A stretch of DNA of 50,193 nucleotides. Origin: Trichocoleus sp. Its GTDB lineage: Bacteria; Cyanobacteriota; Cyanobacteriia; Elainellales; Elainellaceae. Shown piece after piece: positions 1 through 50,193 of this stretch (positions are counted from its first letter, which is position 1; the number at the start of each line of letters is the position of its first letter). The notes beneath the pieces are model-generated. The model did not search any database, was not told where the DNA came from, and was given only the letters and a program-made list of their open reading frames with translations. The stretch is from positions 1 to 50,193 of the forward strand of contig DATNQD010000031.1 in NCBI GenBank assembly GCA_036702865.1. The letters run 5' to 3'. Made by a program: the position numbers and the translations under genes.

Positions 1-140
1 AGCGTCAAATGTATGGACGAGCGGGTATTGATTTACTGAGTCGCCGTTTTTTGCTTGCAGGTTAAGCAATTGGGCTCTGGTTTAGAAGTGAATCTAACTG
101 CTCTTCGACTGCCAAGATCACCAAAAGTTGGGAAGAGCCC
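1..140 (+). mobile_element. Right end of an ISL3-like insertion sequence (partial)
   Basis: The segment holds the last codons of a transposase (3-65) followed by a short tail that ends in a sequence which, read inward, starts GGGCTCTTCCCAACTTTTGG (140 back to 121). Terminal repeats starting GGCTCTT are typical of the ISL3 family. The next eight bases, AATTAATT (141-148), could be one copy of the 8-bp target duplication usual for that family, but the other end lies outside the window. An 11-bp inverted repeat (68-78 with 134-144) pairs the stop-codon region with the IS tip. The IS sits only 26 bp from the attachment site of the neighbouring element. Confidence 0.65.
3..65 (+). CDS. ISL3-family transposase, C-terminal fragment cut by window edge
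   Basis: Twenty codons in frame 3 read RQMYGRAGIDLLSRRFLLAG and then a TAA stop. The QMYGRA..DLL.R pattern just before the stop resembles the C-terminus of ISL3-type DDE transposases, an identification made from memory of the family. Whether the rest of the gene is intact cannot be seen. Confidence 0.6.
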   Translation, partial: RQMYGRAGIDLLSRRFLLAG

Positions 141-166
141 AATTAATTAGTCACTGCACAAGCCTC

Positions 167-209
167 ATGGACACAACTGGACTCGAACCAGTGACCCCTA
201 CGATGTCAA
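167..209. repeat. attL: 43-bp copy of the tRNA-Val 3' part
   Basis: These 43 bp are identical to 27512-27554. They match tRNA-Val(GAC) from the anticodon loop to the discriminator base plus one base. Identity stops exactly at both edges (166/27511 and 210/27555 differ). A tRNA 3' fragment at the far end of an integrase-bearing segment is the standard footprint of tyrosine-recombinase integration. Excision between the repeats would release a 27,345-bp circle. Confidence 0.93.
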
Positions 210-490
210 TGAAGAATTTTTGCCCTCAAAAGTTCTCTTTAGTAAGGCTTCTAGAAGGTTCCCGCAGTTGAGATATCAAAAAGATATCAATAAATAGACA
301 GCATTCCAGCCATATCGCTCTCCTAGACATGATCACTGGCATAGTTGAGCTAAATCCTATCTCACATCTGATCCTGTTGCTTGCTAGATTTAGTATGCTA
401 TTTCCGTTGTTGGGAAGTCAAAATCTTGTGATGCAGCAAGTAATGGTTAATTGTAGATTACAGATAGTTGCACTATAAAAATTCTATATT

Positions 491-1387
491 TTAAGAGGAC
501 AAGTGATCCAGATCAAGCGGGTCACTCTCAACATAATCCTTTGCAGTCAGGTCCTCCAAAGTTACCACAGACCCTTCTACATTGTAGAATCGTCCAGCTT
601 CAGGGATTAATTTCAACCATTGTTCGAGAAACTTATCCCATCCTATTTCTTCAAACTGGATCTGGTCCTCATGACGAATGAACCAAAACATCAGTTTAAC
701 TGCTGATGTATTCCAGGAAGGTTCTGCACGTACTCTAATTTCACGTAGCGCCCGAAGAGCTTCTCCTTCTAAACTGTTCTTTTTGTCGTGCTTTTCTTGC
801 ATTCGTCCTTGGAGCTTGCTAGCAAACTGAGCAAAGTCATCAGGGAAAGCAAATCGAATTCGTTTCCGAGCTAATGCTTGTCTCAAAGCTCTAATATCTT
901 GATCATCTTGGCATCCTGGTGTTCGTTGCCACTCTGCAACAACGGCTTTTTCCACAGTCATTACTCGATCAAGATCGGCAACAAATCTATGCTCTACAAT
1001 TCCTGAAATGTAAGCATATCGTGGTCGCTTACCCCTTTGAATTTCAAATAAACGTTGCTCATCAACTTCTACAAGAGGAACCACCTCCATAAATGGGCGC
1101 TCTATACAAGAGCGCACAATATCACACGTTTGTGTAACTACAGCAAACCCTTTGACTTTGGATTCTGTAAGGTCGGTTCCCTCTTGAGCGGCATCGACAG
1201 AGCCAGGATCCAAAGGGCGTTGAGGATTAAAGCGATATACAAACCATTGCTCCCCAAGCACACAATCACCTTGGCACCACTCTCTCAGAGCAGTGTTGAC
1301 TGTCTGAATCCAAGCCTGAGGTTCATTGAGCACTACTATCTTTTCGGCTCCTCGCTGCTCTGGCAGGTCTTGATTGTCCAACTTCAC
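491..1387 (-). CDS. Hypothetical protein, third gene of the TIGR04255/HTH cassette
   Basis: This 298-aa protein has no family I recognise. It is soluble and mixed charged, with a VVTQTCDI segment near residue 80 and a basic stretch rich in Arg and Lys (RQALARKRIRF) in the middle. I prefer a GTG start at 1387, because CAGGAG lies 10 bases upstream on the minus strand, whereas the longest reading frame (to 1456) has no such site. With this start it overlaps the HTH gene by 65 bp, which implies co-translation as the last gene of a three-gene leftward operon. A role as the toxin or effector of a defence or toxin-antitoxin module is possible but rests only on position. Confidence 0.7.
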   Translation of the reverse strand: MKLDNQDLPEQRGAEKIVVLNEPQAWIQTVNTALREWCQGDCVLGEQWFVYRFNPQRPLDPGSVDAAQEGTDLTESKVKGFAVVTQTCDIVRSCIERPFMEVVPLVEVDEQRLFEIQRGKRPRYAYISGIVEHRFVADLDRVMTVEKAVVAEWQRTPGCQDDQDIRALRQALARKRIRFAFPDDFAQFASKLQGRMQEKHDKKNSLEGEALRALREIRVRAEPSWNTSAVKLMFWFIRHEDQIQFEEIGWDKFLEQWLKLIPEAGRFYNVEGSVVTLEDLTAKDYVESDPLDLDHLSS

Positions 1388-1988
1388 GATGGATAGGCTC
1401 CTGGAAAGCATCAACCAGATCCGCTGGATTTTGAGGCGTACGTGCCAAATAAACATCTTGGGACAAAGAACCTAACTGTGTTTTTTTCGTCGCACTACCA
1501 ACACCAACAATCTGCTTCAATTCTTCATATTTACCTACAACCAAAAGATCAAGGAGGAGATTACCATTACTATCAGGTTGCAGTAAGAGACTGCGATTAA
1601 GACTTGCACTTCCTCGATCAATATATTGGATGGTTCCTAATACTCGATTAAGCTGCTCCTCACTCGAGTGAGATAATGGTTTACCACTTGCCCAAAAATG
1701 AAGACTTCTACGTGAAACACTGAAAACTTTAGCAAGCTGATCCCAAGTTAACCCACTTAATCTTCTTAGCTCATTGATGGCTTTCTGTGTTACCTCTGGA
1801 ATTGTCGGTAGTGTGACTCCACTCGTTGTCATTTCTGAAGCAGCTACTAAGTAATGAGCAAAAGTTTCTGCTGGTGTATTAGAAGAATTTATAGGGATGC
1901 TCAAGGTAATGAGTCGATGAGCATTTACTAATTTATAGCTAGTAGGAAATAGTAGCTGATCAGGATTTTCCCTTAACAAAGTATTCAT
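1323..1988 (-). CDS. Helix-turn-helix regulator-like protein of the cargo cassette
   Basis: The 221-aa product has an XRE-like helix-turn-helix at about residues 70-118 (INELRRLSGLTWDQLAKVFS followed by VSRRSLHFW). The N-terminal 60 residues and the C-terminal 100 residues are unassigned, so it is larger than a simple phage repressor and resembles HTH partners in two- or three-gene modules. Its ATG overlaps the stop of the upstream TIGR04255 gene by 4 bp (ATGA), and the GGAGG ribosome-binding site lies inside that gene. It probably binds DNA and may autoregulate the operon. A pair of 11-bp direct repeats at 2885-2907 upstream of the first gene is a plausible target. Confidence 0.8.
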   Translation of the reverse strand: MNTLLRENPDQLLFPTSYKLVNAHRLITLSIPINSSNTPAETFAHYLVAASEMTTSGVTLPTIPEVTQKAINELRRLSGLTWDQLAKVFSVSRRSLHFWASGKPLSHSSEEQLNRVLGTIQYIDRGSASLNRSLLLQPDSNGNLLLDLLVVGKYEELKQIVGVGSATKKTQLGSLSQDVYLARTPQNPADLVDAFQEPIHREVGQSRPARAARSRKDSSAQ

Positions 1989-2782
1989 ATTTTACCTCCG
2001 AAACGTACCAAAAAGTCCGCCGTCACTGCCCATCGGAAAAAAGTATAAATTCTTTCAGCAAAACGCTGTCCTTCATCCATTAAAGCTTCAACACTAAATT
2101 CTCTCTTTCTTGCAATAAACATGTCTAAATCAAGAAACCAGCTAGGTTTATCAATAGGTTCAATTGCATTGGGGTCGAACGTCGCATCAGCAGGAATAAG
2201 TCCCCATCTTGCAGAAATTTTCTCTTCTCCTCCAGGAACGACAAACAAAGATTCATGAATAGTTTGGTGGATATCACTTCTAAATTCAGCAGCCATTATG
2301 CCCGATATTTCAGGCTTTACAAGGGATGATATGTCTTCCAAATCTTGACCAGTAAGCCTGTCAATGTAGCGCAGTCCAAAACGTTCGACTATTTGTGGAT
2401 CAAAATTTTTCTTAAGTGCAGTAAGCACATGTTCTAATCGTTCTAAAAAGTCATTACGGCTTGAGTAAGCCGTAGTTTCAAGCGCCATATAATTAGATGT
2501 TAAAGAGACACGCCAGCTATCTTCTATATCTGTGAATCGCCAAGTGATCTGAGAAGTTGGCTGAATAGCACCCTGAGCTCCAAAGACAAAAGTCTGAGTC
2601 TGTTCAGGTTGCAGAATAGGATACTTCTCTCTAATCGCCTCTTGAAATGAGCCAACAAAATCTTGCTTCTCGATAGAGAGAATAGGTGGAAAGCGCACCT
2701 GTGCAATCACTCGAATAAGAGGTGCTTCTTCTAACGGTACCTCTTTAGGTGGCGGTGCACTGAGTGGATTGAAATTAACCAC
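1985..2782 (-). CDS. TIGR04255 family protein
   Basis: The 265-aa product opens with a proline-rich segment followed by EEAPLIRVIAQVRFPPILSI, the typical N-terminal hallmark of TIGR04255 proteins. Later blocks such as RFGLRYIDRL also fit. The family is sporadically distributed in bacteria and its function is unknown; members often sit next to small regulators. Length is normal for the family. It is the first gene of the leftward operon, coupled to the HTH gene by an ATGA overlap. The operon sits between attL and the structural genes, where mobile elements usually carry cargo. Confidence 0.8.
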   Translation of the reverse strand: MVNFNPLSAPPPKEVPLEEAPLIRVIAQVRFPPILSIEKQDFVGSFQEAIREKYPILQPEQTQTFVFGAQGAIQPTSQITWRFTDIEDSWRVSLTSNYMALETTAYSSRNDFLERLEHVLTALKKNFDPQIVERFGLRYIDRLTGQDLEDISSLVKPEISGIMAAEFRSDIHQTIHESLFVVPGGEEKISARWGLIPADATFDPNAIEPIDKPSWFLDLDMFIARKREFSVEALMDEGQRFAERIYTFFRWAVTADFLVRFGGKI

Positions 2783-3120
2783 TTTTTACATCCTTTAGTT
2801 GGGATTTACAAAGAAAATCACCATGTTTAGATCTGAGAGTAGGGAAACGACCTTTATCGTTCCTTATGTCTATGATATAGTAATAGTGTGAAGTAGAGTG
2901 TGAAGTATAGGTAATTTTCTCACAGGCTGCTTAAAACTTGGAAGGAACGTAATATCTACAGTAGCTCTACAGTTCAAGCAGCACAGTCGAATTGTGTCAA
3001 TGCAACCAGTATGTCAAGGTTGGCTGTGAAAGCTCGATTTAATCTTCCGCCCACAGCTCCACCGTTATACGTCAAATGGTGAATCAGTGTTAATAGCAGG
3101 ACTTCAGTTTTAAGGAAGTA
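2783..3120. promoter_or_regulatory. Divergent intergenic region of the cargo block
   Basis: This 338-bp gap separates the leftward TIGR04255 operon from the rightward 408-aa gene, so promoters for both should lie here. The visible structure is an 11-bp direct repeat AGTGTGAAGTA at 2885-2895 and 2897-2907 (period 12). It lies next to the AT-rich ATATAGTAATA stretch at about 2876-2885, which could be a leftward -10 region. I see no other gene. Confidence 0.5.
2885..2907. repeat. Tandem 11-bp direct repeat, possible operator
   Basis: AGTGTGAAGTA occurs twice with a 12-bp period, about 100 bp upstream of the TIGR04255 start. Close to one helical turn of spacing is what a dimeric HTH protein would read on one DNA face. 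The regulator encoded in the same operon (1323-1988) is the natural candidate. Seen in the sequence; binding is inferred. Confidence 0.45.
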
Positions 3121-4347
3121 ATGTTTGATTCAATCGTTCTCAAGAACGCTCCAAGCTATGGTCCGTTAGTTGATGTTGGAGTTTTGGCAGAGTGCTTACT
3201 CTTCTATAAAAGAGTTGTAATTGTTGGTAACACTGGTACTCTCAAAGATCTACTCGCCAAAATACAACCCTTTCTACTGCTTTCGCTCTTACGGGACAAG
3301 CGAATTGAGTTTTACTATCTCTCTGAACAGCTAGGGGTACAGACATCGGGAGCAAGGCATAGTCGAAAGCTCCACGCTCTAATACGGTTTTCATCCCCAG
3401 ATCACACAATTGAAAAGGTTGGTTCACGAACATTCCAAGCTGCCTTAGCCAAGCCTAGTCTGGCACAAATACGAGCAAATGAATTTGCCACGCTCCTTCA
3501 ACCATTTAATTATGCTAGGTTTGACCAAAAATCTGTTCTTCAGGCATTATCTAACCATAATGTGATTGAAGCTGCTGTCGCTTCACTTATCCGAGTCGCT
3601 GTCCCAACATATGAGAACTCCGAACCAATTCGGTTTCGCATAGAACCTCAAAATAAAGGATTCCACATAGATACTAATATCGACTTCGTCAAGTTGAACA
3701 AAAGCTATCACAGAATAGTCCCTTCAACACACTCGTCGATGTCAGAAGAATACGTCCTTGCGCTACTACAAAAAGCATATGAGGCAACGTACTTGGCTGC
3801 AACTCTGGATTCTGAAGTCGCCGTAACACCTATAGAACAAGTTATCCAAGAAAGGATGGTCGAGGCAGTCATCGCACGGCGTAAACAAAGTGAGTTGCAG
3901 ATAGAGAAATTCGTCGATCTCACGCTTTCCAACGCACATACAATCCGTGAAGCAGTTAATTCAGGTGCAGTTCGATTCACTGATGTTATTAAGCTGCTTG
4001 ACTCCGCTGATAAGTTTCGTCACTGGTTGGAATCACAACCCCCTAACGTGGATTTATTACGAGAGTTCTATCAATCGACAATTACAGATACCTGGGTAGA
4101 GCGATTACCAACAAAAAGCGCACGTTGGAGTGTCTTTACCGGTCTTGGTTTTGCCATAGACACATTAGGTGGAGGTGGACTAGGAACAGTGGCAGGGGTT
4201 GCTCTAAGCGCAATCGACTCCTTCTTGATAGACAAACTTGTCAAAGGGTGGAAGCCGCATCAATTCGTGGAAGGTTCTCTAAAACCACTCTTCGTCAATA
4301 ACACCAAACAAAGAAAGAGAAAAAGAGGAAGAGGTTTTGATGTTTAA
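3121..4347 (+). CDS. Hypothetical protein with C-terminal glycine-rich hydrophobic segment
   Basis: The 408-aa product has no recognised family. The N-terminal 300 residues look globular and mainly alpha-helical. Residues about 340-377 hold a glycine-rich hydrophobic stretch (FAIDTLGGGGLGTVAGVALS) followed by DSFLIDKLVKGWKPHQFVE, which could be a membrane-inserting hairpin. The tail is very basic (KQRKRKRGRG). An AAGGAAG ribosome-binding site precedes the ATG. It stands alone, divergent from the TIGR04255 operon, in the cargo zone. A single-gene defence effector or a membrane-acting toxin is possible; nothing in the sequence proves it. Confidence 0.75.
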   Translation: MFDSIVLKNAPSYGPLVDVGVLAECLLFYKRVVIVGNTGTLKDLLAKIQPFLLLSLLRDKRIEFYYLSEQLGVQTSGARHSRKLHALIRFSSPDHTIEKVGSRTFQAALAKPSLAQIRANEFATLLQPFNYARFDQKSVLQALSNHNVIEAAVASLIRVAVPTYENSEPIRFRIEPQNKGFHIDTNIDFVKLNKSYHRIVPSTHSSMSEEYVLALLQKAYEATYLAATLDSEVAVTPIEQVIQERMVEAVIARRKQSELQIEKFVDLTLSNAHTIREAVNSGAVRFTDVIKLLDSADKFRHWLESQPPNVDLLREFYQSTITDTWVERLPTKSARWSVFTGLGFAIDTLGGGGLGTVAGVALSAIDSFLIDKLVKGWKPHQFVEGSLKPLFVNNTKQRKRKRGRGFDV

Positions 4348-4644
4348 TCTATCAATGCAACGAACTAATCAATGGTGCTCATGTTGAATTCAGTATTTTT
4401 GTTGCCGTCAATCGGAAAGCTGCAGAAATCAAATCACTTGGGATGGAATGTGGTTATGTCTCTGCCTAAATCCTGAATGCCAGCATGATTGGAAACAAGC
4501 GGTCTAGATAAGTGATTTGCTGTGCAATGCAACTAAGCAACGAAAAAAGCCCTTTTCCAGCGTTGGGTTAGAACGAGAGAATGGGCTTTCTGGGCGTTTG
4601 TAGTATGTTGTAGTAGTCCAAATCTAGTCCGGGCTTGTAGTATG
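4348..4644. other. Gene-free junction between cargo and structural operon
   Basis: I see no gene here. The stretch holds a weak inverted repeat (AAAGCCC at 4546-4552 with GGGCTTT at 4583-4589), an 11-bp direct repeat TTGTAGTATGT at 4598-4608 and 4635-4645, and one arm of a 10-bp inverted repeat (4613-4622 with 4652-4661). Both convergent transcripts must end here, but no clean hairpin plus U-tract is visible. Confidence 0.45.
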
Positions 4645-4661
4645 TCAGGTTTTTGGACTAC
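4613..4661 (-). terminator. Possible transcript-end hairpin of the left structural operon
   Basis: GTAGTCCAAA (4613-4622) and TTTGGACTAC (4652-4661) are a perfect 10-bp inverted repeat spanning the stop codon of the last leftward gene. The loop is 29 nt and no U-tract follows, so it may act as an RNA-stabilising 3' end rather than a strict rho-independent terminator. Confidence 0.35.
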
Positions 4662-5001
4662 GGCAAGTAAAGGTCGTGGTCTTCTCCAGAAATCTTTCAA
4701 CATCCCCCATCCGCCGATCTAATTCGTCTTCTGCTCTCTGGGAACGAGTGCGAACGTGCTGTGCTAGTTCCTCAGTTCCCTTCAGCGCTAATGTTTGCTG
4801 ATCGATCATGTGTTCGTTCTTGATCTCTAGCAAATCAATTCGATGAGCATTGGCTGTGATGTCTTTAATTAGTGCGTTTCTGACATCCTTAATAGCATCT
4901 TTCAATGCTTCTCTTACTGTGAAAATTTTCCACAATCCCCCCACTATGGGCATTGAAAAAATAATAAATCCGAGTATTCCTACCGCTAATTCTGGATTCA
5001 T
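4645..5001 (-). CDS. Small membrane-anchored coiled-coil protein
   Basis: The start MNPELAVGILGF at 5001 is preferred because its ATG overlaps the stop of the preceding gene (ATGA). The product has 118 residues. An N-terminal transmembrane helix (VGILGFIIFSMPIVGGLW) is followed by a charged helical region with heptad-like spacing from residue about 30 to 105. It is the last gene of the left structural operon. Small one-helix proteins with a coiled coil at the end of late operons can be holin/spanin-like or minor membrane proteins of a virion; the sequence does not decide between them. Confidence 0.75.
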   Translation of the reverse strand: MNPELAVGILGFIIFSMPIVGGLWKIFTVREALKDAIKDVRNALIKDITANAHRIDLLEIKNEHMIDQQTLALKGTEELAQHVRTRSQRAEDELDRRMGDVERFLEKTTTFTCRSPKT

Positions 5002-5303
5002 ACTTCTGGCGCTCCTTCCCAGCGTTCCATTCTTGTTAGTTTCTCGTACACCCAAGCCTTGATCCTGCTCATTAACTGAGCTTCATCTGCCCCAGTGTTA
5101 TCGGGAATTAAGTCAAATTCATAAGGGATCGATTCGATTGCGAAATATCCGTTAAGCCTTGCCTCTTCTGAGGCGTAGCCATCAACCCTGACCGCAATAT
5201 GGATTCTTGATAGATCAGATGTATCAATCAGAATCAGACCTACCCGCCAATAGCCAGATGAGCTAGAAAGTCCCTGAACTTCAACCAAACTTTGAAAAGC
5301 CAT
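4998..5303 (-). CDS. Hypothetical structural-operon protein (101 aa)
   Basis: This small beta-rich protein begins MAFQSLVEVQGLSSSSGYWR and contains LILIDTSDLSRIHIAVRVDG. No family is recognised. Its ATG overlaps the upstream fibre gene's TAA by one base, and its stop overlaps the next ATG by four. Its position directly after a fibre-like gene suggests a fibre chaperone or minor tip protein, by analogy only. Confidence 0.7.
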   Translation of the reverse strand: MAFQSLVEVQGLSSSSGYWRVGLILIDTSDLSRIHIAVRVDGYASEEARLNGYFAIESIPYEFDLIPDNTGADEAQLMSRIKAWVYEKLTRMERWEGAPEV

Positions 5304-7093
5304 TAACCTAGCACCTCTGTTAGTTCACATCTCGCAGACCAAAAAACGGTTTTTCCTGCTTCACCAGTAACCCTTACCCTCAAACTGCCGTTGGTTGGGT
5401 CAGCATCTACGATCACATCCCATAAAGCAGAATCCTTTGCAAGAACAGTTGTCGAGACTGAACCGACTAATGCGGTAGAGGCTGCTGTAGCGTTTCTGTC
5501 GATTACTCCCCGCACGATCCAGCCTGCCGATTCATTGTCAGCGTCCGATCGTCGTGCTGCAATTGTGATGGAGAAGGCAAGGCTGCTGTCATTCATCACC
5601 AAAATTCGCGGATCACCTAAGTTAACGTGCTTTAGGAGTTCCGTTTGCGTTGCATCAGTGGTTGATCCTCGCAGGGTCAGTATTGAGGTTTGAGCATCCC
5701 CAACAACGGAGATTCCCCCGCTTGAGTGAACCTGCTCCCCGCTCCGACGAGCAACGCTAAGATATCCCGTTGCGATCGAGCCGTTGCCGTTTGTTGTGGT
5801 TTGAGTCCCTACGTTGAGCGCAACAGAGTTTAAACCTGCTGCTACGTTTGTGTTGCCCATTGCAACCGAACTTGCACCGCTGGCGGTGTTGCTCTGACCC
5901 GCCACAAATGAACTTTGACCGCTGGCAACGTTAGCGGCTGAACCTCTCAGGACTTGGAGATCTACTGCTCCAGTTCCGCGAGCATTCCCCGCAACTGCCC
6001 CAGCCCCGACCCCAGTTGTTTGTAATGCCCCCTGAGCCGTAACAGAAAGCCCTAAAAAGTTGACCTGTCCACTAGAGCGAACGATCGAAAAGGGAGTATT
6101 TAAGAATGCTCCAGCATCGCTGTAGCGATTGATGAAGAAATCAGACCCCGCATTGCTTCCACCTTCAGCCGTTGCCGACCGTCCGATCGCCCATCGATCA
6201 GATCCCGCAGTTTGGAAGCCGATAAGCTGGAATGCTCCAGCCGAGCCAGAGAAGTAAAAGTTCCCGGTCAGCGTGGGTGAGCCGATGAATGTGCCCGAAA
6301 GGATTCCCCCTGCTCGCAGGTTTGCCGCAGAGTAGAGATCAATCTCTGCCGTGGTTCTGCGAATGACAAACGGAGTAGAGGCGATCGTGCCGTCGTCAGC
6401 GTAGCGGTTGATTTGAAAGTCTTCATTGCCGCTGGCTTTCGCCAGTACCCAACGGTTTAAACCTCCGGTTGTGAAAGAAATAAGCCTGTTTATTGCGGAT
6501 GTTGCAGACTCTAGCTTGATATCGGCAAACGCTGGAGAGCCGCTGAAGGTTGGAGAGCCGCTGAAGGTTGGAGAGCCGCTAAACGTTCCAGCCAGCGCAC
6601 CCCCACCGCTCAAATTGATGTTGGGAATCGTTACCTGTCCAGTCGTTTCAGCAATCGACAATGCAATAAGCAGAACACCCGCACTATTAAGCCGGAAAAT
6701 TTGGAGAGCATTGGAAGCACTGCAATCTAGATTCCAGGTTGAAACCCCCTCACCCGTTGCCGTGGCGTTTCCAGCATAGGCGAGAGTGATTTGACCCCCC
6801 TCAGCCGCGACCGAGCGCGAGACGATCGGCGCATTGGCCGCGAGTCCTGTCAATCCGTCGATCGCCCCCCCACTGATAGCAACATTGTTTGCTGCCTGAG
6901 TTGCAAGCGAACCTAACCCCAGCGCTGATCTTGCTCCCGATTGGGTTCCTGCCCCGGTTCCGCCCAAGGTGATGTCGAGATATCCCGTACTGTTAGTTCT
7001 AGTTATCTTTCCAGCATCAGCCACCCCCGCAGAACTGGCGATCGTCTTCTGGAGTTCTTTTTTATTGCCGTTCTGGGTGAGGTAAGCCGTCAT
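5303..7093 (-). CDS. Tail-fibre-like / receptor-binding structural protein
   Basis: The 596-aa product starts with a phage-type adaptor segment (about residues 10-45, pattern K.LQ.TIA.SAGV.DAGKI). It continues through low-complexity Gly/Ala/Ser segments, then three tandem GSPTFS-like hexads at 169-187. A head-like stretch with YadA-type repeats follows at about 391-424 (NTASGASSVAMGNTNVAAGL). The C-terminal domain (ESAGWIVRGVIDRNATAAST and DPTNGSLRVRVTGEAGKTV) resembles C-terminal beta domains of many phage fibre proteins. It probably projects from the particle and binds the cell surface. It overlaps both neighbours by 4 and 1 bp, so it is strictly co-translated. No enzyme motif is seen. Confidence 0.75.
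   Translation of the reverse strand: MTAYLTQNGNKKELQKTIASSAGVADAGKITRTNSTGYLDITLGGTGAGTQSGARSALGLGSLATQAANNVAISGGAIDGLTGLAANAPIVSRSVAAEGGQITLAYAGNATATGEGVSTWNLDCSASNALQIFRLNSAGVLLIALSIAETTGQVTIPNINLSGGGALAGTFSGSPTFSGSPTFSGSPAFADIKLESATSAINRLISFTTGGLNRWVLAKASGNEDFQINRYADDGTIASTPFVIRRTTAEIDLYSAANLRAGGILSGTFIGSPTLTGNFYFSGSAGAFQLIGFQTAGSDRWAIGRSATAEGGSNAGSDFFINRYSDAGAFLNTPFSIVRSSGQVNFLGLSVTAQGALQTTGVGAGAVAGNARGTGAVDLQVLRGSAANVASGQSSFVAGQSNTASGASSVAMGNTNVAAGLNSVALNVGTQTTTNGNGSIATGYLSVARRSGEQVHSSGGISVVGDAQTSILTLRGSTTDATQTELLKHVNLGDPRILVMNDSSLAFSITIAARRSDADNESAGWIVRGVIDRNATAASTALVGSVSTTVLAKDSALWDVIVDADPTNGSLRVRVTGEAGKTVFWSARCELTEVLG
6533..6586 (-). repeat. Three tandem 18-bp repeats inside the fibre gene
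   Basis: The unit TGGAGAGCCGCTGAAGGT (plus strand) occurs at 6533-6550 and 6551-6568, with a degenerate third copy at 6569-6586. It encodes the hexad GSPTFS. Such short in-frame repeats in fibre shafts can expand or contract and so change fibre length. Confidence 0.85.
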
Positions 7094-7602
7094 GCTATTG
7101 AGATCGGATCGTCAAACTCGTACAGGATGGAGGTTGTAGAAAGGGCATAGCCGAGCGTTTGTATGATGTGCCCGGATGCGGTTGGAGCGGTTGCAGATGC
7201 CTTTCCTGCGTTTGAGGCAGAAAGAAACATAATTGTGCCCTCTCCCAGTCCTGTGAGCGCTGTATTCTCTCCTTGCTGATAAACGGTTACTGTTCCCGAA
7301 AGGGCAACCGCAGCAAGCACAAATCCGTTTGCAGGTCTGTTATTTGATGCGTCAGCTTTGCGAACGTTCCTGATTCCGGTGTTGCTCCAAATATTGACAA
7401 AATCCCCTGCTGATAATGCTTCTGAGGCAACGATCTGAGATGCCGAAACCCCCACACCTACGGGCATAAAAGAGGAATCTAATTTGCCATTGCTGCCAGT
7501 GGCGACGATTTTGTTAGCATCCCCAGCCCCCACGGATGCAGCAATGGCGGTTGCTAAGGTTTTCCCGTTTCCGAGAAAGGTTAGAAATTTATTTGTACTC
7601 AT
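7090..7602 (-). CDS. Virion surface-type protein sharing the fibre adaptor
   Basis: The preferred start MSTNKFLTFLG at 7602 overlaps the stop of the upstream gene (ATGA), giving 170 residues. The N-terminus (K.LATAIAASVGAGDANKIVAT..GKLD) is the same adaptor as in the fibre gene beside it. The C-terminus (SGHIIQTLGYALSTTSIL) resembles a beta motif common in phage decoration and baseplate-associated proteins. The two neighbours probably dock on the same structure. The stop overlaps the fibre gene's start by 4 bp. Confidence 0.72.
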   Translation of the reverse strand: MSTNKFLTFLGNGKTLATAIAASVGAGDANKIVATGSNGKLDSSFMPVGVGVSASQIVASEALSAGDFVNIWSNTGIRNVRKADASNNRPANGFVLAAVALSGTVTVYQQGENTALTGLGEGTIMFLSASNAGKASATAPTASGHIIQTLGYALSTTSILYEFDDPISIA

Positions 7603-8273
7603 AAAAACCAAGGCTCCTGAATCTCAAAATCTATCTCCGTGGGGCTTTTGGCTGTTCCAACCTGCAAGATAAACCCGATGGCTGGGGCTGATTGGCTCAT
7701 CATTCCAGCAATGCCCAAGTAGATCGGCTGCCCTGGCTGCCAGTTCCACCCCGAATCACTCACCCTTCCCTGAATTAAGGGACTGGTTCGATTGCCCTGT
7801 TCAACTGCTTTTAGGGAAAGCCCCACCACTTGAAAGGCTTGTAGTGCATCGTCAGAGCTTGCGTAGAGTAGCCCCTCCTCAACTTCTCGCAGCACCCGCA
7901 ACGCTGAAAGGTCGATCGCGGCTGTCGTCTCTGGCAGAAATAGCTGATAGGCTCTCTGCTCTGCATGGACGATGGGGATGTCAGAAACCTCGATCCTTAC
8001 GGTCCAACCGGGAGAAAGCGGAGATTTGCGAACTGCGATTCGGCGCTCACTCCAAAAACTGGGTTGTAAAAAATCGAGGATATGATCGACTGCCGAAGTC
8101 AGTTTACGAGCATCGAAAATCTCAGTGGTGGGAGAGGTTCGGGCTTGGGCAACCATCATTCGAGGGTTTACAGGTGGGTTGACCCACTGAACCCGGAAAT
8201 ATTCCCCTTCTACTGGCTCTGTGTACTGCCAGTAGTCGGTTAACTGAAGCTCTTTAACCAAAGCCCAACTCAT
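7599..8273 (-). CDS. Structural-operon protein with phage-type C-terminal beta motif
   Basis: This 224-aa protein has an unassigned N-terminal part of about 165 residues. Its C-terminal segment (WQPGQPIYLGIAGMMSQ followed by GFILQVGTAKSPTEIDF) looks like the final beta motif of the next gene's product and of various phage structural proteins. The start overlaps the upstream stop by 4 bp and the stop overlaps the downstream start by 4 bp. It is likely a component of the attachment apparatus, inferred from these neighbours. Confidence 0.7.
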   Translation of the reverse strand: MSWALVKELQLTDYWQYTEPVEGEYFRVQWVNPPVNPRMMVAQARTSPTTEIFDARKLTSAVDHILDFLQPSFWSERRIAVRKSPLSPGWTVRIEVSDIPIVHAEQRAYQLFLPETTAAIDLSALRVLREVEEGLLYASSDDALQAFQVVGLSLKAVEQGNRTSPLIQGRVSDSGWNWQPGQPIYLGIAGMMSQSAPAIGFILQVGTAKSPTEIDFEIQEPWFL

Positions 8274-8764
8274 ACCCCACCATCAAAAGCATCCGCGAAT
8301 GATTCGATCTGAACCTCAAGATCGTTGAATCGCTGGAATTGGTCAATATCAATGCCATCGTATCGCCAGATTTCAACAAGCATCCTTTGATGCCAGCGAG
8401 GAATCTGAACTTCGAGAAACCAGGGACGATCGAGCTTTGGCAGAATCCATAAATTCAGAACCCCTAGCCGTAGGCTGCGACGATTAGCCACCACTGACGG
8501 CTGAAATTCTGAAGTTGAGGAGGGAGTGAAGGAGAGCCGTTGTGTTGCCCATCCCCCTAAGTACCAGGATGCGGGCGCGCGATCGTTCTTCATGCCGATC
8601 GCAATCACGTTGGAATCAATGAGAAAAGTCTGAGGGGGAATGTAATAGCTGATCCGTCGTCGTGCCCCGCTGACAACTTCCTGCCCTTCATAGAGCTGCC
8701 GTCGAACGAGGTTCCATTCAAGGCGATCGGTGAGCTGGGGGAGCTGCCGCTCATTCCCATTCAT
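8270..8764 (-). CDS. Hypothetical structural-operon protein (164 aa)
   Basis: No family is recognised. The product is aromatic- and Arg-rich and predicted to be beta-rich (RISYYIPPQTFLIDSNVIAI). Its ATG lies 14 bp inside the preceding gene, and its stop overlaps the next start. The coupling places it in the particle-assembly operon, but no role can be assigned. Confidence 0.7.
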   Translation of the reverse strand: MNGNERQLPQLTDRLEWNLVRRQLYEGQEVVSGARRRISYYIPPQTFLIDSNVIAIGMKNDRAPASWYLGGWATQRLSFTPSSTSEFQPSVVANRRSLRLGVLNLWILPKLDRPWFLEVQIPRWHQRMLVEIWRYDGIDIDQFQRFNDLEVQIESFADAFDGGV

Positions 8765-8984
8765 CAGGCTCTACCTCGTCAATCTCCCCCAGGCGCTCGT
8801 CATACTCTCCCCCCTCCAAATATTCGTCCAAAGCTGCCCCGAACACTGGCTCTAGAAGACCAGAACCAGACCGGGCAACGAAGGCGAACTCTCCCCCCGA
8901 TGAATTCGCCACATCCAGCCACCCCGGAGGCAAAGCAGCCCCCAGCGTAGCGTTAAACAAAGGATGTCCAGGAAGGATAAGCAT
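8751..8984 (-). CDS. Small acidic hypothetical protein (77 aa)
   Basis: The protein starts MLILPGHPLFNATLGAALPP and ends in a strongly acidic tail (Glu and Asp in about half of the last 25 residues). No family is recognised. It lies 3 bp downstream of the preceding stop and overlaps the following gene by 14 bp. Its acidic, small nature would suit a chaperone or an assembly adaptor, but this is speculation. Confidence 0.65.
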   Translation of the reverse strand: MLILPGHPLFNATLGAALPPGWLDVANSSGGEFAFVARSGSGLLEPVFGAALDEYLEGGEYDERLGEIDEVEPDEWE

Positions 8985-8987
8985 AGG

Positions 8988-9653
8988 TTACGGAGCAGGA
9001 GCAGCCGCAGCAGAGAGCAGGCGAGGATCAGAATTAACTCGCCAAGTATCGGTTGATTGAAGGTCTGATTTTTTCTCTGGAGCGTAGAAGCTGGAGAAAG
9101 AAGATCCGTTTTGCAGCGTCTTGGTAGCTTTTCCGGGTTTGGGCAAGCTGGAACCCACGACCAGACGATCCAATTCAGCCGGAGAGTTAACAGAAGCCGC
9201 ACTCTTTAGCCCCAGGTCTGCCCCGTAGGTCTGGAAATCGGCTTCATTCATCGGGAAACAGTACAGCGGACCGTTTGCGCTGAGTTCTACCACTGCCGTC
9301 ACCGATCGACCGCTGGAGCGGAGTGGGACAGATCGCCCAGCCTTTTGAAAAGTCCAGCCAGCACTAAGCGCTCCAGCTAGCTTGTCATAGCCGCAGAAGG
9401 TGCTAATCGACCCCTGACCCGATCCAGTTGTGCTGATGCGCTTGCTCACTCTTGGGGGCTTGGGCGCATTTGCACCAAGGACTAGGAGAGTTCCAGCCGC
9501 AGGTGTGGAGATGTGCCCCAACGCAGTTAGATCAGCAGCCGTTACACCCGCAAGGGCAGAAAAGTCTTTGGTCTTGAAACCGTAGTAAAGGACGTTATTG
9601 CATTTGACATAAGCTAACTGATCTCGCCGCCGACCCCGTGTATATGAAGGCAT
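8988..9653 (-). CDS. Hypothetical protein, candidate abundant virion component
   Basis: The 221-aa product has a basic N-terminus (MPSYTRGRRRDQLAYV) and then a predominantly beta, Gly/Ser/Thr-rich body. It ends in an Ala/Pro tail. It shows no signal peptide, membrane segment or catalytic motif. As a mid-sized beta-rich protein near the start of the left operon it is a candidate shell or major structural protein, but no capsid fold can be recognised by eye. It lies 11 bp after the previous stop. Confidence 0.7.
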   Translation of the reverse strand: MPSYTRGRRRDQLAYVKCNNVLYYGFKTKDFSALAGVTAADLTALGHISTPAAGTLLVLGANAPKPPRVSKRISTTGSGQGSISTFCGYDKLAGALSAGWTFQKAGRSVPLRSSGRSVTAVVELSANGPLYCFPMNEADFQTYGADLGLKSAASVNSPAELDRLVVGSSLPKPGKATKTLQNGSSFSSFYAPEKKSDLQSTDTWRVNSDPRLLSAAAAPAP

Positions 9654-9664
9654 TTGTAACGCTC

Positions 9665-10171
9665 CTAGACGTCTAAGTATTCTTTAGCGAAGATCACGAT
9701 CGCACCGTCTGTTCCCAGTGCGATCGTGATCGGCAGTTCAAAAGAGCCTTGATAAAGCTCTAAATCACTGTCGTAAGTGCCCCTGATGGCTCTTTTCTGC
9801 TGGGGATTCTTGGCAGGGTTCCGCTCCAGAAATTGAATGCGCTTCAAAACCTCTAGCAGATAGGCTTCTGGACGGAGGCTTTTAAAGGTTGGATTATCCG
9901 CTCCAGGCTCGATAGAAATGCCTTGCAGGTATGGAACCGCTTTAATAACGATTTCCCCTGATTCATTTGTACTTTCCTGAGCTGGAATCGAATAATTTCC
10001 AGAGAAAACCTTCTTCTCAGAATCGACTGAACCCTTCACCCCTTTGATGTATTCGGGGTTCGTGTGGTCGTCTGCTTCCGCAAGTGCCATAAAAAACAGC
10101 ACTTCTAGCAAACGACCCTCGATCGACCTTTGTTTGAAGGTTCCGCCCAAACCTGGAGCAATTGAACTCAT
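9665..10171 (-). CDS. Hypothetical protein, first gene of the longer left operon
   Basis: This 168-aa protein contains two similar blocks: GVKGSVDSEKKVFSGNYSIP (about 43-62) and RAIRGTYDSDLELYQGSFEL (about 128-147). Each is followed by a short beta segment ending near EIVIKAVPYL or GAIVIFAKEYL. This suggests an internal duplication of a beta unit. No family is recognised. It starts an uninterrupted run of eight further leftward genes, and the 194-bp gap upstream should hold its promoter. Confidence 0.7.
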   Translation of the reverse strand: MSSIAPGLGGTFKQRSIEGRLLEVLFFMALAEADDHTNPEYIKGVKGSVDSEKKVFSGNYSIPAQESTNESGEIVIKAVPYLQGISIEPGADNPTFKSLRPEAYLLEVLKRIQFLERNPAKNPQQKRAIRGTYDSDLELYQGSFELPITIALGTDGAIVIFAKEYLDV

Positions 10172-10294
10172 AAGATCCTTAAGATTCCCAATTAGAAAAG
10201 ATGTGCCTTTTGGTAGATGCCTTATTCGCTAGAACAAATTTAGACATCCCGACAAATTGAAACAAGACGAGGTAAACACGGAGAAGCACGATAG

Positions 10295-10312
10295 AAAACC
10301 CTAAGGGTTTTT
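10295..10312 (-). terminator. Rho-independent terminator between two leftward units
   Basis: AAAACCC (10295-10301), a TAA loop and GGGTTTT (10305-10311) form a short symmetrical hairpin flanked by A and T tracts on either side. It lies downstream of the leftward 116-aa and 64-aa genes and upstream of the gene starting at 10171, separating two transcription units. Confidence 0.6.
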
Positions 10313-10365
10313 CAATTGCACAGACCCGAATGCGGCTTAATCAATCTTTACAATTAGCTTGCTTA

Positions 10366-10560
10366 TTAGAGCAAGGACTGCCTAAGTTCATGCAGCCGCT
10401 CCCTAACGTCTGCCTCAGAAATTCCTAGCTCCTGGCTGAGTCGTTCGAGCAGTACCTTTCTCGGTTGGTACTGATAGGGATGCCCAAACCGCTTACGCCT
10501 GCGTTGCAGACTCCGACGACTCCGAGTAGACAATCTAGACCAAAGATCGTGATGCCTCAT
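10366..10560 (-). CDS. Small highly basic protein (64 aa)
   Basis: The product is Arg-rich (RSRRSLQRRRKRFGHPYQYQ) with a helical C-terminal half (LLERLSQELGISEADVRERL). A GGAGTAAGGA ribosome-binding site precedes the ATG. It lies 9 bp after the 116-aa gene. The charge suggests nucleic-acid binding, for example genome condensation or late regulation. No family is recognised. Confidence 0.65.
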   Translation of the reverse strand: MRHHDLWSRLSTRSRRSLQRRRKRFGHPYQYQPRKVLLERLSQELGISEADVRERLHELRQSLL

Positions 10561-10569
10561 TCCTTACTC

Positions 10570-10920
10570 CTATACCGTCACCGCTGCGGTGCTATCCCGG
10601 TTCAACGGAACTAAAACGCTGATGTTGTGAGTAAAAACGACATACCAATTCCCCTGATTGTCTTGCTGGGGTATCCCTGCAATGGGCTGAGGAAATGAGT
10701 TTAGATCAGTTGATGCACTCTCATTAAAGGTGTTTTGAGCTTTTGTGCAAGCACTGAGAAGTTTCGAGATAGCTTCTGAAACCTTTGGATCAGAAAGGGT
10801 GAGTGAGGGTTCATTCATCAGCGCTTTAAGTGAAATCAAAATGTCATTATTTGCTGAATCAGCAGATAATGCCCCATCAGGTAAAGCCGCTTGTAGATTT
10901 GCAAAGCTGAGATCAGTCAT
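10570..10920 (-). CDS. Hypothetical protein (116 aa), first leftward gene
   Basis: The N-terminal 75 residues are helical and low in charge (LPDGALSADSANNDILISLK). The C-terminal 40 residues look beta-rich (NQGNWYVVFTHNISVLVPLN). No family is recognised. It starts 56 bp from the divergent 270-aa gene, so it is the first gene read leftward from the shared promoter. Confidence 0.65.
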   Translation of the reverse strand: MTDLSFANLQAALPDGALSADSANNDILISLKALMNEPSLTLSDPKVSEAISKLLSACTKAQNTFNESASTDLNSFPQPIAGIPQQDNQGNWYVVFTHNISVLVPLNRDSTAAVTV

Positions 10921-10976
10921 GGTTAGAAAACCCGGTTTATTGAGTTAGATTTAACTAGAAAGTTTCTGCTTCTAAT
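10921..10976. promoter_or_regulatory. Shared divergent promoter region of the structural genes
   Basis: Only 56 bp separate the start codons at 10920 (minus) and 10977 (plus). The gap holds an inverted repeat AGTTA-GATT-TAACT (10943-10956) in AT-rich sequence, suited to a regulator that switches both operons together. Exact -10 and -35 boxes cannot be fixed by eye. Confidence 0.5.
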
Positions 10977-11789
10977 ATGCCCTCTCCACTTCAATCTTTC
11001 TCAAGAAGCGTCAACATTGCAAAGAAATTTGATCACTCAACTGGACAGGGTTTGACTATTTTGTATCAGCCTGCTTTGCTCAATCAGTGGGATAGGGCAA
11101 CGACAAAAAGATATTACGGATTCATCACTGATTTAAGGGCAAAAATTGATATTAAATCAGTTGCGGAGGCTGGGATTCCAGAGGTTGACGTAACCTCGAC
11201 TAGAGCAGAACGGCTTACTGCTGTGCGTGATGTTGAGTGGAATTCTCCACGAAAACAACTAGATATTTTGCTCAAAAAAAGCGATTCCCCTTTGATTCAT
11301 ATCTGCGCGATATCGCTTTTAAATAGGTATCCTTACTATCAAGTTCCCTTGCTTTCATTCCTTACTGACAATGGGGTTTTTTCAATTGGAAACGATACTA
11401 TCCTCTACGCAAAAGTAACCGATGTTGGGTATGGAGGTTTGTTTAACCCTGACGAGATAACAATCTATGGGGCAGTAAAAGAAGAGGTTACTGTACTCCC
11501 AGACCAGCCGCGAGAAATCAGTTTCGCTCAATCGTATGAATGGGCGATCAGTGACACTTCTCAAATGATCTTGCCCCCCAACCCTCACCGCTTGCAGTTA
11601 ACGCTCGTCAACCAGGGAAGCAATCCGATCTGGCTCAACTATGGAGCGCTGGCTGAGGCTGGGAGGGGGATTGCATTGATGCCCAGCGGGGGAAGCTATG
11701 AGATAAACCAAACCAACCCCTATCAGGGAGCCGTCGCTGCAATCAGCGAAGGGATTGGGTCAAGTCTTTCAGGTTTGGAGGCTGTTTAG
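10977..11789 (+). CDS. Hypothetical structural-operon protein (270 aa)
   Basis: The protein is beta-rich and soluble. Its C-terminal 90 residues contain RLQLTLVNQGSNPIWLNYGA, a pattern seen in jelly-roll-like minor capsid or spike proteins. No family assignment is possible. It is the first gene of the right structural operon, and its TAG stop overlaps the next GTG start (TAGTG). Confidence 0.68.
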   Translation: MPSPLQSFSRSVNIAKKFDHSTGQGLTILYQPALLNQWDRATTKRYYGFITDLRAKIDIKSVAEAGIPEVDVTSTRAERLTAVRDVEWNSPRKQLDILLKKSDSPLIHICAISLLNRYPYYQVPLLSFLTDNGVFSIGNDTILYAKVTDVGYGGLFNPDEITIYGAVKEEVTVLPDQPREISFAQSYEWAISDTSQMILPPNPHRLQLTLVNQGSNPIWLNYGALAEAGRGIALMPSGGSYEINQTNPYQGAVAAISEGIGSSLSGLEAV

Positions 11790-11980
11790 TGCAAAAGGCA
11801 ACTAACCTACTTCAGCCAGAATCCCCAAATCAGGCTCTAGCCCTATTTGAGGAAATTCTGAGCCCCCCTTTATTCCAATGTGGTGCAGTGGAGCAAGAGA
11901 TCATGAGGCTCAAGTTGGCTAACTTCAAACCAGCTCTGACATCGACTTATCAGGGAGTTAATAAGGAGCGAATCATCTAA
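11789..11980 (+). CDS. Small helical protein (63 aa)
   Basis: It starts with GTG overlapping the previous stop by one base and ends with TAA overlapping the next ATG by one base. That tight coupling supports it as real. The product appears helical and carries no recognisable domain (QALALFEEILSPPLFQCGAV). Confidence 0.6.
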   Translation: MQKATNLLQPESPNQALALFEEILSPPLFQCGAVEQEIMRLKLANFKPALTSTYQGVNKERII

Positions 11981-13812
11981 TGGTTGAATATGACCCCCCA
12001 GGCGTTGACGATGCCCCAGGCTTTCCTATCCGTGACTGGCTCACCCCAGTCGGTGACACTGGGCTATACATCAGTCCTTTAGACCCTGTAGACCCTTGGG
12101 ACTGCGACCGCTACCCAAATTCCCCCTACTGCAACAATGTGATCGAACCGAACGATTCTTTTGATTCGGAAGACCTGACAAGCTTGTTGCCCACTGTCGC
12201 AGGAGTCAGCCTGGGAGATCTGATCAACGTCGAGCCTTTCACCCTTCAGCCTGGATTCTCCATCAATGAATGTGAGGTGTGCTTCGACCTGGATGGAACC
12301 TTTTTCTATCTGCCGACCGCAACTTGGTCGATCTGCTATCGTCGCGCAAGTTGCCGGAATCCACCCGACCCCCCACCCCCCCCAGGCTTGCCCCCTCCCG
12401 ATGGTGGATCAATCCCCTGGACTGACCGATTCCCCAACTGTGAAAAGGTAGCCAAGTTTGAGCGCAAGCTCCACCGAGATGCTTTTATCGTGCGGGGTAC
12501 TGGGGAAGTTGTCCCAGTCGTTCACAGTCCCACGGAAATTTTAGTTACTCGCATTGATGAATCGAACGTGATTCTGGGTGAGATCGCAGGCTTTGAATGG
12601 TCTGTGAGCTATACAGAATCCCCCGGTTTGCATGGAATTATTGACCCCTCCTTTTACTGGAATTTTTACGTTATCCGCCCCAACGGGAATAAAGAGACAA
12701 TTTACTCTGCCCAGCCTACCTACTACGTTCCCAGCGCTCCCGGCACAACTCGATCCTTCCCTGCTCCGTTGCCCCGATTTATCGGAGTTGAATTAGTCCC
12801 CGGTCAGCCCTCACCCTGCAACTCAATCAGCTTTCCCTTTCCTCACCCCATCCCACCCCCACCTATCCCACCACAAGACATGAACTGCAATTGTTGCACA
12901 GACACAGAAGACTTGCTCAGATTGATCGCTCGTCGGTTAGGGACTGCATCCTATCCCGTTAAAGTGCCAGAATACTTGGTCACGAATCAGGGAAATAGAT
13001 CAATCAATATTGAGTCCCTGACTCAATTTGTCACCTGGATCACCTATCAACTGGACGCTTTGGCCGGAGAGTTTCCCGTAGAAATTGAGATAAAGGATAT
13101 CGATCCAGCAACAGAAGGAGATCAAAAGCAAAAGGTTAAATTATTCAATATTGCCGAGAGCCTAGCAGAGATGTACGCATTAACTGTGAAGAACACGGTT
13201 AACTCTGATGTACACACAAATTTCTTGATAAGAATGGTCAGTGAACTGATAGCGACAAAGAACGCAACGCTGATCACGCAAGACTACGCGAAAGCAAATG
13301 CAGACTTTTTAGGATATGAAGGCAACCCAACAAGGAGAAAGATTCCATACTCGTTTGATGTAGAGGGAAGGGAAAGTTTAGATAAGCTTTTGAAGAATAG
13401 CGAGAAAGAAATAGAAGGATGGGAAAGCAAGACAAAAGATACTGCCTTGGAATACTTTCACCGCTTAATGTTTGCGGCTGGAATTATCAAAGCTGTGTAC
13501 TATCGCACACCCAGAGATTTAGATCGAATGATGAAAGAATTGGAGAGAGCGATCGACCCTGATGGAGACGACGCAGTAAGGGACGATGCAGCCTGGGACG
13601 CATTCCTAAATGCAATTAATGACCCTGCAAACCGCTTTAATCAGAATGCGCCTAAGCCTAAGATTGTTGATCCTAAGAAGGCAGAGAGGGAAGCAAGGAA
13701 ACAACGAAACGCTCAACGGAATCAACCTCCAGCGAATAGCGATCCAACGAACCAACCTGGGCAACCTGGGCAAGATGGCAGATTCAATAATTTAGACGGA
13801 GGGGGCAGATAA
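11980..13812 (+). CDS. Large proline-rich structural protein (610 aa)
   Basis: The N-terminal 320 residues are beta- and Pro-rich, with clustered cysteines (about 36-115, then CNCC near 305). There are two polyproline linkers, at about 128-138 and 287-301. Residues 320-560 are mainly helical and include a run of charged helices. The last 40 residues are a disordered Asn/Gln/Pro/Gly tail (NSDPTNQPGQPGQDGRFNNL). The protein is cytoplasmic or virion-internal; no signal peptide is visible. It is the largest protein of the element and could be a vertex, portal-like or scaffold component. No family is recognised. Both ends overlap neighbours by one base. Confidence 0.7.
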   Translation: MVEYDPPGVDDAPGFPIRDWLTPVGDTGLYISPLDPVDPWDCDRYPNSPYCNNVIEPNDSFDSEDLTSLLPTVAGVSLGDLINVEPFTLQPGFSINECEVCFDLDGTFFYLPTATWSICYRRASCRNPPDPPPPPGLPPPDGGSIPWTDRFPNCEKVAKFERKLHRDAFIVRGTGEVVPVVHSPTEILVTRIDESNVILGEIAGFEWSVSYTESPGLHGIIDPSFYWNFYVIRPNGNKETIYSAQPTYYVPSAPGTTRSFPAPLPRFIGVELVPGQPSPCNSISFPFPHPIPPPPIPPQDMNCNCCTDTEDLLRLIARRLGTASYPVKVPEYLVTNQGNRSINIESLTQFVTWITYQLDALAGEFPVEIEIKDIDPATEGDQKQKVKLFNIAESLAEMYALTVKNTVNSDVHTNFLIRMVSELIATKNATLITQDYAKANADFLGYEGNPTRRKIPYSFDVEGRESLDKLLKNSEKEIEGWESKTKDTALEYFHRLMFAAGIIKAVYYRTPRDLDRMMKELERAIDPDGDDAVRDDAAWDAFLNAINDPANRFNQNAPKPKIVDPKKAEREARKQRNAQRNQPPANSDPTNQPGQPGQDGRFNNLDGGGR

Positions 13813-15377
13813 TGCCCACGGAGATCAAGCGTCAGAACTTGCTGAGTCGTGCAACTAAAATTGCTGTAACACAGGGCAAGCCTCGCTTAATTGATTTGAC
13901 AAACCGACTGGCACAACAGCAGACCGGAGGGAATGCAATTGTCCAGGCGATTAACTGGATTTTCAATCAGGGAGGGCGATTAGTAGGCTTTGTTTCTAAT
14001 GTTGTGGGCAGCATTCTAAGCCGGATCAACTTTACTACTGTGTTTCGCTGGATCGTCAGCGCTGCAACAGTTATTGTGAATTTCGACTGGAACGCTACCG
14101 ACGCATCTCTTAAAGCCCAGATGCACGCTAGGAATAGAGCAATTGCGGCAAGCTGGGGAGGGACGATCGGCGGCGCACTTGGTTGGACTGCATCGATCGC
14201 ACTCGGATCAGGGATTGCAATGCTTGTGCCTGTGATCGGAGGCTCAACCCTGGCTCGGTTGGTTGCAACGGAGGGAGCAGCCGAGGCACTACCGGAAATT
14301 CTGAGCCTACTAAAAAACTCGCTGAGGCTGACGGCTCAAAACCTTGGGGCGAATGCTGCCAGTGTTGCTTATATCAACTTTCGCAAGATGGTAAAAAGCG
14401 CCCCGCTGGGACTGCTGCGCCGATTCTTTGGAGATCAGGCGGCTGCATATATCAAGGATAAATGGGGGGCAGAAGGTCAGCCCAGCTTCACGATCGCTGG
14501 GGCTATCGACAATGCGATCAGCAACTTGCCTGGGGGAGATTTAGTTCAAGCATTTTTCGAGGAAGCCTGGGAGGAATTCTGGGACGCATTTGTGGAGGGA
14601 GGCTTCATAGTTGCAGGCACTCTTGACGAAGCAATGGCAGAAGCCAAGGCAGGTGCAAAACAGGCAATGGGGCACGATGAAACGGTTCTGGTAATTCCCA
14701 ATAAGGAAACACCCACAGAAGCCTACGCGATCACAGGTAAGCGTGAGCTGTTGAAGGAGGAGATTCAATCCGTGATTCACGGATATCGAAACACCTACAA
14801 CAAAGACATAGGGCAGATCGTAGGACTTCCCGCTCAAGACTGGTATCGAGCGCAACCCCACCGTAGAAAAATAACAATCATATTTAAGGACAAAGAAAAG
14901 CCACCCTGGAGGCATCCGAATGGGGGCGGCTGCAAAACTGCCACTTATACTATCCCTGAAGCAAAAGCGGGCTTAAGTTGGAGCCAGATCAAGGGGGCTG
15001 CATCTACCTATGATTGGGGCAAATTCCGGGCAACTGCCAACCTGAAAAGCGGTCGGCAAATGGCGGTTTATGGTGCTAGTGCCAGAGAAGCTGAGAAGAA
15101 ACTGAAACAACTCCTTCAACTCAGCACAGATGAGATCGTATCGTTGACAACTAGCGAGGAGAAGGAGCGCAACCCCAAGTTAAGAAAAGACCAAACCCGG
15201 ATGTATCCAGCGTTTGTGACTTATTTGGTGAGGCGACCTTCAACCGATATGCAGGGACGCACCGACCTGGAGGGCAACACCTGGGACTCTGAGCATAAGC
15301 GTTTTGAATTGTGGACAGAGACAGAACCCCCCGACTTCAGCCGGATTTTTGGCGCTCCGAGAGGGGGGAATAGCTGA
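13812..15377 (+). CDS. Large membrane-associated structural protein (521 aa)
   Basis: Hydrophobic segments lie at about residues 56-90 (GFVSNVVGSILSRI, VFRWIVSAATVIVNF) and 114-143 (GGTIGGALGWTASIALGSGI). An amphipathic Ala-rich region follows. The C-terminal 250 residues are soluble and basic (KITIIFKDKEKPPWRHPNGG). Such a protein inside a structural operon would fit a viral inner membrane protein or a genome-delivery pore. It overlaps its neighbours by one base on each side. No family is recognised. Confidence 0.7.
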   Translation: MPTEIKRQNLLSRATKIAVTQGKPRLIDLTNRLAQQQTGGNAIVQAINWIFNQGGRLVGFVSNVVGSILSRINFTTVFRWIVSAATVIVNFDWNATDASLKAQMHARNRAIAASWGGTIGGALGWTASIALGSGIAMLVPVIGGSTLARLVATEGAAEALPEILSLLKNSLRLTAQNLGANAASVAYINFRKMVKSAPLGLLRRFFGDQAAAYIKDKWGAEGQPSFTIAGAIDNAISNLPGGDLVQAFFEEAWEEFWDAFVEGGFIVAGTLDEAMAEAKAGAKQAMGHDETVLVIPNKETPTEAYAITGKRELLKEEIQSVIHGYRNTYNKDIGQIVGLPAQDWYRAQPHRRKITIIFKDKEKPPWRHPNGGGCKTATYTIPEAKAGLSWSQIKGAASTYDWGKFRATANLKSGRQMAVYGASAREAEKKLKQLLQLSTDEIVSLTTSEEKERNPKLRKDQTRMYPAFVTYLVRRPSTDMQGRTDLEGNTWDSEHKRFELWTETEPPDFSRIFGAPRGGNS

Positions 15378-15772
15378 TGCCAATTGTCAATCCTGGCTCA
15401 AGCTCTAGCAACGGGCAACAATGGCAACAAAAGCAAGCGACGATCGCCACTGAGGAGATCGGAACGAATGCACAATCCTTGGTACTGCTGCCGATCGGGT
15501 TCAGCGTCATCTATCGGATTAAGTTTTTCAACCCCACCCGATTGAGGCTTTATTCATCTACAGCCGATCGTGATAGCGACCAGGCGCGACCCGTTGCCAA
15601 TAATCCCAGCGCTGGAGCTGGGCTGCTGCTGGAGCTGGTAGGGAATGCTGATCTTGATTTCAATCTCTCCCCGCTGGTCTGGATTCCCTCAGCCGATGGG
15701 ATCCCAGCCACGATCACAAACTTGTCTACCTCAACCTCAATCAATTTTTCAATTTACTACTGGGGGATCTAA
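15377..15772 (+). CDS. Small beta-rich structural protein (131 aa)
   Basis: After a Ser/Gln-rich N-terminus the protein is strongly beta-predicted, with an aromatic C-terminus (TSINFSIYYWGI) typical of small jelly-roll or spike subunits. No family is recognised. The start overlaps the preceding TGA (TGATG), and the next gene starts immediately after its stop. Confidence 0.65.
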   Translation: MPIVNPGSSSSNGQQWQQKQATIATEEIGTNAQSLVLLPIGFSVIYRIKFFNPTRLRLYSSTADRDSDQARPVANNPSAGAGLLLELVGNADLDFNLSPLVWIPSADGIPATITNLSTSTSINFSIYYWGI

Positions 15773-16585
15773 ATGCCTGTATCTCTAACTGAAGTAACGC
15801 TCAATCCTCCTTTCACCGTTGCCAGTTTGGGGGATGCTCTCAAGACTGCTTGCGCTGCGGCTGGACTGGGGAACCCGATCGCGGATTTTTCCCAGTTTGG
15901 CTACGATCGAACGCTGGTCTATGCCGTGGTCACTGACGCTTCAAAGGCTTATGGGACGCAATATCTAAGGCTGATGATCAGCCCTAACGGAACCCGTTTT
16001 GATGTGGCGCAAACCCTGCATAGTGAGTTCGATTTAGAAGACACTACTTTTCCTGGCTATGGAGGGGGGGAGAGTTCATGGTTACTTCGACCCGAAACGC
16101 TCCAGATCAAGAGTTTTGCTTCAGCGGAATTTAAGTTAATTGGGCTTTATCAGGCGAGGCTAGGAAATTTCACACTCCTGGGCACACTTCGACCCACGAT
16201 CCAGCCTGCCTACTGGGATGAGAATATATCTCAATTCCTGCTGATCAATATCAATGAATCAGGCAACATTCCCGCTTCTGCCTGGAGTCTCAGCGATATT
16301 TCCCCATATGCTTACACTGGGATAAGGTTCGGTTTTGAGTCGTTCCCATCGAAGAAAAATCCTTTTACCAATCAAGCCGATCTGCTTGCTGGCGTTGCCT
16401 TATACCCTATTGACCCATCTGGAATTTTTGGGATATGCTCCCCTGATCTGGTGCTGGCTTCCGATGGCAATCTGAATTTAGGGGATGTCATCACACTCCC
16501 CGACAATAAGCGCTATTACTGCTTCGTGAAGCCCACAAGCGCGAATTATGCCATTCCTTTGCTGAGGATTTCAGATGCTACTTGA
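15773..16585 (+). CDS. Hypothetical structural-operon protein (270 aa)
   Basis: A mainly beta protein with no signal peptide, membrane helix or catalytic motif (GYDRTLVYAVVTDASKAYGT near the N-terminus, LGDVITLPDNKRYYCFVKPT near the C-terminus). Its size is identical to the first gene of this operon, though I see no clear sequence similarity. It may be a virion subunit. It overlaps the small following gene by 11 bp. Confidence 0.65.
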   Translation: MPVSLTEVTLNPPFTVASLGDALKTACAAAGLGNPIADFSQFGYDRTLVYAVVTDASKAYGTQYLRLMISPNGTRFDVAQTLHSEFDLEDTTFPGYGGGESSWLLRPETLQIKSFASAEFKLIGLYQARLGNFTLLGTLRPTIQPAYWDENISQFLLININESGNIPASAWSLSDISPYAYTGIRFGFESFPSKKNPFTNQADLLAGVALYPIDPSGIFGICSPDLVLASDGNLNLGDVITLPDNKRYYCFVKPTSANYAIPLLRISDAT

Positions 16586-16775
16586 TCCAGCTTCTACCTT
16601 ACTAAATGGGCAATTAGCCCACACTGCAATCTTATTTGGCGTGCCAACTGCTCCCACTGGGCAAGATGGGCAGAACTGCCGACTGCCGACTGATCTCTCT
16701 ACAATCTGTCGATTCCAGCAGTCCCCACCCCCAGCGCCAACGCCCATCACTGAGGGGCAGATCTTTCCCCGGTAG
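16575..16775 (+). CDS. Short proline-rich protein at operon end (66 aa)
   Basis: The ATG lies within the last codons of the 270-aa gene, as with other coupled genes here. The product is Pro/Thr-rich with a possible hydrophobic N-terminal half. It runs into the convergent membrane-protein gene (overlap 16747-16775). It may be genuine because of the coupling, but it is short and unassigned. Confidence 0.45.
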   Translation: MLLDPASTLLNGQLAHTAILFGVPTAPTGQDGQNCRLPTDLSTICRFQQSPPPAPTPITEGQIFPR

Positions 16776-17361
16776 CAAACGATTTTTTGTGTGAGCCTTT
16801 CCAGTAGTAAAGACTGAATGTTGTGATGAACCATAACCACCAAAGCTGAAATATTGTCTCTAACGCATATCCTTTAGGTGAAACATAGAACTCATCAAAA
16901 GTTCGTATTCCTGAATGGAAAGAGATGTGTAAAAAAATAATGATTGCTAAAGGGAAAGAAGCGGCGATAGCAATCCCATAATTCTTTAAAGCCTGCTCTT
17001 TTGAGCAGAATGGACGTGCCCACTGAGGAGGCTTAGACCACATGATTTTAAGTAATATCGAGTAGAAAAATCCCAAAAACAAGTACCATAGCAACCCAGT
17101 TAAAAGAATCAAAATTCCTATCAAAACAAGTACGGTGAATGGGATTGGGTTTAATGCTGCAATTGAAGTCGCTACCCCTAGAAAAATTGCTATCCAGAAC
17201 CATACGCCAAATAAGACAACTCCTAAAGCATATGCAGAGATGAACAACTTAAATGCATGAGAGAGAGCCGATATAAATTTCATTGGGAATACTGGAGTTA
17301 ATACAAAAAGCCAAAGCCGCTCAATTGCACCCTGAGTGGCTTTAATTTTTAGGATTCCCAA
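16747..17361 (-). CDS. Polytopic membrane protein (204 aa or shorter)
   Basis: At least four hydrophobic segments are visible, including LFGVWFWIAIFLGVATSIAA, VLVLIGILILLTGLLWYLFL, IAIAASFPLAIIIFLHISF and IFQLWWLWFITTFSLYYW. No transporter motif is recognised. The longest frame uses TTG at 17361; the first ATG is at 17283 (MKFISALSHAF), and neither has a good ribosome-binding site. It lies downstream of the terminator of the morphogenesis operon, so it has its own promoter or is a separate accessory gene. Confidence 0.65.
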   Translation of the reverse strand: MGILKIKATQGAIERLWLFVLTPVFPMKFISALSHAFKLFISAYALGVVLFGVWFWIAIFLGVATSIAALNPIPFTVLVLIGILILLTGLLWYLFLGFFYSILLKIMWSKPPQWARPFCSKEQALKNYGIAIAASFPLAIIIFLHISFHSGIRTFDEFYVSPKGYALETIFQLWWLWFITTFSLYYWKGSHKKSFATGERSAPQ

Positions 17362-17367
17362 TTAAAA

Positions 17368-17387
17368 AGCGGCTATCTCTAGCCGCT
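17368..17387 (-). terminator. Rho-independent terminator of the leftward morphogenesis operon
   Basis: AGCGGCTA (17368-17375), a TCTC loop and TAGCCGCT (17380-17387) form a perfect 8-bp stem. On the minus strand it is followed by TTTTTAATT, a proper U-tract, 20 bp after the stop of the M23/SLT gene. Confidence 0.85.
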
Positions 17388-17407
17388 GGTAGTGTGTTCA
17401 CCTGAAA

Positions 17408-18502
17408 CTATTGAAAGTTGCTGCAAACAGACTCAGTGTAAGCTTTGATGCTGGGATAGCCTGCTTGAGGTGCATCACTATCTTTCAAGGATGGATCACC
17501 CGAATACCATTGAGCCGCTACACTCCTACAGGCATCAAAATCGCCTTCACCGCGTTCTTTAGCAGCATTCCAATACTCTTTCAGTTTGCAGGAAACAGTT
17601 TGCTTTTGGGCAGTTTCATCCGTTGCAAATGCATCAGATGAGAGCGATTTACCCAAACATTGCTCAGTCCAGTTCGATACATTCTCAGGCATGACCTGGC
17701 CAATGCCGATCGCTCCTGAATCTGCATTGATGGCAGTGTGGTCACCGCCACTCTCTTGCTGGATAATTGCCTGGTAAAGCTTGTCAGTTGCATCCCCAAA
17801 CCCCTTTTCAGCCTTGAATCCGTAAGGTTTAGGGGATTTTCCCTGGAGTACCCACCAAAGGAACCCTTCCGTTGGGTGAACGTGCTGCCCATCTTTCAAC
17901 TGTTCCCAGTGCAGGTGTGGTCCTGTTGAGTTGCCGCTGTCGCCCGTGGTTCCCCAAACTTGTCCCTCTTTAAACTCTCCAGACTCGCACTTATCTAAGT
18001 GCATCGCTCGAAACGTGAACTCAATGGTTGACGGTGTGAGCGTAGCGACTAGACCACCGCCGCTATCCTGTTGGCATTCAACCTTGAGAGAGCCGCCAAA
18101 TGCATAAAGCTGAGTCCCTGTTGGAGTCGCAAGGTCCACGCCTCGATGCTCTGTGCTGGCTCCCTCTTTTGGTGCAGTACGCTCACCATACCCACTCGTT
18201 ACCGAATAGCCGTCAATCTGAGCACCTTCCTGAATCTCCTTGGAGTAGATGGGGTCAAGAGTGCCAGTCGTTCCCAAGATGGTGTTCATGGGGTCGTTGA
18301 TGAGCGAGACAAGGGAGGGATAGAGATACATGATTAGGAAAATGATCCAGGCAATGATGAGCCGAATCATTGCAGCATTGCTGCTACTGCTTTCCCTGGA
18401 CTTGCGGCTCTCTCCCTTCAATCCTTTCAGGATTCGGTTGTGTTCCTTCAACAGGTCGATCAGTTGACTCTGAAAATCCTCCTGTGGCTTGCTGGCTACC
18501 AT
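17408..18502 (-). CDS. Membrane-anchored M23 peptidase / lytic transglycosylase
   Basis: The 364-aa product (ATG at 18502, behind TGAGGA; a longer TTG start at 18517 is less likely) has three parts. A cytoplasmic coiled segment (1-42) precedes a transmembrane helix (about 46-66). An M23-type metallopeptidase domain follows (His119 and Asp123 in HRGVDLA; His196 and His198 in GPHLHW). The last part is a soluble lytic transglycosylase-like domain with catalytic Glu250 (IIQQESGGD) and the GAIGIGQVMP motif. It would cut both peptide and glycan bonds of peptidoglycan. It is last in the leftward operon and should serve DNA entry, particle egress or wall remodelling. Two wall-cutting activities on one anchored protein also occur in conjugation systems, but no other transfer gene is present. 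Confidence 0.85.
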   Translation of the reverse strand: MVASKPQEDFQSQLIDLLKEHNRILKGLKGESRKSRESSSSNAAMIRLIIAWIIFLIMYLYPSLVSLINDPMNTILGTTGTLDPIYSKEIQEGAQIDGYSVTSGYGERTAPKEGASTEHRGVDLATPTGTQLYAFGGSLKVECQQDSGGGLVATLTPSTIEFTFRAMHLDKCESGEFKEGQVWGTTGDSGNSTGPHLHWEQLKDGQHVHPTEGFLWWVLQGKSPKPYGFKAEKGFGDATDKLYQAIIQQESGGDHTAINADSGAIGIGQVMPENVSNWTEQCLGKSLSSDAFATDETAQKQTVSCKLKEYWNAAKERGEGDFDACRSVAAQWYSGDPSLKDSDAPQAGYPSIKAYTESVCSNFQ

Positions 18503-18623
18503 TGCGCTGATCCTCAATCCTGACTCCGTAAGGTTCTAAAAATTTGGGCACGTCTGCGATGCGTAGCTGGTGCAAGCAAAAGGCAATGAGAATGCACCAT
18601 GCGGCTTGTTCAAAAACGCTCAT
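18384..18623 (-). CDS. Small one-helix membrane protein overlapping the lysin gene
   Basis: The ATG overlaps the preceding stop (TGATG). The 79-aa product has one N-terminal hydrophobic helix (AAWCILIAFCLHQL) and a charged, Gln-rich disordered tail. It overlaps the M23/SLT gene by 119 bp in another frame. A helix plus hydrophilic tail next to a wall hydrolase suits a holin- or spanin-like partner, though the overlap alone could also reflect a spurious frame. Confidence 0.5.
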   Translation of the reverse strand: MSVFEQAAWCILIAFCLHQLRIADVPKFLEPYGVRIEDQRNGSQQATGGFSESTDRPVEGTQPNPERIEGREPQVQGKQ

Positions 18624-18856
18624 CAGTTGCGCTCCTGGTAGGCTGGGCCATATTGTGGTTGCCCAACTTGCCCACTATTAGGGTTGTAAGGAACAACGAG
18701 CCGGGGTTGTTGCCCTGAAGTGCCACCATTGAGGGTGTAACCACCAATATCTCTGAGGCGATCGGCTCCTGCATTCACATCGACGGTGATCACCCGATCG
18801 CTCAACAGACGCATACCAATTAGAGCCAGTGCAACGAGTCCAATCGTCTTAAGCAT
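18623..18856 (-). CDS. Small membrane-anchored protein (77 aa)
   Basis: Starting at the ATG at 18856, which overlaps the end of the ATPase gene by 8 bp and follows GGAGAAATC, the product has one N-terminal helix (MLKTIGLVALALIGMRLL). A Gly/Pro/Gln-rich exposed part follows. No family is recognised. The coupling indicates function together with the ATPase. Confidence 0.65.
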   Translation of the reverse strand: MLKTIGLVALALIGMRLLSDRVITVDVNAGADRLRDIGGYTLNGGTSGQQPRLVVPYNPNSGQVGQPQYGPAYQERN

Positions 18857-20099
18857 TGATTTCTCCTTCAGTTTCAGAATCAAATAGTTGTGTGAGTGTG
18901 ACCCATCGTGGATTTGAGTCATCACGCTTACCAAATTGGTCAAAACTTTGAGCAACTTTTGTTTTGCTCAGTCCTTCCGTTTTCATTGCCAAAATGCGAT
19001 CGCGGTTTTCTGCAATCCAGCGTTCATGCTCTGGCAACTCGTCTGAATATTTGAAGGTATACGTTGAGCTGCGCTTGTCTAGATTGTTCGGCAATACTAG
19101 AACCGCTGGCAACTCATTTGCTTCCCGGTAGATAAAGGCATACTTGCAGCCGGGGAAAGTAGCAATCGTATGACGTTTGCTCAGGAGTGGCTTAACGTCA
19201 AAGTCCAGTGGCAGCCTGTTAGTGGAGTCAGCAAGACTGCTCCCTAGTGCCCATAGATCCATCTGAGAGAGCAGTGAACTATCTACTTTGCTCATCTCTT
19301 TTTTGTAGGCTTTACTGCTGAGCGTGACGTTTACTTTATATTTGCGTAGCTCATCCAGAACGAATTGCACAACATCCACAACATACTTGGCATCCTCATC
19401 CTTCAGCCGATTGATGAAGCCTTGCCATTCATCAATGATGATTTTGTACTCAGGATGATGAGTAGACTCTGATGCAATTCTGTCTAAGCCAATCTGCTCT
19501 AATTCACGGATGAAAGCTAATCCCTCATCAACTTTGGTTGCCAAATAATCTGATGGAGGTACACCTGGGAGCCAGTCCCCATCCTCTTGATTGAAATGCA
19601 GATCGATGATTCGCAGAATGCCACTTGGCACTTCAGCTTTAAATCGTCTTGCTTCATAGCGGAGTAGGGTAGTCTTGCCCGTTCCCCTTCCTCCCAGTAC
19701 AAACTTAGGCGCGATGATCTTGGGTAGAGTTAGCCAACTATCATCTCGTTCAGCAACGGCTGCATCTAAAAACTGTTGAGCAACAGAGGGGATGCGGGGG
19801 AGCAAATATTGCTGAATTGCTGGTTCAGTCTTGCCAACAATCCAATTCAATGCCGGAGTGACAGCCTGATCGATTTCGTCAACAAAGTTCCCAACACTGT
19901 CGGCGTAATCAGTGAGGGTGAGTGATTGCCGCTGCTGCCTGCGAGCTGCACCCACCAATCCCAATGTTCCAGCCGCCGCCGCTCCCACTCCAGGCAAAAA
20001 TGGCATCTGGCTTGCTGTGACGATCGCAATTGATGAGAGGCAAGCGATCGCCAGATTCCCCAGCGCTACATCGAGCTTTGCACTACTGCTGTTCGTCAT
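18849..20099 (-). CDS. Membrane-anchored P-loop ATPase (packaging/FtsK-HerA-like)
   Basis: Numbered from the longest frame (ATG 20138), residues 28-66 carry hydrophobic segments, GGRGTGKT at 149-156 is the Walker A motif and IIIDEW at 233-238 is the Walker B motif. A probable sensor segment (VTLSSK) lies about 60 residues later. The preferred start MTNSSSAKLDV at 20099 follows GAGGAG and overlaps the upstream gene by 17 bp. A single compact ATPase with N-terminal membrane helices fits viral genome-packaging ATPases of the FtsK/HerA type or Zot-like assembly ATPases. It does not look like a large terminase or a VirD4 coupling protein. The C-terminus (about 370-429) includes a helix-turn-helix-like stretch (LSKTKVAQSFDQFGKRDDSN). 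Confidence 0.78.
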   Translation of the reverse strand: MTNSSSAKLDVALGNLAIACLSSIAIVTASQMPFLPGVGAAAAGTLGLVGAARRQQRQSLTLTDYADSVGNFVDEIDQAVTPALNWIVGKTEPAIQQYLLPRIPSVAQQFLDAAVAERDDSWLTLPKIIAPKFVLGGRGTGKTTLLRYEARRFKAEVPSGILRIIDLHFNQEDGDWLPGVPPSDYLATKVDEGLAFIRELEQIGLDRIASESTHHPEYKIIIDEWQGFINRLKDEDAKYVVDVVQFVLDELRKYKVNVTLSSKAYKKEMSKVDSSLLSQMDLWALGSSLADSTNRLPLDFDVKPLLSKRHTIATFPGCKYAFIYREANELPAVLVLPNNLDKRSSTYTFKYSDELPEHERWIAENRDRILAMKTEGLSKTKVAQSFDQFGKRDDSNPRWVTLTQLFDSETEGEINA

Positions 20100-20739
20100 T
20101 TTTCGCATACTCCTCTGTCGGTTTGGCATCTTGTTCAACCATTGCCCGTCGTTGACTTGCCCGAATCAAGAATTGCTCGGTGAACTCTCCCGCCTGGTAG
20201 GGTTCTGCCAAGCAATCTTTGGGCTGATTGTTGTACAACGCTTGGATTGCTCTGAGTGCTGCCAGTTGGTCGAGAATGGCGGCGCGTCCGGCTTGCTGAA
20301 GGTCGGCTGACCCGTTGAAGCCACCGCGCTGTGTGGTCAGCATCAGCAGTTCTGCATTTTGCGATTTGACTTTATCAAGCAAGAACTTTTCAGGGTTAGC
20401 GCCTGTTTTGTTCTGCTCATCCTTAGCAGTGGTCGAGAAGTAGTTGGTGCGTCCATCGGTTAAGCAGGCAGATTGGTGCTCTAACGCTTCAATCGCACTG
20501 GCTAAATAATGATTGCGCTGTGCCTCGATTTGGGAGGGCTTGTTGGGTACGTCCTCCACGGCTGGTTTTGCTTCGCCGCCTGGTGCGACCTGCCCAGATG
20601 GTACGAGCTGGATTGAGGAAAGCAGTTGTGCTGCTTTTTCTTGCTGACTTCGGCTCGCAGGAACGAGGGCTTGCAGCATCAGATAGAGGATCGTTCCTCC
20701 GGTTCCGAGCACAATAAGAAGTAGAAGTGTCCGTTTCAT
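20083..20739 (-). CDS. Membrane-anchored helical protein (218 aa)
   Basis: An N-terminal signal anchor (LLLLIVLGTGGTILYLMLQA) is followed by a Gln/Ala-rich, mainly helical extracytoplasmic or virion-internal domain. Three cysteines lie in the C-terminal part. No family is recognised. It precedes and overlaps the ATPase gene, suggesting a membrane partner of that enzyme. A repeat-rich gap of 135 bp lies upstream. Confidence 0.68.
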   Translation of the reverse strand: MKRTLLLLIVLGTGGTILYLMLQALVPASRSQQEKAAQLLSSIQLVPSGQVAPGGEAKPAVEDVPNKPSQIEAQRNHYLASAIEALEHQSACLTDGRTNYFSTTAKDEQNKTGANPEKFLLDKVKSQNAELLMLTTQRGGFNGSADLQQAGRAAILDQLAALRAIQALYNNQPKDCLAEPYQAGEFTEQFLIRASQRRAMVEQDAKPTEEYAKNDEQQ

Positions 20740-20896
20740 AGTGGTAACTAAAATCGCTGAAATGGTTAGTTCTTCGTTAGGGCAGTGAGTTACAGAAGCT
20801 TGGGAGAGTGATCTGGTAACTACTGCCCTAATCGGCTGAAAGGGTTAGTTCTGCTAAAGTTCGGCGTTTGGTAACTAGTTACCAGTTACCGTTTTC
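20740..20896. repeat. Repeat-rich intergenic segment, possible origin or control region
   Basis: TGGTAACTA occurs three times (20742-20750, 20814-20822, 20869-20877), and its inverse TAGTTACC adjoins the third copy. GGTTAGTTCT occurs twice in the context ATCG(G)CTGAAA(T/G)GGTTAGTTCT (about 20753-20773 and 20831-20852). A perfect 10-bp inverted repeat TTAGGGCAGT / ACTGCCCTAA spans 20777-20786 and 20822-20831. The density of repeats in a gap inside an otherwise overlapping operon suggests an initiator or regulator binding region or a structured RNA leader. Confidence 0.6.
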
Positions 20897-21204
20897 TGCA
20901 TTCGCTCAACCGCTGCAAGTAAAACGGCTTGCTGTTCCAGGTCAAGTCCTTGCAGCTCAGCTTCGGTGAAGATGGCTTGCTTCAGTTGCTCTTGCTGGCG
21001 CTTCCGCTTAGCACGCTGGGAGAGAGTGGCGATCGTTTCTCCAATCAGGACTCCACCCGCTGCACCAACAAAGATTGGGGGATTGGCTTGAGAGATGTGG
21101 AGCGATTGATTTCTGGGCAGATGGTTCACTTTCCAGATGAAGGTGTAAGCCCCTAGCACTGCCCCAAATCCACCGCATAAAGCTAGGAATATCAATCGTT
21201 TCAT
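20875..21204 (-). CDS. Small two-helix membrane protein (109 aa)
   Basis: The preferred start MKRLIFLALCGGF at 21204 follows AGAGGA by 5 bp. Two hydrophobic segments (FLALCGGFGAVLGAYTFIW and IFVGAAGGVLIGETIATL) are followed by a basic then acidic helical tail. The last codons contain two repeats of the downstream control region (ACGGTAACTGGTAACTAG). It could be a virion membrane or holin-like protein; no family is recognised. Confidence 0.65.
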   Translation of the reverse strand: MKRLIFLALCGGFGAVLGAYTFIWKVNHLPRNQSLHISQANPPIFVGAAGGVLIGETIATLSQRAKRKRQQEQLKQAIFTEAELQGLDLEQQAVLLAAVERMQKTVTGN

Positions 21205-21233
21205 GGGTTCCTCTTTAGGCTGTAGCAATCGAA

Positions 21234-21614
21234 TTAGGGCTTGAGCGGTAAAGCGTTGCTGGTAGATCCAGCATTGAATTTGGGCACTTCGATCGCCACA
21301 TCGAAAGGGTTTTCGGGCATTGCCTCCACCGCTCCGAGTTTTGCCGCAGTCCGTTGCAATAGTTCAGCAGTAAAGGTTCGCTCATCCAGTAAGTAAGCAG
21401 CCCGATCGCTCAGCTTCTCCAGGACGTGATCGCGTTGCTCCTCAACTCGGTCAAAGTAAGCTTGTGCATTGCCGATCGAGCGTTGCACTTGCCCAGAAAC
21501 GAGATTAGCCGTCGAGGTCATTGCTGAGGTTGCCGCTTGAGCATTGGTGCTGTGCTGGCTCTGTGGCTGGGGTTTAGCAGTGGGCTTGTTGAGCTTATTC
21601 GGGTCAATTGGCAT
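21234..21614 (-). CDS. Hypothetical helical protein (126 aa)
   Basis: A Gln/Pro/Ser-rich N-terminus precedes a long amphipathic helical region (QRSIGNAQAYFDRVEEQRDH). The C-terminus is extended. No family is recognised. It overlaps the upstream gene by 11 bp and belongs to the leftward operon. Confidence 0.65.
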   Translation of the reverse strand: MPIDPNKLNKPTAKPQPQSQHSTNAQAATSAMTSTANLVSGQVQRSIGNAQAYFDRVEEQRDHVLEKLSDRAAYLLDERTFTAELLQRTAAKLGAVEAMPENPFDVAIEVPKFNAGSTSNALPLKP

Positions 21615-21864
21615 TGGAATACTCCTGTATCAGTTGGGTTACAAATTGGTCGATCGTGTTATTGGGATTTCTTAGCCATCGCGCTAGGTCGCAAACAATC
21701 TGAACGTCTTCCTGGTCAAACATCCCATCGGCATCTCTGCTAATTGGGAGCTGCTGTAGCCAGTGGCGGAGTGTTCGATCGGGCAATCGTCTCATCCGCA
21801 CTTTTTCAGCTTGGGTGCGAAGCTGCTCAAATGTAATCCCTGTAATGGTTTGAACTGTGTGCAT
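21604..21864 (-). CDS. Possible small DNA-binding protein opening the leftward operon
   Basis: With ATG at 21864 (MHTVQTITGITFEQL) the product has 86 residues. The pattern RMRRLPDRTLRHWLQQLPIS followed by DGMFDQEDVQIVCDLARWLR resembles MerR-like or excisionase-like winged helix-turn-helix domains of cyanobacterial elements, so it may regulate the operon. Longer starts at 21870 and 21936 are possible; the upstream residues are Cys/Trp-rich and would be encoded by the repeats at 21861-21889, which argues against the longer start. Confidence 0.6.
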   Translation of the reverse strand: MHTVQTITGITFEQLRTQAEKVRMRRLPDRTLRHWLQQLPISRDADGMFDQEDVQIVCDLARWLRNPNNTIDQFVTQLIQEYSNAN

Positions 21865-21889
21865 TGCCATGCATTGCCAGCATTGCCGG
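21861..21889. repeat. Three iteron-like CATTGCC repeats over the operon start
   Basis: GCATTGCCAT, GCATTGCCAG and CATTGCCGG follow each other at 21861, 21871 and 21881, a period of about 10 bp (one helical turn). They overlap the start codon of the first gene of the leftward operon. An autoregulatory operator or a small iteron array are both plausible. Confidence 0.55.
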
Positions 21890-22049
21890 ATGTAGAAAGC
21901 AAAAAACCGATCGCCCCAGCAGCAGGAAGGGGACAATCGGCAATATGAGGTTTCAGATTGGCTCTAATATCATTGTTAAGCCTCGATAGCAACAATATCG
22001 GGGTGGTCAAGCCGGGGGGAGCGCAATTCCTCTCGGCTAAATTTTTTGG

Positions 22050-22328
22050 TTAGTTCAGTTCACCTCCATTCAGGGCGATCGCATCAGGGGATGGAGGGCG
22101 ATCGGTTGGTTCAGGCTCGAAAATGTTGTCAGGCAAATCTTTAATAGATTCGATGCCCAGCAATTGGCATAGAGCTTTTGTCTGCCGGATTGTCAAACGC
22201 GGCTCATGGTGACCACCTTCCCAGTTGATAACTGTTCTTGTTGTCACATTGAGAGCTTTCGCTACAGCCTCTTGAGTTAATCCCAAGGCTTTCCGCATAC
22301 GAGTGAACCGGATATTTGTTTCATCCAT
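22050..22328 (-). CDS. XRE-family repressor of the element switch
   Basis: Starting at ATG 22328 (MDETNIRFTRM) the product has 92 residues with a Cro/CI-type helix-turn-helix at about 8-60 (LGLTQEAVAKALNVTTRTVI). The C-terminal tail is short and acidic/Pro-rich, so no peptidase domain is present and RecA-triggered self-cleavage is unlikely. The reading frame stays open upstream to 22400 only because it runs through the operators, so the longer start is rejected. It sits head-to-head with the replication block and is presumably its repressor and its own. Confidence 0.85.
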   Translation of the reverse strand: MDETNIRFTRMRKALGLTQEAVAKALNVTTRTVINWEGGHHEPRLTIRQTKALCQLLGIESIKDLPDNIFEPEPTDRPPSPDAIALNGGELN

Positions 22329-22331
22329 CTT

Positions 22332-22402
22332 ACGTGAAAAGTTTTCACGTGAAAAGTTTTCGTGTACGATCGCTTTTAAGCCGATGTGAAAACTTTTCAC
22401 GT
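22332..22402. promoter_or_regulatory. Triple palindromic operator of the repressor
   Basis: Three 19-bp sites with the core GTGAAAA-N-TTTTCAC are present. Site 1 (22332-22350) is a perfect palindrome of ACGTGAAAA around G. Site 2 (22347-22365) overlaps it by ACGT and has an imperfect right arm. Site 3 (22384-22402) lies 37 bp further, centre to centre. Site 1 ends 3 bp from the repressor start. Three operators between divergent genes are the classic layout of a lysogenic switch. Confidence 0.85.
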
Positions 22403-22516
22403 GGTGAGCAAGTACGGCACAGGTGCATCTACCCGGATTCCCTGTGCCGCATACCCAATCATCCCCTTAGCCGTCTAGCGAGGGAACAAACGAATGTATT
22501 TCAGAGGATTTTGCCT

Positions 22517-22837
22517 ATGACTAAACCAGTTACCTATTACGTCCAGACTCCAGCGATCAACCAGCTTGTAGCGAAATATGGCGATCGATTGGAGAGGCTT
22601 ACCAGAGAGGAACAAGCATGGATGCTTCTCAACCTCATTGAACTTTTTTGGCTCGATTTTCCTGGCAGCGAGGGCAACAAAGTTCAGGATGCTTGGGACT
22701 TGGTAGCAGACGAAATTAATGCATCAGAGGATACCTTCCTCGGATTAATGGAAGCGATCGTCGTCCAGCTCCGGCACAACTCGCACCAGGTCAATGCTGA
22801 AGTGGGAGCGATCGAACCCACAAAAAAAGCGGTCTGA
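22517..22837 (+). CDS. Hypothetical early protein (106 aa)
   Basis: The first gene right of the operators. The ATG at 22517 is chosen because AGAGGA lies 8 bp upstream, whereas the longer frame begins inside the operators. It is acidic and helical (RLTREEQAWMLLNLIELFWL). No family is recognised. Its place at the head of the replication block suggests a small regulator or initiator helper. Confidence 0.65.
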   Translation: MTKPVTYYVQTPAINQLVAKYGDRLERLTREEQAWMLLNLIELFWLDFPGSEGNKVQDAWDLVADEINASEDTFLGLMEAIVVQLRHNSHQVNAEVGAIEPTKKAV

Positions 22838-22847
22838 ACCACCGCTT
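22827..22847 (-). terminator. Hairpin with U-tract facing leftward at the end of the early gene
   Basis: AAGCGGT (22827-22833), a 7-nt loop and ACCGCTT (22841-22847) form a perfect 7-bp stem. The A-run at 22822-22828 gives a U-tract only on the minus strand, so it would stop leftward transcripts such as read-through from the integrase before they reach the operators. It overlaps the stop of the 106-aa gene. Confidence 0.6.
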
Positions 22848-22870
22848 ACTGGAAAAATCTTGGATTGCTT

Positions 22871-23170
22871 ATGAATATCACTGTACAAAGAATAGTCTCA
22901 GAAAGTCTAGCAGTTCGCCTTCTGCCTGTCGTTCCGCTGGCTTTCCTTAATGAGGTTTATCCCGATGGCGTCCCTGTTTCCCCCTGTCTCATCTCCCTAG
23001 ATGGGCGGGATTGCTATGAATTTAGCCCGAACGCTGTTCCAGACGAAACAGTGAAAACGATGCTGGCTCAGTCCATCTCCTCAGATGCCTATCCCCTGCA
23101 TCTATTGATGGGCTTGCTCAACTACGGGACTGTGATGATTCCGATCGAATGGACTGAAGGAGCAAAGTAA
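22871..23170 (+). CDS. Hypothetical protein (99 aa)
   Basis: Starting at ATG 22871 (MNITVQRIVSESLAV). The small mixed alpha/beta protein contains YPDGVPVSPCLISLDGRDCY and belongs to no family I recognise. It is followed 2 bp later by the next gene, in the replication block. Confidence 0.6.
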   Translation: MNITVQRIVSESLAVRLLPVVPLAFLNEVYPDGVPVSPCLISLDGRDCYEFSPNAVPDETVKTMLAQSISSDAYPLHLLMGLLNYGTVMIPIEWTEGAK

Positions 23171-23172
23171 CA

Positions 23173-23391
23173 ATGAAACCCAATCTAGAAGACTACTTTC
23201 GTGAGCACGTTGGCAAAGCGATCGATTTTCGAGTCAGGGTGCTGCAAACCTCTGAGAGCGGGGTTGAATTCCTTATCCACCCCCAAGATGTGAACGGAAG
23301 GACTGCAAACTATTTTGTTAGAGATGATTCAGTACAGCTAGTTTCTATCACCAATCCGCCAGCCGAGCCAACAGAGGGAGCTGCGGAATGA
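23173..23391 (+). CDS. Hypothetical protein (72 aa)
   Basis: A small beta-rich protein (GKAIDFRVRVLQTSESGVEF) with no recognised family. It overlaps the exonuclease start by 4 bp (ATGA), so the two are co-translated; it may assist DNA metabolism, for example as a small single-strand-binding or accessory protein, though no such signature is visible. Confidence 0.62.
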   Translation: MKPNLEDYFREHVGKAIDFRVRVLQTSESGVEFLIHPQDVNGRTANYFVRDDSVQLVSITNPPAEPTEGAAE

Positions 23392-23999
23392 GTGACCAAC
23401 AGAAAGCTGCTAAATGGGCATTTGACCTACTCCAAACTGAGTTCTGCATCCTGGATACAGAAACAACTGGCTTAGGTCCCACTGCTGAAATCTGCCAGAT
23501 AGCTGTCACCAGTCGGATGAATGAGGTGCTGTTTAACTCCCTGGTTTGTCCCACAGTGCCGATCGAACCTGATGCAAGTGCCATTCATGGACTCACCGCT
23601 GAAGATGTGGCAGCAGCTCCCACCTTTGAGGAGGTTCTCATTCCCCTGATGAAGGCGATCGCCAAGCGTGACCTCATCATCTACAACTGCGAATTTGACC
23701 TGAAACTGATTCGCCAATCAGCCAGAGTGCACGGCATTCCCCTTGCTTTTCCTACGAGCGATCGACGGCAATGCCGCATTTGGTTAGGCGGTGGCTCCAT
23801 TCAATGTGCCATGCTCCAATACTCTGCGTGGTGCGGGGAGTGGAACGACTACTACGGTAACTATCGCTGGCAGAAGCTACCCGGCGGCGATCACACTGCT
23901 CTAGGTGACTGCCTCGCCACTGCCAAGATCATTAATGAAATGGCAGCCAGCTACAAACCAGTAGAGCCAGTTCAGGAATACAGCGAAATCGACTTCTAA
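23388..23999 (+). CDS. DnaQ-like DEDDh 3'-5' exonuclease
   Basis: The 203-aa product has all motifs of the DEDDh exonuclease family: Exo I DTETTG (Asp23, Glu25), Exo II NCEFDLKL (Asp104) and Exo III HTALGDCLAT (His169, Asp174). It has one domain, like the polymerase III epsilon subunit's catalytic part or stand-alone phage exonucleases. Within a block that also encodes a primase it probably processes element DNA during replication. A hairpin terminator follows. Confidence 0.88.
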   Translation: MSDQQKAAKWAFDLLQTEFCILDTETTGLGPTAEICQIAVTSRMNEVLFNSLVCPTVPIEPDASAIHGLTAEDVAAAPTFEEVLIPLMKAIAKRDLIIYNCEFDLKLIRQSARVHGIPLAFPTSDRRQCRIWLGGGSIQCAMLQYSAWCGEWNDYYGNYRWQKLPGGDHTALGDCLATAKIINEMAASYKPVEPVQEYSEIDF

Positions 24000-24005
24000 A
24001 AAACA

Positions 24006-24037
24006 GGGGGGAGAGTGTCTAGCTCATCCCCCCTTTG
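24006..24037 (+). terminator. Hairpin after the exonuclease gene
   Basis: AGGGGGGA (24006-24013) and TCCCCCCT (24028-24035) form a perfect 8-bp stem with a 14-nt loop, followed by TTT and preceded by an A-run. It lies 6 bp after the exonuclease stop and may terminate in both directions or attenuate reading into the primase gene. Confidence 0.65.
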
Positions 24038-24095
24038 AATTCCTATTTAGTTCACGTCGTTCATCCTTCCCAGAAACAGGAATTCAAGACCACTA

Positions 24096-25688
24096 ATGAC
24101 TGTCACAAATTGTAAGACATCCACCAAATCCCCTGCGTATCAACCCACTCCAAAATTCGAGTACGTTCCAGAATGGGATGAATTTCTAGAACTTTTTCCC
24201 CATCGTTTCGACTACCTATTTGCTCCCCATCCTGATCCAGGCGATCGTCCTGATTGGCAAACTGAAAGCAGGCACCCACTCACCGATCGGCTTATCATGC
24301 AAGGCGCTCGTCTATTTGGCGTCAGGTTCGGACCTACAACAAACTATTTGCTCCTCGACATCGATCGCAAATCAGCCTACCATCCAGCCCGTGACCCGCA
24401 AGCGATCGCCCGCATTGTCGAGGCACTAGAACCGCTCGGACTCTATAAATACGTTGCCATCACCTCCAGCTATAGCGGCGGCATTCACCTGTACTTCCCC
24501 TTTCCCTGGAAGCATCCGAGCTGGTCAGTTGCCCAAGCTGTCGAGATTTTGTTGGAGAGAGCAGGTCTAAAACTCAATCGAGGTCAACTAGAGCTATTCC
24601 CCAACCCTAAAAAAGATGCCCAGTCGCTCTACAACGGTCACCGCTTGCCCCTCCAGGCAGGCTCCTACTTGCTCAACTCAGAGTTTGAGCAGACCTTCAC
24701 CAGCCGCGCGGAATTTGTAAATCGTTGGCGATTTGCCTGGATGCATAACGGCTTTGGGGCTGACCAGATCGAGCGAACCTTAAGCCTCCAGCGCAAAAAA
24801 TATCGCACCATGGGCACAAGCGCCCAAAAATTCCTCAACGATTTGAATGCCGAAATCAAAACTGGCTGGACCGGACACGGGCAAACAAACAACCTGATAG
24901 GAAGGATTGCTCTACGCGAGTACATCTTCTACCACTACACCCACGGCGGCGACCCGCTCCACGGCATCCCTTTGATTGAGCGCATTGTAGATGTAGCGAC
25001 TAGCCTCCCTGGGTATGAGGAATGGTGCAGACATCAGCATGAGATCTATTGTTGTGCTGAATATTGGGCAAGATGCGCTGAACTCTCGGAATATTACCCC
25101 TACAAAGGCAAGGAGCACGCCGCTGCCCTCTCAGAGGATCAGAAAACAAACTGGAATCTGAAGCAAGCTGAGGAGGCACAAGCGCGAATCCTCGCTGCTG
25201 TCACCGACCTAAAAAGCCAGAACGCTTTGCCAGAGGGCATAGGAGCAAGAGCAAAGGCTCTAGAAGCCTATGGAATTAGTGGTTCAACGCTCTACAAATA
25301 TAAGGCTCTCTGGCATCCCAAAACGCTAGAACCCGCGCCAGACGGTCTTTTACACCCTGTTCAGGAAATCGAGGCAGATCCGCGATCGCCAGAACCCGCG
25401 CCAGATGGTCTTTTACACCCTGTCGAGACAATAAGCTTTTATTTAGGCTCGGAAGATGCGCCTCCAGCGCAATCTTCCAGCCATCCCTTCTTTGAGGCTG
25501 TTGGGGGGTGTGGGGGGTTATCCACAGCGGACGGCATCGCTCATCTTCGCAGCATTGTTGCTGCCATCCAGCACCGTCAGAGCCAACCTCCAGCGCCGGA
25601 CGACCCGCCGCCCGATGAGAGGTGGTTCCGGTCCACAAATTTGTGGCAGCAGATGGCGATCGACCTGGAGGGTGAAGATGATGGTTAA
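24096..25688 (+). CDS. Archaeo-eukaryotic-type primase / replication protein
   Basis: The 530-aa product carries motifs of the AEP (PrimPol) superfamily: LLLDIDR with Asp88 and Asp90, and SYSGGIHLYF with His131. An ELFPN...GHRLPLQ segment at 166-187 matches the region that supplies the third motif. The middle part is helical and Cys-containing, and no helicase Walker motif is present. The C-terminal 130 residues are low-complexity with an in-frame duplication. A primase without its own helicase would use host helicase. The gene overlaps the next one by 11 bp. Confidence 0.75.
   Translation: MTVTNCKTSTKSPAYQPTPKFEYVPEWDEFLELFPHRFDYLFAPHPDPGDRPDWQTESRHPLTDRLIMQGARLFGVRFGPTTNYLLLDIDRKSAYHPARDPQAIARIVEALEPLGLYKYVAITSSYSGGIHLYFPFPWKHPSWSVAQAVEILLERAGLKLNRGQLELFPNPKKDAQSLYNGHRLPLQAGSYLLNSEFEQTFTSRAEFVNRWRFAWMHNGFGADQIERTLSLQRKKYRTMGTSAQKFLNDLNAEIKTGWTGHGQTNNLIGRIALREYIFYHYTHGGDPLHGIPLIERIVDVATSLPGYEEWCRHQHEIYCCAEYWARCAELSEYYPYKGKEHAAALSEDQKTNWNLKQAEEAQARILAAVTDLKSQNALPEGIGARAKALEAYGISGSTLYKYKALWHPKTLEPAPDGLLHPVQEIEADPRSPEPAPDGLLHPVETISFYLGSEDAPPAQSSSHPFFEAVGGCGGLSTADGIAHLRSIVAAIQHRQSQPPAPDDPPPDERWFRSTNLWQQMAIDLEGEDDG
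25328..25423 (+). repeat. In-frame 33-bp direct repeat in the primase C-terminus
   Basis: 25328-25360 and 25391-25423 match over 33 bp with one C/T difference, with a 63-bp period (21 codons). The repeat encodes EPAPDGLLHPV twice. A recent slippage or duplication in a linker is the simplest reading; the repeat may serve as a protein-binding tag. Confidence 0.85.
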
Positions 25689-25995
25689 CCTCACGATTGG
25701 CAAATCACTCCCTGATACCCTCATCAGCATCGAGATGAAGTTGCAGCGGCTGGGTTGGCTCACCCTCCACCGGGAAGGATGCCGCCGAGTTGTCTCCCTG
25801 CATGAACCACGCTTGGTTTTCTGGGCAGTTGCCTGCCTCGAACAAGCTGGCTGGAGCAAGGAAGTCATTATCAGAATGCTCGACTCTCAGCCAGTGAGTC
25901 GCCATTGGTGGGTTCTACGGCAAATGTTGCCTGACGATGCGCTGTACACGCTAGATGCCAAATTGGACCAGATTGGAGGGGTGGAGGATGCCTAA
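25678..25995 (+). CDS. Hypothetical small protein after the primase (105 aa)
   Basis: ATG codons at 25678 and 25681 follow GGAGGG; the second has the better spacing. The start lies inside the end of the primase gene. The helical product (VFWAVACLEQAGWSKEVIIR) has no recognised family. It is probably a replication or regulatory accessory protein. Confidence 0.65.
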   Translation: MMVNLTIGKSLPDTLISIEMKLQRLGWLTLHREGCRRVVSLHEPRLVFWAVACLEQAGWSKEVIIRMLDSQPVSRHWWVLRQMLPDDALYTLDAKLDQIGGVEDA

Positions 25996-25998
25996 GCA

Positions 25999-26256
25999 AT
26001 GACTGAATTTATCGACAAACATGAGGCAGCAAAATTGCTTCGAGTCCACTACAACACGATCGGCAGGTATCGTAAATCTCAGACAGTTGGCTGGATAGAG
26101 GGCGTTCATTATGCAGCTCTGCCCTCTGGGGAAATTCGTTATAACAAACCAATGCTGTTGGATTGGCTCACAAATCGACATGACCCACAAGCCCACCTGC
26201 GAGCGATCGAAATCTATCAAGCTTCCCTCCTTAGCAATCAGCGCCGGAAAGCTTAG
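25999..26256 (+). CDS. Excisionase-like helix-turn-helix protein
   Basis: The 85-aa product has a MerR/Xis-type winged-helix motif: DKHEAAKLLRVHYNTIGRYR followed by the GWIEGVHYAALPSGEIRYNK wing. Its length and place beside the integrase fit a recombination directionality factor. Its stop overlaps that of the convergent integrase gene by 4 bp. It is the last rightward gene of the replication transcript, so excision would rise with early transcription. Confidence 0.75.
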   Translation: MTEFIDKHEAAKLLRVHYNTIGRYRKSQTVGWIEGVHYAALPSGEIRYNKPMLLDWLTNRHDPQAHLRAIEIYQASLLSNQRRKA

Positions 26257-27371
26257 TCCTCTAACAGGTCTGGAAAATGCGGTCGCCCTTGAACGTTGCC
26301 AGCATATCGCCTGAGCAGCGTCTCAATCCGATGTCCGGTTTGTTCCGAGATAGCAGCTGGGGACATGCCCCGATCGAGAGCGTGACTAATTAAAGTGTGG
26401 CGAGTGTTGCGAGGGGAACGATAAGGAATTCCCCCAGCTTCTAAGACTGGCTTCCAATAACGCTTTCTAAAATTGCCATCTCGAATTGCACAACCCTCAG
26501 CAGATGTAAAGATGAGGTCATCTGGCCCACTGTTCTTTAACCTGCGCTGTTGCAGCATCTGTTGTAGCCGCGGGGGAATGGAGACGAAGCGATCGCGCTC
26601 AGTTTTGGTTGCCTTCCTTCCCTGGCGGCTATAGCTCTCCCCAATCCAGCAAACAGAGTAGTCATCCGAGAGATGCTTCCACTTTAGGGCGATCGCCTCC
26701 CCAATACGACAACCCACCCCCAACAGAAAATTGACAAAATCCGCATAGTGGCTGTATTCCGAGTTGTTGCGAAATGCCGCAACAATTTTTTTAATTTCCT
26801 CACTCGTAAATGGTTTAGGAGCTTGTCTGGGTGGAACTTTGACCCTGACCCCACCCCAAGGATTACTCACCACAATTCCCTTCTTCTGTCCCCACTGCCA
26901 TGCTGCATTGCCCAGCTTGAGCCATTCCCGCAACGTGACAGGAGCAAGTTTGCGAGATAAATATGCTTGAAACTTCTCCACATCTGCTTCAGTAACATTT
27001 TCAGCAATCTGCTCGCGGAAATGTTGTGCTAGATGTCCCTGAAATGCTTGGTACTTCGCCAAAGTCTGCTGATAAACTGACTTCGATTTGTATTGAGTGA
27101 ACTGCTCAAACAACTCCGTCACCTTGACTCTAGAGTGGTTAGGATTTTGTGGTTTGTACTTTGCCAGTGTGCGGTCAAAATTACCTGTTGCTAGGTCGCC
27201 TTCTATCACCCTTGCTTTGGCTTCAGCCACTAACCGATTCACCTTGCCCTCAGGTAATCCCAGATAGAGATAGAACCGCTTCCCCTGGTAACTCCAACAG
27301 AGACGCAACCGATCTCGAAAGTTCTGCACCACAACTGAACCTTTAGGAGCTTTCTTGCGTTTCTCAGCCAA
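26253..27371 (-). CDS. Tyrosine recombinase (integrase)
   Basis: The 372-aa product has an N-terminal arm-binding domain (KGSVVVQNFRDRLRLCWSYQ), a core-binding SAM-like domain (about 90-165) and a catalytic domain. Visible catalytic residues are Arg in GCRIGEAIAL, Lys in TKTERDR, Arg324 in RNTRHT, His347 in TGH and Tyr356 in RRYAG. The position usually held by the first His of box II (HxxR) is Arg, a variation also known in related enzymes. It reads toward the element interior and its ATG lies 141 bp from attR, so it acts on the adjacent tRNA-Val site. Confidence 0.95.
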   Translation of the reverse strand: MAEKRKKAPKGSVVVQNFRDRLRLCWSYQGKRFYLYLGLPEGKVNRLVAEAKARVIEGDLATGNFDRTLAKYKPQNPNHSRVKVTELFEQFTQYKSKSVYQQTLAKYQAFQGHLAQHFREQIAENVTEADVEKFQAYLSRKLAPVTLREWLKLGNAAWQWGQKKGIVVSNPWGGVRVKVPPRQAPKPFTSEEIKKIVAAFRNNSEYSHYADFVNFLLGVGCRIGEAIALKWKHLSDDYSVCWIGESYSRQGRKATKTERDRFVSIPPRLQQMLQQRRLKNSGPDDLIFTSAEGCAIRDGNFRKRYWKPVLEAGGIPYRSPRNTRHTLISHALDRGMSPAAISEQTGHRIETLLRRYAGNVQGRPHFPDLLED

Positions 27372-27484
27372 ATTTGCACCTCAAACCTATCTCAATTTGT
27401 GGTGTAGATTAGTGCAAATTGGTATCAATTGGTATATCTTTGAGCCACTTCCCTATACTTAACTCATTGCGCTAAAAACATAAA

Positions 27485-27505
27485 AACCCGCTACTGAGGC
27501 GGGTT
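27485..27505 (-). terminator. Terminator for tRNA-Val, carried on the element side
   Basis: AACCCGC (27485-27491), a 7-nt loop and GCGGGTT (27499-27505) form a perfect stem. On the minus strand it is followed by TTTTTATGTTTTT. It lies just past the tRNA 3' end inside the element, so the insert supplies the terminator of the restored tRNA. Confidence 0.85.
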
Positions 27506-27511
27506 AGGGGT

Positions 27512-27586
<75 letters not shown>

Positions 27587-28335
27587 GCACAAGAAGCTAA
27601 TTTAGCATAAGTTTTGAGAAAGGTGCAATTCCGATCGCCAGTTTTTCTGAAAGTTCTGCCGCAGCATTGAGCGTGAACTGCAACGAGATAACCCGTATAG
27701 GGGAAGCCGATCAGCGCGTTCGGTAATTATTCTGAAGCTATCGAGACTGTAAGTGTTAGACTAACGATGATTGTCATTCGTCAAGAGGTTGCAGAGAGTT
27801 GAAACATTTTTCATTTGCTGGACGCCCCTGGCTTTCCGTGTGGTATCTGGAAATGAAACTGCAACGCAAACGGCTGTCTGATCCGGCTCTCTCTTGGGCA
27901 GACCGATGCGAAGGACCCAGTATGCGCTGATCGACCTGTAACTGTAGGTTTGTGAGCATCTCTTCAGATGTAACTGGCTAATCGCTTAACAAACTCGGTC
28001 GATCGCTGATAAATCAAAGATTTTTTCAACTCAAATTTGAACTGTTGGGGAATTGTGCTGTTGAGGCAGTGCTGCTTATGGGTAATTCTCAGATAATCCT
28101 GAGACAGTTTTGGCTGCAACCAGAATATAGAACTAGATCTGGTTTGTCAGTCAGGCTTGTCGCTTTGTGCGATAGCAATTGCAGGGGCGTTTAGAGTAGC
28201 TTGACCAAGCAAAGCTCAGCTCACCTGTTCTCTATCTAATCAAAGGTCTGGTGATTGTCCCTCTAGGCAGTACGTTCCCCCAGTTCAGGCGCGAAATTCT
28301 GTCCTGTTTGTATTTCATCTGTCTGGGAGAGCAAA
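27587..28335. other. Intergenic region, no gene seen
   Basis: This stretch between tRNA-Val and the speY-like gene holds only short frames without ribosome-binding sites or familiar products. It should contain the tRNA promoter at its left end and the promoter of the next gene at its right end. I see no repeat or RNA gene. Confidence 0.5.
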
Positions 28336-29577
28336 ATGTCAAAATTACGTAGTCGCAAAATCGCACCCGCCCCAATGCCTGCTGCAATTAGCGTGGTGGA
28401 TTTGATCGATGGATACTTCACGGCGTATAACTCGGCTCGGTTGCGCGAAGCCTGCCATCTGTTGAGTGAGGAAGTGATGCAGCCTGGAGTGACTGTTGGA
28501 CTCAGCTTATCAGGTGCCATGACTCCAGCCGGATTTGGAGTCTCTGTCCTGGCTCCGCTGATGCAGCATGGTTTTATCGATTGGATCATTAGCACAGGAG
28601 CGAATTTATATCACGACATTCATTACGGTCTGGGTCTAGATCTTTATGCCAGCAACCCTTTTGTTGATGATGTGAAGCTCCGCCAAGAAGGACGAATTCG
28701 CATCTACGACATTGTGTTTGGCTACGATGTGCTACTAGAAACTGATGCATTTATTCGAGAATTGCTGAAGGCAGAACCCTTTCAAAAGCGCATGGGTACG
28801 GCGGAGTTTCACTATCTTCTAGGTAAGTATGTCTATGCGGTGGAGCAGCAATTGGGCGTCAAGCACTCCTGCCTGCTGTCAATGGCATATCAGTGTGGTG
28901 TGCCTATCTATACTTCTTCACCTGGTGATAGCTCGATCGGCATGAATGTCGCGGCTCTGGCTCTGGAAGGCTACAAGCTGGTGATTGATCCCTCGATCGA
29001 TGTCAACGAAACAGCGGCGATCGCTTATGCAGCACGTGAGTCTGGAATTGAAGGTGTTGAAGGCAAAAGTGCTGCCCTGATTATTGGCGGCGGTAGTCCA
29101 AAGAACTTTTTGCTGCAAACTCAACCTCAGCTTCATGAAGTCCTGGGTTTAGCAGAGCGTGGACATGATTACTTTGTGCAAATCACGGATGCTCGTCCAG
29201 ATACGGGTGGTTTGTCTGGGGCAACCCCTGCTGAAGCCGTAAGCTGGGGCAAAGTTGATCCAGAAGAACTGCCCAGCACGATCGTTTGCTACACCGACAG
29301 CACGATCGCCTTACCAATCATGAGTGCCTACGTGATTAATCAGTGTGAACCGCGTCCTCTCAAGCGACTTTACGATCGCCGGGAAGCCATGGTCGAAACT
29401 TTGCGTCAAGACTATCTGGCAGCCCTGGCACAGCAGCCAGAACAACCGACGATCGCGATTGCCGCCACTGTAAAGCAAGCGATCGATCAGCCGCAGCCTG
29501 TTGCAACCTATCCTTGCGGAACGCCGATCCGTAAAGCCGATCGCAACGGACATCAGAAAAACATGGCAGGGGTTTGA
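28336..29577 (+). CDS. speY: Deoxyhypusine synthase-like homospermidine biosynthesis protein
   Basis: The 413-aa protein belongs to the deoxyhypusine synthase family. Blocks seen are SLSGAMTPAG (57-66), STGANLYHD (86-94) and EAVSWGK with Lys306 at the position of the lysine that forms the imine intermediate. Bacteria lack the eIF5A target; cyanobacterial members are annotated as homospermidine biosynthesis proteins (SpeY) making polyamines from putrescine or spermidine with NAD. The last 55 residues are a variable tail. It appears to be a single-gene unit, and an imperfect GC-rich hairpin at about 29579-29627 follows it. Confidence 0.82.
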   Translation: MSKLRSRKIAPAPMPAAISVVDLIDGYFTAYNSARLREACHLLSEEVMQPGVTVGLSLSGAMTPAGFGVSVLAPLMQHGFIDWIISTGANLYHDIHYGLGLDLYASNPFVDDVKLRQEGRIRIYDIVFGYDVLLETDAFIRELLKAEPFQKRMGTAEFHYLLGKYVYAVEQQLGVKHSCLLSMAYQCGVPIYTSSPGDSSIGMNVAALALEGYKLVIDPSIDVNETAAIAYAARESGIEGVEGKSAALIIGGGSPKNFLLQTQPQLHEVLGLAERGHDYFVQITDARPDTGGLSGATPAEAVSWGKVDPEELPSTIVCYTDSTIALPIMSAYVINQCEPRPLKRLYDRREAMVETLRQDYLAALAQQPEQPTIAIAATVKQAIDQPQPVATYPCGTPIRKADRNGHQKNMAGV

Positions 29578-29784
29578 TGGGGGTTGAGGGGAAAGATTTG
29601 CACTGCTCCCTTTCCTCTAACCCTTACCCTTTGCTAGAGGTCACTCAAAACTAGGAAAAGAATGGCTCTGTGTCCTAACTGAAAAAAGATACAGAGTCTT
29701 TATTGTGTTTGCCTGGTCGATCGGGGTTCTGAGAACGAATGGGACGAGCAGATTGCCCAAAACCCACCCCTAAAATTTGCTCTC

Positions 29785-30507
29785 TTATCCTCCACCCATC
29801 TGCCGCACGACCAGATCCGCTAAAGCAGGTGTTGCCCCGATCGGTTGATTTAAATGGAGTTTGACGTAGGGAAACTGCTGTTGGAGTCGCTGCACTTGCT
29901 GTTCGATCGCATCAGTAATGCCGCCCGCAAACAAAAAGTAGGGCAAGATCACAATCTCTTGGCAGCCTCGCTTAACCCAGGTTGTAATTTGCGTTTCTAA
30001 GTTGGGTTCAACTGACCAGAAAGCAGGCAAGGCATTAAGTTGAGCAGCAATTTGGGCGATCGGTTGGTTGGCTCCTTCACGTCGGCTCCCATGCGCCAGC
30101 AAAATTTTTCCGGTTGATGTTGAGGTGAGAAATTCATCGACGGGATTGAGCAAAAGCTTCCAGGGATCAGCGTTGCCTAAGTAGGGTAGAACTTCAACAG
30201 TTAAATTCGGCTCAATGTCCTGCTGGGCTGTCTCAACTTCAATGGGGATATCTTCCATCACATGAACCCCTGGCAAGAGAAACAGCGGCAGAACTTGTAA
30301 ATGTTCATAACCTTTCGCCAGAGCCGATCGCCCAAACTCCTGAATTTGTTGATGTAGGGGCTGAGGGGCTAATTCCAGAAAACCTGTACCGAGCAGCATG
30401 GCGGGCGATCGAGTAGAGACAAGTTTCGCCAGATGTTCCAGCGCGATTTGAGGACGCGGATCTCGACTTCCATGAGCAACCAATAAACAAGCAGAAGAAT
30501 TCAACAC
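29785..30507 (-). CDS. Sirohydrochlorin chelatase family protein (CbiX/SirB)
   Basis: The product has two chelatase half-domains, each opening with a metal-binding HGSR motif: LLVAHGSRDPRPQ at the N-terminus and ILLAHGSRREGANQ in the middle. This is the long two-domain form (about 240 aa). It inserts Co or Fe into sirohydrochlorin for cobalamin or siroheme synthesis. The frame is open to 30609 (TTG), but the extra 34 residues precede the domain and look non-coding. GTG at 30507 is my choice; the exact start is uncertain. Confidence 0.82.
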   Translation of the reverse strand: MLNSSACLLVAHGSRDPRPQIALEHLAKLVSTRSPAMLLGTGFLELAPQPLHQQIQEFGRSALAKGYEHLQVLPLFLLPGVHVMEDIPIEVETAQQDIEPNLTVEVLPYLGNADPWKLLLNPVDEFLTSTSTGKILLAHGSRREGANQPIAQIAAQLNALPAFWSVEPNLETQITTWVKRGCQEIVILPYFLFAGGITDAIEQQVQRLQQQFPYVKLHLNQPIGATPALADLVVRQMGGG

Positions 30508-31274
30508 AATAAAGCTTGCAGTAGGGGGCGAACAACAGTTGAGCAGCAGACAGGTAGAACGCTGCCTCTCGTTCCAAATTCTGACCGAAAATAACCTGGT
30601 GTGGAGCAATTTATCGTCATCTCAAGACAGAACTTTGGCTAACTTAGTCTGCGAGTAACCGTACTCCAAGCAAATCTGAAATTGACAGAGGAGATCATTA
30701 CACCATTTTCAGGGCGTGAAATGCCGCCATTTGAGAAAACAAAGTTAGCTTTCTCACCTTGGGAGTAGGTCACGGTCTTCAATTCGCGATGCACTCACTT
30801 TATATTTGCCCGATTCCTGCCCCACAGCCACGGTTACCTATAACCTCTTACAGAGCCATAAGCGGCAAGTACCCCTTCAGTATTACGGTTCTCCACCCAT
30901 AATTATTGCCTTACGAGTGATTCCCAAGCTCTATGCTGGTTTGTTAGTCTCATTACTATCTTTTCTGACCCACTTTCAATACTCGACTTGCTGGAACTCG
31001 AAAACAACGGAATAGTCCTTGTATCTATTTCAACCTTCTAGCGATCTGGCTCAATTGAAGCGGGAAAGTCGGCAGTTGATTCAATAGCGGAACTTGAGAA
31101 TCTAGCCCGCTAGTGTTTGCTGTCGATCGTGTTGCGCTCAGAATTTCTGAGAAGTCAGGCTACAGGAGTCAATCGATCGTTTAGGACAACAAGTTCAGCA
31201 ATCCAAACAGTGCTATTGCTCTGGGTCAGATTCGCTTGCGTCAAATTCTAATTCTCTTTTTATGAGGTTTCATT
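30508..31274. other. Intergenic region, no supported gene
   Basis: The only longer frame (30806-31015, plus) encodes a low-confidence 69-residue sequence without a ribosome-binding site or family. I see no structured RNA. Promoters for the two flanking divergent genes should be here. Confidence 0.45.
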
Positions 31275-31523
31275 ATGTTTCACCCAACTCATCTCTTGGT
31301 TTCTCGTTCTCGTCAAACGCCCGTACAACTGATTTCTTCTGAGAATGGCTATAAGCTCTTGACTGAACCCGAATGGGAACAAGGACGTGAGCCTGCCTTT
31401 GAAATGCGTCCGCGTCAGGGGTTTTTCTGCCAGGGCATTTCAGTGGTTGGATTTAAGCTAGAACCGATCGCTCTGGAAGCGGCTGTGCCTCAAACTGAGG
31501 AATCTCAACATGCAGCCTCATGA
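31275..31523 (+). CDS. Small conserved cyanobacterial protein (82 aa)
   Basis: The product begins MFHPTHLLVSRSRQTPVQLI after the AT-rich CTTTTTATGAGG leader. It has a central aromatic segment and no membrane helix or known domain. Proteins of this type are common in cyanobacteria without assigned function; that statement is from general knowledge. The frame and AGG-containing upstream region support it. Confidence 0.65.
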   Translation: MFHPTHLLVSRSRQTPVQLISSENGYKLLTEPEWEQGREPAFEMRPRQGFFCQGISVVGFKLEPIALEAAVPQTEESQHAAS

Positions 31524-31589
31524 GGTAACTGACTCCGGACAGCAAGACTCTGGAGTCTACTCTGCTTCAGTCTCTCGCTCAAGGTGAGG

Positions 31590-32288
31590 CTAAAACTCGA
31601 TTTCGTCCGCTTCGTCTTCCAAGGATTCCTGAACAGGCTCGCTCTGCGGCGGATAAAGCACCATCCAACTAATCGGATAGAGCCTTGTGCCCAGTTTATC
31701 TGTTATGAGCTTGGCATAGTCGCCTTGCACCTCAACAATCTGCCAGATTGCCTTAAGTTCAGCAGAGTTCAGCTTCGGGTGTGCTTTCAGGATGACCCAA
31801 TCTTTGACTTGTACCGGGTTGTTTGAACCAGCAGATAGATTAGGGTTTGTGGAAAAGCGAATTTGTCCTACTTGCAGTTCGCTGTCTAATTCATCAAGAC
31901 GATCGAGATCTTCATCTTCCTCGTCCGCTTCGTCTGCCTGATCTAGTGTTTCAGGCGCGAGAACAACCCCATTGCAGTGCGGTGAATCTGAGATTGTTTG
32001 GCTCGATCGTTCCAGAGGCGCTTTTGCCTCAGTCGTACGAATCTGCCAGAGCTTTTGCTTTACGGGTTCCGGGGTAACTGCCCAAACCTGGCGCTTTTGC
32101 GATTCTGTTAGACACTCCAGCATCGAAAGTTCTTCAACCGTTTCAATCACTGCCAGCATTTCCAGCACTGTGTTTAGCTCAGACAGATCCAACAGATCCT
32201 CAGCTTCTGAAGAATCTGCTGTCACCAACAGATCTTGATGAACATATTTGGATTTGGACTCTGGCATCGTCCAAGGAGGAATAGTCAC
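31590..32288 (-). CDS. Hypothetical protein with acidic linker (232 aa)
   Basis: An N-terminal helical part (residues 20-80, LNTVLEMLAVIETVEELSML) is joined by a very acidic stretch (DEADEEDEDLDRLDELD) to a C-terminal beta domain of about 70 residues (VKDWVILKAHPKLNSAELKA). That domain looks like a small SH3-type fold. The tail is acidic again. No family is recognised. Confidence 0.7.
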   Translation of the reverse strand: MTIPPWTMPESKSKYVHQDLLVTADSSEAEDLLDLSELNTVLEMLAVIETVEELSMLECLTESQKRQVWAVTPEPVKQKLWQIRTTEAKAPLERSSQTISDSPHCNGVVLAPETLDQADEADEEDEDLDRLDELDSELQVGQIRFSTNPNLSAGSNNPVQVKDWVILKAHPKLNSAELKAIWQIVEVQGDYAKLITDKLGTRLYPISWMVLYPPQSEPVQESLEDEADEIEF

Positions 32289-32368
32289 GTTGGCAAAGCT
32301 TAGGATAGAAGAACAAAGGTACTCTTCTATCTTGGTCGATCAATGCCAATTTGTGGGGTAGATTTTGC

Positions 32369-33001
32369 TTAATGCTTCCAGTGTTGCATTAAATCCGTGC
32401 CTGTGCTACCTGTCATCACCCATAAAACGGCTCTAGCAGCATCTCGGAGCACCTTCTCGATCGGCTCAGGCTCTTGATGGCTGGGAACGGCGATCGGCTT
32501 AAAATCAATCCCACGACTGCCAAGAATAATTTCGCCAATGACCCGAGCCCGGCGCATGTGATAGTCCGAGGTAATCAGGTAAACGCTAGTGATTCCTTTT
32601 GCCTTAAATGCATCTACCAGCGTTGTGAAGTTCGTCACTGTATCAACCGCTTGATAGTCTAGATGAACTCGCTCTGGAGAAATGCCTGCTTCCGTAAAAA
32701 CCCATTCGGCATATTCCGGATTGCTGCCTGAGGAAACCCAAATTTGTAGGTCTGGATGATCTTGAGCAAACCGAGCGGCAAACTGCTCTCGCTCTGTTGA
32801 ACCGCCTAATACCAGGACTGCCTGCGGCTTGTGCCACCAACCTTCAAGCTGATGATAGCCAAGTCCCAGAAACAGGAGCAGCACTAGCCCTGAAACACCA
32901 CGTTTGAGCTGTCGAACCGTGCCTGAACCCCGATCGAGCCGTTTTTTAACTGAACCCACTCGCTGCACTGTCATAGAGGAATCTACATATCTGAGGGGCA
33001 A
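32369..33001 (-). CDS. YdcF/ElyC-like DUF218 membrane protein
   Basis: A signal anchor (GLVLLLFLGLGYHQLEGWW) precedes a DUF218 domain: AVLVLGGSTEREQFAARFAQ, SSGSNPEYAEWVF, and VYLITSDYHMRRA near the end. DUF218 proteins such as SanA and ElyC act in envelope or polysaccharide metabolism. The start may be the internal ATG at 32974 (MTVQRVGSVKK). It lies downstream of the PP2C gene but is separated by about 110 bp. Confidence 0.82.
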   Translation of the reverse strand: MPLRYVDSSMTVQRVGSVKKRLDRGSGTVRQLKRGVSGLVLLLFLGLGYHQLEGWWHKPQAVLVLGGSTEREQFAARFAQDHPDLQIWVSSGSNPEYAEWVFTEAGISPERVHLDYQAVDTVTNFTTLVDAFKAKGITSVYLITSDYHMRRARVIGEIILGSRGIDFKPIAVPSHQEPEPIEKVLRDAARAVLWVMTGSTGTDLMQHWKH

Positions 33002-33113
33002 TACCCGACATCAGCAATAGCTTATAGCACCTTTCCGCAGTTCAGCACCGAATTTCGGGAGATTTAACTTCAAGCAGGCTCACCATGGTTTTGTTGCCCA
33101 GATCAAAGAGAAC

Positions 33114-33854
33114 CTACTTTCCCCCATCTGAATCATCAAACGCAACAATGACCACCGTGATATTATCGCGTCCACCTCGATCTTTCGCTGCATTAACGAG
33201 TGCCAGTGCGGCTCGATCGCAGGCACGGATCGTTTTCAGATGAAAGGCAATTAGGTGGTCAGATAACTCTTCTGTTAAGCCATCACTGCACAGTAAAAGT
33301 CGATCGTTGGGCTGAAGATCAAAGGATTGCACATCAATTTGACGCACGTCCTCCCGTCCCAGACATCTTGACAGAATATGACGCCAGGGATGAATCCGGG
33401 CTTGATCAGGTGTCAGCTCCCCTAACTTCATCGCTCTCGCAACCCAGGTATGGTCTTCTGTCACTTGCTGGAGCTTTGCCCCTCGCAACCGATAGAGCCG
33501 AGAATCGCCGATGTGAGCACACCAGGGTTGTTCATCGCGTATCATCGCGACTACCGCAGTTGTACCCATATCCGATCGCTCAGGGTGCTTGGTTTGGTCT
33601 CGCAGAATGGCTTGATTTGCCTCTAAAAAAGCAGCTTCCAGGAGAACAGTAGATGGTTCATCCGAATCCCAATAGTGATTGAGATATTGCTGAATCGATT
33701 GGGTTGCAATCCGGCTTGCTTCTTGCCCACCCGCATGCCCACCCATGCCATCCGCCACAATAAAAAAGCGACCGCTGGCATCAATATAGTAGTCATCCTG
33801 ATTCACCGTGCGGAGCAGCCCTGGATCAGTTAGCCCCGTGAAGAAACGTTTCAT
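33114..33854 (-). CDS. PP2C-type serine/threonine phosphatase
   Basis: The 246-aa product (ATG at 33854, MKRFFTGLTDPG) carries the PP2C metal-binding motifs: RTVNQDDYY, VADGMGGHAGG, CSDGLTEEL and GGRDNITVVIVAF. Bacterial PP2C enzymes of this length reverse Ser/Thr phosphorylation, often paired with Hanks-type kinases. The longer start at 33872 lacks support. It follows the ABC1/UbiB gene by 44 bp on the same strand and may share its transcript. Confidence 0.9.
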   Translation of the reverse strand: MKRFFTGLTDPGLLRTVNQDDYYIDASGRFFIVADGMGGHAGGQEASRIATQSIQQYLNHYWDSDEPSTVLLEAAFLEANQAILRDQTKHPERSDMGTTAVVAMIRDEQPWCAHIGDSRLYRLRGAKLQQVTEDHTWVARAMKLGELTPDQARIHPWRHILSRCLGREDVRQIDVQSFDLQPNDRLLLCSDGLTEELSDHLIAFHLKTIRACDRAALALVNAAKDRGGRDNITVVIVAFDDSDGGK

Positions 33855-33898
33855 GCAAGAAACCAGTGCCATAGGAGGCGGAACAGTTTGAACTCAGC

Positions 33899-35743
33899 TT
33901 AGAACATCCGATCGGATCGATCAATGCGAATCATCAAGCGAATCAAGGCAATTCCAGCCAAGACTGCAGGCAACGCCGCTATCACCGCAAACCAAATCAG
34001 TTGATTGACCAGAAGAATCGTTGCTGAGAGTGTAAACGTCCCGATGAGTAACGTATAGTTCGTTCCCATATTAACGTTACTGATGCGGCGCAATGCTCTG
34101 TCCGTCTCGGTCGATCGCACCCGGACTCGTACATCTCCCCGTTCCAGCTTATCGAGCGTATCTTCAATTCGACGGGGCAACCCAAGGGCTGTACTGCTGA
34201 CCTGCGCCGCCTGCCGCCCAATTTCGCTTAAAATACCTTCTGATAAACCGCTGCCTGCTCCATTTCCGTTGGTTGACATAAGCTCCATTGCAAATGGTTT
34301 TGCAACCTCCATAAAGTTAAAGTCTGGATCGAGACCTTTACCCACTCCCTCTAGCGTTGAGAATGCTCGCATGACGAAAGTAAAGGTTGCTGGAAAGCGG
34401 AATGGCTGATCGTAAGCGATCTCATAGAGATCATCGCTAATGGCTGCAACCGACTGATTCTCAAACGGCTGATCCATAAAGTGATCGAGCATATATTGAA
34501 TCGATCGCCGCACTGGACCCATATCTTCAGCCGGAGCCAAAGCTCCCAATGCCACTAGAGAAGTGACCACCCGATCGGCATCTTTCTGGGCAATGCCAAA
34601 AAAGGTGTCCATCAGCTTTTCGCGAGTGATAGGCTGCACCCGTCCCATCATGCCAAAGTCATAGAAAATCAAAGCCCCATCGGGGCTAGCGGCAATGTTG
34701 CCGGGATGCGGATCTGCGTGAAAGAAGCCATCATTCAATAGCTGATGCAAATATGCCGTGGCGCCCATTTTTGCCAGAGACTTGCGATCGAGTCCAGCAG
34801 CTTCCAGCGCTTCATAGTGGCTGATTTTAATCCCTGGTAAATACTCTAGCGTCAGGACTCTTGGAGAACTGTATCGCCAGTAAACACGCGGCACCTTTAC
34901 CCAGGACTCATCGCGGAAATTGCGGCGGAATGTGTCGGCGTTACGTCCTTCATTCAAATACTCGATTTCTTCCCAAAGAATCCGGCAGCACTCTTCATAG
35001 ATACCCATCCAATCGCGTCCGCGTCCCCATTGAGGATGCTTCTGGAAATAGCGAGCAATTCCCTTGAGGATTTGTAGATCGATCGTAAAGAGTTTTTTTA
35101 AGCCCGGTCGCTGGATCTTAACGACTACTTCTTCACCGGAATGAAGTTGAGCGCGATGTACCTGTCCAAGGCTGGCAGCAGCAAGCGGGATCGGGTCAAA
35201 GCTTTGAAATAGCTCTGGGACAGTTTTATTTAAATCCTTTTGGATAATTGACTCAACCTGCTCATAGCTAAAAGCAGGCACCTTGTCTTGCAGCTTAGCC
35301 AACTCCTCAACATACTCAATCGGAAATAGATCAGCTCTTGTTGAAAAGAGTTGCCCGACTTTAATAAAAGTGGGTCCAAGATCTAACAGGGTTTCTCGAA
35401 TCCAGATGGCTTGCGCTCTTCTGCGTTTAGCTTGCTCTGCCTCAGTCATACCGCTTGGATAAGTCCAAGCTTTGCCATAAGACCATTGAGCTACCAAAAG
35501 CTTGAGCACAAATGCCCAAATATCAACAAAGCGTCGCTGGCGTGAGTAGTTTTCCCGGCTCCAACGGTAGGCTTTACCACCATGGGATTGAGAGCGTTGG
35601 GATTTGCTGGACATTTGTTGCCAGTCTCCCTGCGAAAGTGATGCAGAATGGGCTAACTCCGCCGGAGATTGAGAAAGATGGGTCAATCCCGATTGATCAT
35701 CCGGCTCAGAGTATGGAATGGGGTCATTGGGAAGAACAGACAC
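33899..35743 (-). CDS. ABC1/UbiB (AarF) family atypical kinase
   Basis: The 614-aa protein shows the family signatures: KVGQLFSTRADLFP at 128-141, the Ala-rich loop LAAASLGQVHRAQL (187-200) and Lys209 in VVVKIQRPG. HADPHPGNI and YDFGMMG supply the catalytic and metal-binding residues. Two C-terminal hydrophobic helices (YTLLIGTFTLSATILLV and IWFAVIAALPAVLAGIAL) anchor it in the membrane. Such proteins support prenylquinone (in cyanobacteria plastoquinone and tocopherol) metabolism. Confidence 0.92.
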   Translation of the reverse strand: MSVLPNDPIPYSEPDDQSGLTHLSQSPAELAHSASLSQGDWQQMSSKSQRSQSHGGKAYRWSRENYSRQRRFVDIWAFVLKLLVAQWSYGKAWTYPSGMTEAEQAKRRRAQAIWIRETLLDLGPTFIKVGQLFSTRADLFPIEYVEELAKLQDKVPAFSYEQVESIIQKDLNKTVPELFQSFDPIPLAAASLGQVHRAQLHSGEEVVVKIQRPGLKKLFTIDLQILKGIARYFQKHPQWGRGRDWMGIYEECCRILWEEIEYLNEGRNADTFRRNFRDESWVKVPRVYWRYSSPRVLTLEYLPGIKISHYEALEAAGLDRKSLAKMGATAYLHQLLNDGFFHADPHPGNIAASPDGALIFYDFGMMGRVQPITREKLMDTFFGIAQKDADRVVTSLVALGALAPAEDMGPVRRSIQYMLDHFMDQPFENQSVAAISDDLYEIAYDQPFRFPATFTFVMRAFSTLEGVGKGLDPDFNFMEVAKPFAMELMSTNGNGAGSGLSEGILSEIGRQAAQVSSTALGLPRRIEDTLDKLERGDVRVRVRSTETDRALRRISNVNMGTNYTLLIGTFTLSATILLVNQLIWFAVIAALPAVLAGIALIRLMIRIDRSDRMF

Positions 35744-35807
35744 GCGACTTTTGGGAACGCTTCAGGTTAATTCAGAGAAAACAGAATAGATAGCAACAAA
35801 GAGGGAG

Positions 35808-36134
35808 TTAGGTAGACTGATTGCGATATTGCTGCAGTTCGACGCGGAGTTGTGCCGTTTCTGCCCGCAAATTGTCAATCATCTCTTGTAAATCCTGAGA
35901 AGAAGAACTTGCCGCAGAACCAGGAGCCGTCGAGCGCCCCTGCATCGCTGCTTCTTCTGCCCGTTTTGCCCGCTCTAGAACTTCATCGGTAAACTGCCGG
36001 AGCCGCTCCCGCTGTTCTGCATCGAACTTACCCAGATCACTGAGGGCATTTGTGACCACATTTTCAACCTGTTCGCCGATCGCTTCGGCAAACGCTCGCC
36101 CTACAAAAAAAGCATGAACTAAAGGATCATTCAT
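35808..36134 (-). CDS. Small conserved cyanobacterial helical protein
   Basis: The 108-aa product contains PLVHAFFVGRAFAEAIGEQV, a Ser/Ala-rich linker and a C-terminal coiled coil (LQEMIDNLRAETAQLRVELQ). It resembles a thylakoid-associated family of cyanobacteria and chloroplasts (I recall it as DUF6825, not verified). It lies 64 bp upstream of the UbiB gene, in the same direction. Confidence 0.68.
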   Translation of the reverse strand: MNDPLVHAFFVGRAFAEAIGEQVENVVTNALSDLGKFDAEQRERLRQFTDEVLERAKRAEEAAMQGRSTAPGSAASSSSQDLQEMIDNLRAETAQLRVELQQYRNQST

Positions 36135-36533
36135 AAAGAACTTTTACAGTAAGCTCAGCAGAGATTATAACTTGGTTCCCCGAAGTCTTGCCGTGAAGAC
36201 GTTAAGGATATTGCAATGGAACGAAATAAACGATTCACAATCTGATCAAAATTTGAGAATAAACCTATCGCTCAAATCCAAAGTGATTGCTTTATCTTAT
36301 TATTCCCTGTTTCCGAGTGGAGTTACACCCATCTTGTGAGTTGTTCAGGTCTCTCTCTAAGGGACGTTTTTTAGGGTGATATGGGCATATTAACAGCGAT
36401 AGCAGGTGACAGGTGCTTGATTTGCAGCTGATAAACCTCGTTGACCCTAAGCAAGCGAATATCTATCCGGGGTTTTCCCTTTTGGATGTTCTGACTGCAT
36501 AGCGATCGCTCTTTCTTTTCGATAAATAACGCT
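36135..36533. other. Divergent intergenic region
   Basis: About 400 bp between the DUF6825-like gene (minus) and the DUF58 gene (plus). It is AT-rich. A HIP1 site (GCGATCGC) lies near 36502. No gene, repeat or clear promoter can be named. Confidence 0.45.
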
Positions 36534-37745
36534 ATGTCCCTTTTGGCTCGCTGCACGACCTGGCTGGAAAGCCGCTGGATTGCTCCCTCCTACAGTGGAT
36601 GGTTAATGTTAGGGCTATCGGTCTTCTTTTTCGGGGCAGCAACAAATACAATGGCAGGCTGGCTTTACGTCATTAGTGGCGTGATGTTTGCTTTGCTGTT
36701 AATTGCCGCACTCTTGCCCCACCGAACACTGCGAGGAATTCACATTAGCCGGACTGCAATCCCCCCGGTCAGCGTTGGCGACTCTCTTGTGCTGGAATTA
36801 CGGCTAGAAAATCAGACAAAGCAACCTAAAACTCTGATTGAAGTAAAAGATTTGCTGCCTTTTGTCCTGAGTCTACCCAGCAGAACCGCAGTCGAACTGA
36901 TTTTGCCCGGGGGCAGCCAGTCGTGGATTACAGAATGCCTTGCTCATCGACGCGGGCTCTATCACTGGCAAACGGTGAACTTACGAACGGCGACCCCTTT
37001 CGGCTTGTTCTGGTGTCGGCGCAGTCGAACAGTTCCAGCAACCGCGATCGTCTATCCCACGATTCTGCCGCTGACTCAATGCCCAATCATTGATCAACTG
37101 GGACAAGACCTGAATACCCAGGTTCTCAGCAATTCCCACTCCCAAGCTGCCACAGAAGGACTGACCCGGACGCTCCGCCCTTATCGCTGGGGCGATCCAA
37201 TCCGGTTGGTTCACTGGCGCACCAGTGCTCGTTATGGTGAGTTGCGGGTTCGAGAACTAGAAACCTACCAGGGCGGACAAGAAGTTATTGTGGCGTTAGA
37301 TAGTGCGATCGACTGGAATGCAGATGACTTTGAACAGGCGGTCAGTGCTGCTGCATCCCTCTATTTCTATGCCTTAAACCATCGTTTGGCGGTGAGCCTC
37401 TGGACAGCCCAATCTGGTCTTCTGCGGAGCGAACAAACTGTCCTGCCAGGACTTGCTGCCGTTAGTACCAGAGAACCTCTACAAGCCGAATTCCCCGATC
37501 GGCCGTTGATCTGGCTGACCCAAAATCCAAACAGTCTGAGCCGCCTACCCTCTGGAAGTCGATGGCTGTTGTGGCAGCCTCCCTTGCCGCCGGGGCCAAC
37601 CAAGACGATCGCCCAACCTGTGCCGAATCTAGCGGATGCGGGTGTGATGATCCAACCGGATTCAGACATTCAAATGCAGTTACAGGCTCCCCTGAGCAAA
37701 TTGGGTCGATCAGTTGCGCTTCATGAAAAAGGCGATCGGGGGTGA
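36534..37745 (+). CDS. DUF58 domain-containing membrane protein
   Basis: Two N-terminal transmembrane helices (about 20-65) are followed by a beta domain. The DUF58 core RPYRWGDPIRLVHWRTSARY precedes a VWA-like segment. In bacteria DUF58 proteins are often encoded with MoxR ATPases and transglutaminase proteins, but none is present here. Length (403 aa) is normal. It ends next to the DUF309 gene. Confidence 0.85.
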   Translation: MSLLARCTTWLESRWIAPSYSGWLMLGLSVFFFGAATNTMAGWLYVISGVMFALLLIAALLPHRTLRGIHISRTAIPPVSVGDSLVLELRLENQTKQPKTLIEVKDLLPFVLSLPSRTAVELILPGGSQSWITECLAHRRGLYHWQTVNLRTATPFGLFWCRRSRTVPATAIVYPTILPLTQCPIIDQLGQDLNTQVLSNSHSQAATEGLTRTLRPYRWGDPIRLVHWRTSARYGELRVRELETYQGGQEVIVALDSAIDWNADDFEQAVSAAASLYFYALNHRLAVSLWTAQSGLLRSEQTVLPGLAAVSTREPLQAEFPDRPLIWLTQNPNSLSRLPSGSRWLLWQPPLPPGPTKTIAQPVPNLADAGVMIQPDSDIQMQLQAPLSKLGRSVALHEKGDRG

Positions 37746-37783
37746 TAGGGTTGAGAAACGATGTGCAGTTCATTTCCATTCTC

Positions 37784-38218
37784 ATGACCCATTCCATTCC
37801 GCCTGAATTCTGGCAAGGCGTTGAGCAATTCAACCAGGGACAGTTTTATGATTGCCATGACACGCTAGAGGCATTATGGATGGAGGCAATGGAGCCGGAT
37901 AAAAGCTTTTATCAAGGGGTTTTACAGATTGCAGTAGCGCTCTATCATCTGAGCAATCAGAATGCGCGGGGAGCCATGATTTTGTTAGGTGAGGGACTAA
38001 ATCGGCTTCGACGTTACCAACCAGCCTACTCCGGCATTGATGTCTCAGAATTAGTTGAGGACAGTGCTGAGATGCTCACTGTTCTCCACCAGGCGTCAGC
38101 CGATCGCTTAGCAGAAATGGCAAAACAAGTTCAAGCCCTGGCTCAACCTGAACTGGCTGCCGATCGTTCAGAGCAGAGATTCACCGTTCCCAGAATCTTG
38201 CTTGTGCCAGAACCCTGA
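37784..38218 (+). CDS. DUF309 domain-containing protein
   Basis: The 144-aa product contains the DUF309 signature FYDCHDTLEALWMEA and KSFYQGVLQIAVALYHL. The ATG at 37784 (MTHSIPPEFW) is preferred; the frame upstream overlaps the DUF58 gene. DUF309 proteins are small helical-bundle proteins of unknown function that are common in cyanobacteria and other bacteria. Confidence 0.82.
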   Translation: MTHSIPPEFWQGVEQFNQGQFYDCHDTLEALWMEAMEPDKSFYQGVLQIAVALYHLSNQNARGAMILLGEGLNRLRRYQPAYSGIDVSELVEDSAEMLTVLHQASADRLAEMAKQVQALAQPELAADRSEQRFTVPRILLVPEP

Positions 38219-38438
38219 ACTGATCCGTCGTCTGATAGACACACGGTGATTCCCTATGACAGGATAGAAGCTTAAAGTTAGGGTCATACTGAGGTCAAGC
38301 GGAAACAATCTTTGAGGAAGTGTGTTCATAAACCAGTAGACCACTGCATCAAACAACTGCTTTCGTTCTCGCTCAACTGAGCAAACTTCTACCACTTATT
38401 ATTTTTGCAAGCCCTCTTTAGAAATCTGCAGCAAGATT

Positions 38439-38972
38439 ATGGTTTCTATTTTTCGATCGCCCCACTTTTCTCGATGGTGTCGCCCTGGATTGATGGCAGT
38501 TTCGATCACTGCTTTAGTGAGTGCTGTTGCTGCTCCGACTTCTCCCAACGCGGCAGTCGCACAAACAGCCCCAGCTGGAAATCAAGCTCTAACCCTGCGC
38601 TCGGACATCCAGGAAGCAAATGCTGTGACGGGCGTCATTACGGCTCGTGGCAATGTGCAAATTAACTATCCAGCGCGGCAAATTCAAGCAACTTCGATCC
38701 AGGCGCAATATTACAGCCGAGAACAGCGAATTGTTCTAACGGGAAATGTTTACGTCTTACAAGATGGCAATAGCTTACGCGGTGAAACCGTTACCTATCT
38801 CATTGATCAAGGACGATTTGAAGCTTTGCCCGACAGTGGACAACAGGTGGAGTCCATCTACCTCGTCCAGGACCCAAACCCCACTACCACCCCCGGAGGC
38901 ACTCCTGCTGCGGCTGAAACTCCGCCTTTTAATCCCAAGCCCGAATTTAAAACACCCATCAGCCCACAGTAA
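38439..38972 (+). CDS. LptA/OstA-like periplasmic LPS transport protein
   Basis: A signal peptide (about 1-42, cut near AVAQTAP) leads into an OstA/LptA-type beta-jellyroll domain: ITARGNVQINYPARQIQATS and YYSREQRIVLTGNVYVLQDG. A Pro-rich tail follows. LptA bridges the periplasm in LPS export. It stands directly before lptB and an LptF/G-type permease, which supports the role. Confidence 0.85.
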   Translation: MVSIFRSPHFSRWCRPGLMAVSITALVSAVAAPTSPNAAVAQTAPAGNQALTLRSDIQEANAVTGVITARGNVQINYPARQIQATSIQAQYYSREQRIVLTGNVYVLQDGNSLRGETVTYLIDQGRFEALPDSGQQVESIYLVQDPNPTTTPGGTPAAAETPPFNPKPEFKTPISPQ

Positions 38973-39052
38973 GGTTTCTGAAAAGAACCCTCGGAACTGT
39001 TGATAAAATCAAAACCATCCTTCGCCCAATTGGTAGCCCTGAGAGCAAATCC

Positions 39053-39781
39053 TTGAAGATCGTACTGGACAACATCCATAAGTCTTACGGCAAGCGCGCT
39101 GTTGTCAATCGCGTGCATCTCTCGTTTTCTAGAGGAGAAATTGTCGGCTTACTGGGACCAAACGGCGCGGGTAAAACAACAACCTTCTACATTGCGACAG
39201 GGCTAGAGAAGCCGGATCAGGGTAGAGTGCTGCTGGACGATCGCGACATCACCGCAATGCCGATTTTTGAGCGTGCCCATCTGGGAATTGCTTACCTAGC
39301 ACAACAGCCGAGCGTCTTCCGTAATCTCAATGTGCAGGACAATATTTTGCTGGTGATGCAGCAGACCAACATTCCCAAAGACGAACATTTCGATCGGCTG
39401 CACCAACTCCTGAAAGAATTTCGGCTAGAGCGAGTTGCCCGAACCTTGGGTGGGCGGGTTTCTGGGGGAGAACGTCGTCGGACTGAAATCGCCAGAGCCT
39501 TGGCTGCGGGAATCGAAGGACCCAAGTTTTTGTTTTTGGATGAGCCGTTTGCTGGAATCGACCCGATCGCTGTGGCAGAAATTCAGGAAATTATTGCAAA
39601 ACTGCGCGATCGAAATATGGGCATTCTCATCACTGACCATAACGTGCGAGAAACGTTAGCAATTATCGATCGGGGATACATTATGCGGGAAGGTCAGATT
39701 TTGGCAGCGGGCAGTTCTGAAGAACTCTATGCCAATCCTTTGGTGCGCCAATATTATTTGGGTGACGCATTTCACCTGTAA
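39053..39781 (+). CDS. lptB: LPS export ABC transporter ATP-binding protein LptB
   Basis: The 242-aa product carries Walker A GPNGAGKT (35-42), the signature VSGGERRR, Walker B FLFLDEPFAG and the LptB-typical LITDHNVRETL. It provides energy for LPS extraction from the inner membrane with LptF/LptG. The start is TTG at 39053, 81 bp after the LptA-like gene; the frame is open further upstream but no better start is visible. Confidence 0.93.
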   Translation: MKIVLDNIHKSYGKRAVVNRVHLSFSRGEIVGLLGPNGAGKTTTFYIATGLEKPDQGRVLLDDRDITAMPIFERAHLGIAYLAQQPSVFRNLNVQDNILLVMQQTNIPKDEHFDRLHQLLKEFRLERVARTLGGRVSGGERRRTEIARALAAGIEGPKFLFLDEPFAGIDPIAVAEIQEIIAKLRDRNMGILITDHNVRETLAIIDRGYIMREGQILAAGSSEELYANPLVRQYYLGDAFHL

Positions 39782-39845
39782 CTGTTGCCGTCATTTCGTC
39801 TCTTAGACCGTTCGCTGAACTCCCTGCTCCTCACTCATACTTCTT

Positions 39846-41030
39846 ATGACTGCTGGTTTCTCTAAATCTCCTCGCTTACCGTTTCGTCCTCAAAGCTGGT
39901 CGCTGAAGCTTTCCGTGATGGATCGATATATTGCGGCTGAGCTATTGCTGCCGTTTTTGTTTGGCGTGGGTGCATTTTCCTCGTTGGGAGTTTCGGTTGA
40001 TGCGCTGTTTGATTTGATTCGTCGGATTACAGAGTCGGGGCTGTCAATGGCGATCGCGCTTCAGGTGTTGGCGCTCAAATTTCCGCAGTTCATCGCTTAT
40101 GCCTTCCCAATGTCAACGCTGCTGGCAAATTTGATGGCATATAGCCGCATGTCGAGCGACAGCGAACTCATTGCCTTGAAAGCTTGTGGTGTCAGCGTTT
40201 TTCGGCTGATCCTGCCTGCTCTAGCAGTCTGCTTAATGATTACAGGCCTGACGTTTGCCTTTAATGAACTGATCGTTCCTGCCACGAACTATCAGGCAAC
40301 CATGACTCTGGCAAATGCTCTGAATGATGATAATCCGCCCTTTCAAGAACACAATATTCTCTATCAAGAGTTCCAGTCTGTTAAAAAGAAGAGTGGGGGT
40401 GAGCAAGACGAGCTGGCTCGCCTGTTCTATGCCAGAGAATTTGATGGCGAAAAGATGAAAGGGCTGACCATTCTTGATTTTTCTCAAGAGGGGCTGAGTC
40501 AAATCGTCAGTGCCAAAACAGCACGCTGGAACCCACCGCAAAAAACCTGGGACTTTGACGACGGGACGATTTATGTCGTATCTCCTGATGGGTCGTTTCG
40601 CAACATCGTCAAATTTGACAACCAGCAGCTTAAACTGCCGCGCACCCCACTCGATTTAGCTTCTCAGCATCGGGACTATAACGAGATGAACATTGCTCAG
40701 TCAATGGACTATCTTAATCTGTTGCAGCAGACGGGCGATTCATCCAAGATTCGCAAACTGAAGGTAAGAATTCAACAGAAATATGCGCTGCCCTTTGTCT
40801 GTGTTGCTTTTGGGCTGGTTGGTGCAGCCTTAGGAACTCGACTGGAACGGGCAGGACGCGCTACTAGCTTTGCCCTGAGTCTGGTCATTATCTTCAGCTA
40901 TTACTTATTGAATGTGATCTGTGGTTCGATCGCCCAAGTTGGAACAATTTCGCCGGTTATGGGAGCTTGGCTACCCAATCTTTTTGGCTTAGTTGCGGCT
41001 ATCTGGCTGATCAGGCAGTCTTCAAAGTAG
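39846..41030 (+). CDS. LptF/LptG family permease
   Basis: The 394-aa protein has the YjgP/YjgQ architecture: an N-terminal helix block (MDRYIAAELLLPFLFGVGAF, VLALKFPQFIAYAFPMSTLL), a periplasmic jellyroll (about 160-300) and C-terminal helices (FALSLVIIFSYYLLNVICGS). It forms the membrane part with LptB. Cyanobacteria often carry a single LptF/G gene of this kind; the partner is not in this window. Confidence 0.9.
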   Translation: MTAGFSKSPRLPFRPQSWSLKLSVMDRYIAAELLLPFLFGVGAFSSLGVSVDALFDLIRRITESGLSMAIALQVLALKFPQFIAYAFPMSTLLANLMAYSRMSSDSELIALKACGVSVFRLILPALAVCLMITGLTFAFNELIVPATNYQATMTLANALNDDNPPFQEHNILYQEFQSVKKKSGGEQDELARLFYAREFDGEKMKGLTILDFSQEGLSQIVSAKTARWNPPQKTWDFDDGTIYVVSPDGSFRNIVKFDNQQLKLPRTPLDLASQHRDYNEMNIAQSMDYLNLLQQTGDSSKIRKLKVRIQQKYALPFVCVAFGLVGAALGTRLERAGRATSFALSLVIIFSYYLLNVICGSIAQVGTISPVMGAWLPNLFGLVAAIWLIRQSSK

Positions 41031-41134
41031 AAAAAGGAAACTAGCGAAAGGAGTGTTATCTGCTATCTGCCACCTGCTATAACAGGACAGAAACGCCCCT
41101 AAGATTTCCTGCATCAATTTCGCTGCCATCTTGT

Positions 41135-42217
41135 TTGAGACGGAGGAACAGAATGCCATCCTCGAAACTGCTTCCAACTTCAATGCGCCGCCTGAGAGCA
41201 CAATTTCATCTGTTTAAGCGTCCGATGGTTTGGGGATCGGGAGCCGTCTTACTTTTGGCGATCGCCTTTTTAGCTCAATATTGGCAACAGCCAGGGCAGT
41301 TTTTGGGAAACCAGAGTGAAGATCCTGCCTTGCGCCCCAATGCCTTGAGAACTAGCCCCTCTGCGTCTGATGCCAACAGCTTTGACTCTTTTGGCAACCT
41401 GCCAGAACTCACTTCCCCTAGTTCGATCGAGGGCACTGTTCCTGTCCCAGCCAATCTACCTAACTTGGGGAGACCAACTACCGGAGCGGCAAACCAAGCC
41501 AGACAACAGATTGATGCTAACAATCCTTTCGCATCTGCAACCGATAGTGCTAATCGCTTCAACCAATCTGCCGACTTTAGCATTCCCGACTTAACCAACC
41601 CCACTGGAATTCCAATTACCTTTGCTGGGACGGGAGCCACAAGCAGTTCTAATGCTCCTGCCGCGACAACACCAACAAACGCGACTGCCTCAACTGGGTC
41701 GAACGCCAGCCCCTTACAATCGGCGCTCGATCGCACTGCAGCCCCAACGACAACCCCAGCATCAGCATCCGGGTCTACCAATTCTGCGGCTTCTGCAACT
41801 TCTGAGACTGCTCAATCACAAACAACAGGGGCAATCCCAACAACAGGGGCACAGCTTGCTCCTACCGCAAACCTCGGAGCCCAGCCACTTTCCCCCCAGC
41901 CGATTCCTGGGCAGCCCACCTCCGTTCAGACTTATCCCCAACAGTTTTATCCTCAAACTTCTCCACCGCCCGGAACCACAGGATATAGTATCCCGCCTTC
42001 TTTCCGCACCCAAAACAACAGCTCCTCCTTCTACGGCTCTCCCGTTACGAACCCTTCGATCGCCCCGACCCCATCTGGTCGCACAACTACATCCCCCACC
42101 CCAACCGACTCTGGCTATACCAGTCCTCAAACGCAATCCTCACCCTTCTCAGTTCCTCGCACAACCCCAGGTCGAACGATCGGCGGTGGGCAGATTAATA
42201 CGTTCTCGAATCCGTAA
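41135..42217 (+). CDS. Membrane-anchored Ser/Thr/Pro/Ala-rich low-complexity protein
   Basis: An N-terminal transmembrane helix (VWGSGAVLLLAIAFLAQYW) is followed by about 300 residues of Ser/Thr/Pro/Ala/Gln low complexity and no folded domain. The ATG at 41135 may not be the start: the internal ATG at 41153 (MPSSKLLPTSM) is an alternative. It is likely an exposed stalk-like envelope protein. It stands alone, 104 bp after the LptF/G gene. Confidence 0.7.
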   Translation: MRRRNRMPSSKLLPTSMRRLRAQFHLFKRPMVWGSGAVLLLAIAFLAQYWQQPGQFLGNQSEDPALRPNALRTSPSASDANSFDSFGNLPELTSPSSIEGTVPVPANLPNLGRPTTGAANQARQQIDANNPFASATDSANRFNQSADFSIPDLTNPTGIPITFAGTGATSSSNAPAATTPTNATASTGSNASPLQSALDRTAAPTTTPASASGSTNSAASATSETAQSQTTGAIPTTGAQLAPTANLGAQPLSPQPIPGQPTSVQTYPQQFYPQTSPPPGTTGYSIPPSFRTQNNSSSFYGSPVTNPSIAPTPSGRTTTSPTPTDSGYTSPQTQSSPFSVPRTTPGRTIGGGQINTFSNP

Positions 42218-42412
42218 ATCCGATCGATAAATAATAGGTGGGGCAAGTAGGCAGGAAATTAGAGTTGAAGAGAGAGTTGAAGAGAAGGATAGGGAGCAAC
42301 GAGCGAGTCTTAAAGGGGATCAGTTGGCTGATTGCGCGGGTTTAGCCCTGACAGAAGCAGATTGCTATCCCCCCGCTATCAATTCCTAAACTCTGATCCC
42401 TGATCTCTACTC

Positions 42413-43852
42413 CTATCCCCCAAAATGCTTCACGATCGCTTCAGCAAATTCTGAGCATTTCAGGGGTGGCTCGACGGGAGGTTCCATCAGTCTTGCCAGG
42501 TCATAAGTGACTTCGCGGTTGGAGATTGCCGCTCCAATGCCTTGCTTAATCAGGTCGGCAGCTTCTTGCCAGCCTAAGTATTCCAGCATCATGACACCGG
42601 ACAAAATGACTGAACCAGGGTTAATGCGATCGAGTCCGGCATGTTTGGGTGCAGTTCCGTGAGTCGCTTCAAAAATGGCAGAAACATCGCCAATGTTCGC
42701 GCCCGGACCCATCCCAAGACCACCAACAATTGCTGCGGCTGCATCTGAGAGATAATCACCGTTCAGGTTCATGGTGGCAAGAATCGAGTATTCATCGGGG
42801 CGAGTCTGGATCTGCTGGAAGATGCTATCAGCAATGCGATCGTTGACCATGATCTTTTCTTTCCACTGCCCATTTCCGTGGGTTGCCCAGATGGAATCCA
42901 GCACCGTCTGGACTTCCTGACAGATTTGCGCTTTTTTCTCAGGCGTGAGCGCATCATACCCTGGCTCGATCTGCCGCGCGTTGTCTTCAACAGTCAGGTC
43001 AGGGTTGCGCTCTTTGTTGCTCAGAATCCAGGACTCTTGCTCTGTAACACACTCATTCCGGAATTCTTGCTTTGTGACTTCATAGCCCCAATCTCGAAAC
43101 GCGCCTTCGGTATATTTCATGATGTTGCCCTTATGGACAAGCGTCACCATTTGTTTTGCTTTGGGGAGTCGCAGCGCATGACGAATTGCCCGCCGTACTA
43201 GCCGCTTTGACCCTTTTTTGCTGATTGGTTTAATGCCGATGCCAGAATCGAGCGGAATTTGCTTTTTGCCGTGCTCTGGGGTTGCCGGAATCAAATCTTC
43301 GTTGAGGATTTTGATCAGCCGATCGCCCACTTCGCTGCCCTGCTTCCACTCAATGCCCAGATAGATGTCTTCTGTGTTTTCTCGATAGATAATGACATCC
43401 AGCTTTTCGGGTGTTTTATGAGGTGAGGGGGTTCCGGCGTAGTATTTGCAGGGACGGATGCAAGCATAGAGGTCAAAGATTTGGCGTAATGCCACATTGA
43501 GCGATCGGATTCCACCGCCAACAGGGGTTGTGAGGGGTCCCTTAATTGCCACACCATACTCTTGAATGGCAGTCAGCGTGTCCTGCGGTAAATATTGGTA
43601 GGTTCCATAGACCTCACAAGCTTCATCCCCAGCGTAAACCTTGAACCAGACAATCTGGCGCTGTCCCCCATAAGCCTTTTCTACAGCAGCATCAAAAACG
43701 CGCTGGGCAGCAGGCCAAATATCAACCCCTGTTCCATCTCCCCGAATGAAGGGAATAATAGGGTCATTTGGCACGACCGGTTCACCCTCTTTGAATGTAA
43801 TACGCGATCCTGTGGTAGGAGGATTAATTTTCTCGTACATAACCTGCGGCAA
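42413..43852 (-). CDS. icd: NADP-dependent isocitrate dehydrogenase
   Basis: The 479-aa product is a clear bacterial-type IDH. It shows [15 protein letters not shown] near the N-terminus, [11 protein letters not shown] (substrate-binding Ser and Arg), [29 protein letters not shown] (catalytic Lys) and [12 protein letters not shown]. Length fits cyanobacterial NADP IDH (about 475 aa). It makes 2-oxoglutarate, the carbon skeleton for ammonium assimilation and nitrogen signal in cyanobacteria. It is a single-gene unit. Confidence 0.95.
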
Positions 43853-44277
43853 CTCCTGTTATCAAGTCAAAGACCATCTCAACGCTGGCGCGTGCGAAAT
43901 CGCGTAATCAGACGGGGATGAGATAACTTTGCCTATAGTAGTCCAGACTGTAGATTACCGGATCGGGGAGACAGGGTTGATCCGTTTTGAACAAAAAGCT
44001 GAGATTTCAAGGCTTGAATTTTAGCGATCGTGTTGGGGTGTGCTCAATGCTCTTGCTTTAACAGAGGCTTCAGCCAAATCGTTTGAGGCAAATGCCTGAG
44101 CTAGAAAACTCAGACAGGATAGGTCAGGAAAAATATTGAGCATTCCATATCAACTCAGAAATTGAGCTTGGAGTATCGTCTACTGCTTGATGCTCATGGC
44201 AAAAGCTCCTCTGACGATTGGTGCCTCTCATTAAAAACCAGGTTTCAGCTTTGATTTTCGGGGTTAGTGAAGGTGAA
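43853..44277. other. Divergent intergenic region upstream of icd and the response regulator
   Basis: About 425 bp with no supported gene. It must hold the icd promoter. An NtcA-type site would be expected from the biology of icd, but I could not identify a GTAN8TAC box with confidence. Confidence 0.4.
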
Positions 44278-44970
44278 ATGAAACGAATTCTAATCGTAGA
44301 CGATGATATTACGCTCAGAACTGCCTTAGTTCACTATCTGAAGAATCGGGGCTACTTTGTCGAGGAGGCGAACTCTGGCGTTGTAGCATTGGCAATGTTT
44401 GAGCAAGACCCGCCCGATGTAATTGTGTCGGATGTGATGATGCCAGAAATGGATGGGCTAGAACTCTGCCGCCGATTACGCGCCGATCGATCGGGACAAC
44501 TCATTCCGTTTATTTTTCTGTCAAGCTGCCGCAAAGTAGACGATCGCATCCAAGGACATCAGATGGGGGCAGACGACTACTTGATCAAGCCCTTTGACCC
44601 GAAAGAACTGGTTGCCAAAATTGAGGCCCAGCTAGAGCGATCACGCCGCATTCACACTGAAATTATCCGGCTGATGCAGCGAATCACTCCCGTCGAAGCG
44701 GAACCTGTTGCCCCCCCGCCTAAAACAAATCCACTGCCTTTCACCCCAGCAGAAGAAAAAGTATTTTGGGAAGTGATTCAAGGCTACACCAACAAGCAAA
44801 TTGGCGATCGGCTTTTTGTCAGCCCGCGTACTGTCCAAACTCACCTCAGCAATATTCTTGGCAAACTGCGCCTTGAAAGCCGCTCTCAGCTAATCCGTTA
44901 TGCTTTTGAACGCGGTTATCGTCCCCCAACTCGGCTAGAAGACGAAGTCAGGCTACAAGAGGAAACCTAG
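44278..44970 (+). CDS. NarL/LuxR-type response regulator
   Basis: From ATG 44278 (MKRILIVDDDITLR) the 230-aa product has a receiver domain with acidic residues at 8-10, phosphoacceptor Asp52 (VSDVMMPEMDG) and Lys in LIKPFDP. A LuxR-type helix-turn-helix follows at about 160-215 (FTPAEEKVFWEVIQGYTNKQ, VSPRTVQTHLSNILGKL). A Pro-rich linker joins them. The frame is open to 44218 but the receiver starts at MKR. No histidine kinase is adjacent. Confidence 0.9.
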   Translation: MKRILIVDDDITLRTALVHYLKNRGYFVEEANSGVVALAMFEQDPPDVIVSDVMMPEMDGLELCRRLRADRSGQLIPFIFLSSCRKVDDRIQGHQMGADDYLIKPFDPKELVAKIEAQLERSRRIHTEIIRLMQRITPVEAEPVAPPPKTNPLPFTPAEEKVFWEVIQGYTNKQIGDRLFVSPRTVQTHLSNILGKLRLESRSQLIRYAFERGYRPPTRLEDEVRLQEET

Positions 44971-45209
44971 ACTGTCGATCGAGATTCTGCCTCGTTTGAT
45001 TGAGCAGCCTGATCTGGCGTTTGACCTGTCTGCTGCTGCTGATTTCTCTATCTTGCTGGCATCTTCTCGCCAAACTTGTCCCACTGCCGTATTAAAGTGG
45101 GATTAAGCCCGATTGTGACGACTCATGTAATATTATTTTTTCTTAACCTATTTCATCCCGATCAATTTAGCAAAACCCGAATTCGCTCGCTTACTGTTTC
45201 ACATTCCTC

Positions 45210-45959
45210 ATGTATAACGTGCAGCCGTTTGATATTCGTTCCGCTGATCCTTGTTCATCTGATCCCTCGGTCACTGCTTATATGACTGATCTGCTCGATC
45301 GCCTCAAATCTGAATCCTTGAAAAACCAACTGCAACTTGTTCAGGAAGCAGCTCAGGCTGGAGAAACGGGGTTGGATGTACTGATGAGCTACTTACGAGA
45401 GCGGCAACCTCATCCAGCAGGAATTGTGGAAGGTAAGATTTATCAAGTCTTGCTTAAAGCCGATCGTCCCGAAACAAGAGCTTTTCTGGAAACCCAGTTT
45501 CCTCAAGGAATTGTGCCGCTGAAGTCCGATCGTGGTATTGACTACAATCAACTCCAGAAGCTCCTGGCACAACAAGAGTTTGAAGCTGCCGATCGCCTCA
45601 CCATTGAAAAACTCTGTGAATTAGCAGGCTCGTTAGCAATCCAGCGGAAATGGCTTTATTTCACTGAAGTCGAAAAGTTCCCCAGCACCGACCTACGGAC
45701 GATCGATACCCTGTGGCAAGTTTACTCAGAAGGGAAGTTTGGCTATTCGGTACAGCGCGAACTCTGGCTAGGAGCGGGAAAGAACTGGGAGAAGCTCTGG
45801 TTCCAAATTGGTTGGAAAAACGGCAACAACTGGACACGCTATCCGCAAGAGTTTACGTGGAATTTGACGGCTCCCAGAGGTCATTTACCCCTGTCTAACC
45901 AATTACGCGGTGTTCGAGTCATTGCGGCACTGCTGGCTCACCCTACCTGGACGAGTTAA
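45210..45959 (+). CDS. gun4: GUN4 domain protein, Mg-chelatase activator
   Basis: The 249-aa product has an N-terminal helical bundle (about 25-110) and the GUN4 core (about 115-245) with LTIEKLCELAG, FPSTDLRTIDTLWQVYSEGK, GYSVQRELWL and LPLSNQLRGVRVIAALLAHP. GUN4 binds protoporphyrin IX and Mg-protoporphyrin and stimulates Mg-chelatase in chlorophyll synthesis. The start could be the later ATG at 45282 (MTDLLDRLKSES). Confidence 0.92.
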   Translation: MYNVQPFDIRSADPCSSDPSVTAYMTDLLDRLKSESLKNQLQLVQEAAQAGETGLDVLMSYLRERQPHPAGIVEGKIYQVLLKADRPETRAFLETQFPQGIVPLKSDRGIDYNQLQKLLAQQEFEAADRLTIEKLCELAGSLAIQRKWLYFTEVEKFPSTDLRTIDTLWQVYSEGKFGYSVQRELWLGAGKNWEKLWFQIGWKNGNNWTRYPQEFTWNLTAPRGHLPLSNQLRGVRVIAALLAHPTWTS

Positions 45960-45972
45960 TTCAATCGCGTTT

Positions 45973-47247
45973 TTATCCCTCGTCTCTACCGATCGCTTGC
46001 CCTGCAATCCATCCCGTTGTCCAGGCACTTTGAAAGTTAAACCCACCTGTCACGCCATCAATATCTAAAACTTCTCCCGCAAAAAATAAGCCTGGGCAGC
46101 AGCGGCTTTCCATTGTCTGAAAATTCACTTCCTTGAGGCTGACCCCACCACAGGTCACAAATTCTTCCTTAAAGACCCCCTTTCCCTGAATCATAAATTC
46201 TGCCTGTGAGACTTCTTGAATCAGTGAATTGACTGCCTTTTTAGACAAATCTGCCCAGCGCTCAACTTCACTTAATCCTGCCCTTGAGACAATAAACTGC
46301 CAGAGGCGACGAGGGAGTGGTAGTGGACAATGTGCAGCAATCGATCGTTTGGGAAACTCTGTTTTCGCAGCCATTAAAGTCTGCCGTAGCATTTCAGCGT
46401 TCAATTGAGGCAGCCAGTTGACTTGTAACGTTGCCCGATATTGGTGCTCATGCAGCACTCTTGCTCCCCAGGCAGAAAGTTTGAGCACTGCCGGACCACT
46501 CATCCCCCAGTGGGTAATCAGAAGCGCTCCAGTCTGCTCTAAAGGTTTTTCCCCTGGAACTTGCAGCCTTGCCCGCACCAACTCCATTGAAACGCCTGCC
46601 AGTTCTCGCAGTTGAGCATCAGGGATGTTAAACGTAAATAGCGAAGGAACCAGAGACTCAATGTGATGCCCCAACGCCCTTGCAATTTGGAAGCCCTGAG
46701 GACTGCTGCCCGTTGCCAACAACAGTCGATCGCCTCGCAATTCCTCACCCGATTTCAGCGTCAGGACAAATTCATTGCCCGATCGCCCAACCTGCTTGAC
46801 CGCTGTAGCAGTCCGAATTTCGACTCCGGCATCCTGAGCGGCGTGAGTCAGACATTGGACAACTGTTCCAGAATCATCGGTAATGGGGAACATACGACCA
46901 TCCGCTTCAGTTTTCAGCGTTACTCCACGTTTGGCAAACCAGGCGATCGTTTCTTTGGGTTGAAAACGGCTGAAGGCTCCACGTAAAGCTTTGCCGCCTC
47001 TCGGATAAGACTGCACCAGAACAGCAGGCTCGAAACAAGAGTGAGTAACGTTACAGCGTCCGCCGCCAGAAATTCGCACTTTGCTCAATGGCTGATGTCC
47101 TGCCTCCAGAAGCGTGACGTGAGTCTGCGGATGCGTCTCAGCACAGACGATCGCTCCAAAAAAACCGCCTGCCCCGCCGCCAATCACCAAAACTCTAAAA
47201 GGCTTAGTTCGATCGAATCCTGCTGAAGTTGTCATAAAGCAAACCAA
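45973..47247 (-). CDS. HI0933/YhiN-type NAD(P)/FAD-dependent oxidoreductase
   Basis: The 424-aa product has the dinucleotide-binding motif VLVIGGGAGGFFGAI, then SKVRISGGGRCNVTHSC and a C-terminal GEVLDIDGVTGGFNFQSAWT, all typical of the HI0933 flavoprotein family. Its physiological substrate is unknown. The start is likely MTTSAGFDRT (15 bp inside the frame at about 47235). Confidence 0.9.
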   Translation of the reverse strand: MVCFMTTSAGFDRTKPFRVLVIGGGAGGFFGAIVCAETHPQTHVTLLEAGHQPLSKVRISGGGRCNVTHSCFEPAVLVQSYPRGGKALRGAFSRFQPKETIAWFAKRGVTLKTEADGRMFPITDDSGTVVQCLTHAAQDAGVEIRTATAVKQVGRSGNEFVLTLKSGEELRGDRLLLATGSSPQGFQIARALGHHIESLVPSLFTFNIPDAQLRELAGVSMELVRARLQVPGEKPLEQTGALLITHWGMSGPAVLKLSAWGARVLHEHQYRATLQVNWLPQLNAEMLRQTLMAAKTEFPKRSIAAHCPLPLPRRLWQFIVSRAGLSEVERWADLSKKAVNSLIQEVSQAEFMIQGKGVFKEEFVTCGGVSLKEVNFQTMESRCCPGLFFAGEVLDIDGVTGGFNFQSAWTTGWIAGQAIGRDEG

Positions 47248-47399
47248 AAATGAAAGCTTCTCCCCAGATGCGGGAATACTATCTGCTAGAGCAGAAACCT
47301 GTATTCTAGGATTGTTTAACAGTCCACTTGTTTCTACCCTAACGTTTCAGCCACCCAACAGTTCGCGTCAACCCCAGCGGAGAAAAGGACGGTTCCAGG

Positions 47400-47774
47400 A
47401 TGTCACTTGAGAAACTCCAACCTGCAAACCCCCGTGATGTCAGTGTCTATGCACCTTACTATCAAGGACGCAAACGCAGTGCCCTGCCCCTGGCAATTAG
47501 CCTGTATCAGCTAGGAAGTTTAGAGGGGTCTCGCAATATTGAGGGAGGCGAAAGTATTCCATTTGTTGCCAGTTGGAACATTTCCTCCATTCCAGCCGAT
47601 TTGACTCGCTGCCGAATGCAGTTTGATGGCAATGCCGAGCTAAGCTACGAAGTGACCCTGGCAAACTTCGAGTTTGTAGACTATCTAATCGAGCTTCTCT
47701 TTATTTTCAAGAGCAGCCGCACCGCCGATTTTTCCCAAACCTTCTACCGTAAGCTGCTCCGCCTCGACGATTGA
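47400..47774 (+). CDS. ebsA: EbsA-like type IV pilus biogenesis protein
   Basis: The 124-aa product (MSLEKLQPANPRDVSVYAPY, later ISSIPADLTRCRMQFDGNAE) matches my recollection of the cyanobacterial EbsA family, a factor of the type IV pilus assembly complex involved in biofilm self-suppression in Synechococcus. It has no membrane helix. A terminator follows at 47831. Confidence 0.68.
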   Translation: MSLEKLQPANPRDVSVYAPYYQGRKRSALPLAISLYQLGSLEGSRNIEGGESIPFVASWNISSIPADLTRCRMQFDGNAELSYEVTLANFEFVDYLIELLFIFKSSRTADFSQTFYRKLLRLDD

Positions 47775-48126
47775 ATTTCCTTTCTCAAACTTTTCTCCAG
47801 GCCAAACTTTTCTCCAGATAGTCATCTCACAGCCCTGAATCTACTTCGATCGGGGCTTTTTTTAACAGAGGACAGAATTGACTCCTACCACCAAACCTTT
47901 GTCTCCCCGATCGCTACCCTGGCTACAGTCTGTAAGGCTTCAGAAATTGTATTCTTGCGGCAACAGTGCTGAATGTATCTAGCAGGAAAATATGAAGAAA
48001 CGTAAATTAGAAGGTAGAGAGCCTAGAATGATTAAATAAGCAACACTTATTCAATATATTTTCAGTGCAGCAGCATTGAACCGTTAAACTCAAATTGATT
48101 CACAGATTTCATTCAGGAGCCGGGGA
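47775..48126. other. Intergenic region with terminator
   Basis: The stretch holds the ebsA terminator and an AT-rich upstream region of the next gene. No other gene is visible. Confidence 0.5.
47831..47863 (+). terminator. Rho-independent terminator after ebsA
   Basis: AGCCC (47831-47835) pairs with GGGCT (47853-47857) and is followed by a run of seven T. It lies 57 bp past the ebsA stop. Confidence 0.75.
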
Positions 48127-49218
48127 GTGCCAAAGTCCGCAAAGTATCTTTTAGTTGGATCGTCAGAAGCTTATAGTGGCAAGTCAGCCACCATCCTTGG
48201 GATGGCTCATCAGCTAAAGCAAAGAGGGCTGGACATCACCTACGGTAAACCAGTTGGAACCTGTGTTGCTGAGTCTACTCAGCCCGGTGTGATTGAAGAA
48301 GACGTTTTGTTTATTGCCCAGACGCTTCAGCTTCCTGACGATCGCATTCTGCCGACGCTTCTGGCTCTGGATGAATCCACGATTGCCCAACGAATCAAGG
48401 GGACTGACCAGACCAACTATCGCCAATTGCTGCAACGCTACAACGAAATGGCAGTTGGGGATCTGGTTCTATTAGAAGGAGCCGGAAACCTGGAAGAAGG
48501 TAGACTGTTTGACTTAAATGTGCCGCAGATTGCTCAGGAGCTTGATGCTCTGGTTATTCTGGTGAGCCGCTTCCACTCTCCCTTAATTGTGGATAATTTG
48601 CTGGCAGCAAAACAGCGATTGGGCGATCGACTGGCTGGCATTTTGATCAATGACATTCCGCCAGAGAAACTCGAATTTGTTGAGCAACAGATCCAGCCGT
48701 TCTTAATGCGTCAGGGAATTGAGGTGTTAGGAATGTTGCCTCGCAATGACTTACTGAGAAGTGTCAGCGTTGCCGAACTGGTAGACCAGCTTGATGCTAC
48801 AGTGCTTTGCCGTCCCGATCGACTTGATTTGATGGTGGAAAGCCTCAAAATTGGTGCGATGAACGTTAACTCAGCACTGGAGTATTTCCGCAGAGCGCGG
48901 AATATGGCAGTTGTCACTGGGGGCGATCGAACGGACATTCAACTAGCAGCCCTGGAAACTTCCACTCAGTGCCTTATCCTAACGGGGCATATTCCCCCAA
49001 CACGCACAATTCTCAGCCGTGCCGAAGACCTGGAGATCCCGATTCTCTCAGTTGATCTGGATACACTAACCACCGTTGAAATCATCGATCGCACCTTTGG
49101 GCAAGTTCGCCTGCATGAGCCAGTTAAAGTGCAAGCTGTTTGTCAAATGATGGCAAAGCATTTTCAGGTCGATCGACTACTGGCAAAACTGGGGTTAGAG
49201 CCTGTTGTGACGGCATAG
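48127..49218 (+). CDS. Phosphotransacetylase-family P-loop protein with DRTGG domain
   Basis: The 363-aa product starts with GTG at 48127 behind GGAGCCGGGGA. The N-terminal part is a BioD/CobB-like P-loop domain (GSSEAYSGKSATILG, then LLEGAGNLEEG). The C-terminal part is a DRTGG-type domain with VTGGDRTDIQLAALETSTQC. This pairing is found in the N-terminal part of Pta proteins and in stand-alone cyanobacterial homologues; here the acetyltransferase domain is absent. The function is probably regulatory. Confidence 0.85.
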   Translation: MPKSAKYLLVGSSEAYSGKSATILGMAHQLKQRGLDITYGKPVGTCVAESTQPGVIEEDVLFIAQTLQLPDDRILPTLLALDESTIAQRIKGTDQTNYRQLLQRYNEMAVGDLVLLEGAGNLEEGRLFDLNVPQIAQELDALVILVSRFHSPLIVDNLLAAKQRLGDRLAGILINDIPPEKLEFVEQQIQPFLMRQGIEVLGMLPRNDLLRSVSVAELVDQLDATVLCRPDRLDLMVESLKIGAMNVNSALEYFRRARNMAVVTGGDRTDIQLAALETSTQCLILTGHIPPTRTILSRAEDLEIPILSVDLDTLTTVEIIDRTFGQVRLHEPVKVQAVCQMMAKHFQVDRLLAKLGLEPVVTA

Positions 49219-49263
49219 TTTAATCTTTCCTAACCCTCCTAATTGCAGGAGAAAACCGAACGG

Positions 49264-49500
49264 CTAAACTTCAACATAGCTGCTGGCTTGACGGCTGAAC
49301 ATCTCGCAGTATCGACCACCTCCTCGAATGAGTTCGGTGTGGGTTCCTGACTCGATGATTCTGCCATGCTCAAGCACGATGATTCGATCTGCCATTTTTG
49401 CGAGAGCGAGGCGATAGCTAGTTCTCTGGGAGCAGCCTGACAAATCAACAGGAGGCTCCGCCGTAGTACGTGAACCAAAGACATTTTTGGAGCTGGCATT
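49264..49500 (-). pseudogene. Remnant of an ABC exporter ATP-binding domain
   Basis: The minus frame ending at TAG 49264-49266 reads MADRIIVLEHGRIIESGTHT and ends EMFSRQASSYVEV, the C-terminus of an MsbA-type exporter. Just before it, VDLSGCSQRTSYRLALAK resembles the LSGGQRQR.LALAR signature joined directly to the segment that should lie about 70 residues later. Walker B and D-loop are missing, so an internal deletion has fused two conserved blocks. No start or upstream domains are present. Confidence 0.75.
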
Positions 49501-49915
49501 TCTAAGGAAAAATAGAGGGTGGGAAACTGGGATAGAGAGATTAGGGAGTCAGCAGGCGCAAATCGTAAGTCTACTCACCGATTTATTGCGATTGGTTTGT
49601 TCTCGCTGACCCAGCAAGGACACCGTATTACGTGAATACTACAAAAACAATACAGGTGGGTCAACATTGCCCATCCCATTTGTTAAAGTGCGATAAAGCA
49701 GGGCAAATTGCAGCCCAACTCGTCAAAAATGAACCAATGCCAGCTTAATTGAGCCTTGTCAGTTGTACTGCTAACGCCAATTAGCATTTTCCTGCTTCAG
49801 CGTTTTTCCTTTCTCAGTTCCCCTTTTCCTGGTTACTCCTCTCCCCCAACTTCTCCAGCTCCCGATACCTTTCTTGTTTCAATCAACTCATCTCCCATTC
49901 CCCATGCCCTGTTCC
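49501..49915. other. Gene-free region, possibly decayed sequence
   Basis: No supported reading frame. It lies between the exporter remnant and the gene at the window end, and may be decayed. A run of C/T-rich sequence (about 49800-49915) lies next to the stop codon of the last gene. No known repeat is recognised. Confidence 0.4.
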
Positions 49916-50193
49916 CTAAAAAGTAACCCCCAGAACTGCCTCTAAATTACGAGATTCTTTTGGAACTTGAGCAGATTGGAACGAAGTAGGATTCGCTGCA
50001 AATGTATTCGCAGGAGGTTGGGCAAACAAACGATCGGTTCCTTCCGCCTCAGCGACTTGCTGCTGATAGTCGATCGCTCTGGCAATCGCATCCATCCTTC
50101 TGGCTTGGTCTGCCGTAATCCGCTTCTCACTATTGCCCAAACCCGGTGCATCCCACCGCTTCGTCTCCGGGTTCAAAAACGATCGCACTCTGG
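49916..50193 (-). CDS. Hypothetical protein, C-terminal part cut by window edge
   Basis: At least 92 codons are open to the window edge on the minus strand; a GTG at 50188 could be a start, but reading continues upstream (AGA before it), so the gene probably extends further. The visible part contains NPETKRWDAPGLGNSEKRIT and a Gln/Ala-rich disordered tail. No family is recognised. Confidence 0.55.
   Translation of the reverse strand, partial: RVRSFLNPETKRWDAPGLGNSEKRITADQARRMDAIARAIDYQQQVAEAEGTDRLFAQPPANTFAANPTSFQSAQVPKESRNLEAVLGVTF

Follow-up and report, generated by a model that had tools for sequence, protein, structure and literature searches.

The window, a 50,193-nucleotide stretch of Trichocoleus sp. 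DNA, holds two divergent operons, and raises the question of what so compact an arrangement encodes. An earlier note had read it as the gene set of a multiprotein particle. We find that both operons are part of a 27,345-bp element integrated in tRNA-Val. A 43-bp att repeat distal to the tRNA (167-209) is an exact copy of the repeat over the 3′ part of tRNA-Val(gac) (27512-27554; tRNA at 27513-27586, minus strand), the two copies lying 27,345 bp apart, and a tyrosine integrase with an Arm-DNA-bind_2 domain (26253-27371, minus strand; PF00589 1.3e-17, PF12167 4.5e-10) adjoins att. By a narrow balance of probability, we regard the two operons as the structural and host-attachment module of an undescribed small temperate virus-like family in cyanobacteria, ‘undescribed’ meaning solely that no description was noticed in literature listings and the opening lines of abstracts. 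The element family matches none of the phage families searched.

The divergent arrangement is exactly as first described, with a 56-bp gap (10921-10976) between the operons; a promoter and terminator scan of 9600-11100 stayed at chance level. Junctions in the right operon measure -1, -1, -1, -1, 0 and -11 bp, and its one-base overlaps include the TAGTG, TAATG and TGATG motifs reported in the earlier note. The description ‘almost gap-free’ goes too far for the left operon taken as a whole, where 194 bp (10172-10365) lie between two of the genes and other gaps measure 3, 9 and 11 bp. From 8984 to 4645 in the left operon, overlaps of 1-14 bp had been said to dominate, and five junctions agree (-14, -4, -13, -4 and -1 bp), while the last measures -58 bp, possibly an overestimate because it assumes a TTG start. 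These overlaps exceed chance when set against host genes at 27.6-50 kb of the same window, where 1/12 same-strand neighbour pairs from a hand-picked list overlaps. The further deduction that tight coupling implies fixed stoichiometry is not supported: compact operons often have overlaps of 1 or 4 bp, and in relatives the tight spacing persists at some junctions only. In related loci, packing is kept for L-M (gap of at most 10 bp in 42/54 pairs, exactly -1 or -4 in 25) and G-F (at most 10 bp in 30/33), less so for F-E (9/13), and is not kept for K-L (4/27), J-G (0/15), H-G (0/8) or M-G (0/26). J or H is divergent from K in 11 loci. The ORF at 16575-16775, at the end of the right operon, runs 29 bp into an opposite-strand ORF (16747-17361) and has a homologue in 0/60 related loci; it is doubtful as a real gene.

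Structure prediction, which had been proposed as a check, was run on K and M of the right operon, all of whose genes lie on the plus strand. For K (10977-11789), the AF2 model (mean pLDDT 89.9, pTM 0.61) consists of a jelly-roll-like domain (about 1-175) and a second beta domain (about 184-270). The list of PDB folds similar to K is headed by the vertex spike P1 of Corticovirus PM2 (2vve_B, Z 10.2 over 88 residues at 2.6 Å, in the C-domain), a match tied with that to the unrelated bacterial protein PA5104 (1yll, Z 9.7); taking both domains together, P1 (2w0c_L) gives Z 9.7 at 13.8 Å. Matches of the N-domain to virus coats (Z 6.4-7.5) stand among those to complement C5 (7.4), BcsB (7.2) and the lambda tail tip (6.7-6.9), and small tailed-phage proteins match the C-domain. 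Foldseek on the PDB likewise returned nodavirus coats (1.0e-4, 1.5e-4) mixed with PNGase (9.5e-5) and SIDT1 (2.5e-4); double jelly-roll coats were not among its first rows, from which no conclusion is drawn. K can be considered a modelled candidate for a spike or shell protein. PM2 itself has no sequence match to K, and its gene content differs from that of the element, which has integrase and primase-type genes and in which no double jelly-roll capsid protein was recognised.

A 63-aa ORF (11789-11980) separates K from L; its HMM finds no homologue in the 60 loci, and K-L spacing of 157-220 bp in 13/27 pairs leaves room for an ORF like it. L (11980-13812) has a conserved C-terminal part and an N-terminal part of variable length, which is fibre- or coiled-coil-like in some relatives and Pro/Cys-rich in the window. 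M (13812-15377) is predicted by AF2 (mean pLDDT 81.6, pTM 0.45) to have a long-helix, partly hydrophobic N-terminal half and a well predicted C-terminal alpha/beta domain. Its PDB fold matches were set aside as helix-bundle background (best Z 8.2), as was a match to the viral protein A0A510E869, which has no name and is named in no paper found by literature search (E 7e-6 over 510 columns, with TM-scores of only 0.23-0.26). TM-scores of fold matches were low throughout for both K and M, and sequence-profile searches of the PDB with M, G, K and L produced no credible match. Downstream are a 131-aa protein (15377-15772), weakly matching phage families of unknown function (phrog_15343 1.9e-4, phrog_9627 7.3e-4), and a 270-aa protein (15773-16585) with one homologue among the 60 loci (L093).

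The left operon, on the minus strand, begins with J (10570-10920, 116 aa; 19/60 loci), followed by the very basic 64-aa I (10366-10560; 24/60) and by two proteins built on internal duplications: H (9665-10171, 168 aa; 13/60), one domain tandemly duplicated with halves matching at 99.4% in hhalign, and G (8988-9653, 221 aa; 40/60), which has a basic N-terminus and two tandem copies of one domain (98.9%) and may be a coat candidate. The acidic 77-aa F (8751-8984; 31/60) stays close to G. E (8270-8764, 164 aa; 26/60) is related to the N-terminal domain of D (7599-8273; hhalign probability 87%), whose C-terminal domain is of phrog_4368 type. A count of 44/60 loci for D is too high, as it takes in K members; counterparts of D are named neck fiber, head decoration or structural protein in some phage records. 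Next come a 173-aa protein with a phrog_4368-type domain (7090-7611; 7.7e-17), a 596-aa fibre- or receptor-binding-like protein (5303-7093), the 101-aa b (4998-5303) and a (4645-5055; homologues in 7/60 loci), which has one predicted membrane segment. By its position, a could be holin- or spanin-like; in the G018 relative it adjoins an M15 endolysin (phrog_894 4.9e-22).

We next consider how these genes are distributed. The core proteins K, L, M, G, F, J, H, E and I recur together in cyanobacteria, and M occurs in 51/291 genomes of the class, the window's own counted. A contig of the cultured Pseudanabaena sp. SR411 is among the sequences with M. A profile of K gave 45/388, which is too high as many weak rows cover the C-terminal domain alone, and a single-sequence search gave 19/145; the G profile found 5 of 21 genomes of the order. 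Homologues occurring singly in unrelated contexts would have pointed away from a particle. Instead, in 60 related loci with recurring gene orders, L is present in 54, M in 56, G in 40, K in 34 and F in 31, counts to be read with the fact that the loci were picked for holding M or K and are not all independent (two stretches of G018 overlap, several genomes contribute two loci apiece, and one neighbouring stretch was added). For every one of the ten pairings of K, L, M, G and F, distances between families correlate (r 0.60-0.84), with permutations reaching as high in 0/2000 cases for nine pairs and 1/2000 for K-F. Estimates of dN and dS were run for K, M, G, F and J; close pairs have dN of 0.06-0.36 versus dS of at least 0.6 or saturated, the exception being one F pair (dS 0.33), and these five genes are under purifying selection. 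Metabolic enzymes had been named as the contrary outcome, and no enzyme family scored above its Pfam cut-off in the operon proteins scanned. Linked in this way and carried on a mobile element, the genes do look like those of a multiprotein particle.

The relatives also help to define the element. Ten bounded elements of 12.5-27.3 kb (nine of them 12.5-20.4 kb) carry both L and M, nine at tRNA-gene repeats and one as a closed circle of 12,548 bp, and an integrase is present in 9/10. Among these ten, seven tRNA-bounded units of 12.6-20.3 kb came from a scan of 55 sequences. In G018, 15,374-bp units form an exact tandem at tRNA-Leu, and M is carried by two sequenced plasmids. The linked integrase, the exact tandem pair and the spread over several tRNA genes show mobility.

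The earlier note had argued that the capsid must be in these operons if a particle exists. That is not shown, as a borrowed head is a rival reading and no major capsid protein was identified. At the sequence level, no major capsid protein, portal or terminase was recognised among the window proteins and those of the G018 unit, which weighs against the reading favoured here. In the G018 unit, 20 proteins compared with PHROGs and 10 with Pfam gave no terminase family, and its 48 ORFs of at least 60 aa contain no canonical Walker-A motif, nor do its 12 ORFs of at least 150 aa show a GK[ST] loop that is plausible, so that the unit has no recognisable terminase. For portal and HK97-fold capsid, no PHROGs or Pfam family reached a useful E-value (the best portal match, at 0.046, is in L). 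Sequence comparison revealed no recognisable double jelly-roll capsid protein, and of the two folded proteins, K and M, K has one jelly-roll-like domain. A candidate packaging motor was an FtsK/HerA-like P-loop ATPase (18849-20138, minus strand; phrog_38189 6.6e-21) with the neighbouring M23 peptidase and SLT transglycosylase, which has a predicted membrane segment (17408-18517, minus strand; Pfam 6.2e-11, 9.3e-6). As a motor for the whole family this module was downgraded: the ATPase family is in 1/10 bounded elements (the window's) and in 9 other block-holding sequences, inside or outside the element; the module also occurs on a plasmid-like contig with ParA that lacks the block, and in G104 a terminase shares its contig, some 14 kb away. 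The window further encodes a primase-polymerase-like protein (24096-25688, plus strand; PF09250 0.012, below its cut-off; homologues in 8/60 loci). Six short CRISPR matches were checked and none is flanked by direct repeats; no spacer was found.

There are several possible explanations for a particle-like module lacking a recognisable capsid gene. One, a tentative possibility, is a lineage of temperate DNA viruses without tails that has so far gone unrecognised, with a shell of K and/or G, motor-free packaging helped by I, and entry via M. Vibrio tailless prophages and double jelly-roll proviruses (PMC11630473, PMC5894146) would be likewise small and integrated if this holds; in the element, by contrast, no double jelly-roll protein was recognised, and a packaging-type ATPase is present in 1/10 bounded elements of its family. 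Possible but more doubtful is a phage satellite, in which the heads of a tailed helper package the element, and its own operons contribute modified surface fibres, a protein for entry and lysis functions but no capsid. The bounded units are small integrated elements with an integrase, a regulator and a replication-type protein, and without a recognised terminase, portal or capsid gene. In size, tRNA sites and these features they resemble satellites such as PICI, P4 and PLE as we understand them, and differ in that some ten particle-like genes, fibre-type proteins among their products, are conserved as a block. A potential helper is at hand, as the same genome holds a tailed prophage (G000:C39; terminase 1.5e-35, portal 2.3e-7, major head protein 2e-16) with homologues of the 596-aa protein (residues 273-596 are 63% identical), of b (41% over 102 residues, next to a fibre-like gene) and, over short stretches of 44 and 49 residues, of the protein at 7090-7611. 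Yet eleven core profiles have no match in 20 kb of this prophage, or in the examined stretches of A-1(L) and YongM, Nostoc/Anabaena phages that are Caudoviricetes by record; the element and the prophage have fibre-type genes in common, and the core not. A set of 50,697 phage records likewise contains no match to K, M or one G relative, and two IMG/VR pattern scans found none to M. PF03237 finds no terminase in 5/10 bounded-element genomes, G018 among these, a census that would miss a lytic or unrecognised helper and is limited in that phrog_2 matches 10/10 (weakly in those five) and 11/14 controls. We consider an own non-tailed particle somewhat more likely than a helper's head.

A tailed phage or its relic, with head and packaging genes too divergent for recognition, is unlikely. 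The element does have fibre-type genes in common with tailed phages, and L matches tape-measure (tail-length) families (best 9.4e-7, in the G018 unit; 2/37 L members), but these matches seem to sit in the coiled-coil-like part and may be compositional, nine of the ten bounded units are no larger than 20.4 kb, and the G018 unit lacks the nucleotide-binding motifs sought above. The tailed phages N1, A-1(L), Elbi and YongM of Nostoc/Anabaena do have an ATPase 28-30% identical to that of the window, and the phrog_4368-type domain of D in common with the element; relatives of the ATPase occur in Nostoc/Anabaena/Dolichospermum phages and near some other blocks. The same ATPase and hydrolase, present also on the ParA-bearing contig, could instead move DNA in a conjugative-type element whose operons code for surface appendages. 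We think this improbable: the ATPase is confined to one of ten bounded elements, both plasmid relatives are typed non-mobilizable, and the M15 protein and fibre domains match phage families. General Pfam scans of window proteins gave no relaxase or type IV secretion family that passed the cut-off. Least probable, and very much so, is a particle domesticated by the host, for example as a delivery or signalling device. In its favour, the genes are conserved and selected in many genera; against it, the linked integrase, identical tandem copies and varied tRNA sites show mobility.

If the operons are a structural and host-attachment module, K would be exposed on the particle, either as the spike at a vertex or as a shell protein from which one domain projects, and L would form a fibre or scaffold whose length varies. 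Receptor-binding parts would be found in D, in E and in the 596-aa protein, M may act on the membrane at entry, G, with acidic F and basic I, would be a coat or DNA-binding candidate, and the lysis genes would let particles out. About 1 in 6 sampled genomes of the class carries M, yet the phage records hold neither K nor M; if the elements make particles, a common group is absent from the census of cyanobacterial phages, and how a virus lacking any recognisable terminase or capsid packages its DNA becomes a question to address directly. Should they be satellites instead, they would be of a kind that codes for its own surface and entry proteins.

The window element is a unit of 27,345 bp delimited by an exact 43-bp repeat (167-209 and 27512-27554, the second copy within tRNA-Val(gac)). 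It encodes a tyrosine integrase, placed at one end, together with a primase-polymerase-like protein (the Pfam match is weak), an FtsK/HerA-like ATPase and an M23/SLT hydrolase. All ORFs named in the earlier note are present, and the tight packing it described in the right operon is borne out by junctions of -1, -1, -1, -1, 0 and -11 bp. The 1-14 bp overlaps it reported for the left operon from 8984 to 4645 hold at five of six junctions, the sixth being a 58 bp overlap if the TTG start is right; a 194-bp gap lies farther upstream. Adjoining the recurring block of core families, 16747-17361 encodes a predicted four-segment membrane protein with homologues in 13 of 60 loci, for which an exclusion or holin role is possible.

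These families (K, L and M, ORFs starting at 10977, 11980 and 13812; D to J, starting at 7599 to 10570) recur across cyanobacteria. Within the class, M was detected in 51 of 291 genomes, a count that includes the window genome, and in 36 of 130 genera; the ATPase, searched as a single query, gave 8 of 388. The window genome is cyanobacterial: every one of the 29 loci that an alignment search with M located in named genomes has a cyanobacterial name. Profiles were built from a sample of 60 stretches around M or K matches, some sharing one genome. M was found in 56 and K in 34, counts that partly reflect selection, and D in 44, which includes K admixture; L followed with 54, G with 40, F with 31, E with 26, I with 24, J with 19 and H with 13, and integrase, HTH, membrane-protein and primase-type profiles with 25, 18, 13 and 8. 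A few recurrent arrangements account for gene order, and distances of K, L, M, G and F correlate mutually (r 0.60-0.84), to which shared host descent could add. J occurs twice in L056, L059, L077, L079 and L095, its copies flanking M in all five; in L083 and L084, K, L or J is broken into several ORFs, as decayed copies or sequencing errors would be. FHA-type proteins also recur (annotated in L101, 13103-13879; by our reading in L042, 9584-10195, and L070, 207-aa proteins), and the G211 unit holds a 207-aa one in two copies.

Mobility is evident beyond the window. At tRNA-Leu(taa) of G018, a 15,374-bp unit stands in two tandem copies, identical across a 15,431-bp run; in 7 of 55 scanned sequences, units of 12.6-20.3 kb are bounded by tRNA-gene repeats 26-53 bp long, and the L042 contig circularises at 12,548 bp. 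M is also encoded on plasmids NZ_CP064893.1 and NC_019743.1, which are excluded from the ten bounded elements. All ten carry L and M, nine an integrase, six a G match and one the ATPase family. In L044, L050 and L084, basic proteins of another type occupy, as we read it, the place of G. The window genome has a single match to the L profile.

The K model (mean pLDDT 89.9, pTM 0.61) matched PM2 P1 in VIA-align (2vve_B, Z 10.2, 88 residues, 2.6 A, model 176-270; 2w0c_L, Z 9.7, 161 residues, 13.8 A), followed by bacterial PA5104 (1yll, 9.7), GGCX (8.9) and the KHP40 cement protein (8.6, 119 residues, 5.5 A, model 3-177). Its N-domain matched satellite tobacco necrosis virus (7.5), FBNSV (7.5), satellite panicum mosaic virus (7.4) and geminiviruses (7.0-7.1); unrelated proteins, complement C5 (7.4) for one, are interspersed, and Z of 7-8 is commonplace with this method. 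Foldseek against BFVD gave 48 matches at E <=0.001, all of low TM-score across the whole model; the top several are tailed-phage proteins, and the putative major capsid protein of Wip1 ranks fourth (1.4e-5). For M (mean pLDDT 81.6, pTM 0.45), a fold search of the PDB gave nothing informative. G and H each contain a tandem duplication, and E is similar to the D N-domain.

Canonical Walker A is absent from the 48 ORFs of at least 60 aa in the G018 unit; its 12 ORFs of at least 150 aa hold two GK[ST] sites, both at protein ends, which by our reading are not P-loops. Searches of this unit (20 proteins against PHROGs, 10 against Pfam) matched integrase, regulator and endolysin families, with L matching tape-measure families (best 9.4e-7) and baculovirus PEP_C (1.8e-13), and gave no terminase or head family past one portal row at 0.046. 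In G118 and L054, canonical Walker A is confined to ORFs of 97 and 79 aa, and in M of L044 and L050 the motif looks accidental. P-loop proteins of other bounded elements, the window ATPase aside, are helicase-like (AAA_25 in L042) or lack a family assignment. Relatives of the window ATPase occur in nine further block-holding sequences (eight loci and plasmid L100; one weak), not all demonstrably inside the element. In G104:C73 about 14 kb separates the ATPase from a terminase. A module made up of the ATPase, the M23/SLT hydrolase and a number of small membrane-type proteins is common to window 17408-21228 and L006 5078-9234, a plasmid-like contig with ParA where no other window protein matched. 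Two small L006 proteins (17322-17534 and 19872-20141) each have a hydrophobic segment and have an N-terminal DSAR(T/S)SGQFS motif in common; they resemble filamentous phage coat proteins in size only. As for helpers, PF03237 terminase was found in five of the ten genomes carrying a bounded element, and that search found none in G018, G015, G033, G211 and G066; phrog_2 matched all ten but also 11 of 14 controls, and is therefore non-discriminating.

The window's own genome contains a tailed prophage (G000:C39) with homologues of window ORFs 5303 (63%, 327 residues), 4998 (41%, 102 residues) and 7090 (43% over 44 and 41% over 49 residues). The eleven core profiles (E to M, D and that of ORF 4645-5055) gave no match at E 0.1 in the examined part of this prophage, nor in the examined regions of the A-1(L) and YongM phage genomes. 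It follows that the element and tailed phages exchange fibre-type parts but, so far as examined, not the core. In L193 (G000:C39:22001-42000), these homologues lie at 10208-12926, flanked on one side by the major head protein and on the other by a minor-head-domain protein of 2159 aa; in the tailed prophage they may therefore be fibres of the head and not of the tail. A second terminase-type gene of this genome, at G000:C70:20142-21392, possibly marks another tailed prophage.

The shell of any particle may be either the element's own capsid or a helper head. That the two operons supply the structural and entry functions of a virus-like mobile element is well supported; by the searches named here, the element's family appears to be new.
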